Source: Mesorhizobium sp. (GTDB lineage Bacteria > Pseudomonadota > Alphaproteobacteria > Rhizobiales > Rhizobiaceae). Taken from it: DNA of 64,000 nt. Location: positions 1-64,000 of the forward strand of contig NZ_JAFKIC010000117.1 of assembly GCF_017306585.1 (NCBI RefSeq). Direction: 5' to 3'. Below are positions 1-64,000 of this stretch, piece after piece. A program made the position numbers and the translations under genes. Each line of letters opens with the position of its first letter. Position 1 is the stretch's first letter. The notes below the pieces were generated by a model, which worked only from the letters and a program-made list of their open reading frames with translations, was not told the origin of the DNA and made no database searches.

Positions 1-8
1 AGCTGCCA

Positions 9-31
9 ATCTCCCCCCTTGAGGGGGAGAT
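9..31. repeat. Palindromic intergenic repeat, 5' end of window
   Basis: A 9-bp stem (positions 9-17 and 23-31) with a CTTGA loop lies in the gap before livH, followed by a purine-rich tail to about 55. The CTCCCCC/GGGGGAG core resembles short mosaic palindromes common between rhizobial genes. It may terminate the gene upstream of the window or act as a processing hairpin between a binding-protein gene and livH. Confidence 0.6.
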
Positions 32-82
32 GTCCGGCAGGACAGAGAGGGGGGCCTCGCGCCTCCCTAACCGGGTAGCCTC

Positions 83-964
83 ATGCACTTCGGCCCCCAT
101 CTCCTGCTCGCCACCCTCGAGGGCCTCGTCACCTCGGCCGTGCTGGCGCTGACGGCGCTTGGCCTGTCGCTGGTGTTCGGCGTCATGCGCGTCGTCAATG
201 TCGCGCATGGCGAGTTCTTCATGCTCGGCGCCGTGCTCGCCTGGGCGATCTCGACAGCGGTCTCGGGCCATCCGGCGCTTGGCTTCCTGGCGGCACTGGT
301 GATCGCGCCGCTGATCGTCGGCGCCATCGCGCTGGTCGCCGAGCGGCTGGTGCTGCGCCGGCTCAACTACAATCCCGAAGCCACTATCGTCGCCACCATC
401 GGTATGCTCTACATCATCCAGCAGCTGGCGCTGACCTTCTATGGTCCGGAGGCGCGCCCTGTGGAGCCACCGTTCAGCTACCGCATTCTTCTGCCATGGT
501 TCGGCTATTCCGGCTACAAGCTGTCCATCATCGCCGCTTCCGCGCTGCTGCTCACCGCGACATGGCTGGTGCTGACGCGCACCAGGATCGGTCTCGTCAT
601 GCGCGCCACGCAATATGACGCCGAGACGGCGCAGGCGTTCGGGATTCCGGTCGGCCGCGTCTATGGCGGCGTCTTCGCGCTCGGTGCCATGCTGGCGGCG
701 GTCGCGGCGGTGCTGATCGTGCCGATCAGCCAGGCGCACTATCTGATGGGACAGGATCCGCTTCTGCTCTCCTTCATCGTCGTCATCATCGGCGGCCTCG
801 GCTCGCTGCGCGGCACCGTGGTCGCCGCCGTGCTGATCGGCCTCTCCGACGGCATCATCTCGATGTTCTTCTCGCCGACGCTGGCCAAGATCATCGCCAC
901 GCTGGTGGTCGCCATGGTGCTGGTGTTCCGCCCGCAAGGCCTGTTCGGAACGGCGTCGCGATGA
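83..964 (+). CDS. livH: Branched-chain amino acid type ABC transporter permease LivH
   Basis: A 293-aa inner-membrane permease of the LivH family, usual length, with about eight hydrophobic segments. The family-typical N-terminal stretch GLSLVFGVMRVVNVAHGEFF and the C-terminal GGLGSLRGTVVAA region are present. It forms the import channel with LivM. The stop overlaps the livM start by four bases, and all four genes of the operon are joined this way. The family moves branched-chain amino acids but also urea, short amides and aromatic acids. The nearby catabolic operon makes a non-amino-acid substrate possible, but that is inference. Confidence 0.93.
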   Translation: MHFGPHLLLATLEGLVTSAVLALTALGLSLVFGVMRVVNVAHGEFFMLGAVLAWAISTAVSGHPALGFLAALVIAPLIVGAIALVAERLVLRRLNYNPEATIVATIGMLYIIQQLALTFYGPEARPVEPPFSYRILLPWFGYSGYKLSIIAASALLLTATWLVLTRTRIGLVMRATQYDAETAQAFGIPVGRVYGGVFALGAMLAAVAAVLIVPISQAHYLMGQDPLLLSFIVVIIGGLGSLRGTVVAAVLIGLSDGIISMFFSPTLAKIIATLVVAMVLVFRPQGLFGTASR

Positions 965-1923
965 GCGAAGCTTCGCCGGCAAAAGCCTACGGTCTGCATC
1001 TCGGCGTCATCGCGCTGCTTTTCCTCATGAACTTCGTGCTGCCCGATTATTATCACGGCCTGCTCGCCCGCATCATGGTGCTGGCCGTCTTCGCCATGGG
1101 CTACAACATCCTGTTCGGCTATGTCGGCCTGCTCAGCCTCGGCCATGCCATGTTCTTCGGCGCCGGGCTCTACGGCGCCGGCCTTGCCATCATCCAGCTT
1201 GGCTGGAGCGTGCCGGCGGCTTTCGCTGCCGGCCTTGCCTGCGGTGCCGTTCTGTCCCTCATCATCGGCCTGCTGGCGCTACGCACCACCGGTGTCGCGT
1301 TTATGATCGTCACCATGATGTTCGCGCAGGTGTTCTATCTCCTGATCCTCTATTTCGCGACGTGGACCGGCGGCGATCAGGGCCAGGTCGTGCCGCAGCC
1401 GGCGCGGGTATTGAACTTCGGTGCGACTTCGCTTGACCTCACCAATCCGACAGTTCGGTACATGAGCGCGCTCGTGCTGTTTTCGGTCGTACTTCTGACC
1501 ACTCTGGCTATCGTCCGCTCCCGCTATGGCCGGGTGCTGGTGGCGATCCGCGAGAACGAGGAGCGGACGAAGATGCTGGGCTTCGACACTTTTTCCAACA
1601 AGCTCTTGGCGGTGGCGATCTCGGGGACCATCTGCGCCGCCTCGGGCGCCGCCTATGCGCTGCTGTTCGGCTATGTCGGATCGAACTTCGCCTCGGTGCA
1701 GTATTCGATCCTGCCGCTGCTCTGGGTGCTGCTCGGCGGCGCCGCCACGACGCTCGGTCCGCTGATCGGCACGCTGTTCATGTACTACGTCATCGACATC
1801 ACCAGCGGCTACACATCGGCCTATCTGCTGATCGTCGGCGTGGCGCTGATCCTGCTGGTGCTGTTCTTCCCCAAGGGCATTCTGGGCACCATCCGCCAGC
1901 GCTGGCTCCGGTGGCTGCCATGA
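961..1923 (+). CDS. livM: Branched-chain amino acid type ABC transporter permease LivM
   Basis: A 320-aa second permease subunit of the Liv transporter, all hydrophobic segments with short loops. The LivM landmarks GYNILFGYVGLLSLGHAMFF near residue 45 and the EAA-like loop AIRENEERTKMLGFDTFSNK near residue 195, which contacts the ATPases, are visible. It starts inside the livH stop (ATGA) and ends inside the livG start. Length and composition are ordinary for the family. Confidence 0.93.
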   Translation: MSEASPAKAYGLHLGVIALLFLMNFVLPDYYHGLLARIMVLAVFAMGYNILFGYVGLLSLGHAMFFGAGLYGAGLAIIQLGWSVPAAFAAGLACGAVLSLIIGLLALRTTGVAFMIVTMMFAQVFYLLILYFATWTGGDQGQVVPQPARVLNFGATSLDLTNPTVRYMSALVLFSVVLLTTLAIVRSRYGRVLVAIRENEERTKMLGFDTFSNKLLAVAISGTICAASGAAYALLFGYVGSNFASVQYSILPLLWVLLGGAATTLGPLIGTLFMYYVIDITSGYTSAYLLIVGVALILLVLFFPKGILGTIRQRWLRWLP

Positions 1924-2645
1924 CGCCGCTGTTGATCACCAAGGGCCTGTCGCGCAGTTTTGGCGGCCTGCGCGCGGTCGACAATGTCGACTTCGCCCTG
2001 ATGCCGGGCGAGATCCGTGCCTTGATCGGTCCGAACGGCGCGGGAAAGACCACCTTTGTCAGCCTGGTCAGCGGCCGCATCCAGCCATCGTCAGGCGCGG
2101 TCGTCTTCGACGGCGCCGACGTCACCGGCCTGCCGGCCTATGTCAGGGTCCGCCGCGGCATTGCCTACACCTTCCAGATCACCAGCGTGTTCGCCAACCT
2201 CAGCGCCTATGACAATGTGGCGCTGCCGGTGCAGCGCACGTTGAGCGACAACCGCTCGAAAGGCGCCGTGCGCGACGGCGTCATGACGGCGCTCGAGCGC
2301 ACCGGCCTGGCGGAACGCGCCCGCACACCGGCCGGGCAATTGTCCTACGGCCATCAGCGCCTGCTGGAGGTGGCAATGGGGCTGGCGCTGAAGCCGCGCC
2401 TGCTCATCCTGGACGAGCCGACGCAGGGGCTGGCCGACAGCGAGATCGACAATTTCATCACGCTGGTGCGCGAGATCGCCGAGAATGCCACCGTGCTGCT
2501 GATCGAGCACAACATGCCGGTCGTCATGCAACTGGCCGACCGCATCACCGTGTTCAATGCCGGGAAGATCCTGGCCGAGGGCACGCCGGAGCAGATCCGC
2601 GAGAACGCGGCGGTGCAGGAAGCCTATCTGGGAACGGCGCCATGA
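1920..2645 (+). CDS. livG: Liv ABC transporter ATP-binding protein LivG
   Basis: A 241-aa ATPase. Walker A is GPNGAGKT near residue 37, the signature is the degenerate LSYGHQR, and Walker B is LLILDEPTQGL, followed by the switch His in LLIEHNM. The ATG at 1920 overlaps the livM stop by four bases and is preferred to the GTG nine bases upstream. It pairs with LivF to power the LivHM channel. LSYGHQR in place of LSGGQ is usual for LivG-type subunits. Confidence 0.92.
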   Translation: MTPLLITKGLSRSFGGLRAVDNVDFALMPGEIRALIGPNGAGKTTFVSLVSGRIQPSSGAVVFDGADVTGLPAYVRVRRGIAYTFQITSVFANLSAYDNVALPVQRTLSDNRSKGAVRDGVMTALERTGLAERARTPAGQLSYGHQRLLEVAMGLALKPRLLILDEPTQGLADSEIDNFITLVREIAENATVLLIEHNMPVVMQLADRITVFNAGKILAEGTPEQIRENAAVQEAYLGTAP

Positions 2646-3361
2646 CCGAGGCGATGTCCCAGGCTCTCACCATTTCGGGACTGGACTGCTTCTATGGCGA
2701 GGTCCAGGTGCTCTATGGCCTCGACCTCGAGCTGAACCGGGGCGAAGTGCTGTGCCTGTTCGGCCGCAACGGCGCCGGCAAGACGACGACGCTGAAGGCG
2801 ATCATGGGTCTGGTTCCAGCGCGCACCGGCTCGATCAAACTGGCGGGCCAGGAATTGACCGGCCTGCCGGCACATGACGTGCCGAAGGCGGGCGTCGCCT
2901 ATGTCCCCCAAGGCAGACGGCTGTTCGCCGAAATGACGGTGGCCGAAAACATCGAAATCGGGCTAATGGCGCGTGGCAAGGGCAAGGCGGTGCGCGACAA
3001 TGTCCTCGATCTCTTTCCCCTGCTGCGCCAGCGGCTGCGGCAACGCTCCGGCACCTTGTCGGGCGGTGAGCAGCAGATGCTGGCGATGGCGCGCGCGCTG
3101 TGCCTGGAACCGCAAGTGCTGCTGCTCGACGAGCCGACCGAAGGGCTAATGCCGTCGATGATCGCGAAAATCCGCGAGACGGTGTCGAAGCTGCGCGACA
3201 TGGATGTCTCGACCATCCTGGTCGAACAGCGCGTCGATGCGGTGCTATCGGTCGCCGATCGGGTTTGTTTCATCGAAAACGGCCGCAACCGCGAGACGGT
3301 CGATGTCGAGGCGCTGCGCGCCGATCCGTCGGCGGTCAGGCGCTATGTTGGCGTGGGCTGA
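2642..3361 (+). CDS. livF: Liv ABC transporter ATP-binding protein LivF
   Basis: A 239-aa ATPase, the second Liv nucleotide-binding subunit. It has Walker A GRNGAGKTT, signature LSGGEQQ, Walker B LLLLDEPTEGL and the late H-loop position replaced by Gln in ILVEQRVDAV, as is usual in LivF. It is the last gene of the operon. Its stop abuts the convergent antiporter stop with no spacer, so transcripts from the two strands must overlap. Confidence 0.92.
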   Translation: MTEAMSQALTISGLDCFYGEVQVLYGLDLELNRGEVLCLFGRNGAGKTTTLKAIMGLVPARTGSIKLAGQELTGLPAHDVPKAGVAYVPQGRRLFAEMTVAENIEIGLMARGKGKAVRDNVLDLFPLLRQRLRQRSGTLSGGEQQMLAMARALCLEPQVLLLDEPTEGLMPSMIAKIRETVSKLRDMDVSTILVEQRVDAVLSVADRVCFIENGRNRETVDVEALRADPSAVRRYVGVG

Positions 3362-4804
3362 TCAGCCGAAGAACAGGAAGCCCGCGACTACGAAGGTCGG
3401 GATCAGCACCAGCCCCGACCAGGCCATGTATCCGAAAAAGCCCGGCATGGCGACGCCGCGCTGGCGCGCGATGGCGTAGACCATGAAGTTGGGCGCATTG
3501 CCGATATAGGTGTTGGCGCCCATGAACACCGCGCCCGCCGAGATTGCCGCCAATGTCGAGGCGAATTCGGTCATCAGGTGGTGCGGGTCGCCGCCGGCAA
3601 GCTCGAAGAACACGAGATAGGTCGGCGCATTGTCGAGGAAGGACGACAGCGCACCGGTCAGCCAGAAATAGGCGAGGTCGTTGGGCGTGCCTTGCGCCGA
3701 GTTGACGAGCGCGACCAGTGGCGCCAGCGCGCCATCGTGCCCGGCCCTGAGGATGGCGACCACCGGCACGATGCAGATGAAGATGCCGGCAAACAATTTC
3801 GCCACTTCCGCGATCGGCCCCCAATTGAAGCCGTTCGCCTCGCGGTATTCCTTGCGCGAAACCGCCAGCGAGACGAAGGCGAGCGCCAGGATGACGGCGT
3901 CGCGGACCAGGTTCTGCAATTCCAGATTGACGCCGTGAATCGAGAGGCTCACGCCGGGCTTCCATGTCGCTGACAGAAGAATGGCGCCGATCACGCCGGC
4001 CAGCAGCGGCAGGTTAGGAAGGCCGCGAATGCGCACCTTCGAGTCCGGTGTCGGATCCTTGATCTTGGGCGCGCCGGCTTCGCGACGGTGCAGGATGATG
4101 TCGAGGGCGAGGAACACCGCCAGCACGACGCCGCCGGTGAACAACGTCTCGCGCCAGAGATTGGTGGTGGTCCAGAAGAAGTCGACGCCGCGCAGGAAAC
4201 CGACGAACAAAGGCGGGTCGCCAAGCGGCGTCAGCGAACCCCCGATGTTGGAGACCAGGAAGATGAAGAAAACGACGACATGGGCGTTGAACGGCCTGGC
4301 GTCGTTGGCGCGGATGATCGGGCGGATCAGGATCATCGAGGCGCCCGTCGTGCCTATCACCGAAGCAAGCAGCGCGCCGGTCAGCAGCAGCCCGGCATTG
4401 ACCAGCGGCGTGCCATGGATGTTGCCGGCGACCAGGATGCCGCCCGAAATGGTGAACAGCGCGAACAACAGGATGATGAAGGACATGTATTCGGTGAGCA
4501 GCGCATGCAGCACCGCCCCGGTTGCCGAAGGCACGCCAAAGGCAAGCGCCAGCGGCACGATGACCAGCGCGGCCCACAGCGCCGCGATCTTGCCGTAGTG
4601 ATGTTCCCACACGTGGTGGAACAGCAGCGGTCCGGTGGCGATGGACAGCAGAAGGCCGCCAAAGGGCAGCGCCCACCACAGCGACATCGCGGCGCCGGGC
4701 AGTTCGTGAGCGTCGGCGGCAAGAGCTTCTGCAGGGAACAGCACGGCGAGAGCCGTGACGCATATCGCCCGCAGGGGGAACGAATATGAAAAAGGCCCCC
4801 TCAT
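3362..4804 (-). CDS. Sodium:proton antiporter, NhaD/ArsB-like superfamily
   Basis: A membrane protein of about 480 aa with some twelve hydrophobic segments. Conserved stretches such as SNIGGSLTPLGDPPLF and LDNAPTYLVFFELAGG are typical of NhaD/ion-transporter superfamily antiporters. A signal-like N-terminus (ICVTALAVLFPAEALA) precedes MSLWWALPFGG. The ATG at 4804 lies inside the adjacent palindromic repeat. A shorter start at 4687 (MSLWW) is possible but would lose the signal-like segment. The ion and physiological role cannot be read from sequence; Na+/H+ exchange is the family's usual activity. Confidence 0.78.
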   Translation of the reverse strand: MRGPFSYSFPLRAICVTALAVLFPAEALAADAHELPGAAMSLWWALPFGGLLLSIATGPLLFHHVWEHHYGKIAALWAALVIVPLALAFGVPSATGAVLHALLTEYMSFIILLFALFTISGGILVAGNIHGTPLVNAGLLLTGALLASVIGTTGASMILIRPIIRANDARPFNAHVVVFFIFLVSNIGGSLTPLGDPPLFVGFLRGVDFFWTTTNLWRETLFTGGVVLAVFLALDIILHRREAGAPKIKDPTPDSKVRIRGLPNLPLLAGVIGAILLSATWKPGVSLSIHGVNLELQNLVRDAVILALAFVSLAVSRKEYREANGFNWGPIAEVAKLFAGIFICIVPVVAILRAGHDGALAPLVALVNSAQGTPNDLAYFWLTGALSSFLDNAPTYLVFFELAGGDPHHLMTEFASTLAAISAGAVFMGANTYIGNAPNFMVYAIARQRGVAMPGFFGYMAWSGLVLIPTFVVAGFLFFG

Positions 4805-4940
4805 CCGGCCGCTACGCGGCCACCTTCTCCCCGAGGGGAGAAGAGGCTTGGCGCAGACGCTTGCCGTCTCCTCTCCCCTCGGGGAGAGGTCGGATTGCCG
4901 CGAATTGCTCTTTGCAATTCGGTTGGCGATCCGGGTGAGG
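4793..4940. repeat. Mosaic palindromic repeat (RIME-like)
   Basis: Three perfect hairpins lie in a row: CTTCTCCCC/GGGGAGAAG at 4824-4843, CCTCTCCCC/GGGGAGAGG at 4870-4889 and CGAATTGC/GCAATTCG at 4901-4921. They are bounded by a CCCTCATCCGG left end and a CCGGGTGAGGG right end. This mosaic layout matches Rhizobium intergenic mosaic elements. It separates pncA from the antiporter gene and carries that gene's best start codon. A shorter relative lies inside the hydroxylase gene at 7277-7330. Confidence 0.75.
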
Positions 4941-4962
4941 GAGCCATTTTCCAAAGGCCGGT

Positions 4963-5577
4963 TCAGTCTGTCAGATGATCTTCGAGCGTCACGCCGGCTT
5001 CGCGCATGCGTGCGATCATCGCCTCAAGGGACCCGTTGAGATCGATGGCGCGGCAGGCATCCAGCCGCACCGTCGTCCTGAAGCCTTGCCTGACGGCATC
5101 GAGCGCCGAATAGGCGACGCAGTAGTCGGTGGCGAGGCCGACCAGGGTAATGGTGTTGATGCCGCGCTCCCTCAGATAGCCGGTAAGGCCTGTCGGCGTC
5201 TTGTGGTCGTTCTCGAAGAAGGCCGAATAGCTGTCGATGTCGGGCCGAAAACCCTTGCGGATGACGAGTTCGGCCTTGGTCCAGGCAAGGCCAGAGTGGA
5301 AATCCGAACCGAGACTGCCCTGGATGCAATGGTCCGGCCACAGTGTCTGCGGCCCGTAGGCCATCTCGATCGAAGTGAAGGGCTGCGCGCCCGGATGGCT
5401 GGAAGCGAAACTGGAATGGCCGGCGGGATGCCAGTCCTGCGTCAACACGACATGGTCGTTGCGCCGGATCATGTCGTTGACCAACGGCACGATCTCGTCG
5501 CCGCCGGTCACCGCCAGCGCTCCACCAGGGCAAAAGTCGTTCTGAAGGTCGATGACAACAAGCGCTTCGTCGGCCAT
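4963..5577 (-). CDS. pncA: Nicotinamidase (pyrazinamidase) PncA
   Basis: A 204-aa isochorismatase-fold amidase that hydrolyses nicotinamide to nicotinate and ammonia in NAD salvage. The catalytic triad is visible as Asp10 (VVIDLQNDF), Lys108 (VIRKGF) and Cys153 (ATDYCVAYSA), with metal ligands Asp48, His50 and His83. Length is normal. It is divergent from the molybdenum hydroxylase operon, whose third gene resembles 6-hydroxynicotinate reductase, so its product could in principle feed that pathway. Ordinary NAD salvage is the default role. Confidence 0.92.
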   Translation of the reverse strand: MADEALVVIDLQNDFCPGGALAVTGGDEIVPLVNDMIRRNDHVVLTQDWHPAGHSSFASSHPGAQPFTSIEMAYGPQTLWPDHCIQGSLGSDFHSGLAWTKAELVIRKGFRPDIDSYSAFFENDHKTPTGLTGYLRERGINTITLVGLATDYCVAYSALDAVRQGFRTTVRLDACRAIDLNGSLEAMIARMREAGVTLEDHLTD

Positions 5578-5731
5578 TGGGCCTCCTTCTTCTCTGTGTT
5601 GGGCTCAGGCTCCAGTAGAAAGATGCCGCTGACGCGACCGGACGCAGAAACTTGACCAGATGAACGGCCGCGTCAACCTCCGGGGACATAACAATCGCGT
5701 TGTGGCCGGGATGACGGCGCCAACTCTGGCT

Positions 5732-5772
5732 TTGACAAATTCCGCCAGCTTGATATCATTTGCATACGAATG
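5732..5772 (+). promoter_or_regulatory. Candidate promoter and operator of the hydroxylase operon
   Basis: TTGACA at 5732-5737 is followed after 16 bases by TATCAT at 5754-5759. An imperfect inverted repeat CATTTG-CATA-CGAATG (5757-5772, five of six arm positions pairing) overlaps the -10 region and downstream. A repressor such as the MarR protein encoded at the operon's end could bind there. Seen by eye only. Confidence 0.35.
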
Positions 5773-5803
5773 AATTTCCGGCTCTCGCGCCGGCAAGATC
5801 ATC

Positions 5804-5852
5804 CCGGGGCAAACACCCCGGAAGGGCCGATTTCGGGGAAGGCCCCTCTTTT
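5804..5852 (+). promoter_or_regulatory. Structured leader with terminator-like hairpin
   Basis: Between the candidate promoter and the GTG start at 5865 the leader can form CCGGGG/CCCCGG (5804-5821, loop CAAACA) and then GGGCC/GGCCC (5824-5845). CTCTTTTG follows the second hairpin. A hairpin plus short U-run ahead of the first gene suggests attenuation or a regulatory RNA. It matches no riboswitch class that I know. Confidence 0.35.
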
Positions 5853-5864
5853 GGGAAGGCAGGC

Positions 5865-6728
5865 GTGATCCGTTACGCGAAACCCACCACGGTCGAGGAG
5901 GCGCTCGCGCTGCTTGGCGAGGGCGCGTGGCGTATCCTTGCCGGCGGCACCGACTTCTATCCGGCGCAGGGCGCTAGGCCGTTCCGCGACAATGTGCTCG
6001 ATATCAACGCTCTCGCCCCGCTACGCGGTGTCGCCGAGACGGACGATCATTTCGTCATCGGCGCGCGCACGACATGGACCGACATTATCCGCCATCCCCT
6101 GCCGCCGGCCTTCGACGCGCTGAAACAGGCGGCACGGGAAGTGGGCTCGCCACAGATCCAGAACGTCGCTTCCGTCGCCGGCAATCTCTGCAACGCCTCG
6201 CCGGCCGCCGATGGTGTGCCCGGCCTGCTCGTGCTCAATGCCGAGGTTGAACTGCGCTCAGCGGCCGCGACGCGCCATCTGCCTTTGTCCGAATTCATTC
6301 TCGGCAACCGGCGCACGGCCCTGGCGCCTGGCGAGATGGTGACGGCGATCTGTATTCCCAAGCCTGCCGCGAGCGGCACGTCGGCCTTCGTCAAGCTCGG
6401 CGCGCGGCGCTATCTGGTCATTTCCATCGCCATGGTGGCGGCGCGGCTGACGATCGAGGACGGAACTGTCACGCACGCGACTGTCGCCGTCGGATCATGT
6501 TCGGCCGTCGCCAGGCGGCTTGCCGCTGTCGAGGCCGGATTGGTCGGGTTGCCGGCCGATCGCGGCCTTGGTGATGCCGTCCAGTCAGCGCCGATGGCTG
6601 AACTATCGCCGATCGCCGATGTGCGCGGCAGCGCGGAGTACCGGTTGGACGCGGTGCGGGAGATCGTGGCCCGGGCCGTGCTGATGGCCGCCGATCCGAC
6701 GAACGAGCATATGGTGGCAGTGGCATGA
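5865..6728 (+). CDS. Molybdenum hydroxylase FAD-binding subunit
   Basis: A 287-aa CoxM/XdhA-FAD type subunit. It starts KPTTVEEALALL and carries the FAD pyrophosphate-binding ILAGGTDFYPAQ and the IQNVASVAGNLCNASPAAD stretch that binds the isoalloxazine. The GTG at 5865, preceded by GAAGGCAGG, is chosen because residues upstream of it are not family-like and the leader is structured. It passes electrons from the Fe-S/Moco subunit to an acceptor. It overlaps the next gene by four bases. Confidence 0.85.
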   Translation: MIRYAKPTTVEEALALLGEGAWRILAGGTDFYPAQGARPFRDNVLDINALAPLRGVAETDDHFVIGARTTWTDIIRHPLPPAFDALKQAAREVGSPQIQNVASVAGNLCNASPAADGVPGLLVLNAEVELRSAAATRHLPLSEFILGNRRTALAPGEMVTAICIPKPAASGTSAFVKLGARRYLVISIAMVAARLTIEDGTVTHATVAVGSCSAVARRLAAVEAGLVGLPADRGLGDAVQSAPMAELSPIADVRGSAEYRLDAVREIVARAVLMAADPTNEHMVAVA

Positions 6729-9619
6729 GCAACACTCAGCCGGACATGAGCCGGGTTCCGGCTGACGATGCTCTGCTCGGTAGGGGCCGGCCCGAGCTCG
6801 GGCGCGCCGACATCGCCTTCGCGGTCAATGGCGCCGCTGTCTCCGTCAACGTGCCGCCGCTGCGCCGGCTGTCGTCCGTGCTGCGCGACGAATTGCGGCT
6901 CACCGGCACCAAGGTCGGCTGCGACGCCGGCGATTGCGGGGCCTGCACGGTGCTGGTCGACGGCGCTCCCGTCTGCGCCTGCCTTATGCCGGCGGCGTCC
7001 GTGTCCGGAGCGGCCGTAACGACGGTCGAAGGGCTCGCCAATGGCCGGTTGTCGGCGCTGCAGGCCTCGTTCCTCGCCCATGGCGCGGCACAATGCGGCA
7101 TCTGCACGCCGGCGCTGCTGGTCGCGGCGACCGCGCTGCTGGAGAAGGCGCCCACGCCGACCGAGATCGAGGTACAGGATGCGCTGGGCGGCATATTGTG
7201 CCGCTGCACCGGCTACCGGAAGATCATCGCGGCGGTGATGGAAGCGGGAAGATACGAACTGGCAATGAGTGGCGCCGCCCCTCATCCGCCTGCCGGCACC
7301 TTCTCCCCGTTGAACGGGGAGAAGGGCGAAGCTATCGGCCTCGATCGCAGGATGCCTCTCTCAGGCAATGCGGTAGGCTCCTCCCCGGTCAGGCTCGACG
7401 GCATCCCGAAAGTCACTGGCGACGAAAAGTTCGGCGGCGATTCCTTTCCCGCCGATGCGCTGGCGGTGCTGGTCATCCGCTCCCCGCACTACCACGCCAG
7501 ATTCGCCTTCGGCCACCTCGACCGGTGGGTTAAAGCGCATCCAGGCATCGCCGGCGTCTTCACTGCAGCCGATATTCCGGGAAAAAACTGTTTCGGCGTC
7601 ATCGGCCCGTTCGCCGACCAGCCGGCGCTGGCCGAAGGCTTTGCCCGGCTGCGCGGCGAGGCGGTGGCGCTGGTCGCCGGCGAACGCGAGGCGATGCTCG
7701 ACCTCGACCTGTCGGATTTCCCGATCCGGTGGAGTGAGCTACCGCATTTTCTCCACCCCGCCGAGGCGAAGGCCGAAGGCGCGGCGCTGATCCATGAAAG
7801 CCGTCCGGCCAATTTGTTGACGAAGGGCTTTGTCGAACGCGGCGACCCAGAGGCGGCGCTTGCCGATGCGGCCATCACCGTGACGGGCGCCATCGAAACC
7901 TCCTATGTCGAGCACGCCTATATCGAGCCGGAAGCGGGCCACGCCTATCTCGACGGCGACACGCTGGTCATCGTCGCCTGTACGCAGGCGCCCTACATGG
8001 ACCGCGACGACACCGCCAAGGTGCTCGGCCTTGCCGTCGACAAGGTGCGCATCGTGCCGACCGCGACCGGCGGCGGCTTCGGTTCGAAACTCGACGTTTC
8101 ATTGCAGCCGCTGATCGGCCTGGTGGCGCTGAAGACGGGGCGGCCGGCAGCCCTTGCCTACACCCGCAATGAATCGATGATGTCGACCACCAAGCGCCAT
8201 CCCGCCGAGATGAAAGCCACGATCGGCGCCAGCGCCGATGGTCTTGTCACCGGCATGGTGTTCGCGGGCGATTTCAACACCGGCGCCTACGCCAGCTGGG
8301 GACCGACGGTCGCCAATCGCGTGCCGGTGCATGCGTCCGGACCCTATGCGACGCCCAACTACCGCGCCGAAGGCCGCGCCATCCATACGCATGGGCCGAT
8401 CTCCGGCGCCTTCCGCGGTTTCGGGGTGCCGCAGGCGACGATCATGCAGGAGACGCTTTACGACGAGCTGGCCGGAAAGCTCGGCAAGGACCGCCTCGAT
8501 TTCCGTCTGAAAAACTGCCTTCGGAACGGCTCCGAAACGGTTACCGGGCAGCGTCTGGACTCCGGTGTCGGCATCGCCGAATGCCTCGAGGCGCTGCGGC
8601 CGCATTGGGCGCGCGCAACGGCGGACGCGGACGCCTTCAACCATATCCATGCGGATACCAAGCGCGGCGCCGGCGTGGCATCGTGCTGGTATGGTTGCGG
8701 CAACACCTCGCTGCCCAACCCGTCGACCATCCGCGTCGGTATCGCCGCCGATGGCGTGGTCGTGCTGCACCAGGGCGCCGTGGACATCGGCCAGGGCTCC
8801 AACACCGTCATCACCCAGATCTGCGCCGACGCGCTCGGCCTGCCGCTGGAGACATTCCGGCTGAGGAGCGCCGACACGGCGATCAGCCCCGACGCCGGCA
8901 AGACGTCGGCCTCGCGCCAGACTTTCGTGACCGGCAAGGCAGCTGAAAAGGCCGGACGCGCCCTGCGCGACAAGATCCTGCGCTTCGCCAACGTCTCGGA
9001 GAGAGCATCCCTCCGGTTGGACGGTCCGGCGATCGTCATCCATGAGGGCGAGGCGACGCGCCATATCGACCTTGCCGCGCTCGACACGGATGCCGACGGC
9101 TTCGTCTTCCGCGCCGAGGAGACCTACGACCCGCCCACCCTGCCGCTGGACGCCAAGGGCCAGGGCAAACCCTATGCCGTCTACGGCTATGGCGCGCAGA
9201 TCGCGGAGCTCGAGGTCGATCTCAAGCTCGGCACGGTGAAGCTCTTGAAGATCACCGCCGCGCACGATGTCGGCAAGGCGATCAACCCGCTGCTGGTCGA
9301 AGGCCAGATCGAAGGCGGCATCGCGCAAGGCATCGGCATGGCGCTGATGGAGGAGTATATCCCCGGCCGCACCGAGAACCTGCACGACTATCTCATCCCG
9401 ACGATCGGCGACGTGCCTGACATCAAGACCATCCTGGTCGAGGTGCCGGATCCCGAAGGGCCGTTCGGCGCCAAGGGCCTGGGCGAGCATGTGCTGATCC
9501 CGACGGCGCCGGCAATCCTCAATGCCATCCGCCATGCCACCGGCGTCCTGGTCACCAAGGTGCCGGCGACGCCAAGCCGCATCCTGGCGGCGATCCGCGA
9601 CAAGGAGGCACGCGCATGA
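6725..9619 (+). CDS. Fused 2Fe-2S / molybdopterin subunit of a xanthine-dehydrogenase-family hydroxylase
   Basis: A 964-aa catalytic subunit. Residues 28-175 hold the plant-type 2Fe-2S cluster (Cys66, 71, 74, 86) and the second cluster (Cys124, 127, 159, 161 in CGICTP and CRCTGY). From about residue 215 it is an aldehyde oxidase/xanthine dehydrogenase Moco domain, with TGGGFGSK, SGAFRGFGVPQ and the catalytic Glu in FGAKGLGE near the C-terminus. The Fe-S and Moco parts are fused while FAD is separate. Such enzymes hydroxylate aromatic N-heterocycles or aldehydes. The substrate is unknown; neighbours suggest a pyridine- or pyrimidine-like ring. Residues 185-202 are encoded by a repeat. Confidence 0.88.
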   Translation: MSNTQPDMSRVPADDALLGRGRPELGRADIAFAVNGAAVSVNVPPLRRLSSVLRDELRLTGTKVGCDAGDCGACTVLVDGAPVCACLMPAASVSGAAVTTVEGLANGRLSALQASFLAHGAAQCGICTPALLVAATALLEKAPTPTEIEVQDALGGILCRCTGYRKIIAAVMEAGRYELAMSGAAPHPPAGTFSPLNGEKGEAIGLDRRMPLSGNAVGSSPVRLDGIPKVTGDEKFGGDSFPADALAVLVIRSPHYHARFAFGHLDRWVKAHPGIAGVFTAADIPGKNCFGVIGPFADQPALAEGFARLRGEAVALVAGEREAMLDLDLSDFPIRWSELPHFLHPAEAKAEGAALIHESRPANLLTKGFVERGDPEAALADAAITVTGAIETSYVEHAYIEPEAGHAYLDGDTLVIVACTQAPYMDRDDTAKVLGLAVDKVRIVPTATGGGFGSKLDVSLQPLIGLVALKTGRPAALAYTRNESMMSTTKRHPAEMKATIGASADGLVTGMVFAGDFNTGAYASWGPTVANRVPVHASGPYATPNYRAEGRAIHTHGPISGAFRGFGVPQATIMQETLYDELAGKLGKDRLDFRLKNCLRNGSETVTGQRLDSGVGIAECLEALRPHWARATADADAFNHIHADTKRGAGVASCWYGCGNTSLPNPSTIRVGIAADGVVVLHQGAVDIGQGSNTVITQICADALGLPLETFRLRSADTAISPDAGKTSASRQTFVTGKAAEKAGRALRDKILRFANVSERASLRLDGPAIVIHEGEATRHIDLAALDTDADGFVFRAEETYDPPTLPLDAKGQGKPYAVYGYGAQIAELEVDLKLGTVKLLKITAAHDVGKAINPLLVEGQIEGGIAQGIGMALMEEYIPGRTENLHDYLIPTIGDVPDIKTILVEVPDPEGPFGAKGLGEHVLIPTAPAILNAIRHATGVLVTKVPATPSRILAAIRDKEARA
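7277..7330. repeat. Palindromic repeat embedded in frame in the hydroxylase gene
   Basis: CCCTCATCCG, CACCTTCTCCCCG and GGGGAGAAG follow one another here, matching the order and sequence of the left end of the intergenic mosaic repeat at 4797-4843. The stem TTCTCCCCGTT/AACGGGGAGAA is nearly perfect. It encodes residues 185-202, a Pro/Gly-rich stretch exactly in the linker between the Fe-S and Moco domains, and keeps the frame open. Confidence 0.75.
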
Positions 9620-11154
9620 GCGAGCTTGCCGAACGTTTCGAAACCCATGATCCCGGCGAGAAGCTGGTGGCGGAAAAGATCCGCTGCGATGCCTGCCCGG
9701 TCATGTGCTACATCGCGGACGGCCGCACCGGCGCCTGCGACCGCTATGGCAATGTCGCCGGCCGCATCATGCGCATGGATCCGCTGACCATCCTCGACCA
9801 CGCGGCCGGGACCGGCGCGGCGATGGTGCCCTTCGTCGCCGAGGGCGAGACGTGGAACGGCGAACTGGTCAACACAGGCCGCCGTTTCGTCACCGCGATC
9901 GGCGCCGGCACCACATATCCGGATTACAAGCCGGCGCCGTTCATCGTCAGCCAGGAGGTCGAAGGCGTCGACCTCGTCACCGTGGTGACCGAAGGCATTT
10001 TTTCGTATTGCGGCGTCAAGGTGAAGATCGACACGGATCGGCATATCGGACCGGAAACGGCTGTCGTGCGCTCGCAGGGCGAGGCGATCGGCCATGTCAC
10101 GACCGGCGAATACGGCTCTCAGATGCTGTCGCTTGGCGGGGTGCATCACCTGACGGGCGGTTCGAAGGCGGAAGGCCGGGCGACCTGCGATGCGCTGCTC
10201 GACCTGTGCAACCGCAAACCGGTGGAACTGACCATCGATGGCGGCGCCACCATAACAGTCGAAACCGGCAAAGCACCTGTCATAGATGGCAAGCAGGAAC
10301 ACCGCATGCGCGTCGGCTGCGGCTCGGCCACGATCGGCATGTTCGCCACGCAATGGCGAGGACTGGTCGACGAGGTGGTGGTGGTCGACGACCACATCAC
10401 CGGCGTCGTTTCCGAGCACCAGGCCGGCAAGGTGCTGGGCTGGCAGGATACGGGGATAAAGATTATCGGGCGTCGTTCGACGCCGGGCCGCTATTTCAAG
10501 GTCTCCGAGCCCGGTCTCGGCTGGGGCGGCACCAGCATAGACGACCCGCTGTCGATCCTTGGCGACTGGAACGCCAAGAAGGGCGCGCGGCCGGGCCTGT
10601 CGCTGCTGATGGTTTCGACCACCGGCGAGCAGTTCGCCTATTACGAGCTCGACGACGATCTGAAGCCCGTCCAGAAACCGTTTCCCGACCGGCTGCAAAA
10701 ATCGGTCAACCTGATCGAGGACAATTGCGAGCCGGCTCTCTGCACCGTGCTGTTCATCGGCGGCGCCGGCGGCTCGCTGCGCGCCGGCGTGACCGAAAAC
10801 CCGGTCAACCTAACCCGTTCGGTACAGGGCCTGAAGACCTATGTCACGGTCGGCGGAGCGCCTGTCTATGTCTGGCCGGGCGGCGGCATCACGCTGATGG
10901 TCGATGTCACAAGGGTGCCGGAAGGCGCCTTCGGCTATGTGCCGACGCCGGCGCTGGTGGCGCCGATCGAGTTCACCTTGCGTCGCGACGACTACATCAG
11001 GCTCGGCGGCTACGAGGCCGAGATCCGCAGCGTCGCGGACATCGTCGCCAAAGGCGGCGAATACCTCAATGCGCGGCAAGGCAGTGGTGCGCCATCAGGC
11101 AATCCCTGGCCGCCGTTGGCGCAATTGCGGCGTGCCGCGCCGAACGGGGCCTGA
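9616..11154 (+). CDS. 6-hydroxynicotinate reductase-like protein
   Basis: A 512-aa protein that I recognise as the family annotated 6-hydroxynicotinate reductase. In Eubacterium barkeri nicotinate fermentation that enzyme reduces the hydroxylated pyridine ring with ferredoxin. The N-terminus carries a cysteine group (CDACPVMCYIADGRTGACDR) that could hold an Fe-S cluster, and further Cys occur in CGVKVKID and RVGCGSATIG. No signal peptide or membrane segment is seen. It is coupled to the hydroxylase by a 4-base overlap. That supports hydroxylation followed by reduction of one substrate, but whether it is nicotinate is untested. Confidence 0.72.
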   Translation: MSELAERFETHDPGEKLVAEKIRCDACPVMCYIADGRTGACDRYGNVAGRIMRMDPLTILDHAAGTGAAMVPFVAEGETWNGELVNTGRRFVTAIGAGTTYPDYKPAPFIVSQEVEGVDLVTVVTEGIFSYCGVKVKIDTDRHIGPETAVVRSQGEAIGHVTTGEYGSQMLSLGGVHHLTGGSKAEGRATCDALLDLCNRKPVELTIDGGATITVETGKAPVIDGKQEHRMRVGCGSATIGMFATQWRGLVDEVVVVDDHITGVVSEHQAGKVLGWQDTGIKIIGRRSTPGRYFKVSEPGLGWGGTSIDDPLSILGDWNAKKGARPGLSLLMVSTTGEQFAYYELDDDLKPVQKPFPDRLQKSVNLIEDNCEPALCTVLFIGGAGGSLRAGVTENPVNLTRSVQGLKTYVTVGGAPVYVWPGGGITLMVDVTRVPEGAFGYVPTPALVAPIEFTLRRDDYIRLGGYEAEIRSVADIVAKGGEYLNARQGSGAPSGNPWPPLAQLRRAAPNGA

Positions 11155-12041
11155 TGATGGAGGGCCCGCAGGCACACTGGCTGCAGGACGGCAAGCGGCT
11201 GCATCTCAACCATGGGCCGATCGACTTGATCGTCGAGGCCTTTGGCGACGCGGATGAGTGCCGTCTGGCCTATGAGCAGGCCGTTACGCGCTTCCAGACG
11301 ATCCTGCTCGAACTGGTCGAAGAGCTTCCGGAACTGCGGCTGCCGGCGTTTTTCCTGGCGCCGCGCAGCTTCGCCGGCCCGACGGCGCGCCGCATGGAAG
11401 CTGCCGTCATGCCGCTGGCGGAATGTTTCATCACGCCGATGGCCGCCGTCGCGGGATCGGTAGCCGACGAAATGCTTGCCGCGCTGCTCGCCGGCCGCAA
11501 GCTCGACCGCGCCTATGTCAACAATGGCGGCGACAGCGCGCTCCACATCGGCAAGGGCCGGTCGATGGGGCTGGCGGTCGCCGGCACCGGCAATGGCATG
11601 GCCGACCGGATCACGATCCGCGCCGAGGATGGCGTGCGCGGCGTCGCCACCAGCGGCTGGCGCGGCCGCTCCTTCTCGCTGGGCATTGCCGACGCCGTCA
11701 CCGTGCTCGCCCGCACCGGCGCCGAGGCCGATGCGGCGGCGACGCTTATCGCCAATGCGGTGGATCTGCCCGGCAATCCCGCCATCAGCCGCATTCCCGC
11801 ACGCGACCTGTCGCCGGACAGCGACCTTGGCGCGCGGCTGGTGACACAAGGCGTCGGCACGCTTGCGCCTGGCGAAGTGGCTCGGGCGCTGGACAATGGC
11901 CTTGCCGTCGCCGAAGATTTCCGCCGGCGCGGCCTGATCGCCGCATCGGCGCTGTTTCTTGCCGGGGAGGCCCGTATCAGCGGCTCGGTCTCACTCGCCG
12001 CGCCCAAGAAGAATCCGAGGGAGGAAGTTGCCCATGCCTGA
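11154..12041 (+). CDS. UPF0280 family protein, ApbE-like
   Basis: A 295-aa protein of the UPF0280 family (COG2122), remotely related to the FMN transferase ApbE. The stretch YVNNGGDSALHIGKG near residue 120 parallels the ApbE glycine/aspartate motif, and AAVAGSVADEMLAALL precedes it. The function of the family is not established. Its place directly after the reductase-like gene (TGATG junction) suggests flavin attachment to, or cofactor handling for, that enzyme. This is inference. Confidence 0.75.
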   Translation: MMEGPQAHWLQDGKRLHLNHGPIDLIVEAFGDADECRLAYEQAVTRFQTILLELVEELPELRLPAFFLAPRSFAGPTARRMEAAVMPLAECFITPMAAVAGSVADEMLAALLAGRKLDRAYVNNGGDSALHIGKGRSMGLAVAGTGNGMADRITIRAEDGVRGVATSGWRGRSFSLGIADAVTVLARTGAEADAAATLIANAVDLPGNPAISRIPARDLSPDSDLGARLVTQGVGTLAPGEVARALDNGLAVAEDFRRRGLIAASALFLAGEARISGSVSLAAPKKNPREEVAHA

Positions 12042-12618
12042 GTTTCCGATCCGCAAGATCGCGGTGCTGAGCGAAGAGATCTTTCACGAAGGCGGCCCGG
12101 CCGTGGACGTGCCGCGTCGACGCGCGGCGGCGATGGCCGTGGTGAAAAACCCGTTCGCCGGGCGCTACGTCGAGGATCTGCAGAGCGCGATGGAGGATTT
12201 AAAGCCGCTCGGCCTGCTGCTCACCGACCGGCTGATCGCCGCGCTTGGCGGCGATGTGAAGCAGATCGACGGCTACGGCAAGGGCGCCATTGTCGGCACG
12301 GCGGGCGAACTGGAACACGGAGCGCTCTGGCATGTGCCCGGAGGCTACGCCATGCGCGAACGTCTGGGCGACGCCAAGGCGATCGTGCCGTCGGCCAAGA
12401 AAGTCGGCGCCTTCGGCTCGAAGCTCGACGTCCCGATCGGCCACGTCAACGCCGCCTATGTGCGCAGCCATTTCGACGCCATGGAAGTGGGCATCAGCGA
12501 CGGCCCGCGCCCTGACGAAATCCTGTTCTGTCTGGCCATGACCTGCGGGCCGCGCATCCACAACCGCATGGGCGGCCTGACGGCCGATCAGATAAAAGCC
12601 TGGGACGGGCTGCGGTGA
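12034..12618 (+). CDS. AA_synth family protein (PF06684, formerly DUF1185)
   Basis: A 194-aa protein matching the 'amino acid synthesis' family. Recognisable stretches are AVVKNPFAGRYVEDLQ, YGKGAIVGTAGELEHGALWH, FGSKLDVPIGHVNAAYVRSH and MTCGPRIHNRMGGL. The length is typical. Structures of the family are known but the reaction is not settled. It overlaps the preceding gene by eight bases and the MarR gene by four. Its conserved Lys, Glu and His residues would suit an enzyme acting after ring reduction, for example hydrolysis or isomerisation, but nothing here proves a step. Confidence 0.8.
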   Translation: MPEFPIRKIAVLSEEIFHEGGPAVDVPRRRAAAMAVVKNPFAGRYVEDLQSAMEDLKPLGLLLTDRLIAALGGDVKQIDGYGKGAIVGTAGELEHGALWHVPGGYAMRERLGDAKAIVPSAKKVGAFGSKLDVPIGHVNAAYVRSHFDAMEVGISDGPRPDEILFCLAMTCGPRIHNRMGGLTADQIKAWDGLR

Positions 12619-13076
12619 GCGCCGAGGACAATCTGCTCAAGCTGGTCGAGGCCGAAGGGCCGGACGATCAGGATTACCTCCTGCAGGAGCAGGTCGGCTT
12701 TATCCTGCGCAAGGCGCACCAGCGCCATGTCTCGATCTTCGCCGGCCGGATCGGCGACCTGACGCCGCCGCAATTCGCGGCGCTGGCCAAGCTGCGCGAT
12801 GTCGGCGAGACCTCGCAGAACCAACTCGGCACGATGATCGCCATGGACGCGGCGACGGTGAAGGGCGTCATCGACCGGCTCAAGGCGCGCGGCCTTGTCG
12901 AGCTGTCCAAACATGAAGTCGACAAGAGGCGGCTGCTGGTCAATCTGACCCCGGATGGCCGCGCGGCGATCGAACGGCTCATCCCGCTCGCAAGGGAGAT
13001 CACGCAGGAAACGCTGGCGCCGCTGACCAGCAAGGAAATCGCCACGTTCATGAAGCTTCTGGCCAAGCTGGCTTGA
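12615..13076 (+). CDS. MarR family transcriptional regulator
   Basis: A 153-aa winged-helix regulator. The DNA-recognition helix region reads TSQNQLGTMIAMDAATVKGV, followed by the wing HEVDKRRLLVNLTPDGRA. It starts with GTG inside the stop of the AA_synth gene (GTGA) and closes the six-gene operon. It is therefore probably autoregulated, with a catabolic intermediate or the substrate as ligand. A likely target is the inverted repeat near 5757-5772. Confidence 0.88.
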   Translation: MSAEDNLLKLVEAEGPDDQDYLLQEQVGFILRKAHQRHVSIFAGRIGDLTPPQFAALAKLRDVGETSQNQLGTMIAMDAATVKGVIDRLKARGLVELSKHEVDKRRLLVNLTPDGRAAIERLIPLAREITQETLAPLTSKEIATFMKLLAKLA

Positions 13077-13292
13077 GGCATCATCCGCCAGCTCGCTTGA
13101 CCGCCGGCAAAAGGGCGGCCACGCCAGACGTGGCCCAATCCAAAACGCAAATGTGAAGCATCTCCAAGTCTTGACTTGGGTCCCCGCCGATCCAGATGGC
13201 TCTGGACGGGCCCAGAGTTCATGCATTCAAGCAGCACTCCCCATCGTTGACTTGCTCGACGCTGACGAATGCCCGCCGAAAAGGAGACATCC

Positions 13293-14105
13293 GTGAAAAA
13301 CAAGTCGCTCATCGTGCTGGCCACGTCATTGGCTTCCGGCCTCGTGCTGTCATTCGGAGCAACCTCGGTGGCGGTCGCGCAGAGCGCGACGACGATCGTC
13401 GTGGGCGCCGATACGACCTTCCCGCCGTTCGAAACCGAGACGAATGGCGAGGTCACCGGCTTCGACATCGACATGATCAAGGCGATCGCCAAGGCCGAGG
13501 GCATGACGGTCAGCCTGAAGACGCTGCCGTTCAACGGCATCATCCCGAGCCTGCAGGCCGGCTCGATCGACGCCGCGGTCGCCGGCATAACGATCAAGAC
13601 CAGCCGCATGCAGAATGTCGAATTCTCCGACGCCTACTACAAGTCGGGCCTGTCGGTGCTGGTGAAGCAGGATTCCGACATCAAGGGCTTCGATGACCTG
13701 AAAGGCCATGTGGTGGCCACCAAGAAGGCAACATCATCGGTCGACTATCTGACCGGTCACGGGTTCGCGCAGGATTACATCAAGCAATTCCAGAGCATCG
13801 ACGCCGCCTACCAGGCGCTGGAGACCGGCGGCGCGGATGCCGTCATCTTCGACAATCCCGTCAACGTCAACTTCATGACCGCTCACAAGGACACCAAGAC
13901 CGTGGGCCCGCTGCTGACAGGCGAGTATTACGGCATCGCCATCAGCAAGCAGAAGCCGGAACTGGTCGAGAAGATCAATGACGGTCTCGCCAAGATCAGG
14001 CAGAGCGGCGAGTACCAGAAGCTGTTCCAGACCTATTTCGGCGGCGATACCAGCGGCGTGGTCAACGACGTGCAGAAGCCGGCCGCCGTCGCGATTTCCG
14101 GCTGA
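13293..14105 (+). CDS. Polar amino acid ABC transporter substrate-binding protein
   Basis: A 270-aa periplasmic binding protein of the GlnH/HisJ family. A lysine-led signal peptide (MKNKSLIVLATSLASGL... to VAVAQS) precedes TTIVVGADTTFPPFETETNG, the usual mature start. The ligand-contact region GFDIDMIKAIAK follows. The GTG at 13293 is preceded by AAGGAG at 13281, seven bases away, so it is preferred to the ATG at 13269. The 216-base gap upstream separates it from the MarR operon. The ligand is probably an amino acid or analogue. Confidence 0.88.
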   Translation: MKNKSLIVLATSLASGLVLSFGATSVAVAQSATTIVVGADTTFPPFETETNGEVTGFDIDMIKAIAKAEGMTVSLKTLPFNGIIPSLQAGSIDAAVAGITIKTSRMQNVEFSDAYYKSGLSVLVKQDSDIKGFDDLKGHVVATKKATSSVDYLTGHGFAQDYIKQFQSIDAAYQALETGGADAVIFDNPVNVNFMTAHKDTKTVGPLLTGEYYGIAISKQKPELVEKINDGLAKIRQSGEYQKLFQTYFGGDTSGVVNDVQKPAAVAISG

Positions 14106-14170
14106 GCATCGCCAGGTCGTCTGAAAGGCAGATAGCTCGGCCTCCCGACCGCCCGTCAGGTGAACGCAAA

Positions 14171-14193
14171 GCCCGTGGATCAACACCACGGGC
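14171..14193 (+). other. Intercistronic hairpin between binding protein and permease genes
   Basis: GCCCGTGG/CCACGGGC form a perfect 8-bp stem with a 7-base loop and no following U-run. Hairpins at this position typically stabilise the highly expressed binding-protein message or partly terminate before the permease. Confidence 0.6.
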
Positions 14194-14243
14194 AGCGCGC
14201 CTCCGGCGGGCAGGCCCGGGACTAGACATCCAAGGCATTGCTC

Positions 14244-14912
14244 ATGGACCCCATCCGGCAAAACCTACCCGTTCTCCTCGACGGCCTACGGCTGACGATC
14301 CAGTATTCGGTCGTCGCCATCATCCTGATGGTGGTGATCGGCCTCATCGCGGCGCTGATGCGCCTGTCGACGGTCGCGCCGTTGCGGTGGATCGCCACCG
14401 CCTATGTCGAGATTTTCCGGTCGACGCCGCTGCTGGTGCAGTTGTTCTTCATCGTGCTCGGATTGCCGGCGATCCTGCCCGTCAACCAGTGGTTCGGACA
14501 GCTGACCTATCCCATCCTGGCGGCGGCGATCACGCTCAGCCTGAACGAAGGCGCCTACGTCACCGAAATCATCCGCGCCGGCATTCTGGGCGTCGACCGG
14601 GGCCAGAAGGAAGCCGCCCAGAGCATCGCCATGAACGGCTTCCAGACGATGCGCTACATCGTGCTGCCGCAGGCGTTCAAGCGCATGATCCCGCCGCTGG
14701 TCAACCAGGCGGCGCAGACGATCAAGGACACCTCGCTGCTGGCGCCGGTCGGCATTGCAGAACTGGTCTACAAGGGCGAGATCGTGATCGCCGAGACGTT
14801 CGCGTCCTTTGCCATATGGGGCCTGATCGCGGCTCTCTACTTCGTCCTCATCTTCTCCTTGTCGAAATTCGCGTCCTACCTGGAGAGGAGGCTTCAAGTT
14901 GATAAACGTTAA
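14244..14912 (+). CDS. Polar amino acid ABC transporter permease
   Basis: A 222-aa HisM/GlnP-type permease with about five hydrophobic helices. The family hallmark [18 protein letters not shown] and the ATPase-docking EAA loop [20 protein letters not shown] (near residue 110) are present. The ATG at 14244 is chosen over the TTG two codons earlier. Only one permease gene is present, so it probably works as a homodimer. It overlaps the ATPase gene by 14 bases. Confidence 0.9.
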
Positions 14913-15621
14913 AGACCTTCACAAATCCTTCGGCCACAACGAGATCCTGAAGGGGATCAGCACCCATGTGGAGGAGAAGGAGGTGGTCGTCGTCATCGGC
15001 CCCTCGGGAAGCGGCAAGAGCACGTTTCTGCGCTGCCTGAATGGATTGGAGACCGCGACCAGCGGCGAGATCGAGATCGCCGGCATGACGCTTACCGATC
15101 CGAAGACCAACATCCACACGCTGCGGCAGCATGTCGGCATGGTGTTCCAGCAATTCAATCTCTTCAAGCATCTGACCATTCTGGAGAACGTCACGATCGG
15201 GCCGCGCAAGGTGAAGAAGGTGGCGCAGGCGCAGGCTGACAAGGTCGCGCGCGAATTGCTGGCCAAGGTCGGGCTGGTGGGCAAGGAAGCGAGCTATCCG
15301 GACGAATTGTCCGGCGGCCAGCAGCAGCGGGTGGCGATCGCCCGCTCGCTGGCGATGGGCCCGAATGTCATGCTCTTCGACGAGCCGACATCGGCGCTCG
15401 ACCCCGAAATGGTGGGCGAGGTGCTGCAGGTGATGAAGACGCTGGCGATCGAAGGCATGACGATGGTCGTCGTCACCCACGAGATGGGCTTCGCCCGCGA
15501 GGTCGGCCACCGCGTGATCTTCATGGATGACGGCCTGATCGTGGAGGAGGGAGCGCCGAAGTCGCTTTTCTCCGATCCGCAGAAGGACCGCACGAAAGGT
15601 TTCCTGGCTAAGATTCTGTAG
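14899..15621 (+). CDS. Polar amino acid ABC transporter ATP-binding protein
   Basis: A 240-aa GlnQ/HisP-type ATPase. It has Walker [11 protein letters not shown]-loop MVFQQFNLF, signature [17 protein letters not shown], Walker [15 protein letters not shown] and the H-loop [10 protein letters not shown]. It begins with TTG inside the permease gene, preceded by GGAGAGGAGG, so translation is coupled. It ends the three-gene operon just before a strong hairpin. Confidence 0.9.
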
Positions 15622-15652
15622 GCGGCAGCGGAGCAGGAGGCTCGCAAGCGAA

Positions 15653-15677
15653 GGGGGCAGGGCGACGCCCTGCCCCC
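15653..15677. terminator. Bidirectional hairpin between convergent ABC operons
   Basis: GGGGGCAGGGC and GCCCTGCCCCC form an 11-bp perfect stem with a 3-base loop, midway between the amino acid ATPase gene and the convergent sugar-binding-protein gene. There is no clear U-run on either side, so termination may need Rho or depend on stem strength alone. Confidence 0.65.
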
Positions 15678-15698
15678 GACGTTCCTATCGCGGGTGTC

Positions 15699-16667
15699 TC
15701 AGAGGCCGTTGTCCTTCAGGATCTTGCCGGCGTTTTCCTTGGTGACCTTCTCGGTCGGCAGCGTGATGGTCTTCTCGACCTTCTCGCCCTTGAGGAACTT
15801 GATCGCCTGGCGCAGGCCTTCCGCACCGGGAGTGACATAGGTGAAGGTTGCCGTCAGTTCGCCCTTGTTCACCATCTGGACGCCTTCATTGGGCAAGCCG
15901 TCGATACCGATGAACTTGATGTCCTTCTCGCGGCCGACATCCTTGGCGGCGAGATAGGCGCCGTAGGCCATCGGATCGTTGTGACCGTAGACGAGATCGA
16001 TCTTCTCGTTGGTCTTCAGCGCGTTGGCCATGATGTTGTAGGCCTGGTCCTGCTTCCAGTCACCCGACTGCTGGTCGAGCAGGTACTTGATGCCCGGCTC
16101 CTTGTCGGTGAATTCGTGGAAGCCGTCATGACGGTCATGCGCCGGCTGGGTGCCCATGCCGCCCCAGATCTCGACGACATTGCCCGCCGCCTTGCCCTTG
16201 CCGCCGAGCAGTTCGACGGCATATTCGCCGGCCGCGCGGCCGATCAGCGCGTTGTCGCCGCCGACGAACTGCGTGTAGTCCTTGGTGTCGACATTGCGGT
16301 CGAGCACGAAGACGGGAATCTTGGCGTCGATCGCCTGCTGGACGACGCCGGTCAGGCCGGCGGATTCCTTCGGCGACACCAGAAGCGCATCGACTTCCTG
16401 ACGGATCAGGTTCTCGACGTCGGCGACCTGCTTTTCGGTCTTGTCCTCGCCGTCGGTGATGATCAGCTCGACTTCGGGATGCTTGGCGGCTTCGGCGATG
16501 ATGTCCTTGTTGAACTGGGCGCGCCACGGCTCGATGGTGGTCACCTGCGAAAAGCCGATCTTCCACTTCTTGTCCTGGGCATAGGCATGACCGGTGGAGA
16601 GCAGCGCGGTCGTGGTCAGCAACGCCGCGCCGAATGCGGCAAGCCTGAGCATGTCACGTCGTTTCAT
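15699..16667 (-). CDS. Sugar ABC transporter substrate-binding protein (RbsB-like)
   Basis: A 322-aa periplasmic protein of the ribose/galactose-binding (PBP1) family. An N-terminal KRRDMLRLAAFGAALL segment with cleavage near AYAQ could be a Sec or Tat signal. Typical landmarks are KIGFSQVTTIEPWRAQFN, DALLVSPKESAGL, PVFVLDRNVD and IDLVYGHNDPMA. It is the last gene of the operon and starts within the permease stop (ATGA). The sugar cannot be told from sequence; ribose, galactose or a polyol are all possible. Confidence 0.88.
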   Translation of the reverse strand: MKRRDMLRLAAFGAALLTTTALLSTGHAYAQDKKWKIGFSQVTTIEPWRAQFNKDIIAEAAKHPEVELIITDGEDKTEKQVADVENLIRQEVDALLVSPKESAGLTGVVQQAIDAKIPVFVLDRNVDTKDYTQFVGGDNALIGRAAGEYAVELLGGKGKAAGNVVEIWGGMGTQPAHDRHDGFHEFTDKEPGIKYLLDQQSGDWKQDQAYNIMANALKTNEKIDLVYGHNDPMAYGAYLAAKDVGREKDIKFIGIDGLPNEGVQMVNKGELTATFTYVTPGAEGLRQAIKFLKGEKVEKTITLPTEKVTKENAGKILKDNGL

Positions 16668-17977
16668 TTCTTGTTTCCTCCGAGATTGAGAGACGGTGTC
16701 TCTTGCGACGGCCGTTTTGCCGCGGCCGTTTCCTTGTGCGCTGCGCCGGGCAGCCGCAGATAGGCGAGGAGATCCCCGGCATTGCGCTCCTGGACGAGCA
16801 CGGTGCCGATGATGATCAGCCCTTTCAGCACCAGCTGAAGGTTCGAATTGATGTTGTGGAGCTGCAATATGTTGGACAGCAGCCCGAAGATCAGCACGCC
16901 GCAGAAGGTACCGATCAGGCTGCCGCGCCCACCCATCAGGCTGGTGCCGCCGATGACGACGGCGGCGATGGCATCGAGCTCCAGCCCAGCGCCGGCATCG
17001 GGCTTGCCCTGCCGGTACTGCGCCACATAGAGCACGGCGGCGATGCCGGCGAGCAGGCCCGATATGGCATAGGTGGCGATCTTGACCCGGCCGGCGGCGA
17101 TGCCCGAGAGCCGGGCCGCTTCTTCATTGCCGCCGATGGCATAGACATAGCGGCCGAACGGCGTGAAACGCAGCACCGCGCTGTAGATGACGATGGCGCC
17201 GAGGAAGAACAGGCCGGGCATCGGAATGACGCCGAAGACCAGCGAGCGCAGCAACTCGAAATCTTCGGTGGCGTTGGAACCGGTATAAACCGGCAGCACC
17301 GCATTGTTCTGGCCGGCGGTCAGCCGGGCGATGCCGAGCGCCGTCACCATCATCGCCAGAGTGACGATGAAGGGCTGCAGCCGGCCGGCGACAATGATGA
17401 AGCCGTTGATGGCGCCGAACAGCAGGCCGACGCAGGGCGCCACCAGCAGCACGCCGAGCACGCCGAATTTCGGCTCGATCTGCGGCAGCAGGTACCAAAG
17501 CGACAGGCAGCACAGCACCACGCCGACGATCGCGGGCGCGGCCAGTCCGCGAGCATGGTCCAGCCTGATGTCGCGCCCGGCGGCGTCAGGACCGGCGCGG
17601 GATTTTTCCAGGTTGAGGAAGATGAAGCGCGTGACGACAAAGCCCAGGCAGAGCACCACAATGGCGACGGTCGGCACGCCCAGCACGACGCCCGGCGTCA
17701 CGCCCGGCACCGTCAGCAGCATGGCGCAGACCACCGAGCAGATGGCCATCAGCGAGCCGACGGAAAGGTCGATGCCGCCGGTGATGATGACCGCCGTCAT
17801 GCCGGTGGCAATCAGGCCCGTGGTCGACACCTGGCGCAGCACGTCGAGCAGGTTGCCATAGGACAGGAAGATGTTGTTGCCCTTGGAGCTGATGGGCGAA
17901 CCCAACACGCCGATCAGGAAGATGGCGATCAGGCCCCAGTAGAGCTTGGTCCGCGACAGGAGTTTCAATGCGCTCAT
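16664..17977 (-). CDS. Sugar ABC transporter permease (RbsC-like, enlarged)
   Basis: A 437-aa permease of the BPD_transp_2 family. RbsC landmarks are TTGLIATGMTAVIITGGIDL near residue 50, LFGAINGFIIVAGRLQPFIV near 205 and AVVIGGTSLMGGRGSLIGTF near 355. It is roughly 100 residues longer than ribose permeases because of an insert at about residues 95-195 with charged loop and extra hydrophobic segments. A Lys/Pro-rich tail follows. The ATG at 17977 overlaps the ATPase stop by four bases. Confidence 0.88.
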   Translation of the reverse strand: MSALKLLSRTKLYWGLIAIFLIGVLGSPISSKGNNIFLSYGNLLDVLRQVSTTGLIATGMTAVIITGGIDLSVGSLMAICSVVCAMLLTVPGVTPGVVLGVPTVAIVVLCLGFVVTRFIFLNLEKSRAGPDAAGRDIRLDHARGLAAPAIVGVVLCCLSLWYLLPQIEPKFGVLGVLLVAPCVGLLFGAINGFIIVAGRLQPFIVTLAMMVTALGIARLTAGQNNAVLPVYTGSNATEDFELLRSLVFGVIPMPGLFFLGAIVIYSAVLRFTPFGRYVYAIGGNEEAARLSGIAAGRVKIATYAISGLLAGIAAVLYVAQYRQGKPDAGAGLELDAIAAVVIGGTSLMGGRGSLIGTFCGVLIFGLLSNILQLHNINSNLQLVLKGLIIIGTVLVQERNAGDLLAYLRLPGAAHKETAAAKRPSQETPSLNLGGNKK

Positions 17978-19560
17978 GCGGCTGGTCTCGAAAGGGTCCG
18001 GCGGGGCGCGGCAAGCCGCATGACGGCCTCCTCGCTCGCCGCGTCGCGGGACAGGATGCCGGTCTGGCGGCCGTCGGCCATCACCAGGATGCGGTCGGAA
18101 AGATGCAGCAGTTCCGGCAGTTCGGAACTGATGACGGCAATGGCCAGCCCGTCGCGCGCCAGTTGGAAGATGAGGTCGTAGATTTCGCGCTTGGCACCGA
18201 CATCGATGCCGCGTGTCGGCTCGTCGAGCAAAAGCACGCGCGGCCTTGTCGCCAGCCACTTGCCGATGACGACCTTCTGCTGATTGCCGCCCGACAGCGT
18301 GCCGGCCGGCTGGTCGATGCCCTGGCAGCGTATGCCGAGCGCCTTGACGGCCTGCCGCGCCAGCCCTTCTTCGCCCGCCAGCGAGCGGATGCCGAAGCGC
18401 GCCAGCGACCCGACCAGCGGCAACGCCACATTGTCGGTAATCGAGGCCTGCAGATGCAGGCCTTGCGTCTTGCGGTCCTCGGTGACGAGCGCGATGCCCA
18501 GCCGCCTGGCGTCGCGCGGCGAGCGGATGTCCACGATGTGGCCGTCGAGCCGAATCTCACCGCCGGCGCGGCCATCGCCCGAGCCGAAGATCGCTTCCAT
18601 GATCTCGGTGCGGCCAGAGCCCAGCAGACCGCCAATGCCGAGGATTTCGCCGGCGGCCAGATCGAAGCTCACGCCTTCGATCACCGGGCGCCAGCCCTGG
18701 CGGTCGGGCTTCGACAACGACAGGCCGCTGACGGAAAGCACCGTCCCGCCGCCGGACGCCCGCTCGCCTTGGGAGGATGCGAGCAGGTCCCGTCCGACCA
18801 TGGCCGAGATGATGGCATTCTCGTCGAGTTCGCTCATCGGCCGCGTCAGCACGTGGCGCCCGTCGCGAAACACGGTGACGCGGCTGGCCAGATGCATCAC
18901 CTCGTCGATCCGATGCGAGATGTAGACGATGGCGACACCGCTTTCGGAGAGCTGGCCGATAATACGGAACAGCCGCTGGCACTCGGCCGGCGACAGCGCC
19001 GAGGTCGGCTCGTCCATGATCAGGATGCGCGCCGACATCGACAGCGCCTTGGCGATCTCGACAAGCTGCTGTTCGCCAACCCGCAAGGCGCCGACGCGCG
19101 CGTCGGGATCAAGCTCGATGCCGAGCCGCTGCAAAAGCGCGCTCGCCGCGCGGCTGCTCGCCTTGCGGTCGACGATCAGGCCGGCGATCAGCTTCTCACG
19201 GCCGAGGAAGATGTTGTCGGCGACGCTCAGTTCCGGCACCAAGTTGAGCTCCTGGTGGATGATGGCGATGCCGGCGTCCTCGGCGTCGCGTACGCCGGCG
19301 AAGCTGACCGGGCGGCCGTCGATGCTGACCGTTCCTTCGTAACCCGTGTAGACGCCGGAAAGGATCTTCATCAGCGTCGACTTGCCGGCGCCGTTCTCGC
19401 CCATCAGCGCATGGACCTCGCCGCGCCGCAGGTCGAAACCGACATCAGACAGCGCCACGATGCCGCCGAAGCTCTTGGAAATATGCCGCGCGCTCAGGAC
19501 GGTGTCCGAACGCTCCGATGCCGCATCGCGGGTCGAGGAAAGGGAACTGCGCTGCTCCAT
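17974..19560 (-). CDS. Sugar ABC transporter ATP-binding protein (RbsA-like, two ABC domains)
   Basis: A 528-aa ATPase with two tandem cassettes, as usual for the ribose/galactose class. The first has Walker A MGENGAGKSTLMK and Walker B ILIMDEPTSAL. The second has the expected degenerate GGLLGSGRTE, with signature LSGGNQQKV and LLLDEPTRGID. It is the first gene of the operon and lies divergent from the LacI regulator across 171 bases containing two operators. Confidence 0.9.
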   Translation of the reverse strand: MEQRSSLSSTRDAASERSDTVLSARHISKSFGGIVALSDVGFDLRRGEVHALMGENGAGKSTLMKILSGVYTGYEGTVSIDGRPVSFAGVRDAEDAGIAIIHQELNLVPELSVADNIFLGREKLIAGLIVDRKASSRAASALLQRLGIELDPDARVGALRVGEQQLVEIAKALSMSARILIMDEPTSALSPAECQRLFRIIGQLSESGVAIVYISHRIDEVMHLASRVTVFRDGRHVLTRPMSELDENAIISAMVGRDLLASSQGERASGGGTVLSVSGLSLSKPDRQGWRPVIEGVSFDLAAGEILGIGGLLGSGRTEIMEAIFGSGDGRAGGEIRLDGHIVDIRSPRDARRLGIALVTEDRKTQGLHLQASITDNVALPLVGSLARFGIRSLAGEEGLARQAVKALGIRCQGIDQPAGTLSGGNQQKVVIGKWLATRPRVLLLDEPTRGIDVGAKREIYDLIFQLARDGLAIAVISSELPELLHLSDRILVMADGRQTGILSRDAASEEAVMRLAAPRRTLSRPAA

Positions 19561-19610
19561 GACAATCGCGGCCTCCCTTCCGTCTTTGTCAGCGTCCCAA
19601 ACGCTAATCT

Positions 19611-19727
19611 AAACGTTTCGATCCTGTCAAGCCGATATAGGGTAACGCTGGTTTGACGCATTTCAATTCTTGCCTAGAAAGGCAGGATTCCGTAGGTATT
19701 GGGAATACGGGATGACGAAACGTTTCG
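19611..19727. promoter_or_regulatory. Two LacI-type operators between divergent sugar genes
   Basis: AAACGTTT is found at 19611-19618, extended to AAACGTTTCG, and the 12-bp perfect palindrome CGAAACGTTTCG is at 19716-19727. Their centres are 107 bp apart, near ten helical turns, which suits DNA looping. One lies upstream of the ATPase gene, the other directly before the regulator start, so repression and autoregulation by the adjacent LacI protein are expected. Confidence 0.75.
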
Positions 19728-19731
19728 AAAA

Positions 19732-20799
19732 ATGACAGTGTCCGGGCCAAGAAAACAGCGAAAATCCACCGCTCCCACCATGCTTCACGTCGCCGAAGCG
19801 GCGCGTGTTTCGGTCGCTACCGTTTCAGCCCTGATCAACGGCACGGCGACCGTCAGCCCCGAGCTCAGCGCCCGTATAGAGCAGGCGATCCGCGACATCG
19901 GCTACAAGCGCAATGCGATCGCGCGCAGCTTGAAGATGGGCACGACGCGCACCATCGGCCTGACAGTGCCGCACATCACCAATCCGTTCTTCACCGATGT
20001 CGTCTCGGTCATCCAGCAGGCCTTCGACCGGGCCGGCTATGCCGTCATGCTGTGCTGCACGGACGAGGACCTGAACACCCAGGACGACCAGATCAGGCTC
20101 CTGCTCGACCGCATGGTCGACGGGCTGATCGTGGCGCGCGTCGGCGACGGCGCGCTGCTCAGGGGGATCGTCGAGGACGCCAACGTGCCGGTGGTGCTGC
20201 TCGACCGCACTCTGGAAGGCGTGGACACAGACGCGGTCGTGCTCGACAACCAGAGCGCGGTGTTCGACGCCATCACCTACCTGATCAATCTCGGCCACCG
20301 GCGCATCGCCTATATCACCGGTACTTCAGATATCTCGACCATGGGCGACCGCATGGCCGGATATCGCGAGGCGCTTCAGGCCGCCGGCCTGCCGGTGAGC
20401 CCGGAGCTGATCCGCTCCGGCAATTTTCATGAGATCGACGGCTACAACGCCACCATGCAACTGCTGTCGCTGCACGAGCGGCCGAGCGCGATCTTCTCGG
20501 CCAACAACCCGATGGTGATCGGCACGATGAAGGCGATCCGCGATATCGGCCTGTCCTGCCCGGAAGACATTTCCGTCGCCTGTTTCGACGATTTTCCCTG
20601 GTCCGACGTGTTCCAGCCGCAGCTAACCACCGTGGCGCAACCGGTGCAGGCGATCGGCGAACAGGCCGCCAATCTGCTGCTCGACCGCCTGGCGGGCAAC
20701 CGCGACGCGCCGCCGCGCAAGCTGGTGCTCAAGGGCCGGCTGATGATCCGCAATTCGTGCCGGCCGCTGGGCGCGGTCGTGCAGGGCGTGACCGCTTAA
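19732..20799 (+). CDS. LacI family transcriptional regulator
   Basis: A 355-aa regulator. The N-terminal helix-turn-helix reads MLHVAEAARVSVATVSALIN, followed by the hinge region KRNAIARSLKMGTTRTIGL and a periplasmic-binding-protein-like sensor domain (CPEDISVACFDDFPWSDVF near the end). The start is uncertain: no good ribosome site precedes 19732, and an operator ends four bases before it. TTG 19699 or ATG 19780 are alternatives. The stop overlaps the convergent phosphatase stop in the shared bases TTAA. Confidence 0.88.
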   Translation: MTVSGPRKQRKSTAPTMLHVAEAARVSVATVSALINGTATVSPELSARIEQAIRDIGYKRNAIARSLKMGTTRTIGLTVPHITNPFFTDVVSVIQQAFDRAGYAVMLCCTDEDLNTQDDQIRLLLDRMVDGLIVARVGDGALLRGIVEDANVPVVLLDRTLEGVDTDAVVLDNQSAVFDAITYLINLGHRRIAYITGTSDISTMGDRMAGYREALQAAGLPVSPELIRSGNFHEIDGYNATMQLLSLHERPSAIFSANNPMVIGTMKAIRDIGLSCPEDISVACFDDFPWSDVFQPQLTTVAQPVQAIGEQAANLLLDRLAGNRDAPPRKLVLKGRLMIRNSCRPLGAVVQGVTA

Positions 20800-21590
20800 G
20801 CCGGGAACACATCCGAGCAGAGTGCCTGCAGCTTCGAAAAGACGTCCTTGCCGCCCGTGATGACCTGTGTCCCGCTCCGCAGCACCGTCTTGCGATCCGC
20901 CTTCAGAACGGTGCCGCCGGCCTCCTCGATCAGCAGCATCCCGGCCAGGCAGTCCCAGGCGTTCATGTGTTCCTCGACATAGCCAAGCAGGCGGCCCGAG
21001 GCGACATAGGCGAGCATCAGGGCGCCTGAGGCGTTGCGGAAGAAGACACCGCCTTCGGCAAGGATTTTCTTGATCAGCACGGCGATGTTTTCCGCCTCGG
21101 CCCGGTTCGAGAAACCGGTGCCCACCGAGCCTTCTTCCAGGCTGGTCGCAGCACTTGTCCTGATCGGCCTGCCGTTGACGAAGGCGCCGCCGCCGAGCCT
21201 GCCGTGAAACGTCTCAGAGGTCGACGGCTCATGGATGACGCCGGCGACCGTCTCTCCGTCCCGGGCGCATGCGATCACCACGCACCAGGCGGGAATGCCG
21301 CGCACGAAATTGGCGGTGCCGTCGATGGGATCGATGACCCAGTCATAGCCTGTGGCGCCGGCCACCGACGCATGTTCCTCGCCGACGATGCCGTCCTGCG
21401 GATAATCGGCGGCGATTGCCGCGCGGATGAAGAGCTCAACCTCGCGATCGGCCTGCGAGACCAGGTCCTGATGGCCCTTGCTCTCTATGGTCAGGCTTTC
21501 CAGGTCGCGGAAATATTTCAGGCCGAGTTCGCCGGCGCGGCGCGCCAGTTCGATCGCAAACTGTTCGCGTCTGTCGATATCATCTGTCAC
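20796..21590 (-). CDS. Inositol monophosphatase family protein
   Basis: A 264-aa Mg-dependent phosphatase of the IMPase/SuhB/HisN superfamily. Metal-binding motifs are visible: DGIVGEEHA (Glu), DPIDGTANF (Asp-Ile-Asp-Gly-Thr) and NAWDCLAGMLLIEEAGG. It starts with GTG, and no in-frame ATG lies nearby. Substrates in the family include inositol phosphate, histidinol phosphate and PAP. The converging sugar regulator may hint at a sugar-phosphate, but no operon link exists. Confidence 0.85.
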   Translation of the reverse strand: MTDDIDRREQFAIELARRAGELGLKYFRDLESLTIESKGHQDLVSQADREVELFIRAAIAADYPQDGIVGEEHASVAGATGYDWVIDPIDGTANFVRGIPAWCVVIACARDGETVAGVIHEPSTSETFHGRLGGGAFVNGRPIRTSAATSLEEGSVGTGFSNRAEAENIAVLIKKILAEGGVFFRNASGALMLAYVASGRLLGYVEEHMNAWDCLAGMLLIEEAGGTVLKADRKTVLRSGTQVITGGKDVFSKLQALCSDVFPA

Positions 21591-21671
21591 GGAAGGCTCG
21601 CTCTTGCCTGGAGATGCCCCGCCTTTAGCAGAGCATCGATGTCCGCAAAAGCATTTGTCGGCGGATAAATT

Positions 21672-22673
21672 TCAGGCCGCCCGAGACAGCGATTCGTGAG
21701 CCTCGGCAAGGATCTCGAACGACCGCACGCGGGCGGCGTGATCCGATATCTGAGCCGTGACCATCAGCTCGTCGGCGCCGGTGCGGCGCACAAAGGCATC
21801 GATGCCCTGACGGACGGTTTCTGGAGATCCGACGACGGCGCAGGACAGCGCCTGGCCGAGCATGGTTTTGGCCATCGGATCGAGATCGCGCTCATAATTC
21901 TCCACCGGCGGCGGCAATTTTCCGGGCCTTCCGGTGCGCAGGTTGACGAAGGCCTGCTGCAGCGAGGTGAACAGCAGCCGCGCCTCGGCATCGGTGGGTG
22001 CGGCAAAGACATTAAGGCCGAGCATGACATGCGGCTTGTCGAGCTGCTCCGACGGCTGGAAGCGCGAGCGGTAGATGTCCAGCGCGTGATCAAGCTCGGC
22101 CGGCGCGAAATGCGAGGCGAAGGCATAGGGCAGGCCGAGCATTGCAGCGAGCTGCGCGCCATAGAGGCTGGAGCCAAGTATCCAGATCGGCACCGTCTGG
22201 CCTTCGCCGGGCACCGCCCTGAGACGCTGGCCTTCCTCCGCAGGGAGGAAATAGCCCATCAGCTCGACGACATCCTGCGGGAAATTGTCGACGCCGGCCT
22301 CGAGGTTGCGGCGCAGGGCGCGCGCGGTGTTCATGTCGGTGCCCGGCGCACGGCCGAGCCCGAGATCGATACGGCCCGGAAACAGGGCGGCCAGCGTGCC
22401 GAACTGCTCGGCAATGACCAGCGGCGCATGGTTGGGCAGCATGATGCCGCCGGCGCCGACGCGGATGGTTTTGGTGCCGCCCGCAACATGGGCGATGACG
22501 ACGGATGTTGCGGCGCTCGCAATGCCCGGCATGTTGTGGTGCTCGGCCAGCCAGTAGCGCTTGTAGCCCAGGCGCTCGGCATGGCGGGCGAGATCGAGCG
22601 AGTTGGCCAGCGACTGCGAGGCATCGCTGCCCTCGACGATCGGCGACAGGTCGAGAACGGACAGTTCGGTCAT
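21672..22673 (-). CDS. LLM class flavin-dependent oxidoreductase
   Basis: A 333-aa luciferase-like monooxygenase. Recognisable are [40 protein letters not shown] and [14 protein letters not shown], the FMN-binding strands of the TIM barrel in the 'group 1 hypothetical' branch. It starts within the stop of the arylamine N-acetyltransferase gene (ATGA), so the two are co-translated. The substrate is unknown. Confidence 0.88.
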
Positions 22674-23503
22674 GTATTGGTCTCCACGATATGCTTTTCG
22701 CGCGCCCTGGCCTCAAAGGCGGGGCGGTCGGGAATGATGATGCCGAGTTCGCCTTCCAGCGTGTCGGCAAGGTCGGCGGCGGTAGCCAGATCCTTTTGTT
22801 CGGTGCGCCCGCCAAGGTGATGAATCGACAGGCGATTGCCGCGCAGGGCATAGCGCCGGTCGGGCGCGGCGCGGGCGGCCACGATCGTGTTCAGGAAATG
22901 CGATGTCGGGCTGGTCGACAGGAAGTAGTTGGTGACGGAATAGTCGATCTCGTATTGCGGCTGCAGATCGAAGCGGTAGAGCGAGCGCCAGTCGCCGCCG
23001 ATGGCCGCCTGCAGCCGGAAATGATCGTCCGTCTCGACGATGCGGAACGTCTCGTGCGGGGTTTTTTGTTCCCGGCCGGGCTTCAGGAGCAGCGGCGCCG
23101 TCAGCGTCAGGCCGCCGAAGCCGACATCGGCGATGTATGTCTGGCCGCCGATCTCTACGCGCAAAAGCATATGGCCACGCGCGGTGATGGCGTCGTCAGG
23201 CTGCCCCCAAAGCACACGCGCGGCGAGCCCGCCAACCTTAAAACCAAGCGCCTTCAGCGCATGCATGAAGAGGAGGTTGTGCTCGAAGCAATAGCCGCCA
23301 CGGCCGCCCGTGATGATCTTGTCCTGCAGTGCAGCAAGGTCCAGCCGGACCGGGCGGCCTAGGAATGGATCGATGTTCTCGAAGGGAATTGCCTGCGGGT
23401 GGAGGAAATGAAGCGTCTTCAACGTGTCCAGCGACGCATCCCTGGAGCCGGCGTGGCCGATGCGGCTGAAATAGGCGTCGAGATCAAGGGAAACATCGGT
23501 CAT
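22670..23503 (-). CDS. Arylamine N-acetyltransferase
   Basis: A 277-aa NAT enzyme that moves acetyl from acetyl-CoA to aromatic amines and hydrazines by a thiol ping-pong mechanism. The catalytic triad is present: Cys72 in [11 protein letters not shown], His111 in ARGHMLL and Asp126 in YIADVGFGG. The ATG at 23503 is preferred to the GTG three codons upstream. Coupling to the flavin oxidoreductase suggests a two-step xenobiotic or aromatic amine modification. Confidence 0.92.
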
Positions 23504-23572
23504 CAGGGGCACCGGTCGTCGATGCGCTCGATATAGGCATGCACCCCGCGCGCCGCAAATGCCGGCCGGCGA

Positions 23573-24736
23573 TTACGCGGAAGCCTTGCCGGCCTCCTCC
23601 GGCGTTTCCTCGTCAACGACCGACGCATGCTGCGCCAGGAAGTTGCCGACGTGGCTGAGGCCTTCGAAATGGTCGCAGAAGACCTTGATGACGACCAGCA
23701 GCGGCACCGCCATGAGAGCGCCGACGAAGCCCCAGAGCCATGACCAGAAGGCGATGGCGATGAAGATCGCGACGGCATTGATCTCGAGGCGCCTGCCCAC
23801 CACCATCGGCGTCACGAACTGGCCCTCGACGATATCGCACAAAAGCACGAAGCCGGGCGCGAGCAATGCGTAGGAGATCGTGTCGAAGCTGATCAGCGAA
23901 ATGACCGCGACCAGCACGATCGTCATCAGCGCGCCGACATAGGGCAGGAAATTCAGGAGCGCCGCCGCAGCGCCCCAGACCAGCGGATTGGGCACGCCAA
24001 GCGCCCACAAACCGAGGCCGATGACTGTCCCAAGCCCGGCATTGATGACGGCGACCGTCAGAAGATAATGCGAGATTTCGCGTTCGACATCGTAAACAAC
24101 GCGAAGCGCCCGTTTCTTCTGGCTGAGACTGGCGAAGGACTGGATGATCTTCTCATAAAAGAGCGTGCCCGAAGCGAGCAGGAACAGCGACAGCACGAAG
24201 ACGATGGTTATGCTGGTGCCGGCATCGACCAGATTGCTCGCGGCCGTCGACAGGATACCCGATGGCGCCACCGCCACTTTCTGCACCCCTGGCTCCTGGG
24301 AAGTCTCGGTCATCGCTTCGAGCTGATGCGAAAGATCTATGATCTTGGCCAGCGGCCGTTTGAACTGCGCCAACCGTTCCGTAAGCTGCTGGCCGATCGA
24401 CGACGTGTTGTTCATCAGATCGATGATCGGTCCGCTGAGCAGATAGCCGGCGCTGGCGAAGATGAAGATCGACAGCATCACCAGAAGCGTCGCCGATACG
24501 ACTTCGGGAATGCCGCGCTTGCGCAGGAAGCGCACGATCGGCGTCAGGGTCAACGCCAGCAGGAAGGCAAGCATCACCGGCATGAAGAAGGCGCGGCCGA
24601 AATAGAGCGCGGCCGTCGCCATGAAGAGAAAGATGCCGATCACCAACGAGCGCATGAGCCTGATGTCGGCGCGCGCATTTGCACGCGGGTCTGGCTCGGC
24701 AACGGCGGCTCCCGACGCGATCGGTTCGGCTTTCAT
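23573..24736 (-). CDS. AI-2E family transporter
   Basis: A 387-aa membrane protein of the AI-2E/PerM family with about eight hydrophobic segments: two near the N-terminus, one at PVMLAFLLALTLTPIV, a soluble middle with amphipathic helices, and a C-terminal group ending in WSWLWGFVGALMAVPLLVVI. The ATG at 24736 has GAGGGA five bases upstream. Despite the name, family members mostly export small molecules or act as ion antiporters, and the ligand here is unknown. Confidence 0.87.
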   Translation of the reverse strand: MKAEPIASGAAVAEPDPRANARADIRLMRSLVIGIFLFMATAALYFGRAFFMPVMLAFLLALTLTPIVRFLRKRGIPEVVSATLLVMLSIFIFASAGYLLSGPIIDLMNNTSSIGQQLTERLAQFKRPLAKIIDLSHQLEAMTETSQEPGVQKVAVAPSGILSTAASNLVDAGTSITIVFVLSLFLLASGTLFYEKIIQSFASLSQKKRALRVVYDVEREISHYLLTVAVINAGLGTVIGLGLWALGVPNPLVWGAAAALLNFLPYVGALMTIVLVAVISLISFDTISYALLAPGFVLLCDIVEGQFVTPMVVGRRLEINAVAIFIAIAFWSWLWGFVGALMAVPLLVVIKVFCDHFEGLSHVGNFLAQHASVVDEETPEEAGKASA

Positions 24737-24818
24737 TTTTCCCTCAAGCACCGCAACCGGTGCAAACTTTGGGGGAAACGTCCGCGCCCCGGCAAAGTTC
24801 CGTCAGGGGCCGGCTTGC

Positions 24819-25871
24819 TCAGGCAACCGGCGCCGGTGCAGCGGCAGCCGTCTCCTTGCGCACCAGCGGCGCCACCCTGGTGCCATAGAGTTCGATCGCT
24901 TTCATGATCTTGGCGTGCGGCATGGTGCCGATCGCCATCTGCAGCAGAAAGCGGTCATTCCTGAAGATCCTGTGCTGGGCGACGATCTTTTCGGCGACTT
25001 GTTCCGGATTGCCGACGAACAGCGCGCCATGGGGACCGCGCGACTGGTCGAAATGCGCCCGCGATGTCGGACCCCAGCCGCGCTCGCGGCCAATGCGATT
25101 CATCACCTCGGCCTGCGGGCCGTAGAAATCGTCGGCCGCCTGTTCGGTCGTTTCGGCGATGAAGCCATGCACGTTGATGCTGGTGGCAAGGCCTGAAGGA
25201 TCGGCGCCGGCGCGTTTGGCGGCCTCGCGGTAGAGATCGAACAGCGGCGCGAACCGGGCCGGCTCGCCGCCAATGATGGCGAGCGCCAGCGGCAGGCCGA
25301 GCGCGCCGGCGCGGGCGGCCGATTGCGGCGTGCCGCCAATGGCGATCCACACCGGCAGTTTCTCCTGGAACGGCCTGGGATAGACGCCGCGGTCATTGAT
25401 CGGCGCGCGCAGATTGCCCGACCATGTGACCTTCACCTGGTCGCGGATGGCCAGCAGCAGGTCGAGCTTTTCGGCGAAGAGGTCATCATAGTCTTCCAGG
25501 TTGTAGCCGAACAGCGGGAAGGATTCGATGAACGAACCGCGCCCGGCCATAATCTCGGCGCGCCCGCCCGACAGCAGGTCGAGCGTGGCGAATTGCTGGA
25601 AGACGCGCACCGGATCATCGGAGGACAAGACGGTGACCGCGCTGGTCAGCTTGATGCGCTTTGAGTGTTCGGCGCCGGCGGCCAGCGCCACGACCGGCGC
25701 GGAGGCCGCGTAATCGGGCCGGTGATGTTCGCCCAGACCGAATACATCGAGACCGACCTGATCGGCCAGTTCGATCTCCTCGACAAGATTGCGCAGCCGT
25801 TCGTGCGGCCCGATGGCGCCCGGGCCGGGCTGCGGGCTGACGTCGGCGAAGGTGTAGAGACCGAGTTCCAT
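24819..25871 (-). CDS. LLM class flavin-dependent oxidoreductase (second)
   Basis: A 350-aa luciferase-like TIM-barrel protein. It has [16 protein letters not shown] at the N-terminus, [34 protein letters not shown] and [18 protein letters not shown]. It is only distantly like the oxidoreductase at 21672-22673 and is transcribed alone. An Ala/Pro-rich tail ends the protein. Such enzymes use reduced FMN to oxidise varied organic substrates, and none can be assigned here. Confidence 0.87.
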
Positions 25872-26033
25872 CTGGTGTCATCCTGGTGTGTTGATTGTTG
25901 CGCTAGAGGTAGCGACACACCCACCACGCCGCCAGAGGGGTGGCGGGTGAACAGTGCATGTCTGTTTCGGCGCAAAAGGCGTCTCCCGGCTGCAACAGCC
26001 CAGAATTTCATGGCTGGCATACCGTTTTGGCGC

Positions 26034-26061
26034 TTGAACTCCCCGTTTTCGCGCGTATGTA
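26034..26061 (+). promoter_or_regulatory. Candidate sigma70 promoter of the DUF6481 gene
   Basis: TTGAAC at 26034 and TATGTA at 26056 are separated by 16 bases, 32 bases before the start codon. The spacing is slightly short. Read by eye only. Confidence 0.3.
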
Positions 26062-26092
26062 AGCGTCGCGAATTGACTTCAGGGAAGTGGAC

Positions 26093-26521
26093 TTGGCTAT
26101 CTACAGGGAAAAAGACATTTTCGAGCGGCGCAATGCCGCGAACGAGGCAAAGAAGGCGCTTCTGGCGCGCTTCAACGCAAAGCCGGCAGCCGACGATCCA
26201 GCAGTGCTGGCGCGACAGGCCGAGCGCAAGGCTATTCTTGCGGCCCGTGAAATACGCGAGGCCGAGAAGGCCAGGCTGAAGCAGGAAAAGCTGGCCCGCG
26301 AGGCGGCCGAGAAGGCCGAGCGCGAAGCTGCGGCCGAGGCGGCGCGCATCGCCGCCGAGGAAGCGGCCGCGGCCGAGGCGAAAATCCGCGAAGCCGAGGA
26401 AACCGATCGGATTTCCCGCCTGCTCGCCGACGAAGCCGAGCGCAAGGCCAAGCGTGACGCGCGTTATGCGGCGCGCAAGGCGCGTGTCGGCAGGACGCCT
26501 CCGGGCTTTACCGGCCGCTGA
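26093..26521 (+). CDS. DUF6481 family coiled-coil protein
   Basis: A protein of about 142 aa, overwhelmingly Ala, Glu, Lys and Arg. It has a long predicted coiled coil from residue 40 to 130 (repeats such as EKARLKQEKLAREAAEKAE) between a short N-terminal IYREKDIFERRNAANEAKKA and a basic end AARKARVGRTPPG. AGGGA at 26081-26085 fits a TTG start at 26093 (spacing seven) better than the GTG at 26087, which overlaps it. The family is common in rhizobia and of unknown role. Confidence 0.75.
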   Translation: MAIYREKDIFERRNAANEAKKALLARFNAKPAADDPAVLARQAERKAILAAREIREAEKARLKQEKLAREAAEKAEREAAAEAARIAAEEAAAAEAKIREAEETDRISRLLADEAERKAKRDARYAARKARVGRTPPGFTGR

Positions 26522-26548
26522 GCGTTTCGTTCGTTTCGAGATGATGAA

Positions 26549-26573
26549 ACAGGGCTGCTTCTCGCGGCCCTGT
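26549..26573 (+). terminator. Hairpin after the DUF6481 gene
   Basis: ACAGGGC and GCCCTGT pair around an 11-base loop that can itself add two pairs, 28 bases after the stop. A short T-containing tail follows. Probably the end of the DUF6481 transcript. Confidence 0.55.
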
Positions 26574-26660
26574 CTGCGCTTGCCTGCGCTGCCCTTAAAG
26601 CGCATCGCCACGAGTGCGCAGCGATTCTGAGACAACGACATGCATCAAAACGAAGACTTG

Positions 26661-26698
26661 AAGCGCGTCGGCTGAATCCGTTTCAGCGCGACGCGCTT
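26661..26698. repeat. Dispersed GCGCGTCG-type palindrome
   Basis: AAGCGCGTCG/CGACGCGCTT (10 bp) encloses GCTGAA/TTCAGC (6 bp) with one bulged base and a 5-base loop. It lies between two convergent genes, and a related structure at 48109-48148 does the same. Rhizobial genomes carry many copies of such palindromes, so it is a repeat that may also terminate both transcripts. Confidence 0.65.
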
Positions 26699-26728
26699 TG
26701 GTTAGGCGGGCGGCCGCAGCCGGGGAAT

Positions 26729-27043
26729 TTACGCGGCAAACTTCAGCCCCATGATGCCGCAGACAATCAGTCCGATGCAGGCGAGCCTGATCGCCGTTGC
26801 GGGCTCGCCAAGCAGCCAGATGCCAAGCAGCGCCGTGCCCACGGTGCCGATACCGGTCCACACCGCATAGGCGGTGCCGACAGGCAGCGCCTTCAGCGCC
26901 AGCCCGAGCAGGGTGAGGCTGACGATCATCGACGCGACGGTCAGGACCGTCGGCACCAGCTTGGAGAAACCATCGGTGTATTTGAGGCCGATCGCCCAGC
27001 CGATTTCGAACAGGCCGGCGAAAAACAGAAGAATCCACGACAT
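26729..27043 (-). CDS. gdx: Guanidinium exporter Gdx (SugE-type SMR protein)
   Basis: A 104-aa, four-helix small multidrug resistance protein that works as an antiparallel dimer and exchanges guanidinium for protons. The essential Glu13 lies in [18 protein letters not shown], and GLKYT marks the SugE/Gdx branch rather than EmrE-type drug pumps. GGAG sits seven bases before the ATG, and an in-frame TGA just upstream fixes this start. The guanidine-II riboswitch in its leader independently supports guanidinium as substrate. Confidence 0.93.
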
Positions 27044-27098
27044 CGAAACGCTCCATCAGAGCACCGAAACGGAGATGTCCGGATGCTCGATCAACAAT

Positions 27099-27150
27099 GG
27101 GCGGGTCGTCCCGGCCGGGATTTTAGGGAAGTGCGGGGTCGTCCCCGCGC
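27099..27150 (-). ncRNA. Guanidine-II riboswitch (mini-ykkC)
   Basis: Read on the minus strand, two hairpins lie in tandem. The first is GCGCGGGG-ACGA-CCCCGCAC (27150-27131), eight pairs with one G-U. The second is CGGG-ACGA-CCCG (27113-27102), extended by two pairs beyond a mismatch to 27116 and 27099. The 17-base linker and the two ACGA tetraloops match the ACGR-loop pair of the guanidine-II class, whose loops kiss when guanidinium binds. About 45 bases separate it from the ribosome site of gdx. Confidence 0.88.
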
Positions 27151-27189
27151 CTGGCATATAGGAGCGTCCGGACGCCCAATCAATACCAT

Positions 27190-27217
27190 ACCGGCGGCAT
27201 TGGCGAACGCCGCCGGT
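27190..27217 (-). terminator. Terminator hairpin of the small basic protein gene
   Basis: ACCGGCGGC and GCCGCCGGT form a 9-bp stem with a 10-base loop, 29 bases past the stop of the minus-strand microprotein gene and upstream of the riboswitch. No strong U-run is seen. Confidence 0.55.
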
Positions 27218-27245
27218 GTAATCCTGCCACGCAGGCGACCGAGGC

Positions 27246-27371
27246 CTACTTTTCCTTGAGGCGCATCGCCTTGACCGGCGGCGCCTTCAACGCAGGAGCA
27301 GCGGCCGGCTTCTTGGCATCCTTTTTCGGCTTGCGGGCTTCCTTGCCTGCCTTCATCGCACCTTTAGCCAT
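27246..27371 (-). CDS. Small basic Lys/Ala/Pro-rich protein, unknown
   Basis: A 41-aa protein starting MAKGAMKAGKEARKPKKDAK and ending KAPPVKAMRLKEK. Nearly a third of residues are Lys, with an Ala/Pro-rich centre like a histone H1 tail. The ATG at 27371 has a perfect GGAGG eight bases upstream, which argues for a real gene. Longer in-frame starts lack such a site. Nucleic-acid binding is plausible from charge alone. I do not recognise a named family. Confidence 0.65.
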   Translation of the reverse strand: MAKGAMKAGKEARKPKKDAKKPAAAPALKAPPVKAMRLKEK

Positions 27372-27607
27372 GATTCGTTCCTCCAGTTGCGGGACGCGAA
27401 GTGAAACAAGAGAAACGTGTGTAAGCAAGGGGATGTTTCTAGCGATGTGGCGCTCGGGACGTCTGTCAACCGGTTTGGGAGATTTATGGCGCTTCGACAG
27501 GCGGCATATGCCCTGAACGGACGGGCCGCTCATGCGTTCAGGAAGGATATGGAGCTTCGGCGGGCGGGCGGCTAAGCTCCAGGCAGCCGGATACAGCGAG
27601 GAACCGG

Positions 27608-28573
27608 ATGGCGGGGCATGGCGGGTCCAGAACGGTTATCTACGCGGCGCTCGCCGGCAATCTGGCCATCGCGCTGACCAAGTTCGCGGCCGCGTTCTTC
27701 ACCGGCAGTTCGGCGATGCTTTCCGAAGGCGTCCATTCGCTGGTCGATACCGGCAATGGCGGCCTGCTGCTCTATGGCATGCACCGCGCCGCGCGCCCCG
27801 CCGACCGTGCCCATCCGCTCGGCCACGGCCGCGAACTCTATTTCTGGAGCTTCATCGTCGCCCTGCTGGTTTTCGCACTGGGCGCCGGCGTGTCCTTCTA
27901 CGAGGGCATCGTTCACATCATGGCGCCGGAACCGGTCGCCAACGTCAAGGTGAACTATATCGTTCTTGGCCTGTCCTTCCTGTTCGAGGGCAGTTCCTGG
28001 CTGGTGGCGCTGAAGGAATTCCGCCGCGAGAAAGGCAGGCAAGGCTGGCTGCAAGCGGTACAATCGAGCAAGGACCCCAGCGTCTACACCGTGCTGTTCG
28101 AGGACAGTGCGGCACTTCTGGGCCTGATCGTCGCCTTTGCCGGCATTCTGGCGGCGGAGTTGCTGGAAATGCCGGAACTCGACGGCGCCGCTTCGATCGG
28201 CATCGCGCTTATCCTCGGCGCGACGGCGATCTTCCTGGCGCGCGAAAGCAAGGGCCTGCTGATCGGCGAGCCGGCCTCGCCCGAGGTGCAGAGAAAGGTG
28301 CTGGCGATCGCGCAGCAGGATTCGGCGGTGCAGCGGGCGAATGGCGTGGTCACCGTCCATATGGGACCCGAGGAGATCGTCACCGGCCTCAGCATCGAAT
28401 TCGAGGACCATCTGGCGGCGCCCGAGATCGAAGCCTGCGTCGAGCGCCTCGAAGCGCGCCTGAAGAAGGAAATGCCTGAGATTACGCGCCTGTTCGTCAA
28501 GCCGCAGACGTCAGGCACGTGGGAACAGCGGCGCAGGATGATCGAGGCCGCGTCGGATCCGGCTTTGGACTAG
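27608..28573 (+). CDS. Cation diffusion facilitator family transporter
   Basis: A 321-aa CDF protein. The first helices carry KFAAAFFTGSSAMLSEGVHS and LVDTGNGGLLLYG. HPLGHGRELYFWSFIVALLV starts the third helix and a cytoplasmic ferredoxin-like domain occupies the last 85 residues. The helix-2 motif HSLVDTGN is the HSxxD metal site, but the second motif in helix 5 (VLFEDSAALLGL) has E-D where Zn exporters have H-D. Metal specificity is therefore open; Zn, Mn, Fe or Co are all possible. Confidence 0.87.
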   Translation: MAGHGGSRTVIYAALAGNLAIALTKFAAAFFTGSSAMLSEGVHSLVDTGNGGLLLYGMHRAARPADRAHPLGHGRELYFWSFIVALLVFALGAGVSFYEGIVHIMAPEPVANVKVNYIVLGLSFLFEGSSWLVALKEFRREKGRQGWLQAVQSSKDPSVYTVLFEDSAALLGLIVAFAGILAAELLEMPELDGAASIGIALILGATAIFLARESKGLLIGEPASPEVQRKVLAIAQQDSAVQRANGVVTVHMGPEEIVTGLSIEFEDHLAAPEIEACVERLEARLKKEMPEITRLFVKPQTSGTWEQRRRMIEAASDPALD

Positions 28574-28641
28574 CGCCCCACCGTTGCCTTGCGGCTCCGG
28601 GCCGCTAGAATCAGGGGAATGGATTTTTCGGAGGAGCGACG

Positions 28642-29046
28642 ATGAAGATCGACGGCGGGTGCCATTGCGGCGCTATTACCTATGAAGCGGAGGTCGATCC
28701 GGAAAAGACCTCGATCTGCCACTGCACGGATTGCCAGCAACTGACCGGCACCGCCTTTCGCGTCACCGTTCCCGCGCCCGAGGAGAATTACCGGATCACA
28801 AGCGGCGAGCCGAAAATCTACATCAAGACCGGCGGCAGCGGGGCCAAGCGCGCCCAGGCCTTCTGTGGCAATTGCGGTTCGCATCTCTACGCGACATCGG
28901 TTGGGGACGGTCCGAAAGTGTACGGGATCAGGGCGGGGACCGCCCGGCAGCGCGAGGACCTGGTCCCGCGTCAGCAGAAATGGCATCGTTCGGCGCTGCA
29001 TTGGCTGCCCGATTTCGAGATCGCCACGGTCGAGGGAGAGCGCTGA
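28642..29046 (+). CDS. GFA family protein (glutathione-dependent formaldehyde-activating fold)
   Basis: A 134-aa zinc protein. The cysteine pairs typical of the family are present: GGCHCGAITY, CHCTDCQQLTG and AFCGNCGSHLYA. Some relatives bind S-hydroxymethylglutathione, but most GFA-domain proteins have unknown roles. It is followed after 62 bases by a methyltransferase on the same strand. Confidence 0.88.
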   Translation: MKIDGGCHCGAITYEAEVDPEKTSICHCTDCQQLTGTAFRVTVPAPEENYRITSGEPKIYIKTGGSGAKRAQAFCGNCGSHLYATSVGDGPKVYGIRAGTARQREDLVPRQQKWHRSALHWLPDFEIATVEGER

Positions 29047-29108
29047 AGCGCTCCCTCTCGAATTCCGGACATTTGGCAGTGGCGCAGCATGGAACGAAGG
29101 GGGTCGCG

Positions 29109-29921
29109 ATGCTCGAAGCCGACAAGCTCTTTGCAGGCTCTATTCCGGAAAACTACGACCGCTACATGGTGCCGTTGATCTTTGCGCCTTACGCGCGGGA
29201 CATGGCTGAGCGGGTCGCCGCCTTCTCGCCAAATGCCGTGCTGGAGATCGCGGCGGGCACCGGCGTCGTCACCCGCGCACTGGCGCCCGGCCTCTCGCCC
29301 GGCGCGCGCTATGTCGTGACCGATCTCAACCAGCCGATGCTCGATTACGCGGCTTCGCGGCAGGCCGCCGACAGCCGCATAGAATGGCGTCAGGCGGACG
29401 CCATGGCGCTGCCGTTCGAGGACGCTGCCTTCGATGCCGTCTGCTGCCAGTTCGGCGCGATGTTCTTTCCAGACCGTGTCGCCGCCTACCGGGAAGCGAG
29501 GCGGGTGCTGAGACCGGGGGGACATTTCATTTTCAACGTGTGGGATCGGATCGAGGACAACGTCTTCGCCGACGACGTGACGAAGGCCCTTGCGAGGATT
29601 TTCCCCGAAGATCCGCCGCGTTTCCTGGCGCGCACGCCGCACGGCTACCATGACACGGCCCTGATCCGCCGCGATCTGGCCGACGCCGGCTTCTCCGGCG
29701 CAACGGTCGACACGAAAGCCGAAGAGAGCCGCGCATCCTCGCCCGACCTGCCGGCCATGGCGTTTTGCAGGGGCACTGTTCTTCGCACCGAGATCGAGGC
29801 CCGGAAGCCAGGCGGACTGGATGCGGCGACGGACTATGCGGCGGCCGCCATTGCCGACAGGCACGGCAGCGGCGAGGTCGCCGCGAAGATCCAGGCGCAT
29901 GTCATCGTGGCGGCTGTGTAA
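29109..29921 (+). CDS. Class I SAM-dependent methyltransferase
   Basis: A 270-aa UbiE/Methyltransf_11-like enzyme. Motif I is VLEIAAGTGVVTRAL, the acidic strand-2 end is VVTDLNQPMLDYA, motif post-I includes WRQADAMALPFEDAAFDAV, and REARRVLRPGGHFIFNVWD follows. The ATG at 29109 starts MLEADKLFAGSIPENYDRYM, the usual N-terminus of this group. The substrate is unknown. Confidence 0.85.
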   Translation: MLEADKLFAGSIPENYDRYMVPLIFAPYARDMAERVAAFSPNAVLEIAAGTGVVTRALAPGLSPGARYVVTDLNQPMLDYAASRQAADSRIEWRQADAMALPFEDAAFDAVCCQFGAMFFPDRVAAYREARRVLRPGGHFIFNVWDRIEDNVFADDVTKALARIFPEDPPRFLARTPHGYHDTALIRRDLADAGFSGATVDTKAEESRASSPDLPAMAFCRGTVLRTEIEARKPGGLDAATDYAAAAIADRHGSGEVAAKIQAHVIVAAV

Positions 29922-29939
29922 CCGCCGAGGGCCACAAGC

Positions 29940-31205
29940 TCAGTCGTCACCCTCAACGACCCTCAGTCTCAACTGCCCGGTCTTGGAGTCGGCGGCGCGG
30001 GTCGCGCTGTCCACCCTTGCGGTCGGCTGCCGCGCCGGCGCCTCGGCATCACCATCGCCCTGCCCGCCGAACTCCAGCGCCTCGATCTTCTGGCCGCGTT
30101 TGGTCACCTTCGAGGTCGAGACGAGGATGTCCTCGATGTCCTTGGCCGACTGGGCGAAATGACCCTGCAGCTTGCGCACACGCTCGTCGACGCGCGCGAC
30201 ATCTTCCATCAGCCGGATCACCTCGCCCTGGATCAGATGCGCCTGCTCGCGCATGCGGGCGTCCTTGAGGATCGCCTGGATGACCTGGATCGACAACATC
30301 AGCAGCGACGGCGAGACGATGACGACGCGGGCCCGGTGCGCCTTCTGCACGACGGCCTCGAAATTCTCGTGGATTTCGGCGAACACCGATTCCGAAGGCA
30401 CGAACATGAAGGCGGTGTCCTGCGTCTCACCCTGGATCAGATATTTTTCGGCGATATCGCGAATATGCACCTCGATGTCGCGGCGGAAGGCCTGCGCCGC
30501 CCCCCGTTGCAGGTCGGGACCATCCGACGCGCGGATGGCGTTCCAGGCCTCTAGCGGGAACTTGGCGTCGATGGCGAGCGAGGGCGCGCTGTTGGGCATC
30601 CTGATCAGGCAGTCCGGCCGGCTGCCATTCGACAGGGTTGCCTGGAACTCATAGGCGCCATGCGGCAGACCGTCGGCAACGATCGCCTCCATGCGTGACT
30701 GGCCGAAGGCGCCGCGCGTCTGCTTGTTGGAGAGGATCGCCTGCAACTGCACGACCTGGCCGGCGAGCGACTGGATGTTGCCTTGCGCGGTGTCGATGAC
30801 GGCCAGCCGCTCCTGCAGTCTGGCAAGGCTCTCATGCGTCGACTTCGTCTGTTCGGTCATGGTCTGGCCGATGCGGCCGGTCATGGCGTCGAGGCGCTGG
30901 CCGATCGACTGCGTCAGCTCCGCCTGGCGGGCGCCGAACACTTCGGCGATGGCGCCCATGCGGCCCTGCATTTCCGCCTGCGCCTGCAGAATGCCGGCCA
31001 TGCGCGCCTCGGCGTCGCGGGCATGGTCGGCGGCTTCGGCCGCGGCGACGGCGCGCGCCCTGCCCGACCGCCACAAGGCGATGACCAGCGCCACGAACAG
31101 GCCGAAAAATAGCAGCGCGCCGAAAGCCAGCGCGTGGCCAAGCGTGACGGTGGACGCTCCCAACCGGGCGACAGGTTCCGAAAGGATGGTGCTCATGTCA
31201 TTCAT
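29940..31205 (-). CDS. rmuC: DNA recombination protein RmuC
   Basis: A 421-aa protein with one N-terminal membrane helix (residues 22-45), a coiled coil to about residue 165 and a RmuC nuclease-like domain from there (LSNGSRPDCLIRMP, APSLAIDAKFPLEAW, QDTAFMFVPSESVFAEIHE). Loss of RmuC in E. coli raises inversion at short inverted repeats, which is apt in a region full of palindromes. The ATG at 31205 is the family-like start. It is divergent from def. Confidence 0.92.
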   Translation of the reverse strand: MNDMSTILSEPVARLGASTVTLGHALAFGALLFFGLFVALVIALWRSGRARAVAAAEAADHARDAEARMAGILQAQAEMQGRMGAIAEVFGARQAELTQSIGQRLDAMTGRIGQTMTEQTKSTHESLARLQERLAVIDTAQGNIQSLAGQVVQLQAILSNKQTRGAFGQSRMEAIVADGLPHGAYEFQATLSNGSRPDCLIRMPNSAPSLAIDAKFPLEAWNAIRASDGPDLQRGAAQAFRRDIEVHIRDIAEKYLIQGETQDTAFMFVPSESVFAEIHENFEAVVQKAHRARVVIVSPSLLMLSIQVIQAILKDARMREQAHLIQGEVIRLMEDVARVDERVRKLQGHFAQSAKDIEDILVSTSKVTKRGQKIEALEFGGQGDGDAEAPARQPTARVDSATRAADSKTGQLRLRVVEGDD

Positions 31206-31308
31206 GGCGACAGCATAGCCGATTCGTCGGGCTGGCACAGATCAAAGCGTGAACGTATGCCGGCCAACCCGGTTGACGCGTTCCGCTGGAGGTCTTAGGT
31301 GGGACGCC

Positions 31309-31839
31309 ATGCCGATCAAGCCGCTCATCATCCTTCCCGATCCCATCCTGCGCCAGGTTTCCAAGCCGGTGGAACGCGTCGACGCGCCGTTGCGCAGTTT
31401 AGCCGACGACATGCTGGCGACGATGTATGACGCGCCCGGCATCGGACTGGCGGCGATCCAGATCGGCGAGCCGCTGCGCATGCTGGTGATCGACCTCGCC
31501 AAGGAAGACGAAACGCCCGCGCCGCATGTGTTCATAAATCCGGAAGTCCTGGAAAGCGCCGAGGCGCGTTCGGTCTATGAGGAAGGCTGCCTGTCGATCC
31601 CCGACTACTATGCCGAGGTCGAACGCCCCGCTTCTGTCCGGGTCAGATATCTCGACCGCGACGGCAAGCTGCAGGAGATGGAAGCCGAAGGCCTGATGGC
31701 GACCTGCCTGCAGCATGAGATCGACCACCTCAACGGCGTGCTGTTCATCGACCACATCTCGAAGTTGAAACGCGACATGGTGGTGAAGAAGTTCAAGAAG
31801 CTGGCCAAGGACAAGGCGCCCGGCAAACTTGTGGGATAG
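31309..31839 (+). CDS. def: Peptide deformylase
   Basis: A 176-aa metalloenzyme removing the N-formyl group from new proteins. All three motifs are seen: [18 protein letters not shown] with the metal Cys, and [16 protein letters not shown] with both His ligands and the catalytic Glu. The start [15 protein letters not shown] at 31309 is the conserved one. In rhizobia def normally leads directly into fmt; here a toxin-antitoxin pair intervenes. Confidence 0.96.
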
Positions 31840-31900
31840 ACGCGACGTGATCGGCCCTCGCTCGATCATTAGCTATCTTCGAATTTAGTTGAGCGTAAGG

Positions 31901-31933
31901 CCGCAGGTTGATATCATTGATATCAACCTGCGG
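31901..31933. promoter_or_regulatory. 33-bp palindromic operator of the fitAB pair
   Basis: Arms of 16 bp (CCGCAGGTTGATATCA and its exact complement) flank a single central T at 31917. The right arm runs into the GGAGA ribosome site of fitA. Position and size match the inverted-repeat operators bound by FitAB/VapBC complexes for autoregulation. It also contains two GATATC hexamers. Confidence 0.8.
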
Positions 31934-31941
31934 AGAAGCCC

Positions 31942-32229
31942 ATGGGCGATATGCTGATCAGAGACATTCCTGACCCCTTGAAGCGCGAGATCGAGCAAGC
32001 TGCGCGCAAGGGCGGGCAGAGCTTGTCCGGGAAAGCGATCGATCTTTTACGCAAAGGCATGGTCGCCGAGAGAGATGCCAAGCCCGAACCGGGCCTTTCC
32101 GCGTGGGACGCCATTCGTTCCGCATTCGCGACTGAAAACGCGATCGGCGATGAGTTTTCGCAGATCATGGATGAAATCGAAGCAGACAGGAAACGCGACT
32201 TCGGTCGTCCGATCGAGGATTTCGAGTGA
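31942..32229 (+). CDS. fitA: FitA-like ribbon-helix-helix antitoxin
   Basis: A 95-aa antitoxin. The N-terminus MLIRDIPDPLKREIEQAARK with SLSGKAIDLLRKG has the ribbon-helix-helix pattern of FitA. The acidic C-terminus (DEFSQIMDEIEADRK to RPIEDFE) would thread into the toxin's active site. GGAGA is five bases upstream. The stop overlaps the toxin GTG start by four bases, the usual antitoxin-first layout. Confidence 0.85.
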   Translation: MGDMLIRDIPDPLKREIEQAARKGGQSLSGKAIDLLRKGMVAERDAKPEPGLSAWDAIRSAFATENAIGDEFSQIMDEIEADRKRDFGRPIEDFE

Positions 32230-32651
32230 TCGTCCTAGACACCAACGTCATTTCCGAAACGAGCAGGACGGCACCCGACGCAAACGTGGTCGAATGGTTT
32301 CGCAAGCAGGAGCTGCTTGACCTCTATCTGTGTGGCCCTGTCGTCATGGAGCAATCTTTCGGCGCTGAACGGTTTTTGAACAAGACCGGCTCCGATCGCC
32401 ATGTGCGCGCTCTCGATCACCTGATTTCCAAGCAGTTCTCCGGCCGGACCGTTGAATTTGCCGGTTCCATCCCCCGGCTCGCCGGCAAGCTCCGGGCGGA
32501 TCGGGAACGGATCGGGCGCCCGATCAGCCTTGCTGACGCCATGATCGCCGCAATCTGCCTGGCGCATGACGCCACGCTCGCGACACGCAATGTCCGCGAC
32601 TTCGACGGGCTTGACCTGAAGCTCGTAAACCCGTTTGAACCAAGCGCGTGA
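32226..32651 (+). CDS. fitB: FitB-like PIN-domain toxin (VapC family)
   Basis: A 141-aa PIN ribonuclease. The acidic metal site is intact: Asp5 in [11 protein letters not shown], Glu42 in [11 protein letters not shown], Asp104 in [13 protein letters not shown] and Asp125 in [12 protein letters not shown]. Such toxins cleave RNA, often tRNA or rRNA, and are held inactive by the antitoxin. The start is GTG within the antitoxin stop. The gene ends 35 bases before fmt, so read-through would co-transcribe fmt. Confidence 0.87.
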
Positions 32652-32686
32652 GCTGGCTAACAGCACAACAGGATATAGAAAGAAAA

Positions 32687-33640
32687 ATGCCCCTTCGCGT
32701 CATCTTTATGGGCACGCCGGAGTTTTCGGTGCCGACGCTGCGCGCGATCGCCGAGGCCGGCCATCAGATAGCGGCGGTCTACACGCAACCGCCACGTGCG
32801 GCCGGTAGGCGTGGGCTGGAACTGACGCCGTCGCCGGTGCAGCGCGAAGCCGAGCGGCTGGGCATCGAGGTGCGCACGCCGACATCGCTCAAGGGCGAGG
32901 CCGAGCAGGCCGCTTTCCGTGCGCTTGGCGCCGATATCGCCGTGGTCGTCGCCTACGGCCTGCTGCTGCCGAAGGCTGTCCTGGACGCACCCCGGCTTGG
33001 CTGCATCAACGGCCACGCGTCGCTGCTGCCGCGCTGGCGCGGTGCCGCGCCCATCCAGCGCGCCATCATGGCAGGAGACGCCGAGACGGGCATGATGGTG
33101 ATGCGCATGGAGGAGGGCCTCGATACGGGACCGGTGGGACTGGTTGAAAAATGCGCCATCGACCCCGATATGACAGCCGGCGATCTGCATGATCGGCTGA
33201 TGAGCATCGGCGCCGCGCTGATTGTGGAAGCGCTGGCCGGGCTGGAACGGGACACCCTCGGATTTACCGTGCAAGCGGCGGAAGGGGTGACTTACGCCAG
33301 AAAAATCGATAAATCCGAGACGCGCGTGGATTGGACACGGCCCGCTGTCGAGGTCCACAACCACATTCGCGGCCTGTCGCCCTTTCCCGGCGCCTGGTGC
33401 GAAATTGACATTGGCGGCCGCCAGGAACGGCTGAAACTGCTTCGCTCGACACTATCGGATGGCGTGTCGCCTTCGCTGGATTCGAGCGAGTCGGGAGGAA
33501 TTCTCGATGACCGGCTGACGGTCGCCTGCGGGGCGGGCGCGATCAGGCTGGTCGAAGTTCAACGCGCGGGCGGAAGGCCCGCCGCCGCGTCGGAATTCCT
33601 GCGCGGAGCCAAGATCGAAAAAGGAATGAAGTTGTCATGA
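32687..33640 (+). CDS. fmt: Methionyl-tRNA formyltransferase
   Basis: A 317-aa enzyme that formylates initiator Met-tRNA. N-terminal [18 protein letters not shown], the folate-binding and active-site [20 protein letters not shown] (Asn, His) and [12 protein letters not shown] are present, followed by the C-terminal tRNA-binding barrel ([12 protein letters not shown] onward). The start MPLRVIF at 32687 is the conserved one, preceded by a weak AGAAAG. The next gene starts within its stop (ATGA). Confidence 0.95.
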
Positions 33641-34143
33641 GTATGATGTCGATACGCGCGGCGACGCCGCGGGATCGCGAGGCCATCCGCCTCGTCGAGG
33701 AACACGCGTTCGGCCAGCAGGCGGAAGCCGGGCTGGTCGATGCGCTGGTGACCGACGGCGACGCCGTAGCCGAACTGGTGGCGGAAGAAGACGGACAGGT
33801 GGTCGGCCATATCCTGTTTTCGCGGCTGTTCGTCCAGAACGGCGGCAAGCGTTTTGCGGCCGTGGCGCTCGCGCCGCTGGCGGTGGAGCCTTCGTTCCAC
33901 GGCAGCGGCATTGGCGGCGCGCTGATCCGCGAGGCCCACATCCGGCTCAAGGACGCCGGCGAGACGCTTGCCGTGGTGCTGGGCGACCCGGCCTATTACG
34001 GCCGTTTCGGCTACAGCCATGAGCGCGCCGAAAAGTTCGAGACCGAATACCAGGGCGAGGCTTTGCAGGCCCTGGCCTGGGGCGATGCTCCGGACGCCGG
34101 CAGGCTGGTCTACGCCTCCGCCTTCACCGCACTGGCCGCTTAA
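33637..34143 (+). CDS. GNAT family N-acetyltransferase
   Basis: A 168-aa acetyltransferase. The acetyl-CoA loop is [14 protein letters not shown] near residue 90, with [16 protein letters not shown] before it and [14 protein letters not shown] after it, features of the YhbS-like group. It is coupled to fmt by a 4-base overlap and lies 24 bases before truA, so it is co-expressed with formylation and tRNA modification genes. The acceptor substrate is unknown. Confidence 0.87.
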
Positions 34144-34167
34144 GGCGCGGGCGCATAGCTGGCCGGC

Positions 34168-34917
34168 ATGCCGCGTTTTCGTCTCGACATCGAATATGAC
34201 GGAAGCCTGTTCGCCGGCTGGCAGCACCAGGCCGATCAGCCGTCGGTGCAGCAGGCGATCGAACAGGCGATCGAGAAATTCTGCGGCGAAGCGGTTCGGC
34301 TGCGCGCCGCCGGGCGCACCGATGCCGGCGTGCACGCCACCGCCCAGGTGGCGCATGCCGACCTCGCCAGGGCTTGGGCCGGCGACAAGGTGCGCGACGC
34401 CATCAACGCGCATCTGCAGGCGGCCGGCGCGCATGTCGCCATTCTCAGGGCCGGGCTCGTCGCCGATGATTTCGACGCGCGCTTCTCGGCCACCGGCCGG
34501 CATTATCTCTACCGCATCCTCAACCGCCGTGCGCCCGCCGCTCTGGACAAGGGCAAAGTGTGGTGGGTGCCGAAGCGCCTCGATGCCGCCGCCATGCATG
34601 AGGCCGCGAAAGTGCTGCTCGGACGGCACGACTTCACCACGTTCCGCTCGACGCAGTGCCAGGCCAACAGCCCGGTCCGGACGCTGGAGCGCCTCGACGT
34701 GGAGAGAGTGGGCGACATGATCGAGGTGAGAGCCTCGGCGCGCTCCTTCCTGCACAATCAGGTGCGCTCCATGGTGGGTTCGCTCAAGCGTGTCGGCGAC
34801 GGCGGCTGGACGGCCGCCGACCTCAAGGCCGCGCTGGACGCCCGCGACCGCGCCGCCTGCGGCCAGGTGGCGCCGCCCGACGGGCTTTTCCTGACCGGCG
34901 TCGATTATCCCGGATAG
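34168..34917 (+). CDS. truA: tRNA pseudouridine(38-40) synthase TruA
   Basis: A 249-aa pseudouridine synthase modifying the tRNA anticodon stem. The catalytic Asp lies in [18 protein letters not shown] near residue 52, [12 protein letters not shown] and [12 protein letters not shown] are further family motifs. The last residues DYPG and the TAG stop are encoded by the palindromic repeat that follows. Confidence 0.95.
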
Positions 34918-34970
34918 AACCCTTTTCTATCGGGGATAGAACCCCGTTCTATCCGGGATAGAACCCGGAA
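34905..34970. repeat. Clustered GGATAGAAC palindromes ending two convergent genes
   Basis: The unit GGATAGAAC and its complement recur several times. GTTCTATCC/GGATAGAAC pair at 34946-34964 around one base, and TTCTATC/GATAGAA at 34925-34941 around GGG. Both truA (stop 34915-34917) and the minus-strand membrane protein (stop 34949-34951) end inside it with the same codons Tyr-Pro-Gly-stop. It probably terminates transcription both ways. Confidence 0.75.
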
Positions 34971-35581
34971 AGGCTCTGGGCTCCGACATCGTCCGGCACG
35001 CTGATGCCGAGCAGCATCTGCAACCCGAACAGCACCAGCAGCGAGGCGATGAACATGCCGACGAAAACGGCGGTCCCCACCGCCGCGCCCTTGCCTATGG
35101 TCGCATTGGTCATGCGCCAGGTCAGCACCATCGACAGCGAAAACAACAGCAGCGACACCAGGCTCGAAACCTGGCTCGCCGAAGACACGAAGAGCCTGAT
35201 CAGCGCCGAGGGCAGCATCAGCCAGGCGGTGATGGCCGAGGCCCAGTTGCTGGCCACGACATAGTGAACGAAGCGGCCGCCTATGCCGGCGCGCGGCGCG
35301 ACCAGAGCGAGCGCCACCAGCGGCAGCACCCAGGAGCCGATATCGACCGCGGCCAGGCGCAACAGCATGCTGAAGCGGCCGACGAAGGCATCGGGGTCGC
35401 CGATCTCGTTGGCGATGCCTACCCAGCCGACGATCAGCGCCGGCGCGGCGACGATGATGGCGAAAAAGGAATTCCAGAACCCGTCGGCCGACAGGTCGAG
35501 CAGGCGCAGGCCGTCGACCTTGCCGAGCATCAGCCGCCAGGCGCCAGTCAGCGAAGCTTGGGTATCGTCCGCCGAAAGCAT
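34949..35581 (-). CDS. Multi-pass membrane protein, unknown
   Basis: A 210-aa protein with four to five hydrophobic segments (for example FFAIIVAAPALIVGWVGIAN near residue 40, VLPLVALALVAP, SLVSLLLFSLSMVLTW and FVGMFIASLLVLFGLQMLLG). It lacks a signal peptide and has no motif that I can name. It follows dapE closely on the same strand (six bases), so it is likely in one operon with it. Its C-terminus GFYPG comes from the palindromic repeat. Confidence 0.75.
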   Translation of the reverse strand: MLSADDTQASLTGAWRLMLGKVDGLRLLDLSADGFWNSFFAIIVAAPALIVGWVGIANEIGDPDAFVGRFSMLLRLAAVDIGSWVLPLVALALVAPRAGIGGRFVHYVVASNWASAITAWLMLPSALIRLFVSSASQVSSLVSLLLFSLSMVLTWRMTNATIGKGAAVGTAVFVGMFIASLLVLFGLQMLLGISVPDDVGAQSLSGFYPG

Positions 35582-35586
35582 GCCGC

Positions 35587-36780
35587 TCAGCCCTGCCCGA
35601 ACCAGTCTTCGATGAAGCGCTGGTAGATCCGCGTCAGCGTTTCGAGATCGGCAAGGGCGACGCGTTCATCGACCATGTGCATGGTCTTGCCGACCAGGCC
35701 GAACTCGACCACGGGGCAGTAATCCTTGATGAAGCGTGCATCAGACGTGCCGCCGGAGGTGGACAGCGCCGGCTTCCTGCCGACCGCGGCCTTGATCGAG
35801 CCGGCAAGCGTGTCGACCAGCTTGTCGTCGCGGGTCAGGAAGACATGGCTTGGCCGGTCGCGCCAGACCAGATCGTAATCGACCGGCGTCTTCTTGCCCG
35901 GCCGGTATTTCTTGCGCCTGGCCGCCTGGTCGAGGCGGTTGTGGATTTCGGCCTGCACGGTCTCCGCCGTCCAGGTGTCGTTGAAGCGGATGTTGAAGGT
36001 GGCGGTCGCCTTGGCCGGAATGACATTGGTGGCCGGATTGCCGACATCGATGGAGGTGACCTCCAGATTGGTCGGCTGGAAGTCCTTCGTGCCCTTGTCG
36101 AAGACGGGATGCAGCAAGGCATCGACAAGGCTCATCAGGCCGCGCACCGGATTGTCGGCAAGTTGCGGATAGGCGGCATGGCCCTGGCGGCCATTGACCG
36201 TGACCGAACCGGAAAGCGAACCGCGCCGGCCGATCTTGATCATGTCGCCCAGCGTATCCGGGTTGGTCGGCTCGCCGACGATCGCGGCGTCCCATTTCTC
36301 GCCCCTGGACGCGGCCCATTCGAGCAGCTTGACCGTGCCGTTGATGGCCGGGCCTTCCTCGTCGCCGGTGATCAGCAGCGAGACCGAGCCCTTGGGACCG
36401 CCCTTCGTCTCGACATGGCGCGCCAGCGCCGCGATGAAGCAGGCGATGCCGCCCTTCATGTCGACGGCGCCACGGCCATACATCTCGCCATTGCCGATCT
36501 CGGCACCGAAAGGCGGATGCGTCCAGGCGGCTTCATCACCCACCGGCACGACGTCGGTATGGCCGGCGAACATCAGATGCGGACCGTTGCCGGAACGCCT
36601 CGCATAGAGGTTCTCGATATCTGATGTGCCGTCCTCGGAAAAAACCGGCCGGTCGACCAGGAAGCCGAGCGGCTTCAGCATCGTTTCCAGCGCGCCCAGC
36701 GCGCCGCCTTCGGCGGGAGTCACCGAGGCGCAACGGATGAGGGCGGCGAGGTTTTCGGCGGGATCGGTCGGCAGCGTCAT
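35587..36780 (-). CDS. dapE: Succinyl-diaminopimelate desuccinylase
   Basis: A 397-aa M20-family di-zinc hydrolase of the succinylase route to diaminopimelate and lysine. Metal motifs are [23 protein letters not shown] and [10 protein letters not shown] (catalytic Glu pair). [18 protein letters not shown] marks the dimerisation domain and [12 protein letters not shown] the C-terminal zinc ligand region. The ATG at 36780 gives the standard [15 protein letters not shown] start. Confidence 0.95.
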
Positions 36781-36907
36781 GGCAAAAGCGATAGTCGAAA
36801 GCTGGGGGTCTGTCACGGGCAGACATGAGGGCCAGCCCAATGGCGGACGATGGCGCCGACATTATGGTTTTCATGTCGTATAGTCGGCGCCGGCGCGGAG
36901 CGACAGA

Positions 36908-37918
36908 ATGACAAATGGGCAAAACAGGATCGTCATTGCCGGCGCCGGCAGCATCGGCTGTTATGTCGGCGGCTGCCTGGCGCTTGCCGGGCGGCAGGTC
37001 GCTCTTCTCGCACGGCCGCGCATCGGGGCGGCGGTGCGGCAAAGCGGGTTGCGCGTCAGCGACCTCGAGGGTCGCGACCGCCTCGTCAAGGCGGATGCTT
37101 TCGAAATCACCGCCGACCCAGCTGTCGCCCTGCCGGGCGCCGATGTGATCCTGGTGACGGTCAAGAGCGGCGCGACGGGGGAGATGGCCGCGCTCATCAA
37201 GGCGCATGCCAGCCCCGACGCTATCGTGATCAGCCTGCAGAACGGCGTCGACAATGCCGACAGGCTGCGCGCCGCGCTTGGCCAGCGGAAGGTGCTGGCC
37301 GGCATGGTGCCCTTCAACGTCGTGCAGTCCGACCTGCCGCTGCGCGTCCACCGCGCCAGCGAGGGCAAGGTGATGATCGAGGACGGCGGCGCCGATGTCG
37401 CAGGTTTTCTCAATGTCGAGGGGCTGGCCGTCGAAAGGCATGGCGACATGAAAGCCGTGCTGTGGGGCAAGCTGCTGATGAACCTGAACAACGCGCTGGT
37501 CGCGCTGTCGGGCCTGCCGCTAGCGACCGAACTCGCCGACCGCCGCTGGCGGCTGATCCTGGCCCGCCAGATCGATGAGGCACTGTCAGCGATGAAGGCG
37601 TCCGGCATCGAGCCGACGCGCATCGCCGGCCTGCGGCCTGCGTTGCTGCCGAAAGTGCTCAGGCTGCCCGACTGGCTGTTCAGGCTGCTGGCGCGGCGCA
37701 TGCTGGCAATCGATCCGGAGGCCCGTTCGTCCATGTGGGACGATCTGCAGCGTGGCAGGCCGACCGAGATCGACGATCTGCAGGGCGCCGTTCTGCGTCT
37801 GGCGGAAAGCGCGGGCACGCCCGCGCCGACGGTCAGGCGGATCAGCGCTCTGGTGCGCGAGGCGGAAGCGGATCGAAATGGTTCGCCGGGCCTGGCGCCC
37901 GAGCTGGCCGGCGCGTGA
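36908..37918 (+). CDS. panE: 2-dehydropantoate 2-reductase family protein
   Basis: A 336-aa NADP-dependent reductase of the PanE/ApbA family. The Rossmann motif is VIAGAGSIGCYVGGCLALAG. The catalytic Lys lies in AVLWGKLLMNLNNALVALSG near residue 185, and Asn in ISLQNGVDN. It would make pantoate for coenzyme A. Many genomes carry several PanE paralogues acting on other 2-ketoacids, so the exact substrate is less sure than the family. Divergent from dapE. Confidence 0.85.
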   Translation: MTNGQNRIVIAGAGSIGCYVGGCLALAGRQVALLARPRIGAAVRQSGLRVSDLEGRDRLVKADAFEITADPAVALPGADVILVTVKSGATGEMAALIKAHASPDAIVISLQNGVDNADRLRAALGQRKVLAGMVPFNVVQSDLPLRVHRASEGKVMIEDGGADVAGFLNVEGLAVERHGDMKAVLWGKLLMNLNNALVALSGLPLATELADRRWRLILARQIDEALSAMKASGIEPTRIAGLRPALLPKVLRLPDWLFRLLARRMLAIDPEARSSMWDDLQRGRPTEIDDLQGAVLRLAESAGTPAPTVRRISALVREAEADRNGSPGLAPELAGA

Positions 37919-37941
37919 AGCTGTTTTGGACGCGTCGCGCT

Positions 37942-38643
37942 TTAAGTCCGGCCGTCGATCAGGGTGATTTTCTGCCAGATCTTGCGCGACAGGTTGGAGC
38001 TCAGATTCTCGATGTCGTTGACGCCGTCGATGACGACGTCGTCATTGACCGACTGGGCGAAGAGAGCGGCGATCTTGCCGGTGATCGACAGCATTTCGGA
38101 GCAATAGTCGAGATAGCGCGCGAGATCGGCGGCGTTGGTGAGGCGGGCCGGCGAATGCGCCGTCGGCTTGAAATTGGCCGACAGCGTCGCCGGATCCTTG
38201 GTCAGCTGGTGCATGTCGATGACGTGGATCAGCGAGCGCAGGCCATGCAGCTGGCGAAACACCTTCTTGCGCTTGATCCGCTCCTCGGTGCGGATCAGGG
38301 CCAAGAAGCCGAGCACGGCCAGGATGACGGTGTTGATCGAAGCCTCGATGCCCTGCACCGACTGCACGGCGTCGTCAGTGCCCGAAATGCGGTCGAGCGG
38401 CAGGATGGTGCCGACGAACAGGAAGATCAGCACACCGGCGATGAAGGCGGCGACGATGACGCCGCGCAGCCACCAGATCGGTTCTTCGAGCGCCTTGGCC
38501 GCCTTGGCGAGGTCGCGCGACAGGGACACCAGTTCGGCCGCGACGCCGCGCAGGCCAGCCTCGGGGAACCGGTCGGCCACCCGGCCCTCCAGCCGCTCGG
38601 CGGTCTCGACGATCAGTTTCGGATCAAGCGTGCGGTAGCGCAT
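37942..38643 (-). CDS. Conserved membrane protein, unknown
   Basis: A 233-aa protein with an N-terminal soluble helix region, a transmembrane helix near residues 60-82 (WLRGVIVAAFIAGVLIFLFV), a second at about 104-120 (NTVILAVLGFLALI) and a long C-terminal cytoplasmic helical part (RIKRKKVFRQLHGLRSLIHV onward). I recognise no domain. It lies downstream of the DUF805 pair on the same strand. Confidence 0.75.
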   Translation of the reverse strand: MRYRTLDPKLIVETAERLEGRVADRFPEAGLRGVAAELVSLSRDLAKAAKALEEPIWWLRGVIVAAFIAGVLIFLFVGTILPLDRISGTDDAVQSVQGIEASINTVILAVLGFLALIRTEERIKRKKVFRQLHGLRSLIHVIDMHQLTKDPATLSANFKPTAHSPARLTNAADLARYLDYCSEMLSITGKIAALFAQSVNDDVVIDGVNDIENLSSNLSRKIWQKITLIDGRT

Positions 38644-38673
38644 GGCAAGATATCCGGCCCCTCGTGAAAGGCT

Positions 38674-39066
38674 TCAGGGTTGAGCCGGCTCGTTGGTGCG
38701 CCGGCCGTAACGGTTGGGCCCAGGCTGCCCTGGAAACAGGCACAAGACAAGGAAGGCGACGATCGAGACCACCGGCACGAACAGGATAAGCGCCGCAATA
38801 CCCGGTTTGTCGAGGTCGTGCAGCCGCTTCACCGCCAGCGCGATGTTCGACCACAGCGAGGCGATGAAGGCGATGAAGAAGATGAACGACCACATGTTGC
38901 TCTCGGCCGAACCTTCCGGAACCAGCGTGAAGCGGTAGAGCGGAAAAGCCTGGATGATGGCGACGAGCAGCCCGCCAAGAAAATAGGCCGCGCGGCTGAC
39001 GCGGCCCGATGTCTTGAAGAAAAGCCATGTGAGATTTGAACTGTCAGGCAAGCGGGTCCGGTCCAT
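38674..39066 (-). CDS. DUF805 family membrane protein (distal copy)
   Basis: A 130-aa membrane protein with DUF805 features: FFKTSGRVSRAAYFLGGLLV at the N-terminus and LAVKRLHDLDKPGIAALILF, where the RLHD motif is the family's hallmark. The tail CLFPGQPGPNRYG is also typical. It starts 23 bases inside the other DUF805 gene. The role of DUF805 proteins is unknown. Confidence 0.85.
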   Translation of the reverse strand: MDRTRLPDSSNLTWLFFKTSGRVSRAAYFLGGLLVAIIQAFPLYRFTLVPEGSAESNMWSFIFFIAFIASLWSNIALAVKRLHDLDKPGIAALILFVPVVSIVAFLVLCLFPGQPGPNRYGRRTNEPAQP

Positions 39067-39406
39067 ATTGATTGGCGCCACTGGTGCCCTGGAGAATGCC
39101 GAGTTCGACCAGCAGCCAGATGCCGCCAATGACGGGGACGAGGCCGATGAGCGTCCACCAGCCCGACTTGTTGCGGTCGTGCCAGCGTTTGGCATAGAGG
39201 GCAAGCGCGAAATAGATCGACGCCAGCGCAACGAAAATACCGATGATGCCGACCTGGGCGCCGCTGGCCGTGGTGAAACGCGTGCCGAGGATCGAATCGA
39301 GAATGAAGGCGACGATGCCGATCACGATGAATATGCCGATGCCGGCCCAGAACTTGGCTCTGTTGATGCGACCGTCGAAGCTTGTGAGCAGATACTTCCA
39401 GTCCAT
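39044..39406 (-). CDS. DUF805 family membrane protein (proximal copy)
   Basis: A 120-aa DUF805 protein. It has MDWKYLLTSFDGRINRAKFW, then YAKRWHDRNKSGWWTLIGLV with the RWHD version of the hallmark, and QGTSGANQYGPDPLA at the end. About four hydrophobic segments. It follows dapD by 72 bases on the same strand and overlaps its own paralogue by 23 bases, a sign of tandem duplication and co-translation. Confidence 0.87.
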   Translation of the reverse strand: MDWKYLLTSFDGRINRAKFWAGIGIFIVIGIVAFILDSILGTRFTTASGAQVGIIGIFVALASIYFALALYAKRWHDRNKSGWWTLIGLVPVIGGIWLLVELGILQGTSGANQYGPDPLA

Positions 39407-39478
39407 GTCACCCCTCCATGTTGAACCAGCGCGACGGATTGCCGCGCCGGCGGAAGGTGCTCCTGCTTTCGGAAAAGA

Positions 39479-40333
<855 letters not shown>

Positions 40334-40355
40334 GAATTTGCTCCATTACCAAGCT

Positions 40356-40376
40356 GTTAAGGGGCTCCGCCTTAAC
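40356..40376. promoter_or_regulatory. Inverted repeat upstream of dapD
   Basis: GTTAAGG and CCTTAAC form a 7-bp inverted repeat with a 7-base centre, 23 bases upstream of the dapD start and in the divergent region with the LOG-family gene. It may be an operator or a leader hairpin. No matching regulator is visible nearby. Confidence 0.4.
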
Positions 40377-40478
40377 CTGTTTAAAAGTCGCGCGGACCCT
40401 ATGTTAAGGTGGAATGGGGGTCAATCGCGCCTGCGTCACGGGACGGCGCAAGTAAGGGAATTTGGACGGGTGGATTCG

Positions 40479-41324
40479 ATGACTCCTATGGAAAAGGCGG
40501 GATGGACGCCGCTGCCGCATTCGGATGAGGATCTGGAGCGGTCGAAAAGCGTGCCGGACACGCCGCAGACGCGCGCCGAGACCTACCGCCTGGCCTGGAA
40601 CGACCCCGACTTCATGACACGGCGCGAACTGCGCGCGGTACGGCTGCAGCTCGAACTCCTGAAACCGGAAATGATCCTTGCCGAACGCGGCATACGCTCG
40701 ACGGTGATCCTGTTCGGTGGCGCGCGCCTGCCTGAACCCGGCGGCGAGGCCTGGGCGGCCAAGAACGAAACACAGAAGAAGAACCTCGAGGAAAACAGCA
40801 AATATTACGAGGAGGCGCGCAAATTCGCCCGTCTGTGCTCGCAGCAGTCGGCGAATTCCTATTACCGCGAATATGTCGTGGTGACCGGCGGCGGGCCAGG
40901 CGTGATGGAGGCGGGCAACCGCGGCGCCGACGACGTCGGCGCGCCGTCGATCGGGCTCAACATCGTGTTGCCGCACGAACAGGCGCCCAACGCCTATGTG
41001 ACGCCGGAACTGTGCTTCAACTTCCACTATTTCGCCATCCGCAAGATGCACTTCGTCATGCGCGCCAAGGCGGTGGCGGTGTTCCCCGGCGGCTTCGGCA
41101 CAATGGACGAGTTCTTCGAGACGCTGACGCTGATCCAGACCGGGCGCATGGAGCGCGTGCCGGTAATCCTGTTCGGCAAGTCCTTCTGGAAGCGCGCCAT
41201 CGACCTCGACTTCCTCGCCGAGCAGGGCACGATCAGCCCCGGCGACCAGGACATCATCGACTTCGTCGACACCGCCGACGAAGCCTGGGGCATTATAAGC
41301 CGGTTCTACAAATTAGGGGAGTAA
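40479..41324 (+). CDS. LOG family protein (TIGR00730, 'lysine decarboxylase' type)
   Basis: A 281-aa Rossmann-like protein of the LOG family. VVVTGGGPGVMEAGNRGAD and VFPGGFGTMDEFFETLTLIQ carry the nucleotide-binding and catalytic Arg/Glu motifs. Family members release cytokinin bases or ribose 5-phosphate from nucleotide monophosphates; the older lysine decarboxylase label is wrong. It is longer than short LOGs because of about 80 extra N-terminal residues. The start is uncertain among GTG 40470, ATG 40479 and ATG 40488. It converges on an HAD nucleotidase gene. Confidence 0.85.
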   Translation: MTPMEKAGWTPLPHSDEDLERSKSVPDTPQTRAETYRLAWNDPDFMTRRELRAVRLQLELLKPEMILAERGIRSTVILFGGARLPEPGGEAWAAKNETQKKNLEENSKYYEEARKFARLCSQQSANSYYREYVVVTGGGPGVMEAGNRGADDVGAPSIGLNIVLPHEQAPNAYVTPELCFNFHYFAIRKMHFVMRAKAVAVFPGGFGTMDEFFETLTLIQTGRMERVPVILFGKSFWKRAIDLDFLAEQGTISPGDQDIIDFVDTADEAWGIISRFYKLGE

Positions 41325-41329
41325 GGGAA

Positions 41330-41482
41330 TAGGGCAGTAAGGCAGTAGGGGAATTCACCTGGAAACAGGGCCTGGGAACGCCTTCTTCCCCTACTGCCCT
41401 ACTGCCCTACTGCCCTACTGCCCTACTGCCCTACTGCCCTACTGCCCTACTGCCCTACTGCCCTACTGCCTATTCCCTACTG
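41330..41482. repeat. Tandem 8-bp repeat (CCCTACTG x10) with inverted left arm
   Basis: Ten exact head-to-tail copies of CCCTACTG fill 41389-41468, and an eleventh copy at 41475-41482 follows a short break. On the left, GGCAGTAGGGGAA at 41341-41353 is the exact complement of TTCCCCTACTGCC at 41387-41399, so a large hairpin can form. The array lies between convergent genes, supplies the last codons and stop of the nucleotidase gene, and is likely to vary in copy number. Confidence 0.9.
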
Positions 41483-42180
41483 CCCGCCACGATCGCCGTA
41501 AGAAACGTTGCCAGATCGTCAGTGACGTAATCAACGTCATCCTCCTGCGCGGGATCGCGTTCCCATATTTCGGAGAAGGTCGGTTCGAAATTTCGGGGCA
41601 CGACAAGAACCGTCGTCATGCCCAGCGATTTCGGAACGGAGAGGTTGCGGGCGAGATCCTCGAACATCACCGCATTGTGGCCGGTGACGGCGTGCAGTTC
41701 GGCGAACTTCTCATAGGTCTGGCGCGCGGGCTTGGGGTTGAGGTCCGCGGCGACGATGTCGAAAATGTCGTCGAAATGATCAAGGATGCCGAGTTGGCGC
41801 GCGGTGCGCTCGGCATGCCTGCGGTCGCCATTGGTGAAGATGAACTTGCGGCCGGGGAGCTGGCGGATGGCGGTGCCGAGAACCGGGTCGGGCACCAGCC
41901 AGGAATAGTCGATGTCGTGCACCTTCTCGAGAAAGTCGTCCGGGTCGATGCCATGGCGCGTCATCAGCCCGTTCAGCGTCGTGCCATATTCGAGATAAAG
42001 CTCCTTCTGCAGCTTGCGCGCGTCCTCGCGCGGCAGCGCCAGCAATTCGCCGATATAGGCGGTCATCTTGACATCGATCTGCGAGAACAGATTCGAATGA
42101 TGCGGATAGAGCGTGTTGTCGAGGTCGAACACCCAGTCGGTGACATGGGCGAAGCGGGCGGGATCCGGGAGCGTGGTCAT
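41470..42180 (-). CDS. Pyrimidine 5'-nucleotidase, HAD superfamily
   Basis: A 236-aa HAD hydrolase of the SDT1/PHM8-like group. Motif I is VFDLDNTLYPHHSN, motif II FIFTNGDRRHAE, motif III a Lys in LNPKPARQTYEK, motif IV VMFEDLARNL. It dephosphorylates pyrimidine or related nucleoside monophosphates. The ATG at 42180 starts MTTLPDPARFAHV. The last residues Ser-Arg-Glu and the TAG come from the flanking repeat. Confidence 0.88.
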   Translation of the reverse strand: MTTLPDPARFAHVTDWVFDLDNTLYPHHSNLFSQIDVKMTAYIGELLALPREDARKLQKELYLEYGTTLNGLMTRHGIDPDDFLEKVHDIDYSWLVPDPVLGTAIRQLPGRKFIFTNGDRRHAERTARQLGILDHFDDIFDIVAADLNPKPARQTYEKFAELHAVTGHNAVMFEDLARNLSVPKSLGMTTVLVVPRNFEPTFSEIWERDPAQEDDVDYVTDDLATFLTAIVAGSRE

Positions 42181-42190
42181 GCGCTCCTTA

Positions 42191-42204
42191 TGGCACGAAA
42201 CCGG
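42191..42204. repeat. Repeated motif TGGCACGAAACCGG, copy 1
   Basis: The same 14 bases recur at 43199-43212, and similarity continues on the right (AT, then GGCAC and TCC at equal spacing) for about 36 bases. This copy lies between the nucleotidase and diguanylate cyclase genes, 139 bases before the latter. Confidence 0.5.
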
Positions 42205-42342
42205 GATTCTGGAAGGCACTTTATCCACAACTTCCACGCGCCGCGGGTGGCAGAAACCGGCCTGCGATTCAAATTTTACGCATCCCGGAAAGGTGACCTT
42301 CAGGGCTTGCTGGCACACAGACAGTCACGTGGGGAGCCAGCG

Positions 42343-43104
42343 ATGAACGTCATTATTCTGAAATCCGCCGCCATCGCTTTCGCCTCAGTCGCCACGTCTC
42401 TCCTGCTCACGCTGATCATCGTTCCGGCCATGGGGTTCCCCATCAGCCGCACGATCTGGCTGACCTCGACGCTCTGCCCGCTGGTGCTGGCCTGGGCGGC
42501 CTGCGCCAGCACCTTCTGGCAGAGCGACAGGTTGAAGAACGCGCATCGCGAGCTCGCCCGTGCGCATGCCCAGCTCGCCGCCGCGCACCGCCGCCTTGCG
42601 GAAAAGGCGAGCCGGGACGACATGACCGGCATGCTCAACCGGGAGAGCTTTTTCGCCGCGCTCGACGGCTCCCGGCGCAAATCCGACCGCGGCGCCCTGC
42701 TGATCATCGACGCCGACCACTTCAAGACGATCAATGACAATTTCGGCCACCTCACCGGCGACGACGCGCTGCTGTTGATCGCCAGCGCCATCGAGCGCGG
42801 CATACGCCATGGCGACGTGCTCGGCCGCATCGGCGGCGAAGAGTTCGGCGCCTTCCTGGTCGGCGCCACGGAGCAGGAAGCCAAGCGCGTGGCCGAGCGC
42901 ATCCGCCGCGAGGTCGAACTGATCCGTTTCCGGCCTGTCGACGAGCGGACCATTCCGCTCACCGTCAGCATCGGCGGCACCGTTTGTGGCGAGGAGGCCA
43001 ATGTCTCCGAGTTGATGCGTGCCGCCGACCGGCGCCTCTACCAAGCCAAGCATGCGGGCCGCAACCTGTCGATCCTGGATACCGATATCTCGGCCGCCGC
43101 CTGA
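42343..43104 (+). CDS. Membrane diguanylate cyclase (GGDEF)
   Basis: A 253-aa protein with two N-terminal membrane helices (residues 8-30 and 40-58), a short helical linker and a GGDEF domain. The active site is GGEEF, a sound variant, with IIDADHFKTINDNFGHLTGD contributing metal and GTP binding. The inhibitory site RxxD (RHGD) stands exactly five residues before GGEEF, so product inhibition is probably kept. No EAL domain is present. It would make cyclic di-GMP in response to an unknown membrane signal. Confidence 0.9.
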   Translation: MNVIILKSAAIAFASVATSLLLTLIIVPAMGFPISRTIWLTSTLCPLVLAWAACASTFWQSDRLKNAHRELARAHAQLAAAHRRLAEKASRDDMTGMLNRESFFAALDGSRRKSDRGALLIIDADHFKTINDNFGHLTGDDALLLIASAIERGIRHGDVLGRIGGEEFGAFLVGATEQEAKRVAERIRREVELIRFRPVDERTIPLTVSIGGTVCGEEANVSELMRAADRRLYQAKHAGRNLSILDTDISAAA

Positions 43105-43198
43105 AACCACGGCGCCGCGGCCGCCGTTAAGAGAATTAAAACCGTGTTCGCATCCGGTCGCGCCAACAGCGGGTTTGAAACGGCTTTCTGGCCCGGTC

Positions 43199-43212
43199 TG
43201 GCACGAAACCGG
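43199..43212. repeat. Repeated motif TGGCACGAAACCGG, copy 2 (sigma54-like)
   Basis: This copy lies 73 bases before the small Tat-signal gene. TGGCACG followed after six bases by GCA gives the GG-GC spacing of a sigma54 promoter, although the two T residues before GC are missing. Copy 1 at 42191 lacks the GC, so a shared repeat is the safer reading. Confidence 0.4.
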
Positions 43213-43285
43213 CATCTCGATCGGCACATGTCCCGTTCAGAGAAAGCGGGCATGCATTGTCGAGGCCCCCATCGAGAGACCAGTC

Positions 43286-43468
43286 ATGAGTTTCTTCCAT
43301 AGAATGTCACGCCGCACGCTCGTGCGGGCGATGATCGCGCTGCCTGCCCTGTCCCTGGCCCGCAAACTGCCCGATGCCAACGCGACCGACACCGGCCTGC
43401 CCCAGGCGGACCCGAACGAGATCGTCGAGGTCAATGGCTGGATCCTGAAGCGGAGCGACCTGGCATGA
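43286..43468 (+). CDS. Small Tat-signal protein coupled to GMC oxidoreductase
   Basis: A 60-aa protein. MSRRTLVRAMIALPALSLAR has a twin-arginine pattern (SRRTLVR) and hydrophobic core; the rest is short and ends VEVNGWILKRSDLA. Its stop overlaps the GMC oxidoreductase start by four bases, and that enzyme lacks a signal of its own. In gluconate and fructose dehydrogenases a small Tat subunit carries the catalytic subunit across the membrane, and this may be a minimal form of that arrangement. I recognise no family. Confidence 0.6.
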   Translation: MSFFHRMSRRTLVRAMIALPALSLARKLPDANATDTGLPQADPNEIVEVNGWILKRSDLA

Positions 43469-44904
43469 TCCTCGACAGCTACGAGGCGTATCGCGCCACC
43501 GGTTTCAGGCCGAAGGTCTGTATCCTCGGTTCCGGCCCGGCCGGCACCACCATTGCCCGCAAGCTGGGCGCGGCCGGCATACCGGTCGTGGTCCTGGAGG
43601 CAGGCTCTCGCGAGTTCAGCGACGAGTCGCAGGACTTCTATCGCGGCACCACGGTCGGCGATTTCTACTTCGACCTCGATATCACCCGGCTGCGCTACAT
43701 GGGCGGCAGCTCCAACCACTGGGCCGGCTGGTGCCGCGTGCTCGACAAACAGGATTTCGAGCCAAAGTCCTGGGCTCCCGACACCGGCTGGCCGATCCGG
43801 CGCGCCGACATCGAGCCATACCTGCCCGAAGTGCACGACATCCTCGAACTTCCCGATTTCCGGCCCGACATGCCGATCTCGGACGACATACGCTGGGTGC
43901 AGCTGATCAAGAGCCCGGCGGTGCGCTTCGGCGAAAAATACGCCGACGAGCTCGACAGGAGCAAAAACATCGCCGTCGTGCTCAACACCTATGCCACCGA
44001 GCTTGCCGGCGACGGTAAGAGGGTGACGAGCGCCAGGCTGTGGTCGAACGGCCAGGACGCCGGCACCTTCAGCGCCGACTATTTCATCGTCTGCACCGGC
44101 GGTCTGGAGAATTCGCGGCTGCTTTTGTGGTCGAACCAGCGCTCCAATGGCGGCGTGGTGCCGAACGCGGCAGCCCTTGGCCGCTACTGGATGGAGCATC
44201 CGACCTTCGAGGGCGGCAATGCCATCCTCGCCAACTACAGCGAATTCGAAGTCGATGCCGTGAACGAGGCCTTCTTCTCGCCGACGATGGCGGCCATGGA
44301 GCGCCTGCAGATCATGAATTTCGGCATCCGGCTGATCGAGACGCCCTATGCCGGCGTCAAGAGGCTGATCGCCGACCTCGCCTGCACGGCGCCCGACGCG
44401 GCCGAATGGGCCGCCTACCAGCTCAGCCAGAATCTGCGCTGCGCTGCCCAGCTCTATGTCGCCTGGGAGCAGGCGCCGCTGGCCTCCAACCAGATCGAAT
44501 TGTCGAAGACCGATGTCGACCATGCCGGCGTGCCGCGCATCGAACTGCACTGGAAGAAGTCGGAACTGGAGCGCCGCACGCTGGTCGAAGGGCTGAAGCT
44601 GTTCGGTACGACGCTGATCGAGAGGGATCTCGGCCGCGTCCGCCTCATGGACTGGATCGCCAATGGCGAGGCCTATCCCACCAACGAGGAAACCGCCGGG
44701 CATCACCACATGGGCGGCACACGCATGGGCACCGACGTGACCAGGAGCGTGGTGGACGCCAACTGCAAGGTGCACGGCATGGACAATCTCTATGTCGGCG
44801 GCTCCTCGGTGTTCTGTACCTCGGGCCAGGCCAATCCGACGACGACGATCACCGCGCTGGCCTGCCGGCTCGGCGACCATCTGAGCAAGGTGGTCGCCGT
44901 CTAG
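43465..44904 (+). CDS. GMC family oxidoreductase
   Basis: A 479-aa FAD enzyme. The dinucleotide motif is VCILGSGPAGTTIARKLG with EAG at the strand-2 end. LRYMGGSSNHWAGWC follows, and the C-terminal active-site region is HHMGGTRMGTD to YVGGSSVFCTSGQANPTTT, with HHMGGTRMG holding a catalytic His. It would oxidise an alcohol, sugar or sterol-like substrate. The nearest preceding gene encodes the small Tat-signal protein. Confidence 0.88.
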   Translation: MILDSYEAYRATGFRPKVCILGSGPAGTTIARKLGAAGIPVVVLEAGSREFSDESQDFYRGTTVGDFYFDLDITRLRYMGGSSNHWAGWCRVLDKQDFEPKSWAPDTGWPIRRADIEPYLPEVHDILELPDFRPDMPISDDIRWVQLIKSPAVRFGEKYADELDRSKNIAVVLNTYATELAGDGKRVTSARLWSNGQDAGTFSADYFIVCTGGLENSRLLLWSNQRSNGGVVPNAAALGRYWMEHPTFEGGNAILANYSEFEVDAVNEAFFSPTMAAMERLQIMNFGIRLIETPYAGVKRLIADLACTAPDAAEWAAYQLSQNLRCAAQLYVAWEQAPLASNQIELSKTDVDHAGVPRIELHWKKSELERRTLVEGLKLFGTTLIERDLGRVRLMDWIANGEAYPTNEETAGHHHMGGTRMGTDVTRSVVDANCKVHGMDNLYVGGSSVFCTSGQANPTTTITALACRLGDHLSKVVAV

Positions 44905-44921
44905 CTGGGCGTGACCACCGG

Positions 44922-46133
44922 TCAGATCGACGGCTTTTCGAGCGGCGCCAGGTCGGCCCGGTAGCGCGTCACCGCGCGGGTGGTTCGTGAACCCAGGCGG
45001 ATGAAGAACGGCAGGATCAGATCGCGCAGGAACAGGGCGACGCGTCCCTTTGTCTGCTTTTGCGAGCCGATGCGCCTGGAGACCTTGACGATGTGCTCGA
45101 CACGGTCCTGGCGCAGGGTCTGAAACGCGGCGAAAGCCTGTGCCGGCAGCGGCGTCGCGTCCAGGCACGCGGCCAGCACCACGGCGTCCTCGATGGCCAT
45201 GGACGCGCCCTGCCCGGCATGCGGCGAGACGGCGTGCGCGGCATCGCCCAGCAGGACCACCCGGCCGCTGTGCCATTGTGGCAGATGCCGCATGTCGAAG
45301 ACGGGATAGCCGCGCGGAATGTGGGTGAAGGTTTCGACGATCCGGCGAACCGCCGGTGGGTCGCCCGCGTGCAGGCGGCGAACGGTCGCGGCAAGCTGGG
45401 CGGGATCGGGCTTCGCCATAGCCGCGGCCTCGTCGAGCGGAAAGGAATCGAACCAGAACACCGGCCCGTCATCCGATTTGATGTAGCCGAAGAAGGCCTG
45501 GTCGCCGAAGACCATATGCATCAGGCCGTCGGTCGGCTCGACGAATGGCAGGTCGACGACACCGCCGACGCCGGTCAGGCCGGTGTAGACGGGATCGGGC
45601 GAGGCCGGAAAACAGAGCCGGCGCACGCGCGACCAGACGCCGTCACAGCCCGCCAGCCAGGCCGCATCGGCGGTCGAGCCGTTGGCGAAGGCCAGGTGCA
45701 CACTGTCCGGGCGGTCCTGGATTCCGGCGAGCGCATGGCCAAAGCGAATGTCGGCGCCGAGCGCCAGCGCTTCATCCAGCAGTGCGCCGAGCAGGTCGGA
45801 GCGCTTGAGCGTGACGCTCTCTGCGCCCGCCTCTTGCATCGATTGCCGTTCATCGAGCTGGACGAGACGGCGGCCCGCGGCATTCATGATTTCGAAGCCA
45901 AGCGTGCGGATGCCGAGCGCGCTTATGCGCCCGGCCAGCCCGAGCGCCCGCAAGGCGTTGACGCCGTTGGGCGCCAAGGTGAGGAAGGCGCCCTCGTTCA
46001 GCGCCTCGCGCGGCCTTGCCTCGAACAGGCTGACGCCAACGCCCTGCCGTCGAAGCATGACGGCAAGGGCCAGCCCGGCAACGCCGGCGCCAATGATGGC
46101 AACCGGCAATGCCTGCGTGGTGGCGACGGCCAT
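44922..46133 (-). CDS. FAD-dependent aromatic-ring-type monooxygenase
   Basis: A 403-aa class A flavoprotein monooxygenase (UbiH/salicylate hydroxylase type). It has AIIGAGVAGLALAVMLRRQG near residue 15, the DG motif LAGCDGVWSRVRR and the GD motif VVLLGDAAHAVSPHAGQG. The ATG at 46133 stands two bases after the stop of a 55-aa membrane protein gene. A divergent MarR regulator suggests induction by an aromatic compound. The substrate is unknown. Confidence 0.87.
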   Translation of the reverse strand: MAVATTQALPVAIIGAGVAGLALAVMLRRQGVGVSLFEARPREALNEGAFLTLAPNGVNALRALGLAGRISALGIRTLGFEIMNAAGRRLVQLDERQSMQEAGAESVTLKRSDLLGALLDEALALGADIRFGHALAGIQDRPDSVHLAFANGSTADAAWLAGCDGVWSRVRRLCFPASPDPVYTGLTGVGGVVDLPFVEPTDGLMHMVFGDQAFFGYIKSDDGPVFWFDSFPLDEAAAMAKPDPAQLAATVRRLHAGDPPAVRRIVETFTHIPRGYPVFDMRHLPQWHSGRVVLLGDAAHAVSPHAGQGASMAIEDAVVLAACLDATPLPAQAFAAFQTLRQDRVEHIVKVSRRIGSQKQTKGRVALFLRDLILPFFIRLGSRTTRAVTRYRADLAPLEKPSI

Positions 46134-46135
46134 GG

Positions 46136-46303
46136 TCAGAAACCGTAGATGGCGATGCGCACCAGAACGGCCGCTGCGGCCAGCGAAACCAGCAGGATGC
46201 CGAGGCCGATGGGCGAGCCCCAGCCATACCACTCCATCGCCAGCTTGGCGTATTTGAACTCTTCCTCGTGCGAAAGCGGGACACGCTGTTGAATGAGGCT
46301 CAT
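46136..46303 (-). CDS. 55-aa single-helix membrane microprotein
   Basis: A 55-aa open frame starting MSLIQQRVPLSHEEEFKYAK, with a Trp/Gly turn (MEWYGWGSP) and one transmembrane helix (LGILLVSLAAAAVLV), ending RIAIYGF. It stops two bases before the monooxygenase ATG and starts 67 bases from the MarR operator, so it is the first gene of that operon. It has no named family that I know. A role as membrane anchor or small subunit of the monooxygenase is inference. Confidence 0.6.
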   Translation of the reverse strand: MSLIQQRVPLSHEEEFKYAKLAMEWYGWGSPIGLGILLVSLAAAAVLVRIAIYGF

Positions 46304-46369
46304 TTTTCACGTCCTTGTCTGCGGCGCGCTCTTGCCTTGTCGGCGTTCGGGCCGCATATTGTTGAGATA

Positions 46370-46384
46370 GTCTAAATGTTAGAC
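46370..46384. promoter_or_regulatory. MarR operator between divergent genes
   Basis: GTCTAA-ATG-TTAGAC is a perfect 6-bp inverted repeat with a 3-base centre, 15 bases before the MarR gene start. A related half-site TAGTTAGAT follows at about 46391. Size and AT content fit MarR-family operators controlling both directions. Confidence 0.65.
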
Positions 46385-46398
46385 GGATTGATAGTTAG

Positions 46399-46896
46399 AT
46401 GATCGAAGTAAATTCGTCAAGCGATTATCGCGACGAAATGACGACCGCCATCGGCCTTGCCGTCATGCAGTGGCAGGACGCGACGCAGGCCTATGACGAG
46501 GCGGTGGGAGCAAGGCTTGGGTTGAACATGGCCGAGCGTCATTGCATCGGACTGCTCTACAGCGGGCCACAATCGGCAGGTGCGATCGCTGCAGTGACCG
46601 GTCTCACGCCGGCCGCCGTAACGGCGCTGATCGACCGGCTGGAGGCGCGAGGGCTGCTGACGCGTACCCGCAGCCTGGAGGACAGGCGCAAGGTGGTGAT
46701 CGAGGCGACAGAGACCACCCGCGACTTGTCGGCGCGCTATTACGGCGCCATCGCCCGGGAAGGGGAGCAGGTGCTCGCCACCTTCGGCGAGCCTGAGCTT
46801 GCGACCATTGCGCGCTTCATAAACGCCGCGCTCGACCTCCAGCGCGCGCAGTTGGAGCGGCTGAAAGCCGAGGGATCGGAAATATCAGGGCGATAG
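46399..46896 (+). CDS. MarR family transcriptional regulator
   Basis: A 165-aa winged-helix regulator. The recognition region reads AGAIAAVTGLTPAAVTALID, the wing RTRSLEDRRKVVIEATE. It is divergent from the microprotein/monooxygenase operon across 95 bases containing a clear inverted repeat, so it likely represses both. Phenolic or other aromatic effectors are usual for this family. Confidence 0.87.
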   Translation: MIEVNSSSDYRDEMTTAIGLAVMQWQDATQAYDEAVGARLGLNMAERHCIGLLYSGPQSAGAIAAVTGLTPAAVTALIDRLEARGLLTRTRSLEDRRKVVIEATETTRDLSARYYGAIAREGEQVLATFGEPELATIARFINAALDLQRAQLERLKAEGSEISGR

Positions 46897-46947
46897 GCTG
46901 GCGCCATGTGCTCGCGGTGTTACCGCGCAAGCCGGCAGGGAGCGAGA

Positions 46948-47580
46948 CTATGTCTGCCGGACCCCATAGGCGACGAGAAACGCCTCCACCGAGGCATCCG
47001 CGTGCCGTTCAAGTTCGGCCCTGGAGCGCCGGTTGCTTCCCGTGAACATAGCTTCATTCATGGGAATCCACAGAAGCATTCCAAAAAGATGGCTGGCTGC
47101 CAGATGGGGGTCACTGGTTTGCATCAGGCCTCGATCGGTGAGCTTTTGAAAGCAGGACGCCATCGAGGCCAGCATGCGCTCAAAGCCTTTTTCGTACCAG
47201 CTGCGGCCAAGCTGCGGCATTCGATCCGCGTTGGCGATAATCAGGCGCCGCAGCTTCAACAGCTCTTCATCCATGAGAACAGCTATCAAACGCCGGGCAA
47301 GCTGCTGCAGGCCTCCCTCCATGAACTTCGCCTCGGAGAGCAGCGTCGTCACGGACTCGATGATATCGTTGACCTGGGTTGCGGTTGACAGAACGACTTC
47401 GCCGAACAGCGTCTCCTTGTCCTTGAAATGCTTGTAGACCGTCTGCTTGGAAGCTCCCGCCCTGGTGGCGATTTCCTCCATGCTGGTTCCGTCATAGCCC
47501 TTGCCGATAAACGCCGCCGTGGCCGCCTGGATGATCTCACGATCCTTGCGTGCCGATCTGGTCTCACCGTCGATTTCCAT
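46948..47580 (-). CDS. TetR/AcrR family transcriptional regulator
   Basis: A 210-aa regulator. The helix-turn-helix is GTSMEEIATRAGASKQTVYK followed by HFKDKETLF. The C-terminal ligand domain resembles the AefR-like group (RRLIIANADRMPQLGRSWYE). It is divergent from the VOC protein gene across 102 bases with a 21-bp inverted repeat, so it probably controls that gene and itself. Confidence 0.88.
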   Translation of the reverse strand: MEIDGETRSARKDREIIQAATAAFIGKGYDGTSMEEIATRAGASKQTVYKHFKDKETLFGEVVLSTATQVNDIIESVTTLLSEAKFMEGGLQQLARRLIAVLMDEELLKLRRLIIANADRMPQLGRSWYEKGFERMLASMASCFQKLTDRGLMQTSDPHLAASHLFGMLLWIPMNEAMFTGSNRRSRAELERHADASVEAFLVAYGVRQT

Positions 47581-47594
47581 GGGCGCCCCTAACC

Positions 47595-47656
47595 AGTACT
47601 AGACGGTACCGTTCCCGTATGATAGTCACCTTCAAAGTACTAGACTGACTAGTACT
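47595..47656. promoter_or_regulatory. TetR operator between regulator and VOC gene
   Basis: AGTACTAG-ACTGA-CTAGTACT at 47636-47656 is a perfect 8-bp inverted repeat. A second AGTACTAGAC half occurs at 47595-47604, 41 bases away, followed by GGTACC. The paired sites fit two TetR dimers controlling the divergent promoters. Confidence 0.7.
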
Positions 47657-47682
47657 CGTCAACGAAAGCAGGGCTTAAACCG

Positions 47683-48087
47683 ATGAGCAAAATGATTTTT
47701 ATCAATCTGCCGGTGCGCGATCTGCAGGCAGCGACCAATTTCTATCTGGCGATCGGGGGCACACTGAACCCCCAGTTCTCGAACGACCAGGCGAGTTCCG
47801 TCATGTTCTCGGACGCCATCGGCGTCATGTTGCTGACGCACCAGCATTACAGCCAGTTCACGGCGCGGCAGATCGGCGACCCCAAGCGCGAAAGCCAGAT
47901 GCTGATCGCCCTCACCACGAACAGCAAGGACGAGGTCAATGCCACAATCGAGAAGGGCGTGGCGGCTGGCGGCCGCGCCGATCCCAATCCGGCGCAGGAT
48001 CTCGGCTTCATGTTCAACCGCCATATCGAAGATCCGGACGGAAACGTCTGGGAGCTCCTGTGGATGAACCCCGCCGCCATGCAATAG
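47683..48087 (+). CDS. VOC family protein (glyoxalase/bleomycin-resistance fold)
   Basis: A 134-aa VOC protein of the lactoylglutathione-lyase-like group. It starts MIFINLPVRDLQAATNFYLA, has SVMFSDAIGVMLLTHQHY in the middle and ends HIEDPDGNVWELLWMNPAAM, where the Glu is a likely metal ligand. No substrate can be assigned. Control by the adjacent TetR regulator suggests a stress or detoxification role. Confidence 0.87.
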   Translation: MSKMIFINLPVRDLQAATNFYLAIGGTLNPQFSNDQASSVMFSDAIGVMLLTHQHYSQFTARQIGDPKRESQMLIALTTNSKDEVNATIEKGVAAGGRADPNPAQDLGFMFNRHIEDPDGNVWELLWMNPAAMQ

Positions 48088-48108
48088 CCTGTCGGGCTGA
48101 AAGCGCCC

Positions 48109-48148
48109 AAGGCGCGTCGCATTGGAGTGGATTCATGCGCCGCGCCTT
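48109..48148. repeat. Dispersed GCGCGTCG-type palindrome, second copy
   Basis: AAGGCGCG-T-CGCAT pairs with ATGCG-C-CGCGCCTT around a 12-base loop, 13 of 14 positions. It lies between the convergent VOC and phhA genes, the same context as the related hairpin at 26661-26698, and probably ends both transcripts. Confidence 0.6.
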
Positions 48149-48167
48149 AAACACTGGTGCCGGATTA

Positions 48168-49004
48168 CTAGACCGAAGCCGGATCGAGAGCCGGCTGGCC
48201 TTTGCGGCGGGCGACGATGGCCGCGAAATCCGCATTCTGGAAGGCATCGCGCAGAGCGTCGAAGGACGGCAGCACGAAATAAGCGCGCTGGAACTTGTCG
48301 ATCTCGTAGCCGGTGCGCATCACCGTCTCGAGGTCGAAGGGCACGTGATGCGCGTCCCTGCTCTCGACCGCGAACTGCAACTCGGTGAAGGACGACATCA
48401 GCCCGGCGCCGAAGGCCTTCAAAGGCTGGCCGGCCTCCTGCATGAGACCGTATTCGGCGGTGTACCAGTAGAGCCGGGTGATCATCTCGTCACCGCCGAG
48501 CGCGATGATGTCGCCGGCCTTCTGGCCATACATCTGCATGAAGTCGGCGAAAACCGGCTGCGACAGCACCGGCACATGGCCGAAGAAATCGTGGAACATG
48601 TCCGGCTCGACGATGTAGTCGAGCTCCTGCCTCGTGCGTAGCCAGTTGGTGACCGGAAAGCGGCGGTTGGCGAGATGATCGAAGAAGGGCGCGGCGGGAA
48701 TGAGACCCGGCACGGCGACGATCTCCCAGCCGGTGAGATTGCGGAGCCTGGCGCTGACTTCATCGAAATCGGGGATGCGGTCGAGCAGGGCGAGTTTCTC
48801 GACACCGTCGAGGTAAGAGTGGTGAGCTAGCTTGCGCGTCAGTTTGGTCTGGCGGTCGCACAGCGTGCGCCACACAGCCTGCTCCTCGGCGCTGTAGTCG
48901 TAGCCCTGCGCCACGGTGAAATCGGCACGGCAGACGGAATAGTCGCCGCGCAGTCCCTGCGCCGCGCAATCGCGGGCATATTCGGAAACGCTCATCGTCG
49001 TCAT
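48168..49004 (-). CDS. phhA: Phenylalanine 4-monooxygenase
   Basis: A 278-aa iron- and pterin-dependent hydroxylase converting phenylalanine to tyrosine. The iron ligands are in EPDMFHDFFGHVPVL (two His) and the Glu in YWYTAEYGLM. No N-terminal ACT regulatory domain is present, as in other bacterial forms. The ATG at 49004 has GGGAGAAG a few bases upstream. It is divergent from an Lrp-type regulator, a common pairing in rhizobia. Confidence 0.95.
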   Translation of the reverse strand: MTTMSVSEYARDCAAQGLRGDYSVCRADFTVAQGYDYSAEEQAVWRTLCDRQTKLTRKLAHHSYLDGVEKLALLDRIPDFDEVSARLRNLTGWEIVAVPGLIPAAPFFDHLANRRFPVTNWLRTRQELDYIVEPDMFHDFFGHVPVLSQPVFADFMQMYGQKAGDIIALGGDEMITRLYWYTAEYGLMQEAGQPLKAFGAGLMSSFTELQFAVESRDAHHVPFDLETVMRTGYEIDKFQRAYFVLPSFDALRDAFQNADFAAIVARRKGQPALDPASV

Positions 49005-49138
49005 GGCTCTTCTCCCTGGCAAATCATCGATGTGTGCCGGAGGCTAGCCTGACTTCAGGAGGCATATCGGTCTTGATGATAGCTCTTTCGTGAAATTCTA
49101 GATAACATTCACTCAATATTCGACTTGAAGGAGTGAAA

Positions 49139-49615
49139 ATGCCTCAGTTCGACGATTTCGAGATCAAGATGCTTGATGTGCTGCAACGCGACGGTCGCAA
49201 GCCTGTCTCCGAGCTGGCGCAAGAGATCGGCCTGTCGACGACGCCCTGCGCGCGACGCTTCGAGGCGCTGCAGGATGCGGGCATCGTCAAGGGGTTCGCC
49301 GCCGTGATCAGCCGCCGCGCGGTCGGGCTGATGGTCGAGGTGTTCATCCAGGTGCGCCTGGTCAGCCACAGCGACGGCTCGCCGGAAAAGTTCATCGCCG
49401 CGGTGCAGCGCATGGACGAGGTGTCGGCATGCTGGACGATGACCGGCGACCACGACTTCCTGCTGCATGTCATGGTGCCGTCGGTCGACGAGCTCAACGC
49501 CTTCGTCATGCACCGGCTGATGCGGCTCGACGGCGTGCGCGACGTCCACACCCAGCTCGTGCTGCAGAACATCAAGGGGCCAGGCCACGTGCCGCTGGCG
49601 CATCTCAAGCGCTGA
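49139..49615 (+). CDS. Lrp/AsnC family transcriptional regulator
   Basis: A 158-aa regulator with an N-terminal winged helix (SELAQEIGLSTTPCARRFEA) and a C-terminal RAM/ACT-like domain (SACWTMTGDHDFLLHVMV). AAGGAG at 49128-49133 sits five bases before the ATG at 49139, ruling out the overlapping GTG at 49133. The divergent phhA gene is the probable target, with phenylalanine or tyrosine as effector. The shared 134-base intergenic DNA is AT-rich. Confidence 0.9.
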   Translation: MPQFDDFEIKMLDVLQRDGRKPVSELAQEIGLSTTPCARRFEALQDAGIVKGFAAVISRRAVGLMVEVFIQVRLVSHSDGSPEKFIAAVQRMDEVSACWTMTGDHDFLLHVMVPSVDELNAFVMHRLMRLDGVRDVHTQLVLQNIKGPGHVPLAHLKR

Positions 49616-49725
49616 CCGCACATCCTATTCCTGCGGAAAAGCTGCGCGCAAACTGCTGAAACCAGCCAATCGGGCGGCACTATCGAGGGCCAGCATGCGC
49701 GGACCAACCCTTGAGGAGGTCCGTC

Positions 49726-51294
49726 ATGAAAATCGTGCTGATCAACCCGCCGCATACCGCCATCGGCAGCCGCGTGCCGGACGATCACCTGCCGCCGCTC
49801 GGCCTGCTGGCGGTCGGCGGCCCGCTGATCGATGCCGGGCACACAGTGCGGCTGGTCGATGCCGAGTTCGGGCCGATGCCGCTCGATGCGGTGGTCGCGC
49901 AGGCGCTGGCGGATTTGCCGGACTTCGTGCTGATCGGCCATTCCGGCTCGACCTCGGCGCATCCGACCGCCCTGCGGATCGCCGGGATGATCAAGCAGCG
50001 CGAACCGGCAACGACGATCATCTATGGCGGCGTTTTCCCGACCTACCACTGGCGCGATATCCTGACTGAGACGGATGTCTTCGACTTCATCGTGCGCGGC
50101 GAAGGCGAGGCGACCGTGGTGGCGCTGGTCGAGGCACTGGAGATGCATCAGCCACCGGCGAGCGTGGCCGGCATCGCCTTTCGCGATGATCTGCGCCGGC
50201 CCTTTGCGACTCAGGCGGCGATGACCATCGCCGATCTCGATGCCTATCGCGTCGGCTGGGAGCTGATTGACGTCAGCAGATACAGCTACTGGGGCGGCAA
50301 GCGCGCCGTGGTCATGCAGTTTTCGCGCGGCTGTCCGCATCTTTGCAACTATTGCGGCCAGCGCGGCTTCTGGACCCGCTGGCGGCATCGCGACCCCATA
50401 AAATTCGCCCGGGAGATCGCCTGGCTGCACCGCGCGCACGGCGTCGAGCTGATCAACCTTGCCGACGAGAACCCGACGGTTTCGAAGAAGGCCTGGCGCG
50501 CCTTTCTCGACGCGCTGATCGCCGAGGCCGTGCCAGTGCTGATCGTCGGCTCGACACGGGCCGACGACATCGTGCGCGACGCAGACATTCTCCACCTCTA
50601 CCGCAAGGCGGGCGTTATCCGCTGGCTGCTCGGCATGGAGAATACCGACGAGCAGACGCTTGCCTTGATCCGCAAGGGCGGCAGCACCTCATCCGACCGC
50701 GAGGCGATAAGACTGCTGCGCCAGCACGGTATCCTGTCGATGGCGACCTGGGTGGCCGGTTTCGAGGACGAGGGGTTTCGCGATCTCTGGCGCGGCTTTC
50801 GCCAGCTCCTCGCCTATGACCCCGACCAGATCCAGGCGCTCTATGTGACGCCGCACCGCTGGACGCCGTTCTTCAGAATCGCCAGGGATCGCAAAGTGAT
50901 CCAGAAAGATGCCAGGTTGTGGGACTACAAGCACCAGGTGCTGCACATGACCCGGCTGAAACCGTGGATGCTGTTCTTCGCGGTCAAGCTCATCGAACTC
51001 GCCGTCCAGTCGCGGCCAAAGGCGCTGGCGCGCATCCTGTTCCATCCCGACCCCGAGCAACGCCACTCGATGCGCTGGTACACGAAGATGGGACGAAGGG
51101 TCTGGTTCCGGGAGGTCTGGGGATTCCTCGCCCGCGACATAAGGGTGACGGACGGGCCGACGCTCGCCGAGTTCTGGGGCGCGCCACAGGACGGAGAGGA
51201 GGAAGCGATGGTTTTCCAGCGGCCAGCGCGAAAGCCGCCGGCGCCTGCCGTCCTGAGCCAGGAAGTACCCGACCGTAAGAGATTAGCCGGCTGA
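49726..51294 (+). CDS. BchE-like B12-binding radical SAM protein
   Basis: A 522-aa protein with an N-terminal cobalamin-binding Rossmann domain (IVLINPPHTAIG, FVLIGHSGSTSAHPT) and a radical SAM domain whose cluster motif is CPHLCNYC in FSRGCPHLCNYCGQRGFWTR. ADENPTVSKKAWRAF and the C-terminus also follow BchE, the anaerobic Mg-protoporphyrin ester cyclase. GAGGAGGT stands directly upstream of ATG 49726. No other bacteriochlorophyll gene is nearby, so the substrate is probably another tetrapyrrole or lipid. The C-terminal 40 residues are Pro-rich. Confidence 0.82.
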   Translation: MKIVLINPPHTAIGSRVPDDHLPPLGLLAVGGPLIDAGHTVRLVDAEFGPMPLDAVVAQALADLPDFVLIGHSGSTSAHPTALRIAGMIKQREPATTIIYGGVFPTYHWRDILTETDVFDFIVRGEGEATVVALVEALEMHQPPASVAGIAFRDDLRRPFATQAAMTIADLDAYRVGWELIDVSRYSYWGGKRAVVMQFSRGCPHLCNYCGQRGFWTRWRHRDPIKFAREIAWLHRAHGVELINLADENPTVSKKAWRAFLDALIAEAVPVLIVGSTRADDIVRDADILHLYRKAGVIRWLLGMENTDEQTLALIRKGGSTSSDREAIRLLRQHGILSMATWVAGFEDEGFRDLWRGFRQLLAYDPDQIQALYVTPHRWTPFFRIARDRKVIQKDARLWDYKHQVLHMTRLKPWMLFFAVKLIELAVQSRPKALARILFHPDPEQRHSMRWYTKMGRRVWFREVWGFLARDIRVTDGPTLAEFWGAPQDGEEEAMVFQRPARKPPAPAVLSQEVPDRKRLAG

Positions 51295-51301
51295 CCTCTT
51301 C

Positions 51302-52195
51302 TCAGGGAACGATCAGCGTGCCCGCGCCGTGTTCGGTGAAGAGTTCGAGCAGCACCGAATGCGGCGTCTTGCCGTTGAGGATGACGACGCCCTCGACGCC
51401 ACGCTCGATCGCCTCGATGCAGGTCTCGACCTTGGGGATCATGCCGCCCGATACGGTGCCGTCCTTGATCAGCGCCTTGGCCTCGGCCACGGTCAGTTCG
51501 TCGATCAGCTTCTTGTTCTTGTCGAGCACGCCCGGCACGTCGGTGAGGAACAAAAGGCGCGAAGCCTTGCAGGCACCGGCGATTGCACCCGCGAACGTGT
51601 CGGCGTTGATGTTGTAGGTGTGGCCGTCGCGGCCGGGCGCCACGGGCGCCAGCACAGGGATCATTTCGGAACGCGCCAGCAGGTCGAGCAGCGTGCGATC
51701 GACCTCGACGGGCTCGCCGACGAAGCCGAGATCGAGCACGCGCTCGATGTTGGAGTCCGGATCGATCATGGTCTTGCGCGCCTTTTCGGCGAACACCATG
51801 TTGCCGTCCTTGCCGCAGAGGCCGATCGCCCATTCGCCCTCGGCGTTGATCAGCGCGACGATCTCCTTGTTGATCGAGCCGGCCAGCACCATCTCGACGA
51901 TCTCGACCGTCTTCTGGTCGGTGACGCGCAAGCCGCCCTCGAATTTGGATTCGATGCCCATCTTGGAGAGCATGGCGCCGATCTGCGGCCCGCCGCCATG
52001 GACGACGATCGGGTTGACGCCGGACTGCTTCAGAAGCGCGATGTCGCGGGCGAACGCCTTGCCGAGCTCGATATCGCCCATGGCATGGCCGCCATATTTC
52101 ACCACCACCGTCTTGTGCTCGTAGCGCTGCATGTAAGGCAGCGCGCGCGACAAGAGGGCGGCCTGCATTTCGGCGGTGGCGGCGACGTCCGTCAT
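51302..52195 (-). CDS. argB: Acetylglutamate kinase
   Basis: A 297-aa amino acid kinase, second step of arginine synthesis. The glycine loop is [11 protein letters not shown], the acetylglutamate-binding part [15 protein letters not shown], and [20 protein letters not shown] and [20 protein letters not shown] are typical of arginine-regulated forms. It converges on the BchE-like gene with seven bases between the stops. Confidence 0.96.
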
Positions 52196-52347
52196 CGGCG
52201 TGGTTCCCGGCTTCTGGTTTCATGCATTCGGTTGCCTCAAAACCGCTGGACAGTTCGAGGCGGCATGCACTGGTAAGAACGGCGGCGTCTTAGCGGGATT
52301 TGGCAGCGCCCGCAAATGGCATTGCTGTCATATTCGAGCGATTCACG

Positions 52348-52368
52348 GTGTCGTCATCGTGACGGCAC
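52348..52368 (-). terminator. Hairpin overlapping the amidase stop
   Basis: GTGTCGTCA and TGACGGCAC pair over nine positions with one G-U and a 3-base loop, spanning the end of the amidase gene. The 158 bases from here to argB otherwise hold no gene that I can see. Confidence 0.4.
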
Positions 52369-53853
52369 CATCAGCGGCGCCCTGCGGCCGAGCCAGCCCG
52401 AGATCTTCTCCATCTGTGCGGCAAGCGACAGAAGCGTTTCCTCGTCGCCCGGGCGGCCGGCGGCCTGGATGCCGAGCGGCAGGCCGCCATCGGTGACGTG
52501 GACGGGGAGCGCGATCGATGGCTGGCCGCTGACATTATGGATCGCCGGCCAATGGGTGAACCACAGGCTCTTGTCCATCAGCTGGCCGAACAGCGGCTTG
52601 ATCTTCAGCAGCGGCGTGAGATGAAGCTTGTCGAGAAGGTTCTCGATCAGCTCGTCGGCGCCCTTGGGATCCATCGCGCCGCAGGCAAGCGGCGGGTGGG
52701 CGATTACCGGCAACAGCACGGCATCATATTGCGCGGTTTCCGCGATCAGCCGCCGCGAGGCGGCATGCAGCCGCTGCAGGCCGGCATAGGTTTCGCCGGC
52801 CGAGACCATTTCCCCCAACCGGCCAAGCACCCGCGTGGCGCGCTCGATGTCGCCGGTGACGGAGCGGCCGACCCGCAACGCCTCCGCGCGCATCGTGCCG
52901 GCGACGGCGGAGGCGACCGTCCTGCAGAAGTCGGCGAAGAAGTCGCGTCCGATGAAAGGCAGGTCGATCTCCTCCACGGCATGACCGCCCTCGCGCGCAA
53001 GCGCCACCGCCTTGTCGAGCGCGGCGAGCGTCTCGGCCGAGATCGGCAGGCCGAGCGGCGACTTTCGGTAGACGGCCAGCCGCAGCTTGCCCGGATCGCG
53101 CGCCGCGGCGGCGGCGAAGGAGACTTTCGGCGCCGGCGCGGCGTAAGGCGCCAGCGGATCGGAACCATGGGTGAGGTCGAGCAGCAGCGCGCAGTCGCGC
53201 ACCGAGCGAGTGACGGCGTGGTCGACCACCATGCCGTACCAACTCTCGCTCACCAATGGCGACAGCGGAACGCGGCCGCGCGAGGTCTTCAGGCCGACCA
53301 GCCCGCTGCAGGCCGACGGCACGCGGATAGAGCCGCCGCCATCCGAGGCATGCGCCACCGGCACCACGCCGGCAGCGACAAGAGCGGCGGCGCCGCCGGA
53401 CGAACCGCCTGACGTGTGGCCGGTGTTCCAGGGATTGCGGGTGATGCCGAAGGCCTTCGATTCCGTCATCAGCCGCAGCCCGTGCTCGGGCGATGTCGAG
53501 GTGACGATCGGGATCAGCCCGGCAGCCAGGTAGCGCTCGGCCAGCACGGAACTGACGTCGGGCACCGAGGCCGGGATACGGCTGCCGCCATGCACCGGCA
53601 CGCCCTTGATGGCGATGCCGAGATCCTTCACGGCGAAGGGAACGCCGGCCAGCGGCAGCGAGCGGTCCATCGTTTTTGCGCGCGCCCGTGCCGCTTCATA
53701 GAGCGGCTCGGCGGTGGCGTTGATTTCGGGCCTCGTGGCCTCGGCACGCGCGATCGCCGCTTCGGTCAGTTCGATCGCCGACAGTTCACCCCTGCGCACC
53801 AGATCGGCGAGGCCGGTTGCGTCTTGCTCCCACAGGATCCGTTCGACCGACAT
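52354..53853 (-). CDS. Amidase signature family hydrolase
   Basis: A 499-aa amidase. The Ser-cisSer-Lys triad is visible: Lys in LAGVPFAVKDLGIA near residue 78, GHTSGGSSGGAAALVAAG with the cis-Ser region, and nucleophile Ser in SDGGGSIRVPSACSGLVGLK. Length is usual. Substrate range in the family is wide (aliphatic amides, aryl amides, nylon oligomers) and cannot be told here. It stands alone and divergent from the sigma factor gene. Confidence 0.9.
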   Translation of the reverse strand: MSVERILWEQDATGLADLVRRGELSAIELTEAAIARAEATRPEINATAEPLYEAARARAKTMDRSLPLAGVPFAVKDLGIAIKGVPVHGGSRIPASVPDVSSVLAERYLAAGLIPIVTSTSPEHGLRLMTESKAFGITRNPWNTGHTSGGSSGGAAALVAAGVVPVAHASDGGGSIRVPSACSGLVGLKTSRGRVPLSPLVSESWYGMVVDHAVTRSVRDCALLLDLTHGSDPLAPYAAPAPKVSFAAAAARDPGKLRLAVYRKSPLGLPISAETLAALDKAVALAREGGHAVEEIDLPFIGRDFFADFCRTVASAVAGTMRAEALRVGRSVTGDIERATRVLGRLGEMVSAGETYAGLQRLHAASRRLIAETAQYDAVLLPVIAHPPLACGAMDPKGADELIENLLDKLHLTPLLKIKPLFGQLMDKSLWFTHWPAIHNVSGQPSIALPVHVTDGGLPLGIQAAGRPGDEETLLSLAAQMEKISGWLGRRAPLMVPSR

Positions 53854-53974
53854 CAGCGCCCTCCGTCCGCTTCTGCAAAGCTAGCCAGTGGCTACTCGCT
53901 TGGCAAATGGCGAAAGATAAAGATAGAGGCCCCCGCGCTCCCAAGCTTAGGCGTGCACAAGGCAATTTCCGCCG

Positions 53975-53982
53975 TTGCAAAT
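53975..53982 (+). promoter_or_regulatory. TTGCAAAT motif before the sigma gene (also at 55367)
   Basis: TTGCAAAT occurs 34 bases before the sigma-factor start and again at 55367-55374 before the fasciclin gene, followed in both cases by an A/T-rich stretch. It could be part of an autoregulated ECF promoter, but an 8-base match is weak evidence. Confidence 0.25.
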
Positions 53983-54008
53983 ACATTGCAATACCCTAAT
54001 TTGCCTGC

Positions 54009-54548
54009 ATGACGCCGCAGGACATCACCAAGCTGATCGTCCGGACTTCGATGAAGGACCGGGCCGCGTTCGATCTGCTCTACCGGCAGACCAGCGCGAA
54101 ACTTTTCGGCGTGTGCCTTCGTGTATTGAACGACCGGGGAGATGCGGAAGAAGCCTTGCAGGAGGTCTTCGTCAAGATATGGACGAAGGCGGATCGTTTT
54201 GCTGTCTCCGATCTCAGTCCGATCTCCTGGCTGGTGGCGATCGCGCGCAACCATTCGATCGATCGCGTCAGGGCGCGGCGCAAGCCGGCCGCCGATATCG
54301 ATGCCGCGCTCGACGTGGCCGATCCGGCGCCGGGACCTGAAGCGATGGTGGCGGCGGGCGATGAGTCCGAACGTATCCATCATTGCCTTGATGAGTTGGA
54401 AAAGGACCGGGCGGCGGCCGTCCGGGGCGCTTATCTCAAGGGCGAGAGTTATGCCGAACTGGCGGAACGCCATAGCGTGCCGTTGAATACGATGCGTACC
54501 TGGCTGCGCCGCAGCCTGATGAAACTCAGAGAATGTCTGGAAAGATGA
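54009..54548 (+). CDS. ECF sigma factor (SigK-like)
   Basis: A 179-aa RpoE-type sigma factor. Region 2 is FDLLYRQTSAKLFGVCLRVL to EEALQEVFVKIW, and region 4 is GAYLKGESYAELAERHSVPL with a recognition helix NTMRTWLRRSLMKLRECL. No clear ribosome site precedes ATG 54009. It overlaps the anti-sigma gene by four bases. Together with the downstream fasciclin and MsrB genes it resembles the SigK/RskA group known from actinobacteria and proteobacteria. Confidence 0.9.
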   Translation: MTPQDITKLIVRTSMKDRAAFDLLYRQTSAKLFGVCLRVLNDRGDAEEALQEVFVKIWTKADRFAVSDLSPISWLVAIARNHSIDRVRARRKPAADIDAALDVADPAPGPEAMVAAGDESERIHHCLDELEKDRAAAVRGAYLKGESYAELAERHSVPLNTMRTWLRRSLMKLRECLER

Positions 54549-55267
54549 CGCTGGCAGAAGACACCGGACCGGAACGTGGAGGCGACGACCTGCTCGCCGC
54601 CGAATACGTTCTGGGCGTGCTGCCGACGGAAGAACGGCAGATCGCCTCCAGGCGCATCGACACCGAGACCGGTTTCGCGCGGATTGTCGATGGCTGGGAG
54701 GTTCACCTCTCTCCACTGGCGGCCGGCTATCCGGAAGTCGAGCCGCCGGCCTCGGTGAAGCCGGCGATCGATCGGCGGCTGTTTTCGTCCGCCGCGGCCG
54801 CGCCGACCGAACAACGCGCCGGCCTGTGGTCCAGCCTCGCCTTCTGGCGCGGCCTCGCGGCGGCAGCGGTCGCGGCCCTGGCGATCTACATTGCCGTGCC
54901 CTATCTCAACCCGCCCGCAGTGCAGCCGCAGACGCGCCTTGTCGCGTCGCTGGCCGCCGATGGCAGCGACGTCAAATATCTCGCCGTCTACGACGCGGCG
55001 CACCACGAGGTTGGCCTGTCGCATGTTTCCGGCGAGCGCGCCGCCGGCAAGGATTTCGAGCTATGGATGATCGAGGGCAAGAACGCGCCGGTCTCGATGG
55101 GCGTCATCCCGGTCGGCTCGACCGCGCACGTGGTCGTCACGCCGGCGGTGCAGCAGAAGCTCGCTCTGGGCGCGGTGCTGGCGGTCAGCCTCGAGCCCGC
55201 CGGCGGCTCGCCGACCGGCCAGCCGACCGGACCTGTCGTCGCTGCTGGCGACCTCAAGGGTATCTGA
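54545..55267 (+). CDS. Anti-sigma factor, RskA-like
   Basis: A 240-aa membrane anti-sigma factor. The cytoplasmic part (LLAAEYVLGVLPTEERQIAS) binds the sigma factor and lacks the zinc motif HxxxCxxC. One helix spans the membrane near residues 96-115 (FWRGLAAAAVAALAIYIAVP), and a periplasmic RskA domain follows (DFELWMIEGKNAPVSMGVIP). ATG 54545 overlaps the sigma stop (ATGA) and follows GGAAAG; ATG 54533 is the alternative. Release probably follows periplasmic redox or proteolytic signals. Confidence 0.87.
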   Translation: MTLAEDTGPERGGDDLLAAEYVLGVLPTEERQIASRRIDTETGFARIVDGWEVHLSPLAAGYPEVEPPASVKPAIDRRLFSSAAAAPTEQRAGLWSSLAFWRGLAAAAVAALAIYIAVPYLNPPAVQPQTRLVASLAADGSDVKYLAVYDAAHHEVGLSHVSGERAAGKDFELWMIEGKNAPVSMGVIPVGSTAHVVVTPAVQQKLALGAVLAVSLEPAGGSPTGQPTGPVVAAGDLKGI

Positions 55268-55494
55268 GCGATCTATCCTTAATTGCTTGACCTTATAAAG
55301 CCATGGCAAGTCTATGTCGTGCCGTGCGTGTCGAGATGACGTGTAAGCCGGCTAGCTTTCCATGCTTTGCAAATCTCTTCAGCGGTACAAAATAACTTAA
55401 ACATCCAGAAATATTCTGAAACTCACGCATTCGTGTTCCGTATCTCCTCGCGTCCCGAAGATGGGAAGAGAAAAACCCGAGGAGTCTGAACATC

Positions 55495-56052
55495 ATGCGC
55501 AAGTTCGCCACCCTTTTGCTCGCCGGTACGATCGCTGTCTCCGCGCTTGCCACCGCTGCCTATGCCGAAAACCCGATGGTCGGCGGCGCGGCCATGTATG
55601 CCAACAAGAACATTGTCGAGAACGCCGTCAATTCGAAGGACCACACGACGCTGGTCGCCGCCGTCAAGGCGGCCGGGCTGGTCGACACCCTGCAGGGCGC
55701 TGGCCCGTTCACCGTCTTCGCGCCGACCAACGAAGCCTTTGCCGCCCTGCCGGCCGGCACAGTCGACACGCTGCTCAAGCCCGAGAACAAGGACAAGCTG
55801 GTCAAGATCCTGACCTGCCATGTCATCGCCGCCAAGGCGATGGCCGCCGATGTCGCCTCGATGGCCAAGGCCGACGGCGGCACGCACAAGGTCAAGACGG
55901 TCGGCGGCTGCGAATTGTCGCTCAAGGCCGATGGCGGCAAGGTCACCGTCACCGACGAAAACGGCAATGTCGCCAATGTGACGATCGCCGATGTCGAGCA
56001 GTCCAACGGCGTCATCCACGTCATCGACAAGGTTCTGCTCCCGAAGATGTGA
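55495..56052 (+). CDS. Secreted fasciclin-domain protein
   Basis: A 185-aa exported protein. The signal peptide is MRKFATLLLAGTIAVSALAT with cleavage after AAYA. One FAS1 domain follows, with the H1 motif GPFTVFAPTNEAFAALPAGT and the H2 motif HVIDKVLLP. Two Cys (LTCHVIA and GGCELSL) could form a disulfide. In mycobacteria the same kind of gene (mpt70/mpt83) is the main SigK target. It is probably periplasmic or surface-bound. Confidence 0.9.
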   Translation: MRKFATLLLAGTIAVSALATAAYAENPMVGGAAMYANKNIVENAVNSKDHTTLVAAVKAAGLVDTLQGAGPFTVFAPTNEAFAALPAGTVDTLLKPENKDKLVKILTCHVIAAKAMAADVASMAKADGGTHKVKTVGGCELSLKADGGKVTVTDENGNVANVTIADVEQSNGVIHVIDKVLLPKM

Positions 56053-56151
56053 TAAGGCTTAAGGCGTAACAAAGGGCTCGCCGCATCCGAACCTGCGGCA
56101 AGAGCTCCGTCGGTTGCATGGTCCCGCTCCCGTGATTTGCAATCGAGACGC

Positions 56152-56188
56152 ATGCTCCGCGCCGCCCATGGAGGATGGCGCGGAGCAT
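56152..56188 (+). terminator. Hairpin between fasciclin and msrB genes
   Basis: ATGCTCCGCGCC and GGCGCGGAGCAT form a perfect 12-bp stem with a 13-base loop, 100 bases after the fasciclin stop and 79 before msrB. There is no U-run. It could end the fasciclin transcript or lower read-through into msrB. Confidence 0.5.
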
Positions 56189-56267
56189 CGTTCTGGGGCC
56201 ACCGTCACCGGCTTTTGATTTTCGGGTGGCGGTCCGGTTTGGCAAAAGACGACAGGAGGAACCCGTC

Positions 56268-56771
56268 ATGAACCGTCGCGACTTACTTCTAAGCGGTGCC
56301 GCCGTAATCGGAGTGGCCGGGGCCGCGGCAACGATGCTGCGCATGGGCGGCCCGCAGCCGGCACAGGCAGCCGAAAAATTCGAGGTCACCAAGACCGACG
56401 ACGAGTGGAAGGCCATCCTGTCGCCCGCCGCCTTCGACGTGCTGCGCAAGGAAGGCACCGAATATCCGGGCACCAGCCCGCTGCTCAACGAGCATCGCAA
56501 GGGCATATTCGCCTGCGCCGGATGCGACCTGCCGGTCTATCCCTCGGAGACGAAGTTCGATTCCGGCACCGGCTGGCCAAGCTTCTGGCAGGAGATCGCC
56601 AACGGCATCGGCAAGACCGAGGACCGGTCGCTGGGCATGACACGCACCGAAGTGCATTGCCGCCGCTGCGGCGGCCACCTCGGCCATGTCTTCGACGACG
56701 GTCCGGCGCCGACCGGCCTGCGCCATTGCATCAATGGCGTGGCGCTCACCTTCAAGCCGGCCACGGCCTGA
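56268..56771 (+). CDS. msrB: Peptide methionine-(R)-S-oxide reductase, Tat-exported
   Basis: A 167-aa MsrB. The first 35 residues (MNRRDLLLSGAAVIGVAGAA to AQAAE) are a twin-arginine signal, so the enzyme repairs oxidised methionine in the periplasm. Zinc Cys pairs are in FACAGCDLPVY and HCRRCGGHLGH, and the catalytic Cys lies in GLRHCINGVAL. ATG 56268 has AGGAGG upstream. It follows the SigK/RskA/fasciclin genes and is likely part of the same envelope-stress response. Confidence 0.93.
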   Translation: MNRRDLLLSGAAVIGVAGAAATMLRMGGPQPAQAAEKFEVTKTDDEWKAILSPAAFDVLRKEGTEYPGTSPLLNEHRKGIFACAGCDLPVYPSETKFDSGTGWPSFWQEIANGIGKTEDRSLGMTRTEVHCRRCGGHLGHVFDDGPAPTGLRHCINGVALTFKPATA

Positions 56772-56808
56772 CGCTTCAACTCCGGAAGAAACTCCGGGTC
56801 CAAAAGAA

Positions 56809-56836
56809 AAACTCCGGGTCTTGCGGCCCGGAGTTT
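56809..56836. terminator. Bidirectional terminator between msrB and emrB
   Basis: AAACTCCGGG and CCCGGAGTTT form a 10-bp stem with an 8-base loop followed by CTTT, and an A-rich run precedes it, giving U-runs on both strands. Two further copies of AACTCCGG stand just before (56778 and 56790 areas). Confidence 0.8.
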
Positions 56837-56909
56837 CTTTGCGCGGTCAGTCTTTCGGGCGTGGACTGGAGGAGCTTCCCGAAACCGCTGCCCACGTATC
56901 CTTGCGGGG

Positions 56910-58514
56910 TCAGTGCCCGCCGCCCCCACCACCGCCGGCCGCAGCCGGCTTCTTGATCAGCATGGTGAAGAATCCCAGCGTCGCGAACAGCACGGTCAAC
57001 AGGTAGAACACATCCATGAAGGCCAGCAGCGCCGCCTGCTGCTGGACCATGCCCGACAGCTTGGAGATAGCGGCGCTCGTGGCGTCGAGACCGGTGGTCT
57101 GCTCGAAGTTGAGCGTCATGTTCTGCAGCTTGGTCTGCGCGGCCGCACTTCCCCACTGCACATGCTCGGCAAGCCGGGCGTAGTGGAAGGCATTGCGGTC
57201 GATCAGCACGGTGTTGATGAGCGCGAGGCCAACCGCGCCGCCGAGGTTGCGGGTGAGGTTGAACAGGCCCGACGCATTCTTCAACCGGTCGGGCGGCAGC
57301 GTGCCGAGCGCGATGTTGTTGATCGGCACCATGCACAGCATCATCGAACAGCCGCGCAGGATCTGCGGGATCAGCAGTTCATAGAAATCCCAGTCGGCGG
57401 TCAGATGCGTCATCCACCAGGTTCCGGTGGCGAAACCGAACAGGCCGATCATCATCATCAGCCGCAAGTCCATCTTGCTCGACAGGATGCCGGAGATCGG
57501 CGCGGTGAGGAACATCGCCAGGCCGGAGACGAACAGCGCCTCGCCGATCATCATCGAATCGTAGCCGCGGATGCGCCCGAGGAACACCGGATAGAGATAG
57601 GTCAGGCCGTAGAGGCCGATGCCGATGACGAAGGAAAACAGCGAGCCGAAGGCGAAGTTGATGTTGCTGAAGGCCCGGAGGTCGACGATCGGCTCCTCGG
57701 CGGTGAAGACACGCCAGAAGAACAGCACCGCGCCGATGGTCATGACGATGGCGCAGATGAACACGGCCTGGTCCTGCAGCCAGTCATTGTTGGGGCCCTC
57801 CTCGAGCACATACTCCATGCAGCCCAGGAAGGCCGCCATGCCGGCAAGGCCCCACCAGTCGAACTTGTTGAACAGCTTGAGATTGGGCTTGTCGAAATCG
57901 ATCAGCGACCAGGCGGCGGTCGCCACCAGTATGCCGGGCACGACATTGACCAGGAACAGCCAGTGCCATGAAAAGGCGTGGCTGATATAGCCGCCGACGG
58001 TCGGGCCGATGGTCGGCGCCAGCGTCGCCACCAGGCCGATCATCGGCGAGACGACGGCGCGGCGCGACGGCGGAAAGATGGTGAAGGCGGCCGCGAACAC
58101 GCTCGGGATCATGCCGCCGCCTATGAAACCCTGCACGGCGCGGTAGACGATCATCTGGTCGATGTTGGTGGCGGTGGCGGCCAGCGCCGATGCGGCGGTG
58201 AAGCCGGCGGCGGCGATGGTGAACAGCACGCGCGTCGACAGCATGCGGCTGAGAAAGCCCGAGAGCGGGATCATGACCACCTCGGCGATCAGATAGGCCG
58301 TCTGCACCCACGGAATTTCATCCGAGCTGGCGCTGAGGCCGGCCTGGATCTCGGCCAGCGAGGCCGAGACGATCTGGATGTCGAGGATGGCCATGAACAT
58401 GCCGAAGACCATCGCCAGGAAGGCGATGACGCGCCGGGTCGAAATCGTGTCCGGCGCCGCCGGCATCGCCGGCGCCTTGGGCGGCGATCCTGCTGTTATG
58501 GTGGCGGTTGCCAT
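56910..58514 (-). CDS. emrB: DHA2 family drug efflux permease EmrB
   Basis: A 534-aa, fourteen-helix MFS transporter. It has DHA2 motifs such as EIPWVQTAYLIAEVVMIPLS, VYRAVQGFIGGGMIPSVFAA and the motif C region TIGPTVGGYISHAFSWHWLF. It ends in a Gly-rich tail with a final His. It pairs with the EmrA-type adaptor upstream and an outer-membrane channel to expel toxic compounds. It is in one operon with emrA and controlled by the divergent TetR. Confidence 0.92.
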   Translation of the reverse strand: MATATITAGSPPKAPAMPAAPDTISTRRVIAFLAMVFGMFMAILDIQIVSASLAEIQAGLSASSDEIPWVQTAYLIAEVVMIPLSGFLSRMLSTRVLFTIAAAGFTAASALAATATNIDQMIVYRAVQGFIGGGMIPSVFAAAFTIFPPSRRAVVSPMIGLVATLAPTIGPTVGGYISHAFSWHWLFLVNVVPGILVATAAWSLIDFDKPNLKLFNKFDWWGLAGMAAFLGCMEYVLEEGPNNDWLQDQAVFICAIVMTIGAVLFFWRVFTAEEPIVDLRAFSNINFAFGSLFSFVIGIGLYGLTYLYPVFLGRIRGYDSMMIGEALFVSGLAMFLTAPISGILSSKMDLRLMMMIGLFGFATGTWWMTHLTADWDFYELLIPQILRGCSMMLCMVPINNIALGTLPPDRLKNASGLFNLTRNLGGAVGLALINTVLIDRNAFHYARLAEHVQWGSAAAQTKLQNMTLNFEQTTGLDATSAAISKLSGMVQQQAALLAFMDVFYLLTVLFATLGFFTMLIKKPAAAGGGGGGGH

Positions 58515-58589
58515 TTCATGAGCCTCCCTGAGGCAGGCTGGGCGGCCCGGTGCTTAATCAGCCACCGTGCCGCCCCCCTTTGAAAGCGG

Positions 58590-59780
58590 TCAGTTGGTCG
58601 TGGCGGCGGGTGCTGTGCGGCTGTCGACGGCGACAACGACACTGAGACCCGCGCGCAGCTTGCCGGTCTTCAGCGCATCGGCCGGCACGTCGATGCGGAC
58701 CGGGACGCGCTGCACGACCTTGGTGAAGTTGCCGGTGGCGTTTTCGGGCGGCAGCAGCGAGAACACCGCGCCCGAGGCCGGCGCCAGCGAGGACACGGTT
58801 CCCTGGATGGGCTTGCCGTCGATGGCATCGACCGAGATGTTGACCTTTTCGCCGGGCACGAGGCGGGCAAGCTGCGTCTCCTTGAAATTGGCGACGACAT
58901 AGAGCTTGTCCATCGGCACGACGACGGCGAGCTTCTGTCCGGGGCTGACGAGGTCGCCCTGCTCGACCGACCGGTTGCCGACGACGCCATCGTAAGGCGC
59001 CTTGAGCACGGTGAAGGACAGGTCGCGCGCTGCCTTGTCGCGGCTGAGCTGCAGCGAGGCCAGCGTGCTGGCGGATTCGGCGCGCTGCGCCTCGAGCACG
59101 CCGATATTGGCTTGCGCGGCGGCGATCTGGGCGTCGGCTCCGACAAGCGCGGCATTGGCCTGATCGAGCGCCGTCTGGGCGTCGTCGAGCTGGGCCTGGG
59201 TGCCGACATGGGTCTTGACCAGCTGGGCGGCGCGCTGCTGGGCGCGGGCGGCATTATCCGCCGCCGCCTGGTCGGCAACCTTCAGCGCCTGCGCCTGCTT
59301 GAGCGAAGCTTCCGCCGCCTTGGTCTGCGCGTCGATGCGGTCGAGCGTCTTTGCCAGCGTGGCGATCTGCGCCTCGGCCTGGGCGACGGCGATCTTGTAG
59401 TCACCGGAATCGATGGTCAGTAGCGGATCGCCGGCCTTGACCTGCTGGTTCTCGCTGACCAGGACCTGATCGACATAGCCGGAAATTTTCGGCGAGACGA
59501 ACGCCATGTCGGCCTGGACATAGGCGTCGTCGGTCGAGATCATGAAGCGGCCAGTGGTCCAGTAGTCGTAACCATACCAGGCGCCACCACCGAGCAGAGC
59601 AAGGCCGATGATCGGCAGAAGGAAGGAACGCGCCGAGCGCTTCTTCTTGGCCGGGGCCTCGGCGGCAGGCGGCGGTGCGACGACCGGCTGGACAGGAATT
59701 TCCGGCGCTTCCGTCGCCGGAGCGACCTTGGCGTTGGGGAAGGGGCGGACTTCTGCTGTGGTTGGCGCGTTCGAGGACAT
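58590..59780 (-). CDS. emrA: HlyD family efflux adaptor EmrA
   Basis: A 396-aa membrane-fusion protein. A Pro/Ala-rich cytoplasmic tail with KKKRSARSF precedes one membrane helix (residues 51-70). Then come the lipoyl half-motif (VSPKISGYVDQVLVSENQQV), a long coiled-coil hairpin (residues 125-235) and the beta-barrel (LKAPYDGVVGNRSVEQGDLV). It links EmrB to the outer membrane. It is the first gene of the operon, 119 bases from the divergent TetR start region. Confidence 0.92.
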   Translation of the reverse strand: MSSNAPTTAEVRPFPNAKVAPATEAPEIPVQPVVAPPPAAEAPAKKKRSARSFLLPIIGLALLGGGAWYGYDYWTTGRFMISTDDAYVQADMAFVSPKISGYVDQVLVSENQQVKAGDPLLTIDSGDYKIAVAQAEAQIATLAKTLDRIDAQTKAAEASLKQAQALKVADQAAADNAARAQQRAAQLVKTHVGTQAQLDDAQTALDQANAALVGADAQIAAAQANIGVLEAQRAESASTLASLQLSRDKAARDLSFTVLKAPYDGVVGNRSVEQGDLVSPGQKLAVVVPMDKLYVVANFKETQLARLVPGEKVNISVDAIDGKPIQGTVSSLAPASGAVFSLLPPENATGNFTKVVQRVPVRIDVPADALKTGKLRAGLSVVVAVDSRTAPAATTN

Positions 59781-59805
59781 GACATCTCTCTAAAATTATA
59801 ATACT

Positions 59806-59885
59806 GAACCGTTCGGTTCGATCCGGGCGTTGACATAGCGCGGAAAGAGGCCCATATCAAGGGGCAATCGAACCGGTTGGTTCGA
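59806..59885. promoter_or_regulatory. Two TetR operators and overlapping divergent promoters
   Basis: GAACCG-TT-CGGTTC (59806-59819) and TCGAACC-GGTT-GGTTCGA (59868-59885) share the half-site GAACC, with centres 64 bp apart. Between them, TTGACA at 59830 with CATATC 17 bases on faces the regulator, and on the other strand TTGATA (59860-59855) with TATGTC 17 bases on faces emrA. The promoters overlap face to face, each with one operator at its downstream end. Confidence 0.65.
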
Positions 59886-59908
59886 ATTATTTTCGAGGTG
59901 TGACTTTC

Positions 59909-60649
59909 ATGGCCGAGACGACGCCTGACGCTGAAACCGACAAATGCAACGACCTGCTGGAGAGCCTGCGCCGCGGCCGCCCCGCGGCCGGACAGGATCC
60001 AGCCAAGCGCAGCCAGATCATCGACGGCGCCCGCCGCGTCTTCATAGACAAGGGTTTCGAGGCCGCGTCCATGAACGACATCACGCGCGAGGCCGGCGTG
60101 TCGAAAGGCACCATCTATGTCTACTTCGCCAACAAGGAAGAGCTGTTCGAAGCCCTGATCGAGGAAGAGCGCGGCACCATCTTCAAGAACATGTACGACA
60201 TGCTCGACCGCGCCGACGACCTGCGCCAGACGCTGGTCAAGTTCGGCAAGGTGCTGTCCATGAAGATCACCTCGGCCAAGGTCATCCAGGCTCAGCGCAC
60301 GGTGATCGGCGCCTCTGACAGGATACCCGACATGGGCGCGCGGTTTTACGAGCGCGGGCCCAAGCGCGGCCATGACAAGGTGGTGACATTCCTCAATGCC
60401 GCCATCGAGCGTGGCCTGCTCAAGATCGACGATGTCGACCTCGCCGCCTATCAGTTCACCGAACTGTGCCTCGCCGGCCTGTTCCGGCAGTGCATCTTCG
60501 CTTACCGCACCAAGGCACCGAACCAGGACGAGATCGACCATATCGTGCGCTCAGGCGTCGACATGTTCCTGAAGGCCTACGGCACCGAAGCGCTCGCCGA
60601 GGAAGAAAGCCATCAGTTGATTGCCCTGGAGGCAAAGGCTCAGGCCTGA
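59909..60649 (+). CDS. TetR/AcrR family regulator of emrAB
   Basis: A 246-aa regulator with the helix-turn-helix SMNDITREAGVSKGTIYVYF and KEELFEALIEEERG. The C-terminal domain is of the TetR_C_7/AefR-like kind (QAQRTVIGASDRIPDMGARF). GAGGTG nine bases before ATG 59909 favours that start over GTG 59900. Operators on both sides of the promoter region indicate repression of emrAB and autoregulation, relieved by a pump substrate. Confidence 0.9.
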   Translation: MAETTPDAETDKCNDLLESLRRGRPAAGQDPAKRSQIIDGARRVFIDKGFEAASMNDITREAGVSKGTIYVYFANKEELFEALIEEERGTIFKNMYDMLDRADDLRQTLVKFGKVLSMKITSAKVIQAQRTVIGASDRIPDMGARFYERGPKRGHDKVVTFLNAAIERGLLKIDDVDLAAYQFTELCLAGLFRQCIFAYRTKAPNQDEIDHIVRSGVDMFLKAYGTEALAEEESHQLIALEAKAQA

Positions 60650-60669
60650 TTGGTCGGGGTCGGACCTAT

Positions 60670-61329
60670 TCAGCCGCCATTGGCAGCCAGCACGATCGCG
60701 GCCCGCAACTCCTCCAGGCCTTCGGCCTTTTCTGACGACGTCGCCAGGACGAAAGGGAACGCCGCCGGCCGCTTCTTGATCTTGACCAGCGTCTCCTCGA
60801 TCAGCCTCGGCACGCCGGCGGCCTTGATCTTGTCGGTCTTGGTCAACACGATCTGATAGGACACGGCAGCCTTGTCGAGCAGCGACAGCACTTCGTCGTC
60901 CTTGGCCTTGATGCCGTGGCGGGCATCGATCAGCACATAGACCCGCTTCAGCGTGACGCGACCCTTGAGATAATCGAAGACCAGCTTCGTCCAGTCGTCG
61001 ACCTTTTCCTTGGGCGCGCTGGCGTAGCCGTAGCCCGGCATGTCGACCAGCGCCATCGGCGGCAGGTCGGCGCCTTCACCGGAAAAACCGTCCGGCACGA
61101 AATAGTTGAGCTCCTGCGTGCGCCCCGGCGTGTTGGAGGTGCGGGCCAGCCCCTTCTGGGCGACGAGCGCATTGATGAGCGAGGATTTGCCGACATTGGA
61201 GCGGCCGGCAAAGGCAATCTCGGGCGGTCCTTCCGGCGGCAGGAATTTCATCGCCGGCACGCCGCGGATGAAGATCCACCCGCGCGTGAACAGGTCGGTG
61301 CCGATCGCGGTGCTGTTGGGAACTTTCAA
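60670..61329 (-). CDS. yihA: Ribosome biogenesis GTPase YihA/EngB
   Basis: A 219-aa GTPase needed for large-subunit assembly and cell division. G1 is [18 protein letters not shown]2 lies in [15 protein letters not shown]3 is [13 protein letters not shown]4 is VLTKTDKI. It starts with TTG at 61329, overlapping the stop of the acetyltransferase gene, with a perfect GGAGG seven bases upstream. That start gives the usual length and N-terminal extension ([20 protein letters not shown]). Confidence 0.93.
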
Positions 61330-61964
61330 ACTGCTGCCTCCAGAAGAGAGATGTCGGCGCCCCTGATGGCATCGAGATTGCGGCCTATCTTGTCCACCGG
61401 CCAGTCCCACCATGCAAGCGCCAGCAGCCGCCCGACCGTCCTGTCGTCGAACCGCGTCTTGACCACCTTGGCCGCGTTGCCGGCGACGATGGCATAGGGC
61501 GGCACGTCATGCGTCACCACCGATTTGGCGGCGACGATGGCGCCATGGCCGATTTTCACGCCGGGCAGGATGACCGCCTCCATGCCGATCCAGACATCGT
61601 TGCCGACCACGGTGTCGCCGCGCACTTCCTTCGACCACGTCGCCGCGTCAAAACCCTTTTCCCAGCCATGGCCGAAAATGTTGAACGGATAGGTCGAAAA
61701 GCCGGACATGGCGTGGTTGGCGCCGTTCATGATGAAGCGCGCGCCCTCGGCAATAGCGCAGAATTTGCCGATGATGAGCCTGTCGCCGATAAAGTCATAG
61801 TGGTGCAGCACGCATTTTTCGGCGAATTTGTCCGGACCATCCGGGTCGTCATAATAGGTGAAGTCGCCGATCTCGATGTTGGGCGCGCTTACCAGCGGCT
61901 TCAGGAAGCCAACGCGCGGGTGCATCGGGATCGGGTGCTTGATGCCGGGGTTGGGTCCGTCCAT
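61326..61964 (-). CDS. CatB-type xenobiotic O-acetyltransferase
   Basis: A 212-aa left-handed beta-helix acetyltransferase of the CatB/Vat group. Typical are [40 protein letters not shown] and [20 protein letters not shown], with the catalytic His in GANHAM. Relatives acetylate chloramphenicol or streptogramins, but many chromosomal copies have unknown natural substrates. It is translationally coupled to yihA through a TTGA overlap, an odd partner for an essential GTPase. Confidence 0.88.
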
Positions 61965-62083
61965 GTCGCTTCATCCGAAAGTTGCCTGGCAGGCGCATCC
62001 GCAGCGGAGGCCCCGGTCAAAATAACGTGATCCGCCCTATAGCACCAATCGGCTGGTGAGCGAGCCTTGCGTGGCCGGAAAGC

Positions 62084-62398
62084 TCATTTGCCGCCGCGGC
62101 AGATCACGATCGGATTGGACAGCGCGCTGTCAAACCCGCTGCCCTGATAGACCTGAACGTTCGAGGCTCCGGGCGGCAGCATGAAGGTGCCTTCGACGAC
62201 CTTCTGATCTCCCGCAATCGTGTGAAGATCCCAGCTAAACGTGCAGAATTGCGGCGGCGCCTTGGGTTCGACGTGGCTGCAGTTGAGCTGCGCGCCGCCC
62301 AGCATGGCGGCGCCGCCGCAGCTGACGGCATCCTTCGCGGCCGCCACGGCCGGGCATCCGACAAGGGCCGTCACGGCCGCGATCCTGATCCAATTCAT
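62084..62398 (-). CDS. Small secreted protein, unknown
   Basis: A 104-aa protein with a signal peptide (MNWIRIAAVTALVGCPAVAA, cleavage near AKDA). The mature part of about 80 residues has four Cys (VSCGG, LNCSHV, QFCTFS, VICRGG), which could form two disulfides. ATG 62398 is chosen for the signal peptide. No family recognised. It is divergent from the MarR/EmrA pair. Confidence 0.7.
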   Translation of the reverse strand: MNWIRIAAVTALVGCPAVAAAKDAVSCGGAAMLGGAQLNCSHVEPKAPPQFCTFSWDLHTIAGDQKVVEGTFMLPPGASNVQVYQGSGFDSALSNPIVICRGGK

Positions 62399-62574
62399 CG
62401 TCGAAATCCTTGCCGGCGGACACACGCCACAGAGCCCAACCCCGCTGGCGTGGACCATGCGATTTTTCGTCCACGCGACTTAAGCCGTCTTGCGCAAGCC
62501 GTCCAGCAGGATTATGTGCATGATGATAATAAGCATGCTCACGAAAAGTTGCTCCCAGACCCCGATCACCCGCA

Positions 62575-63039
62575 ATGCCCTCCTCCCCCAATATCAGCTT
62601 CGTGCTGCACGATGTCGCGCGTCTGCTTGGAAAGCGGTTCGAGCAGCGGTCGCACGCATCGGGGCTGACCCGGGCCCAGTGGCAGGCGCTGGCCTACCTT
62701 TCGCTGCATGAAGGCATCCATCAGAACAAGCTCGCCGACCTCATCGAGATCATGCCGATCACGCTTGCCCGGCTGCTCGACAGGATGGAGGCGCGCGGCC
62801 TCGTCGAACGCCGGCCCGATCCCGCCGACCGCAGGGCCTGGCTGCTTTACCTGACGCCGAAGGCCCGCCCGCTGCTCGAGATCATGCGCGGCAACGGCCA
62901 GAAGACACGCGACGAGGCCTTCGCCGGCCTTTCGTCCGAAACACAGCAGCACCTGCTGCAAACCCTAAGCCTGATCAAATCCAATCTGCTCGCGGCCTGC
63001 ACCCAGCCAGCCGTCGACCGGGAGAACCTCCATGTCTGA
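62575..63039 (+). CDS. MarR family transcriptional regulator (SlyA-like)
   Basis: A 154-aa winged-helix regulator. Recognition region IHQNKLADLIEIMPITLARL, wing RRPDPADRRAWLLYLTPKAR. It starts MPSSPNISFVLHDVARLLG. Its stop lies eight bases inside the following EmrA-type gene, the MarR-emrA order of E. coli emrRAB, so it probably represses this second pump and itself. Confidence 0.9.
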   Translation: MPSSPNISFVLHDVARLLGKRFEQRSHASGLTRAQWQALAYLSLHEGIHQNKLADLIEIMPITLARLLDRMEARGLVERRPDPADRRAWLLYLTPKARPLLEIMRGNGQKTRDEAFAGLSSETQQHLLQTLSLIKSNLLAACTQPAVDRENLHV

Positions 63040-64000
63040 ACCAACCTCACCAAGAAAGCCCACCGACCAGGGCATTGCCGACGAAAGAACCAGCGACCAG
63101 GTCATCCGGCTGGACAGCGAACGCGAGCAGCGGCGGGCCAATGTCGTCATCGACAAGGATGAACTAGAGACCCCGGTTGCCCCGGAGCCCGCGGCGCTCG
63201 AAGCCCCGACCAGGGAGCCGCAGCAGGCTCCCGCCGCCGTTGCTCCTCCCGCTGCCGCCCCGACCAAACCGAAGCGCAGCCTGACGCGGCCGGTGCTCTT
63301 CGCCCTGCTTCCTGTCGCGCTGGTTGTCGGCGGTTACTATTACGTCATCGGCGGTCAGGTGATGACGACAGACAACGCCTATATCCAGGCCCAGTCGCTC
63401 GGCGTCTCCACCGACGTTTCCGGCACCGTGCAGGAAATCGACGTGCACGAGAACCAGGCGGTGAAGAAGGGCGACGTGCTGTTCCGCCTGCGGCCTGCTT
63501 CCTTCGAGACCGCGCTCGCCGCAGCCCAGGCCCAGCTCGGCACCGTGCGCAACCAGGTGCTGACCTTGCAGGCCAGCTACCAGCAGTCGCTGTCTCAGAT
63601 CGAGCAGGCCGAGGCCGACATCCCCTATTACGAAGCCGCGTTCCAGCGCCAGCAGGACCTGCTCAAGACCTCCACCGCCTCCAAGGCGTCCTTCGACAGT
63701 GCCCAGCACGACCTCGTCGCCGCGCGCCAGAAAGTATCAGTGGCCAAGGCGCAGGCGCAGGCGACGCTTGCCCAGCTCGGCGGCGATGCCAACCAGCCCG
63801 TGGAGAAGAACCCCTTCTACCTGCAGGCCCAGTCGGGCGTCGACGATGCGCAGCGCAACCTTGCCGATTCCGTGGTCAAGGCGCCGTTCGACGGCGTCGT
63901 CACCAATGTCGACGCGCTGCAGGTCGGCAAGTACCTGCCGGCCTCGCAGCCGGCCTTCAGCCTGGTTTCGTCGACCGATCTGTGGATCGCGGCCGAGCCG
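63032..64000 (+). CDS. HlyD family efflux adaptor, partial (runs off window)
   Basis: At least 323 residues of a membrane-fusion protein, open to the window end. A charged, Pro/Ala-rich cytoplasmic tail of some 90 residues precedes one membrane helix (VLFALLPVALVVGGYYYVIG). The lipoyl half-motif AYIQAQSLGVSTDVSGTVQE, a coiled-coil hairpin (residues 150-260) and VVKAPFDGVVTNVDALQVGK follow. ATG 63032 lies within the MarR gene end. An emrB-type permease is expected just beyond 64000. Confidence 0.9.
   Translation, partial: MSEPTSPRKPTDQGIADERTSDQVIRLDSEREQRRANVVIDKDELETPVAPEPAALEAPTREPQQAPAAVAPPAAAPTKPKRSLTRPVLFALLPVALVVGGYYYVIGGQVMTTDNAYIQAQSLGVSTDVSGTVQEIDVHENQAVKKGDVLFRLRPASFETALAAAQAQLGTVRNQVLTLQASYQQSLSQIEQAEADIPYYEAAFQRQQDLLKTSTASKASFDSAQHDLVAARQKVSVAKAQAQATLAQLGGDANQPVEKNPFYLQAQSGVDDAQRNLADSVVKAPFDGVVTNVDALQVGKYLPASQPAFSLVSSTDLWIAAEP

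Follow-up and report, generated by a model that had tools for sequence, protein, structure and literature searches.

An operon of Mesorhizobium sp. probably responsible for the early steps of aerobic nicotinate breakdown, with a probable variant of the ring-opening step

Mesorhizobium sp. carries a six-gene operon whose products probably form the upper pathway of aerobic nicotinate breakdown, a reading to which we give a probability of about 0.62. We analyzed the stretch of 64,000 nucleotides that contains it (hereafter the window). In the proposed pathway, the nicotinamidase PncA would convert nicotinamide to nicotinate, and an FAD/Fe-S/Moco hydroxylase would convert nicotinate to 6-hydroxynicotinate. 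A 6-hydroxynicotinate-reductase-like protein (HNR) would reduce the ring to give 1,4,5,6-tetrahydro-6-oxonicotinate. The ATP-dependent HyuA/HyuB, encoded on contig C167 in this genome and beside the operon in some relatives, would open the cyclic amide of tetrahydro-6-oxonicotinate in place of an enamidase. UPF0280, a protein with an ApbE fold, would help to mature HNR, and a MarR-family protein would regulate both the operon and hyuA through a common palindrome. Two elements are new: the ring is probably opened in a variant way, and UPF0280 is sharply linked to HNR.

All six genes lie in a single plus-strand run among the open reading frames of the window (Table 1), as the initial annotation had described. 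Its gene families and its flanking Liv and Gln-type transporters are borne out by coordinates and profile matches. It gave the overlaps as 4-8 bases, which holds for four of the five junctions (4, 4, 1, 8 and 4 bases, in order) but not for HNR/UPF0280, where the overlap is the 1 base of TGATG at 11152-11156. The same gene order was found again in many genomes, so the operon is not a chance arrangement. NF003322 (PRK04334), which we take to be UPF0280, is named merely 'hypothetical protein' in NCBIfam. The Liv-type transporter may serve uptake. The Gln-type transporter is probably not a constant part of the operon, because HyuBA sits on that side of the MarR gene in some relatives.

Table 1. 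Features of the operon and its surroundings in the window.
Feature	Position	Strand	Evidence
LivHMGF-type ABC transporter	83..3361	+	Profile match; Liv-type common at HNR clusters
PncA nicotinamidase, divergent neighbor	4963..5577	-	NF008623, 220 bits (cut-off 174)
Promoter-like element (putative promoter)	5731..5757	+	TTTGACA at 5731 and TTGATATC at 5750; 10 window-type intergenic regions aligned
Palindromic operator CATTTGCATACGAATG	5757..5772	.	16-mer, identical in 9/10 window-type promoters and one base off in 1; probably that of the MarR protein
FAD subunit, nicotinate-dehydrogenase-like Mo hydroxylase	5865..6728	+	GTG start; Pfam FAD_binding_5 and CO_deh_flav_C; best PDB match 3HRD_C, narrowly
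Hydroxylase fused 2x[2Fe-2S]/Moco subunit	6725..9619	+	Pfam Fer2_2, MoCoBD_1 and MoCoBD_2
6-Hydroxynicotinate-reductase-like protein (HNR)	9616..11154	+	Homology to annotated HNRs; AlphaFold model
UPF0280 protein, ApbE-like fold	11154..12041	+	NCBIfam NF003322, 395.6 bits (cut-off 290)
AA_synth (DUF1185) protein	12034..12618	+	PF06684, 238.6 bits; relatives 3BYQ and 2QTP
MarR-family regulator	12615..13076	+	Family match
Gln-type ABC transporter	13269..15621	+	Profile match

The pncA gene, which the initial annotation does not mention, lies beside the FAD gene in all 10 window-type loci that we laid out. Each of 19 same-genus genomes, the window's included, has a single PncA match, as does G593, and the only nicotinamidase match in the window genome is the one adjoining the operon. 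Being single-copy, PncA could be a mere housekeeping neighbor.

The hydroxylase resembles nicotinate dehydrogenase (Ndh) of Eubacterium barkeri. Its Moco part matches the two 3HRD Moco subunits at 264.3 and 224.4 bits, and 4-hydroxybenzoyl-CoA reductase follows among the solved proteins (309.8 bits). The top PDB match of the FAD subunit, 3HRD_C, scores 109 bits, with a runner-up at 102.7. The Moco subunit contains GGGFGSKLD from residue 450, GLGEH from residue 918 and the motif WYGxGNT, in which W655-Y656 correspond to W12-Y13 of 3HRD_B. The Tyr of this motif is Tyr13 of the M chain of E. barkeri Ndh. Among 91 hydroxylases of HNR loci, some of them incomplete rows, [WY]YGxGNT is present in 77, GGGFG[SG]KLD in 74, TQxPxxD in 72, GAFRGFGVPQ in 67 and TGAYAS[WY]GP in 54. 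Firmicute Ndh, present among 24 rows that were inspected, also carries [WY]YGxGNT. In our alignments, 4-hydroxybenzoyl-CoA reductase lacks WYGxGNT, and so do two aldehyde oxidoreductases, which nevertheless retain YGxG. A Leu follows the Lys of GGGFGSKLD, at the position where xanthine dehydrogenase has a substrate-binding Glu, and the protein falls below the cut-offs of the NCBIfam xanthine dehydrogenase models. These data suggest that the hydroxylase would produce 6-hydroxynicotinate from nicotinate.

HNR reaches the cut-off of no Pfam family and matches nothing in NCBIfam at E<=0.001, and its name comes from likeness to plasmid genes annotated as 6-hydroxynicotinate reductase. It is 38-46% identical to HNRs from the enamidase clusters of anaerobes, and it belongs to the same family as HNRs beside genes that are 46-48% identical to the E. 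barkeri enamidase 2VUN (nine enamidases fall in this range). An alignment of 36 HNRs, those of anaerobes and Azorhizobium included, is that of one family, with C24, C27, C31, C41, C235, C371 and His 260, 268 and 466 invariant (97% or more of rows). At the N-terminus of anaerobe HNRs is a ferredoxin-like 2x[4Fe-4S] region, which is missing from the window protein; the electron donor of the latter may therefore be other than the ferredoxin named for E. barkeri in the initial annotation. The AlphaFold model of HNR (pLDDT 82, pTM 0.80) gave no fold match in the PDB at E<=0.001 with Foldseek and none in BFVD, and the HNR sequence had no significant match in the PDB.

We claim no kinship of HNR with DUF39, since four DUF39 sequences gave an hhalign probability of 0.4% with E 0.14 over 24 columns, which is not significant. 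The DUF39 profile gave weak matches to antibody chains alone in the PDB (best E 0.02).

The initial annotation called the pathway unassigned. It is most likely a variant of a nicotinate route already reported for Azorhizobium and Bradyrhizobiaceae (PMC3511419). That paper describes, in strain SG-6C, an HNR homolog 42% identical to the E. barkeri protein; the cluster around it is conserved in proteobacteria, A. caulinodans among them. Besides genes for steps one to three, this cluster holds a putative ABC transporter and two conserved proteins of unknown function, which may be UPF0280 and AA_synth. Growth on nicotinate and 6-hydroxynicotinate was shown experimentally, and the route via tetrahydro-6-oxonicotinate is given for Azorhizobium caulinodans, Bradyrhizobium japonicum USDA110, R. 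palustris HaA2 and SG-6C (PMC3511419, excerpts). The hydroxylate-then-reduce logic on an N-heterocycle, which our data support, was therefore already known in aerobic rhizobia from the SG-6C/A. caulinodans cluster.

Comparison with known systems shows what is particular to the window. Bradyrhizobium-like loci, labeled by their grouping with Afipia L171 in the HNR tree, share the HNR-UPF0280-AA_synth-Liv-MarR content and the same kind of operator. They differ in that the hydroxylase is fused to cytochrome c in L093, the one locus checked, and that several have an enamidase, whereas the window has an Ndh/XDH-type hydroxylase and probably relies on HyuAB. The link to E. barkeri nicotinate fermentation (Ndh 3HRD, enamidase 2VUN) drawn in the initial annotation is real: 3HRD is the closest solved relative of the hydroxylase, the WYGxGNT motif is shared, and HNR is of one family. 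However, the Moco portion of E. barkeri Ndh is split into L and M chains, whereas the window has a single fused chain that includes the 2Fe-2S part, and the window has neither the ferredoxin-like N-terminus of HNR nor an enamidase gene. At HNR loci generally, the hydroxylase is either Ndh-like, with split or fused chains, or has its Moco protein joined to cytochrome c domains, a class that was checked in L093 and L097 and whose other members gave weak hydroxylase matches. The cytochrome-fused form is presumably akin to NicAB of Pseudomonas.

UPF0280 is the constant partner of HNR. Co-occurrence, which the initial annotation had named as a check for these families, is exact for this pair, with both proteins present in the same 44 of 289 alphaproteobacterial genomes and no discordant genome. 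It is looser for AA_synth, which occurs in 56 of the 289 and shares 39 with HNR/UPF0280; AA_synth is thus coupled less tightly to HNR. UPF0280 lies immediately 3' of HNR in 67 of 69 HNR-anchored loci and in 54 of the 59 enamidase-anchored loci that bear HNR. HNR stands at a contig or locus end in three of the exceptions (L069, L112, L141). A MarR-like match separates the two genes in L100 and a 448-base gap in L138, and UPF0280 lies farther along the same gene run in L130. L177 is a real local exception, with other genes after the end of HNR and no UPF0280 on its 6.4-kb contig. Adjacency extends to Firmicutes, deltaproteobacteria and one Archaeoglobi genome, and many Firmicute loci also carry both UPF0280 and AA_synth. 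The pairing is independent of the type of hydroxylase or ring opener alongside, which fits a role in maturation or as a partner rather than the later step first proposed; AA_synth may still be such a step. Members of the AA_synth family occur in other ring-degrading pathways, namely TgnF in trigonelline degradation and HcdD (PMC7913881, excerpt).

The AlphaFold model of UPF0280 (pLDDT 91) has an ApbE fold. In Foldseek, DVU1097 ranked first and was followed, to rank 41, by ApbE/Ftp-type proteins only, at E of about 1e-5 to 1e-3. The core motifs NGGD, TSG and ADxxAT-like, which form a metal site in ApbE, are kept. UPF0280 thus has fold and motifs in common with ApbE/Ftp FMN transferases but differs in other respects: the conserved His of ApbE was not seen, the Pfam ApbE score was 10.9 bits (cut-off 25.6), and the sequence had no significant match to ApbE chains (E 0.07 and weaker). 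E. barkeri HNR reportedly has a covalently bound flavin (Alhapel 2006), on which no supporting text turned up among the literature matches listed. We propose that UPF0280 is a dedicated maturase, and it most likely helps HNR to mature. A maturase that attaches flavin would unite the co-occurrence, the ApbE fold and the flavin reported for E. barkeri HNR. We consider that version less likely than not, because neither the ApbE His nor a flavin target motif of the SGAT or ApbE type was recognized, the latter by eye in HNR. HNR has a conserved GCGSAT, whose Thr is not invariant.

UPF0280, which we take to be COG2122, could instead be a sulfur-trafficking protein that supplies HNR or the Mo=S ligand of the hydroxylase. 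In the published view, as given in excerpts of PMC5764234 and PMC12068725, COG2122 proteins have ApbE kinship without the flavin-binding region, homocysteine synthesis requires them together with DUF39, and a function in sulfur trafficking is ascribed to MA1715 of methanogens. However, no Cys column reaches 30% of rows in 31 HNR-linked UPF0280s, and UPF0280 also tracks HNR beside other hydroxylase types, which argues against service to the hydroxylase. We regard the sulfur role as unlikely. Equally unlikely, in our estimate, is that UPF0280 is a structural subunit of an HNR complex with no part in maturation. A heteromeric enzyme would give the same strict co-occurrence and adjacency, but the retention of NGGD, TSG and ADxxAT suggests an active site. 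No UPF0280-like subunit is known from the E. barkeri purification, a further point against the subunit reading. No publication linking UPF0280 with HNR was found in the literature searched. In ten anaerobe genomes, the number of UPF0280 matches equals one plus the number of DUF39 matches: the four with DUF39 have two UPF0280 matches (one a partial match beside DUF39) and the six without have one.

The initial annotation noted the absence of an enamidase and argued that the route must differ from that of E. barkeri. The window's first 24 kb indeed contain no enamidase gene with the cluster, but the genome has one on another contig (C200), and a different ring-opening step is probable, with HyuAB on C167 the likely replacement. 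Enamidase and HyuA divide the loci. Among 69 HNR-anchored loci (40 from the 44-genome alphaproteobacterial set, 28 from a second set and the window), 20 have an enamidase, 22 have HyuA, none has both and 27 have neither; the zero overlap would have a chance of 8e-5 for independent loci, an assumption that does not hold here. Three genomes (G071, G087, G064) with short contigs (fetches of up to 20 kb) and L080, an extra stretch without HNR, were left out of these loci, and 80 enamidase-anchored loci (L108-L187, 59 with HNR) were kept out of the comparison since they were chosen for enamidase. A quick tree of 118 HNRs, rooted at its midpoint, puts the window in a 15-row clade (SH-aLRT 96) with HyuA near six loci and enamidase near none. 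HyuB and HyuA adjoin the cluster in L084, L087, L104 and L200.

The window genome (G000) has a HyuA ortholog on C167 that is 91% identical, its HyuB being cut by the contig end. Orthologs of HyuA were present in 26/26 selected genomes. Across 61 genomes of this one genus, which are not independent, HNR is found in 60 and HyuA in 59; G666 has neither, and G675 (90% complete) has HNR and no HyuA match. For HyuA and HyuB of L104 the nearest NCBIfam family is caprolactamase, at 505 and 321 bits, under the cut-off of 1000. HyuAB is thus like caprolactamase CapAB, 5-oxoprolinase and hydantoinase in belonging to the two-subunit ATP-dependent lactam hydrolases (see also PMC8453981), but it scores under the caprolactamase cut-offs and is linked to HNR clusters, and we claim the wider family alone. 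These data suggest that enamidase was probably replaced by an unrelated, caprolactamase-like, ATP-dependent lactam hydrolase. The term 'hydantoinase' appears in none of the literature matches listed, one of which, on a fungal nicotine transcriptome, mentions oxoprolinase. A homarine idea likewise found nothing on this cluster among the matches listed.

A shared operator connects the operon to hyuA. The ten window-type promoter regions have diverged except for TTTGACA, TGATAT and the 16-mer CATTTGCATACGAATG. A pattern taken from these promoters, which was broadened once the sites of L031, L033, L037 and the hyuA loci were known, matched 72 sites in 70 loci (1.33 Mb). Sixty-eight of them fall in zones that run from 400 bases before a labeled gene start to 20 bases inside the gene and make up 22.6% of bases. 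The sites belong to FAD (28), hydroxylase (13, two doubtful), HNR (11), enamidase (6), HyuA (5), LivK (2), MarR (2) and LivG (1) genes, with 4 elsewhere. By locus, 27/49 FAD, 6/17 enamidase and 5/21 HyuA genes have a site of their own, and many site-less genes may lie inside operons. Allowing up to one mismatch, the core palindrome occurs at 31 sites, whereas 58 palindromes with shuffled half-sites average 0.8 and reach 6 at most.

The nine hyuA loci L192-L200, G000 included, all have a site 5' of hyuA. In G000 it reads CGTTTGTATACTAATA and lies about 115 bases upstream. The hyuA operator is flanked on its other side by a divergent ferredoxin-NADP-reductase-like gene, which it could serve instead. 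Bradyrhizobium-like loci (L088-L093, L105-L107) have sites before HNR and hydroxylase in 9/9 and before enamidase in 5/9, and L097 has them before hyuA and a cytochrome-fused hydroxylase. The motif is far from universal, as 36 proteobacterial and related loci (L152-L187) gave 11 sites, nine upstream of a labeled gene. The position of the operator before hyuA suggests that HyuAB takes the place that enamidase has in the regulon of the Bradyrhizobium-like loci, and the MarR protein probably acts through this palindrome.

The module could act on another N-heterocycle, such as picolinate, isonicotinate, a methylated pyridine or a pyrimidine, with HNR and hydroxylase shifted in substrate and HyuAB opening a different lactam or hydantoin. 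Substrate is not readable from sequence, a different opener in a subclade without nearby enamidase could mean a different ring, and clusters elsewhere with added Rieske-type oxygenases indicate that the module is reused. However, the pocket motifs are largely common to nicotinate enzymes, other lineages, too, have nicotinamidase genes above the NCBIfam cut-off close to their HNR clusters (L035, L102), and the operator also occurs in Bradyrhizobium-like, nicotinate-type loci. In addition, L097 pairs HyuAB and HNR with a cytochrome-fused hydroxylase resembling that of the Bradyrhizobium-like L093. We therefore consider a different ring unlikely and retain nicotinate as the probable substrate.

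It is still more improbable that the C200 enamidase opens the ring in this strain and HyuAB is unrelated: the enamidase is 64% identical to that of L037 and has tandem AA_synth genes alongside, but its locus comes with a MarR-like gene of its own, another transporter, nucleoside-hydrolase-like genes and no window-type operator (0/8 scanned loci of this kind), and an enamidase match occurs in 4 of 31 genus genomes, G000 included (27 have none), against HNR in 60 of 61. The C200 enamidase is 80% identical to that of M. plurifarium L153, the basis for the label Mesorhizobium in the genome comparisons. HyuAB need not be the sole opener in G000, where this enamidase is also present.

If the nicotinate reading is true, vitamin B3 breakdown would be completed in a large soil and nodule group by a non-homologous ring opener placed under a common operator. 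UPF0280, which occurs in bacteria and archaea, is tied by presence and adjacency to one enzyme, and its role is directly testable. Its copy-number match with DUF39 would be one explanation for the separate role of UPF0280 in methionine synthesis. More broadly, in a picture that we consider less likely than not, each UPF0280/COG2122 protein may mature a specific client, probably as a flavin transferase that arose from ApbE, with one paralog serving HNR and another the DUF39 homocysteine-forming protein, and in Mesorhizobium-like bacteria a lactam hydrolase may have replaced enamidase within one regulon.

Two candidate electron sources were noted for the 6-hydroxynicotinate-reductase-like protein (HNR). 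The ferredoxin-NADP-reductase-like gene opposite hyuA, at L192 and its kin, is a candidate electron donor for HNR. In four other loci (L053, L056, L059 and L065), we noted by eye a 2-oxoacid:ferredoxin oxidoreductase-like subunit near HNR, which is a possible electron source.

The Archaeoglobi HNR at L124 carries an N-terminal stretch that ends in GGG and was judged by eye to be MoaD-like, followed by a ferredoxin-like part and then the HNR part. When the DUF39 homocysteine-forming proteins of L201 and L204 were compared with HNR alignment A2, the short look-alike stretch VDVVT..T..P..S.G common to both families was not significant.

Many HNR clusters of other bacteria include, by eye, a Rieske-type oxygenase (L039, L055, L058, L068, L156, L162, L175, L186 and others). 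This oxygenase is possibly an N-demethylase acting on methylated pyridine. At L177, unrelated genes come after the C-terminal part of HNR, and UPF0280, the constant partner gene of HNR, was not found anywhere on the contig; this locus is an HNR remnant or junction.

Coordinates of features in the window and at compared loci
Feature	Location	Strand	Details
Archaeoglobi HNR frame	L124 12926-14665	-	
Ferredoxin-NADP-reductase-like gene	L192 2817-3653 and kin		Divergent from hyuA, operator between; NF008178, 139 bits, below cut-off
HNR remnant or junction	L177 1-1300		
Guanidine-II riboswitch	window 27101-27150	-	RF01068, 44 bits
Sugar- or nucleoside-type ABC transporter and LacI regulator	window 15699-20799		Adjoins Gln-type transporter
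Second locus with AA_synth and enamidase	L075 1305-12057		Contig C200, own genome

The second locus encodes tandem AA_synth proteins, an enamidase, a MarR-like gene, an isochorismatase-fold hydrolase, nucleoside-hydrolase-like genes and an ABC transporter assigned by eye to the nucleoside type. The palindromic operator of the type preceding the window's operon was not found at this locus. Its genes perhaps serve pyridine nucleoside uptake and breakdown.
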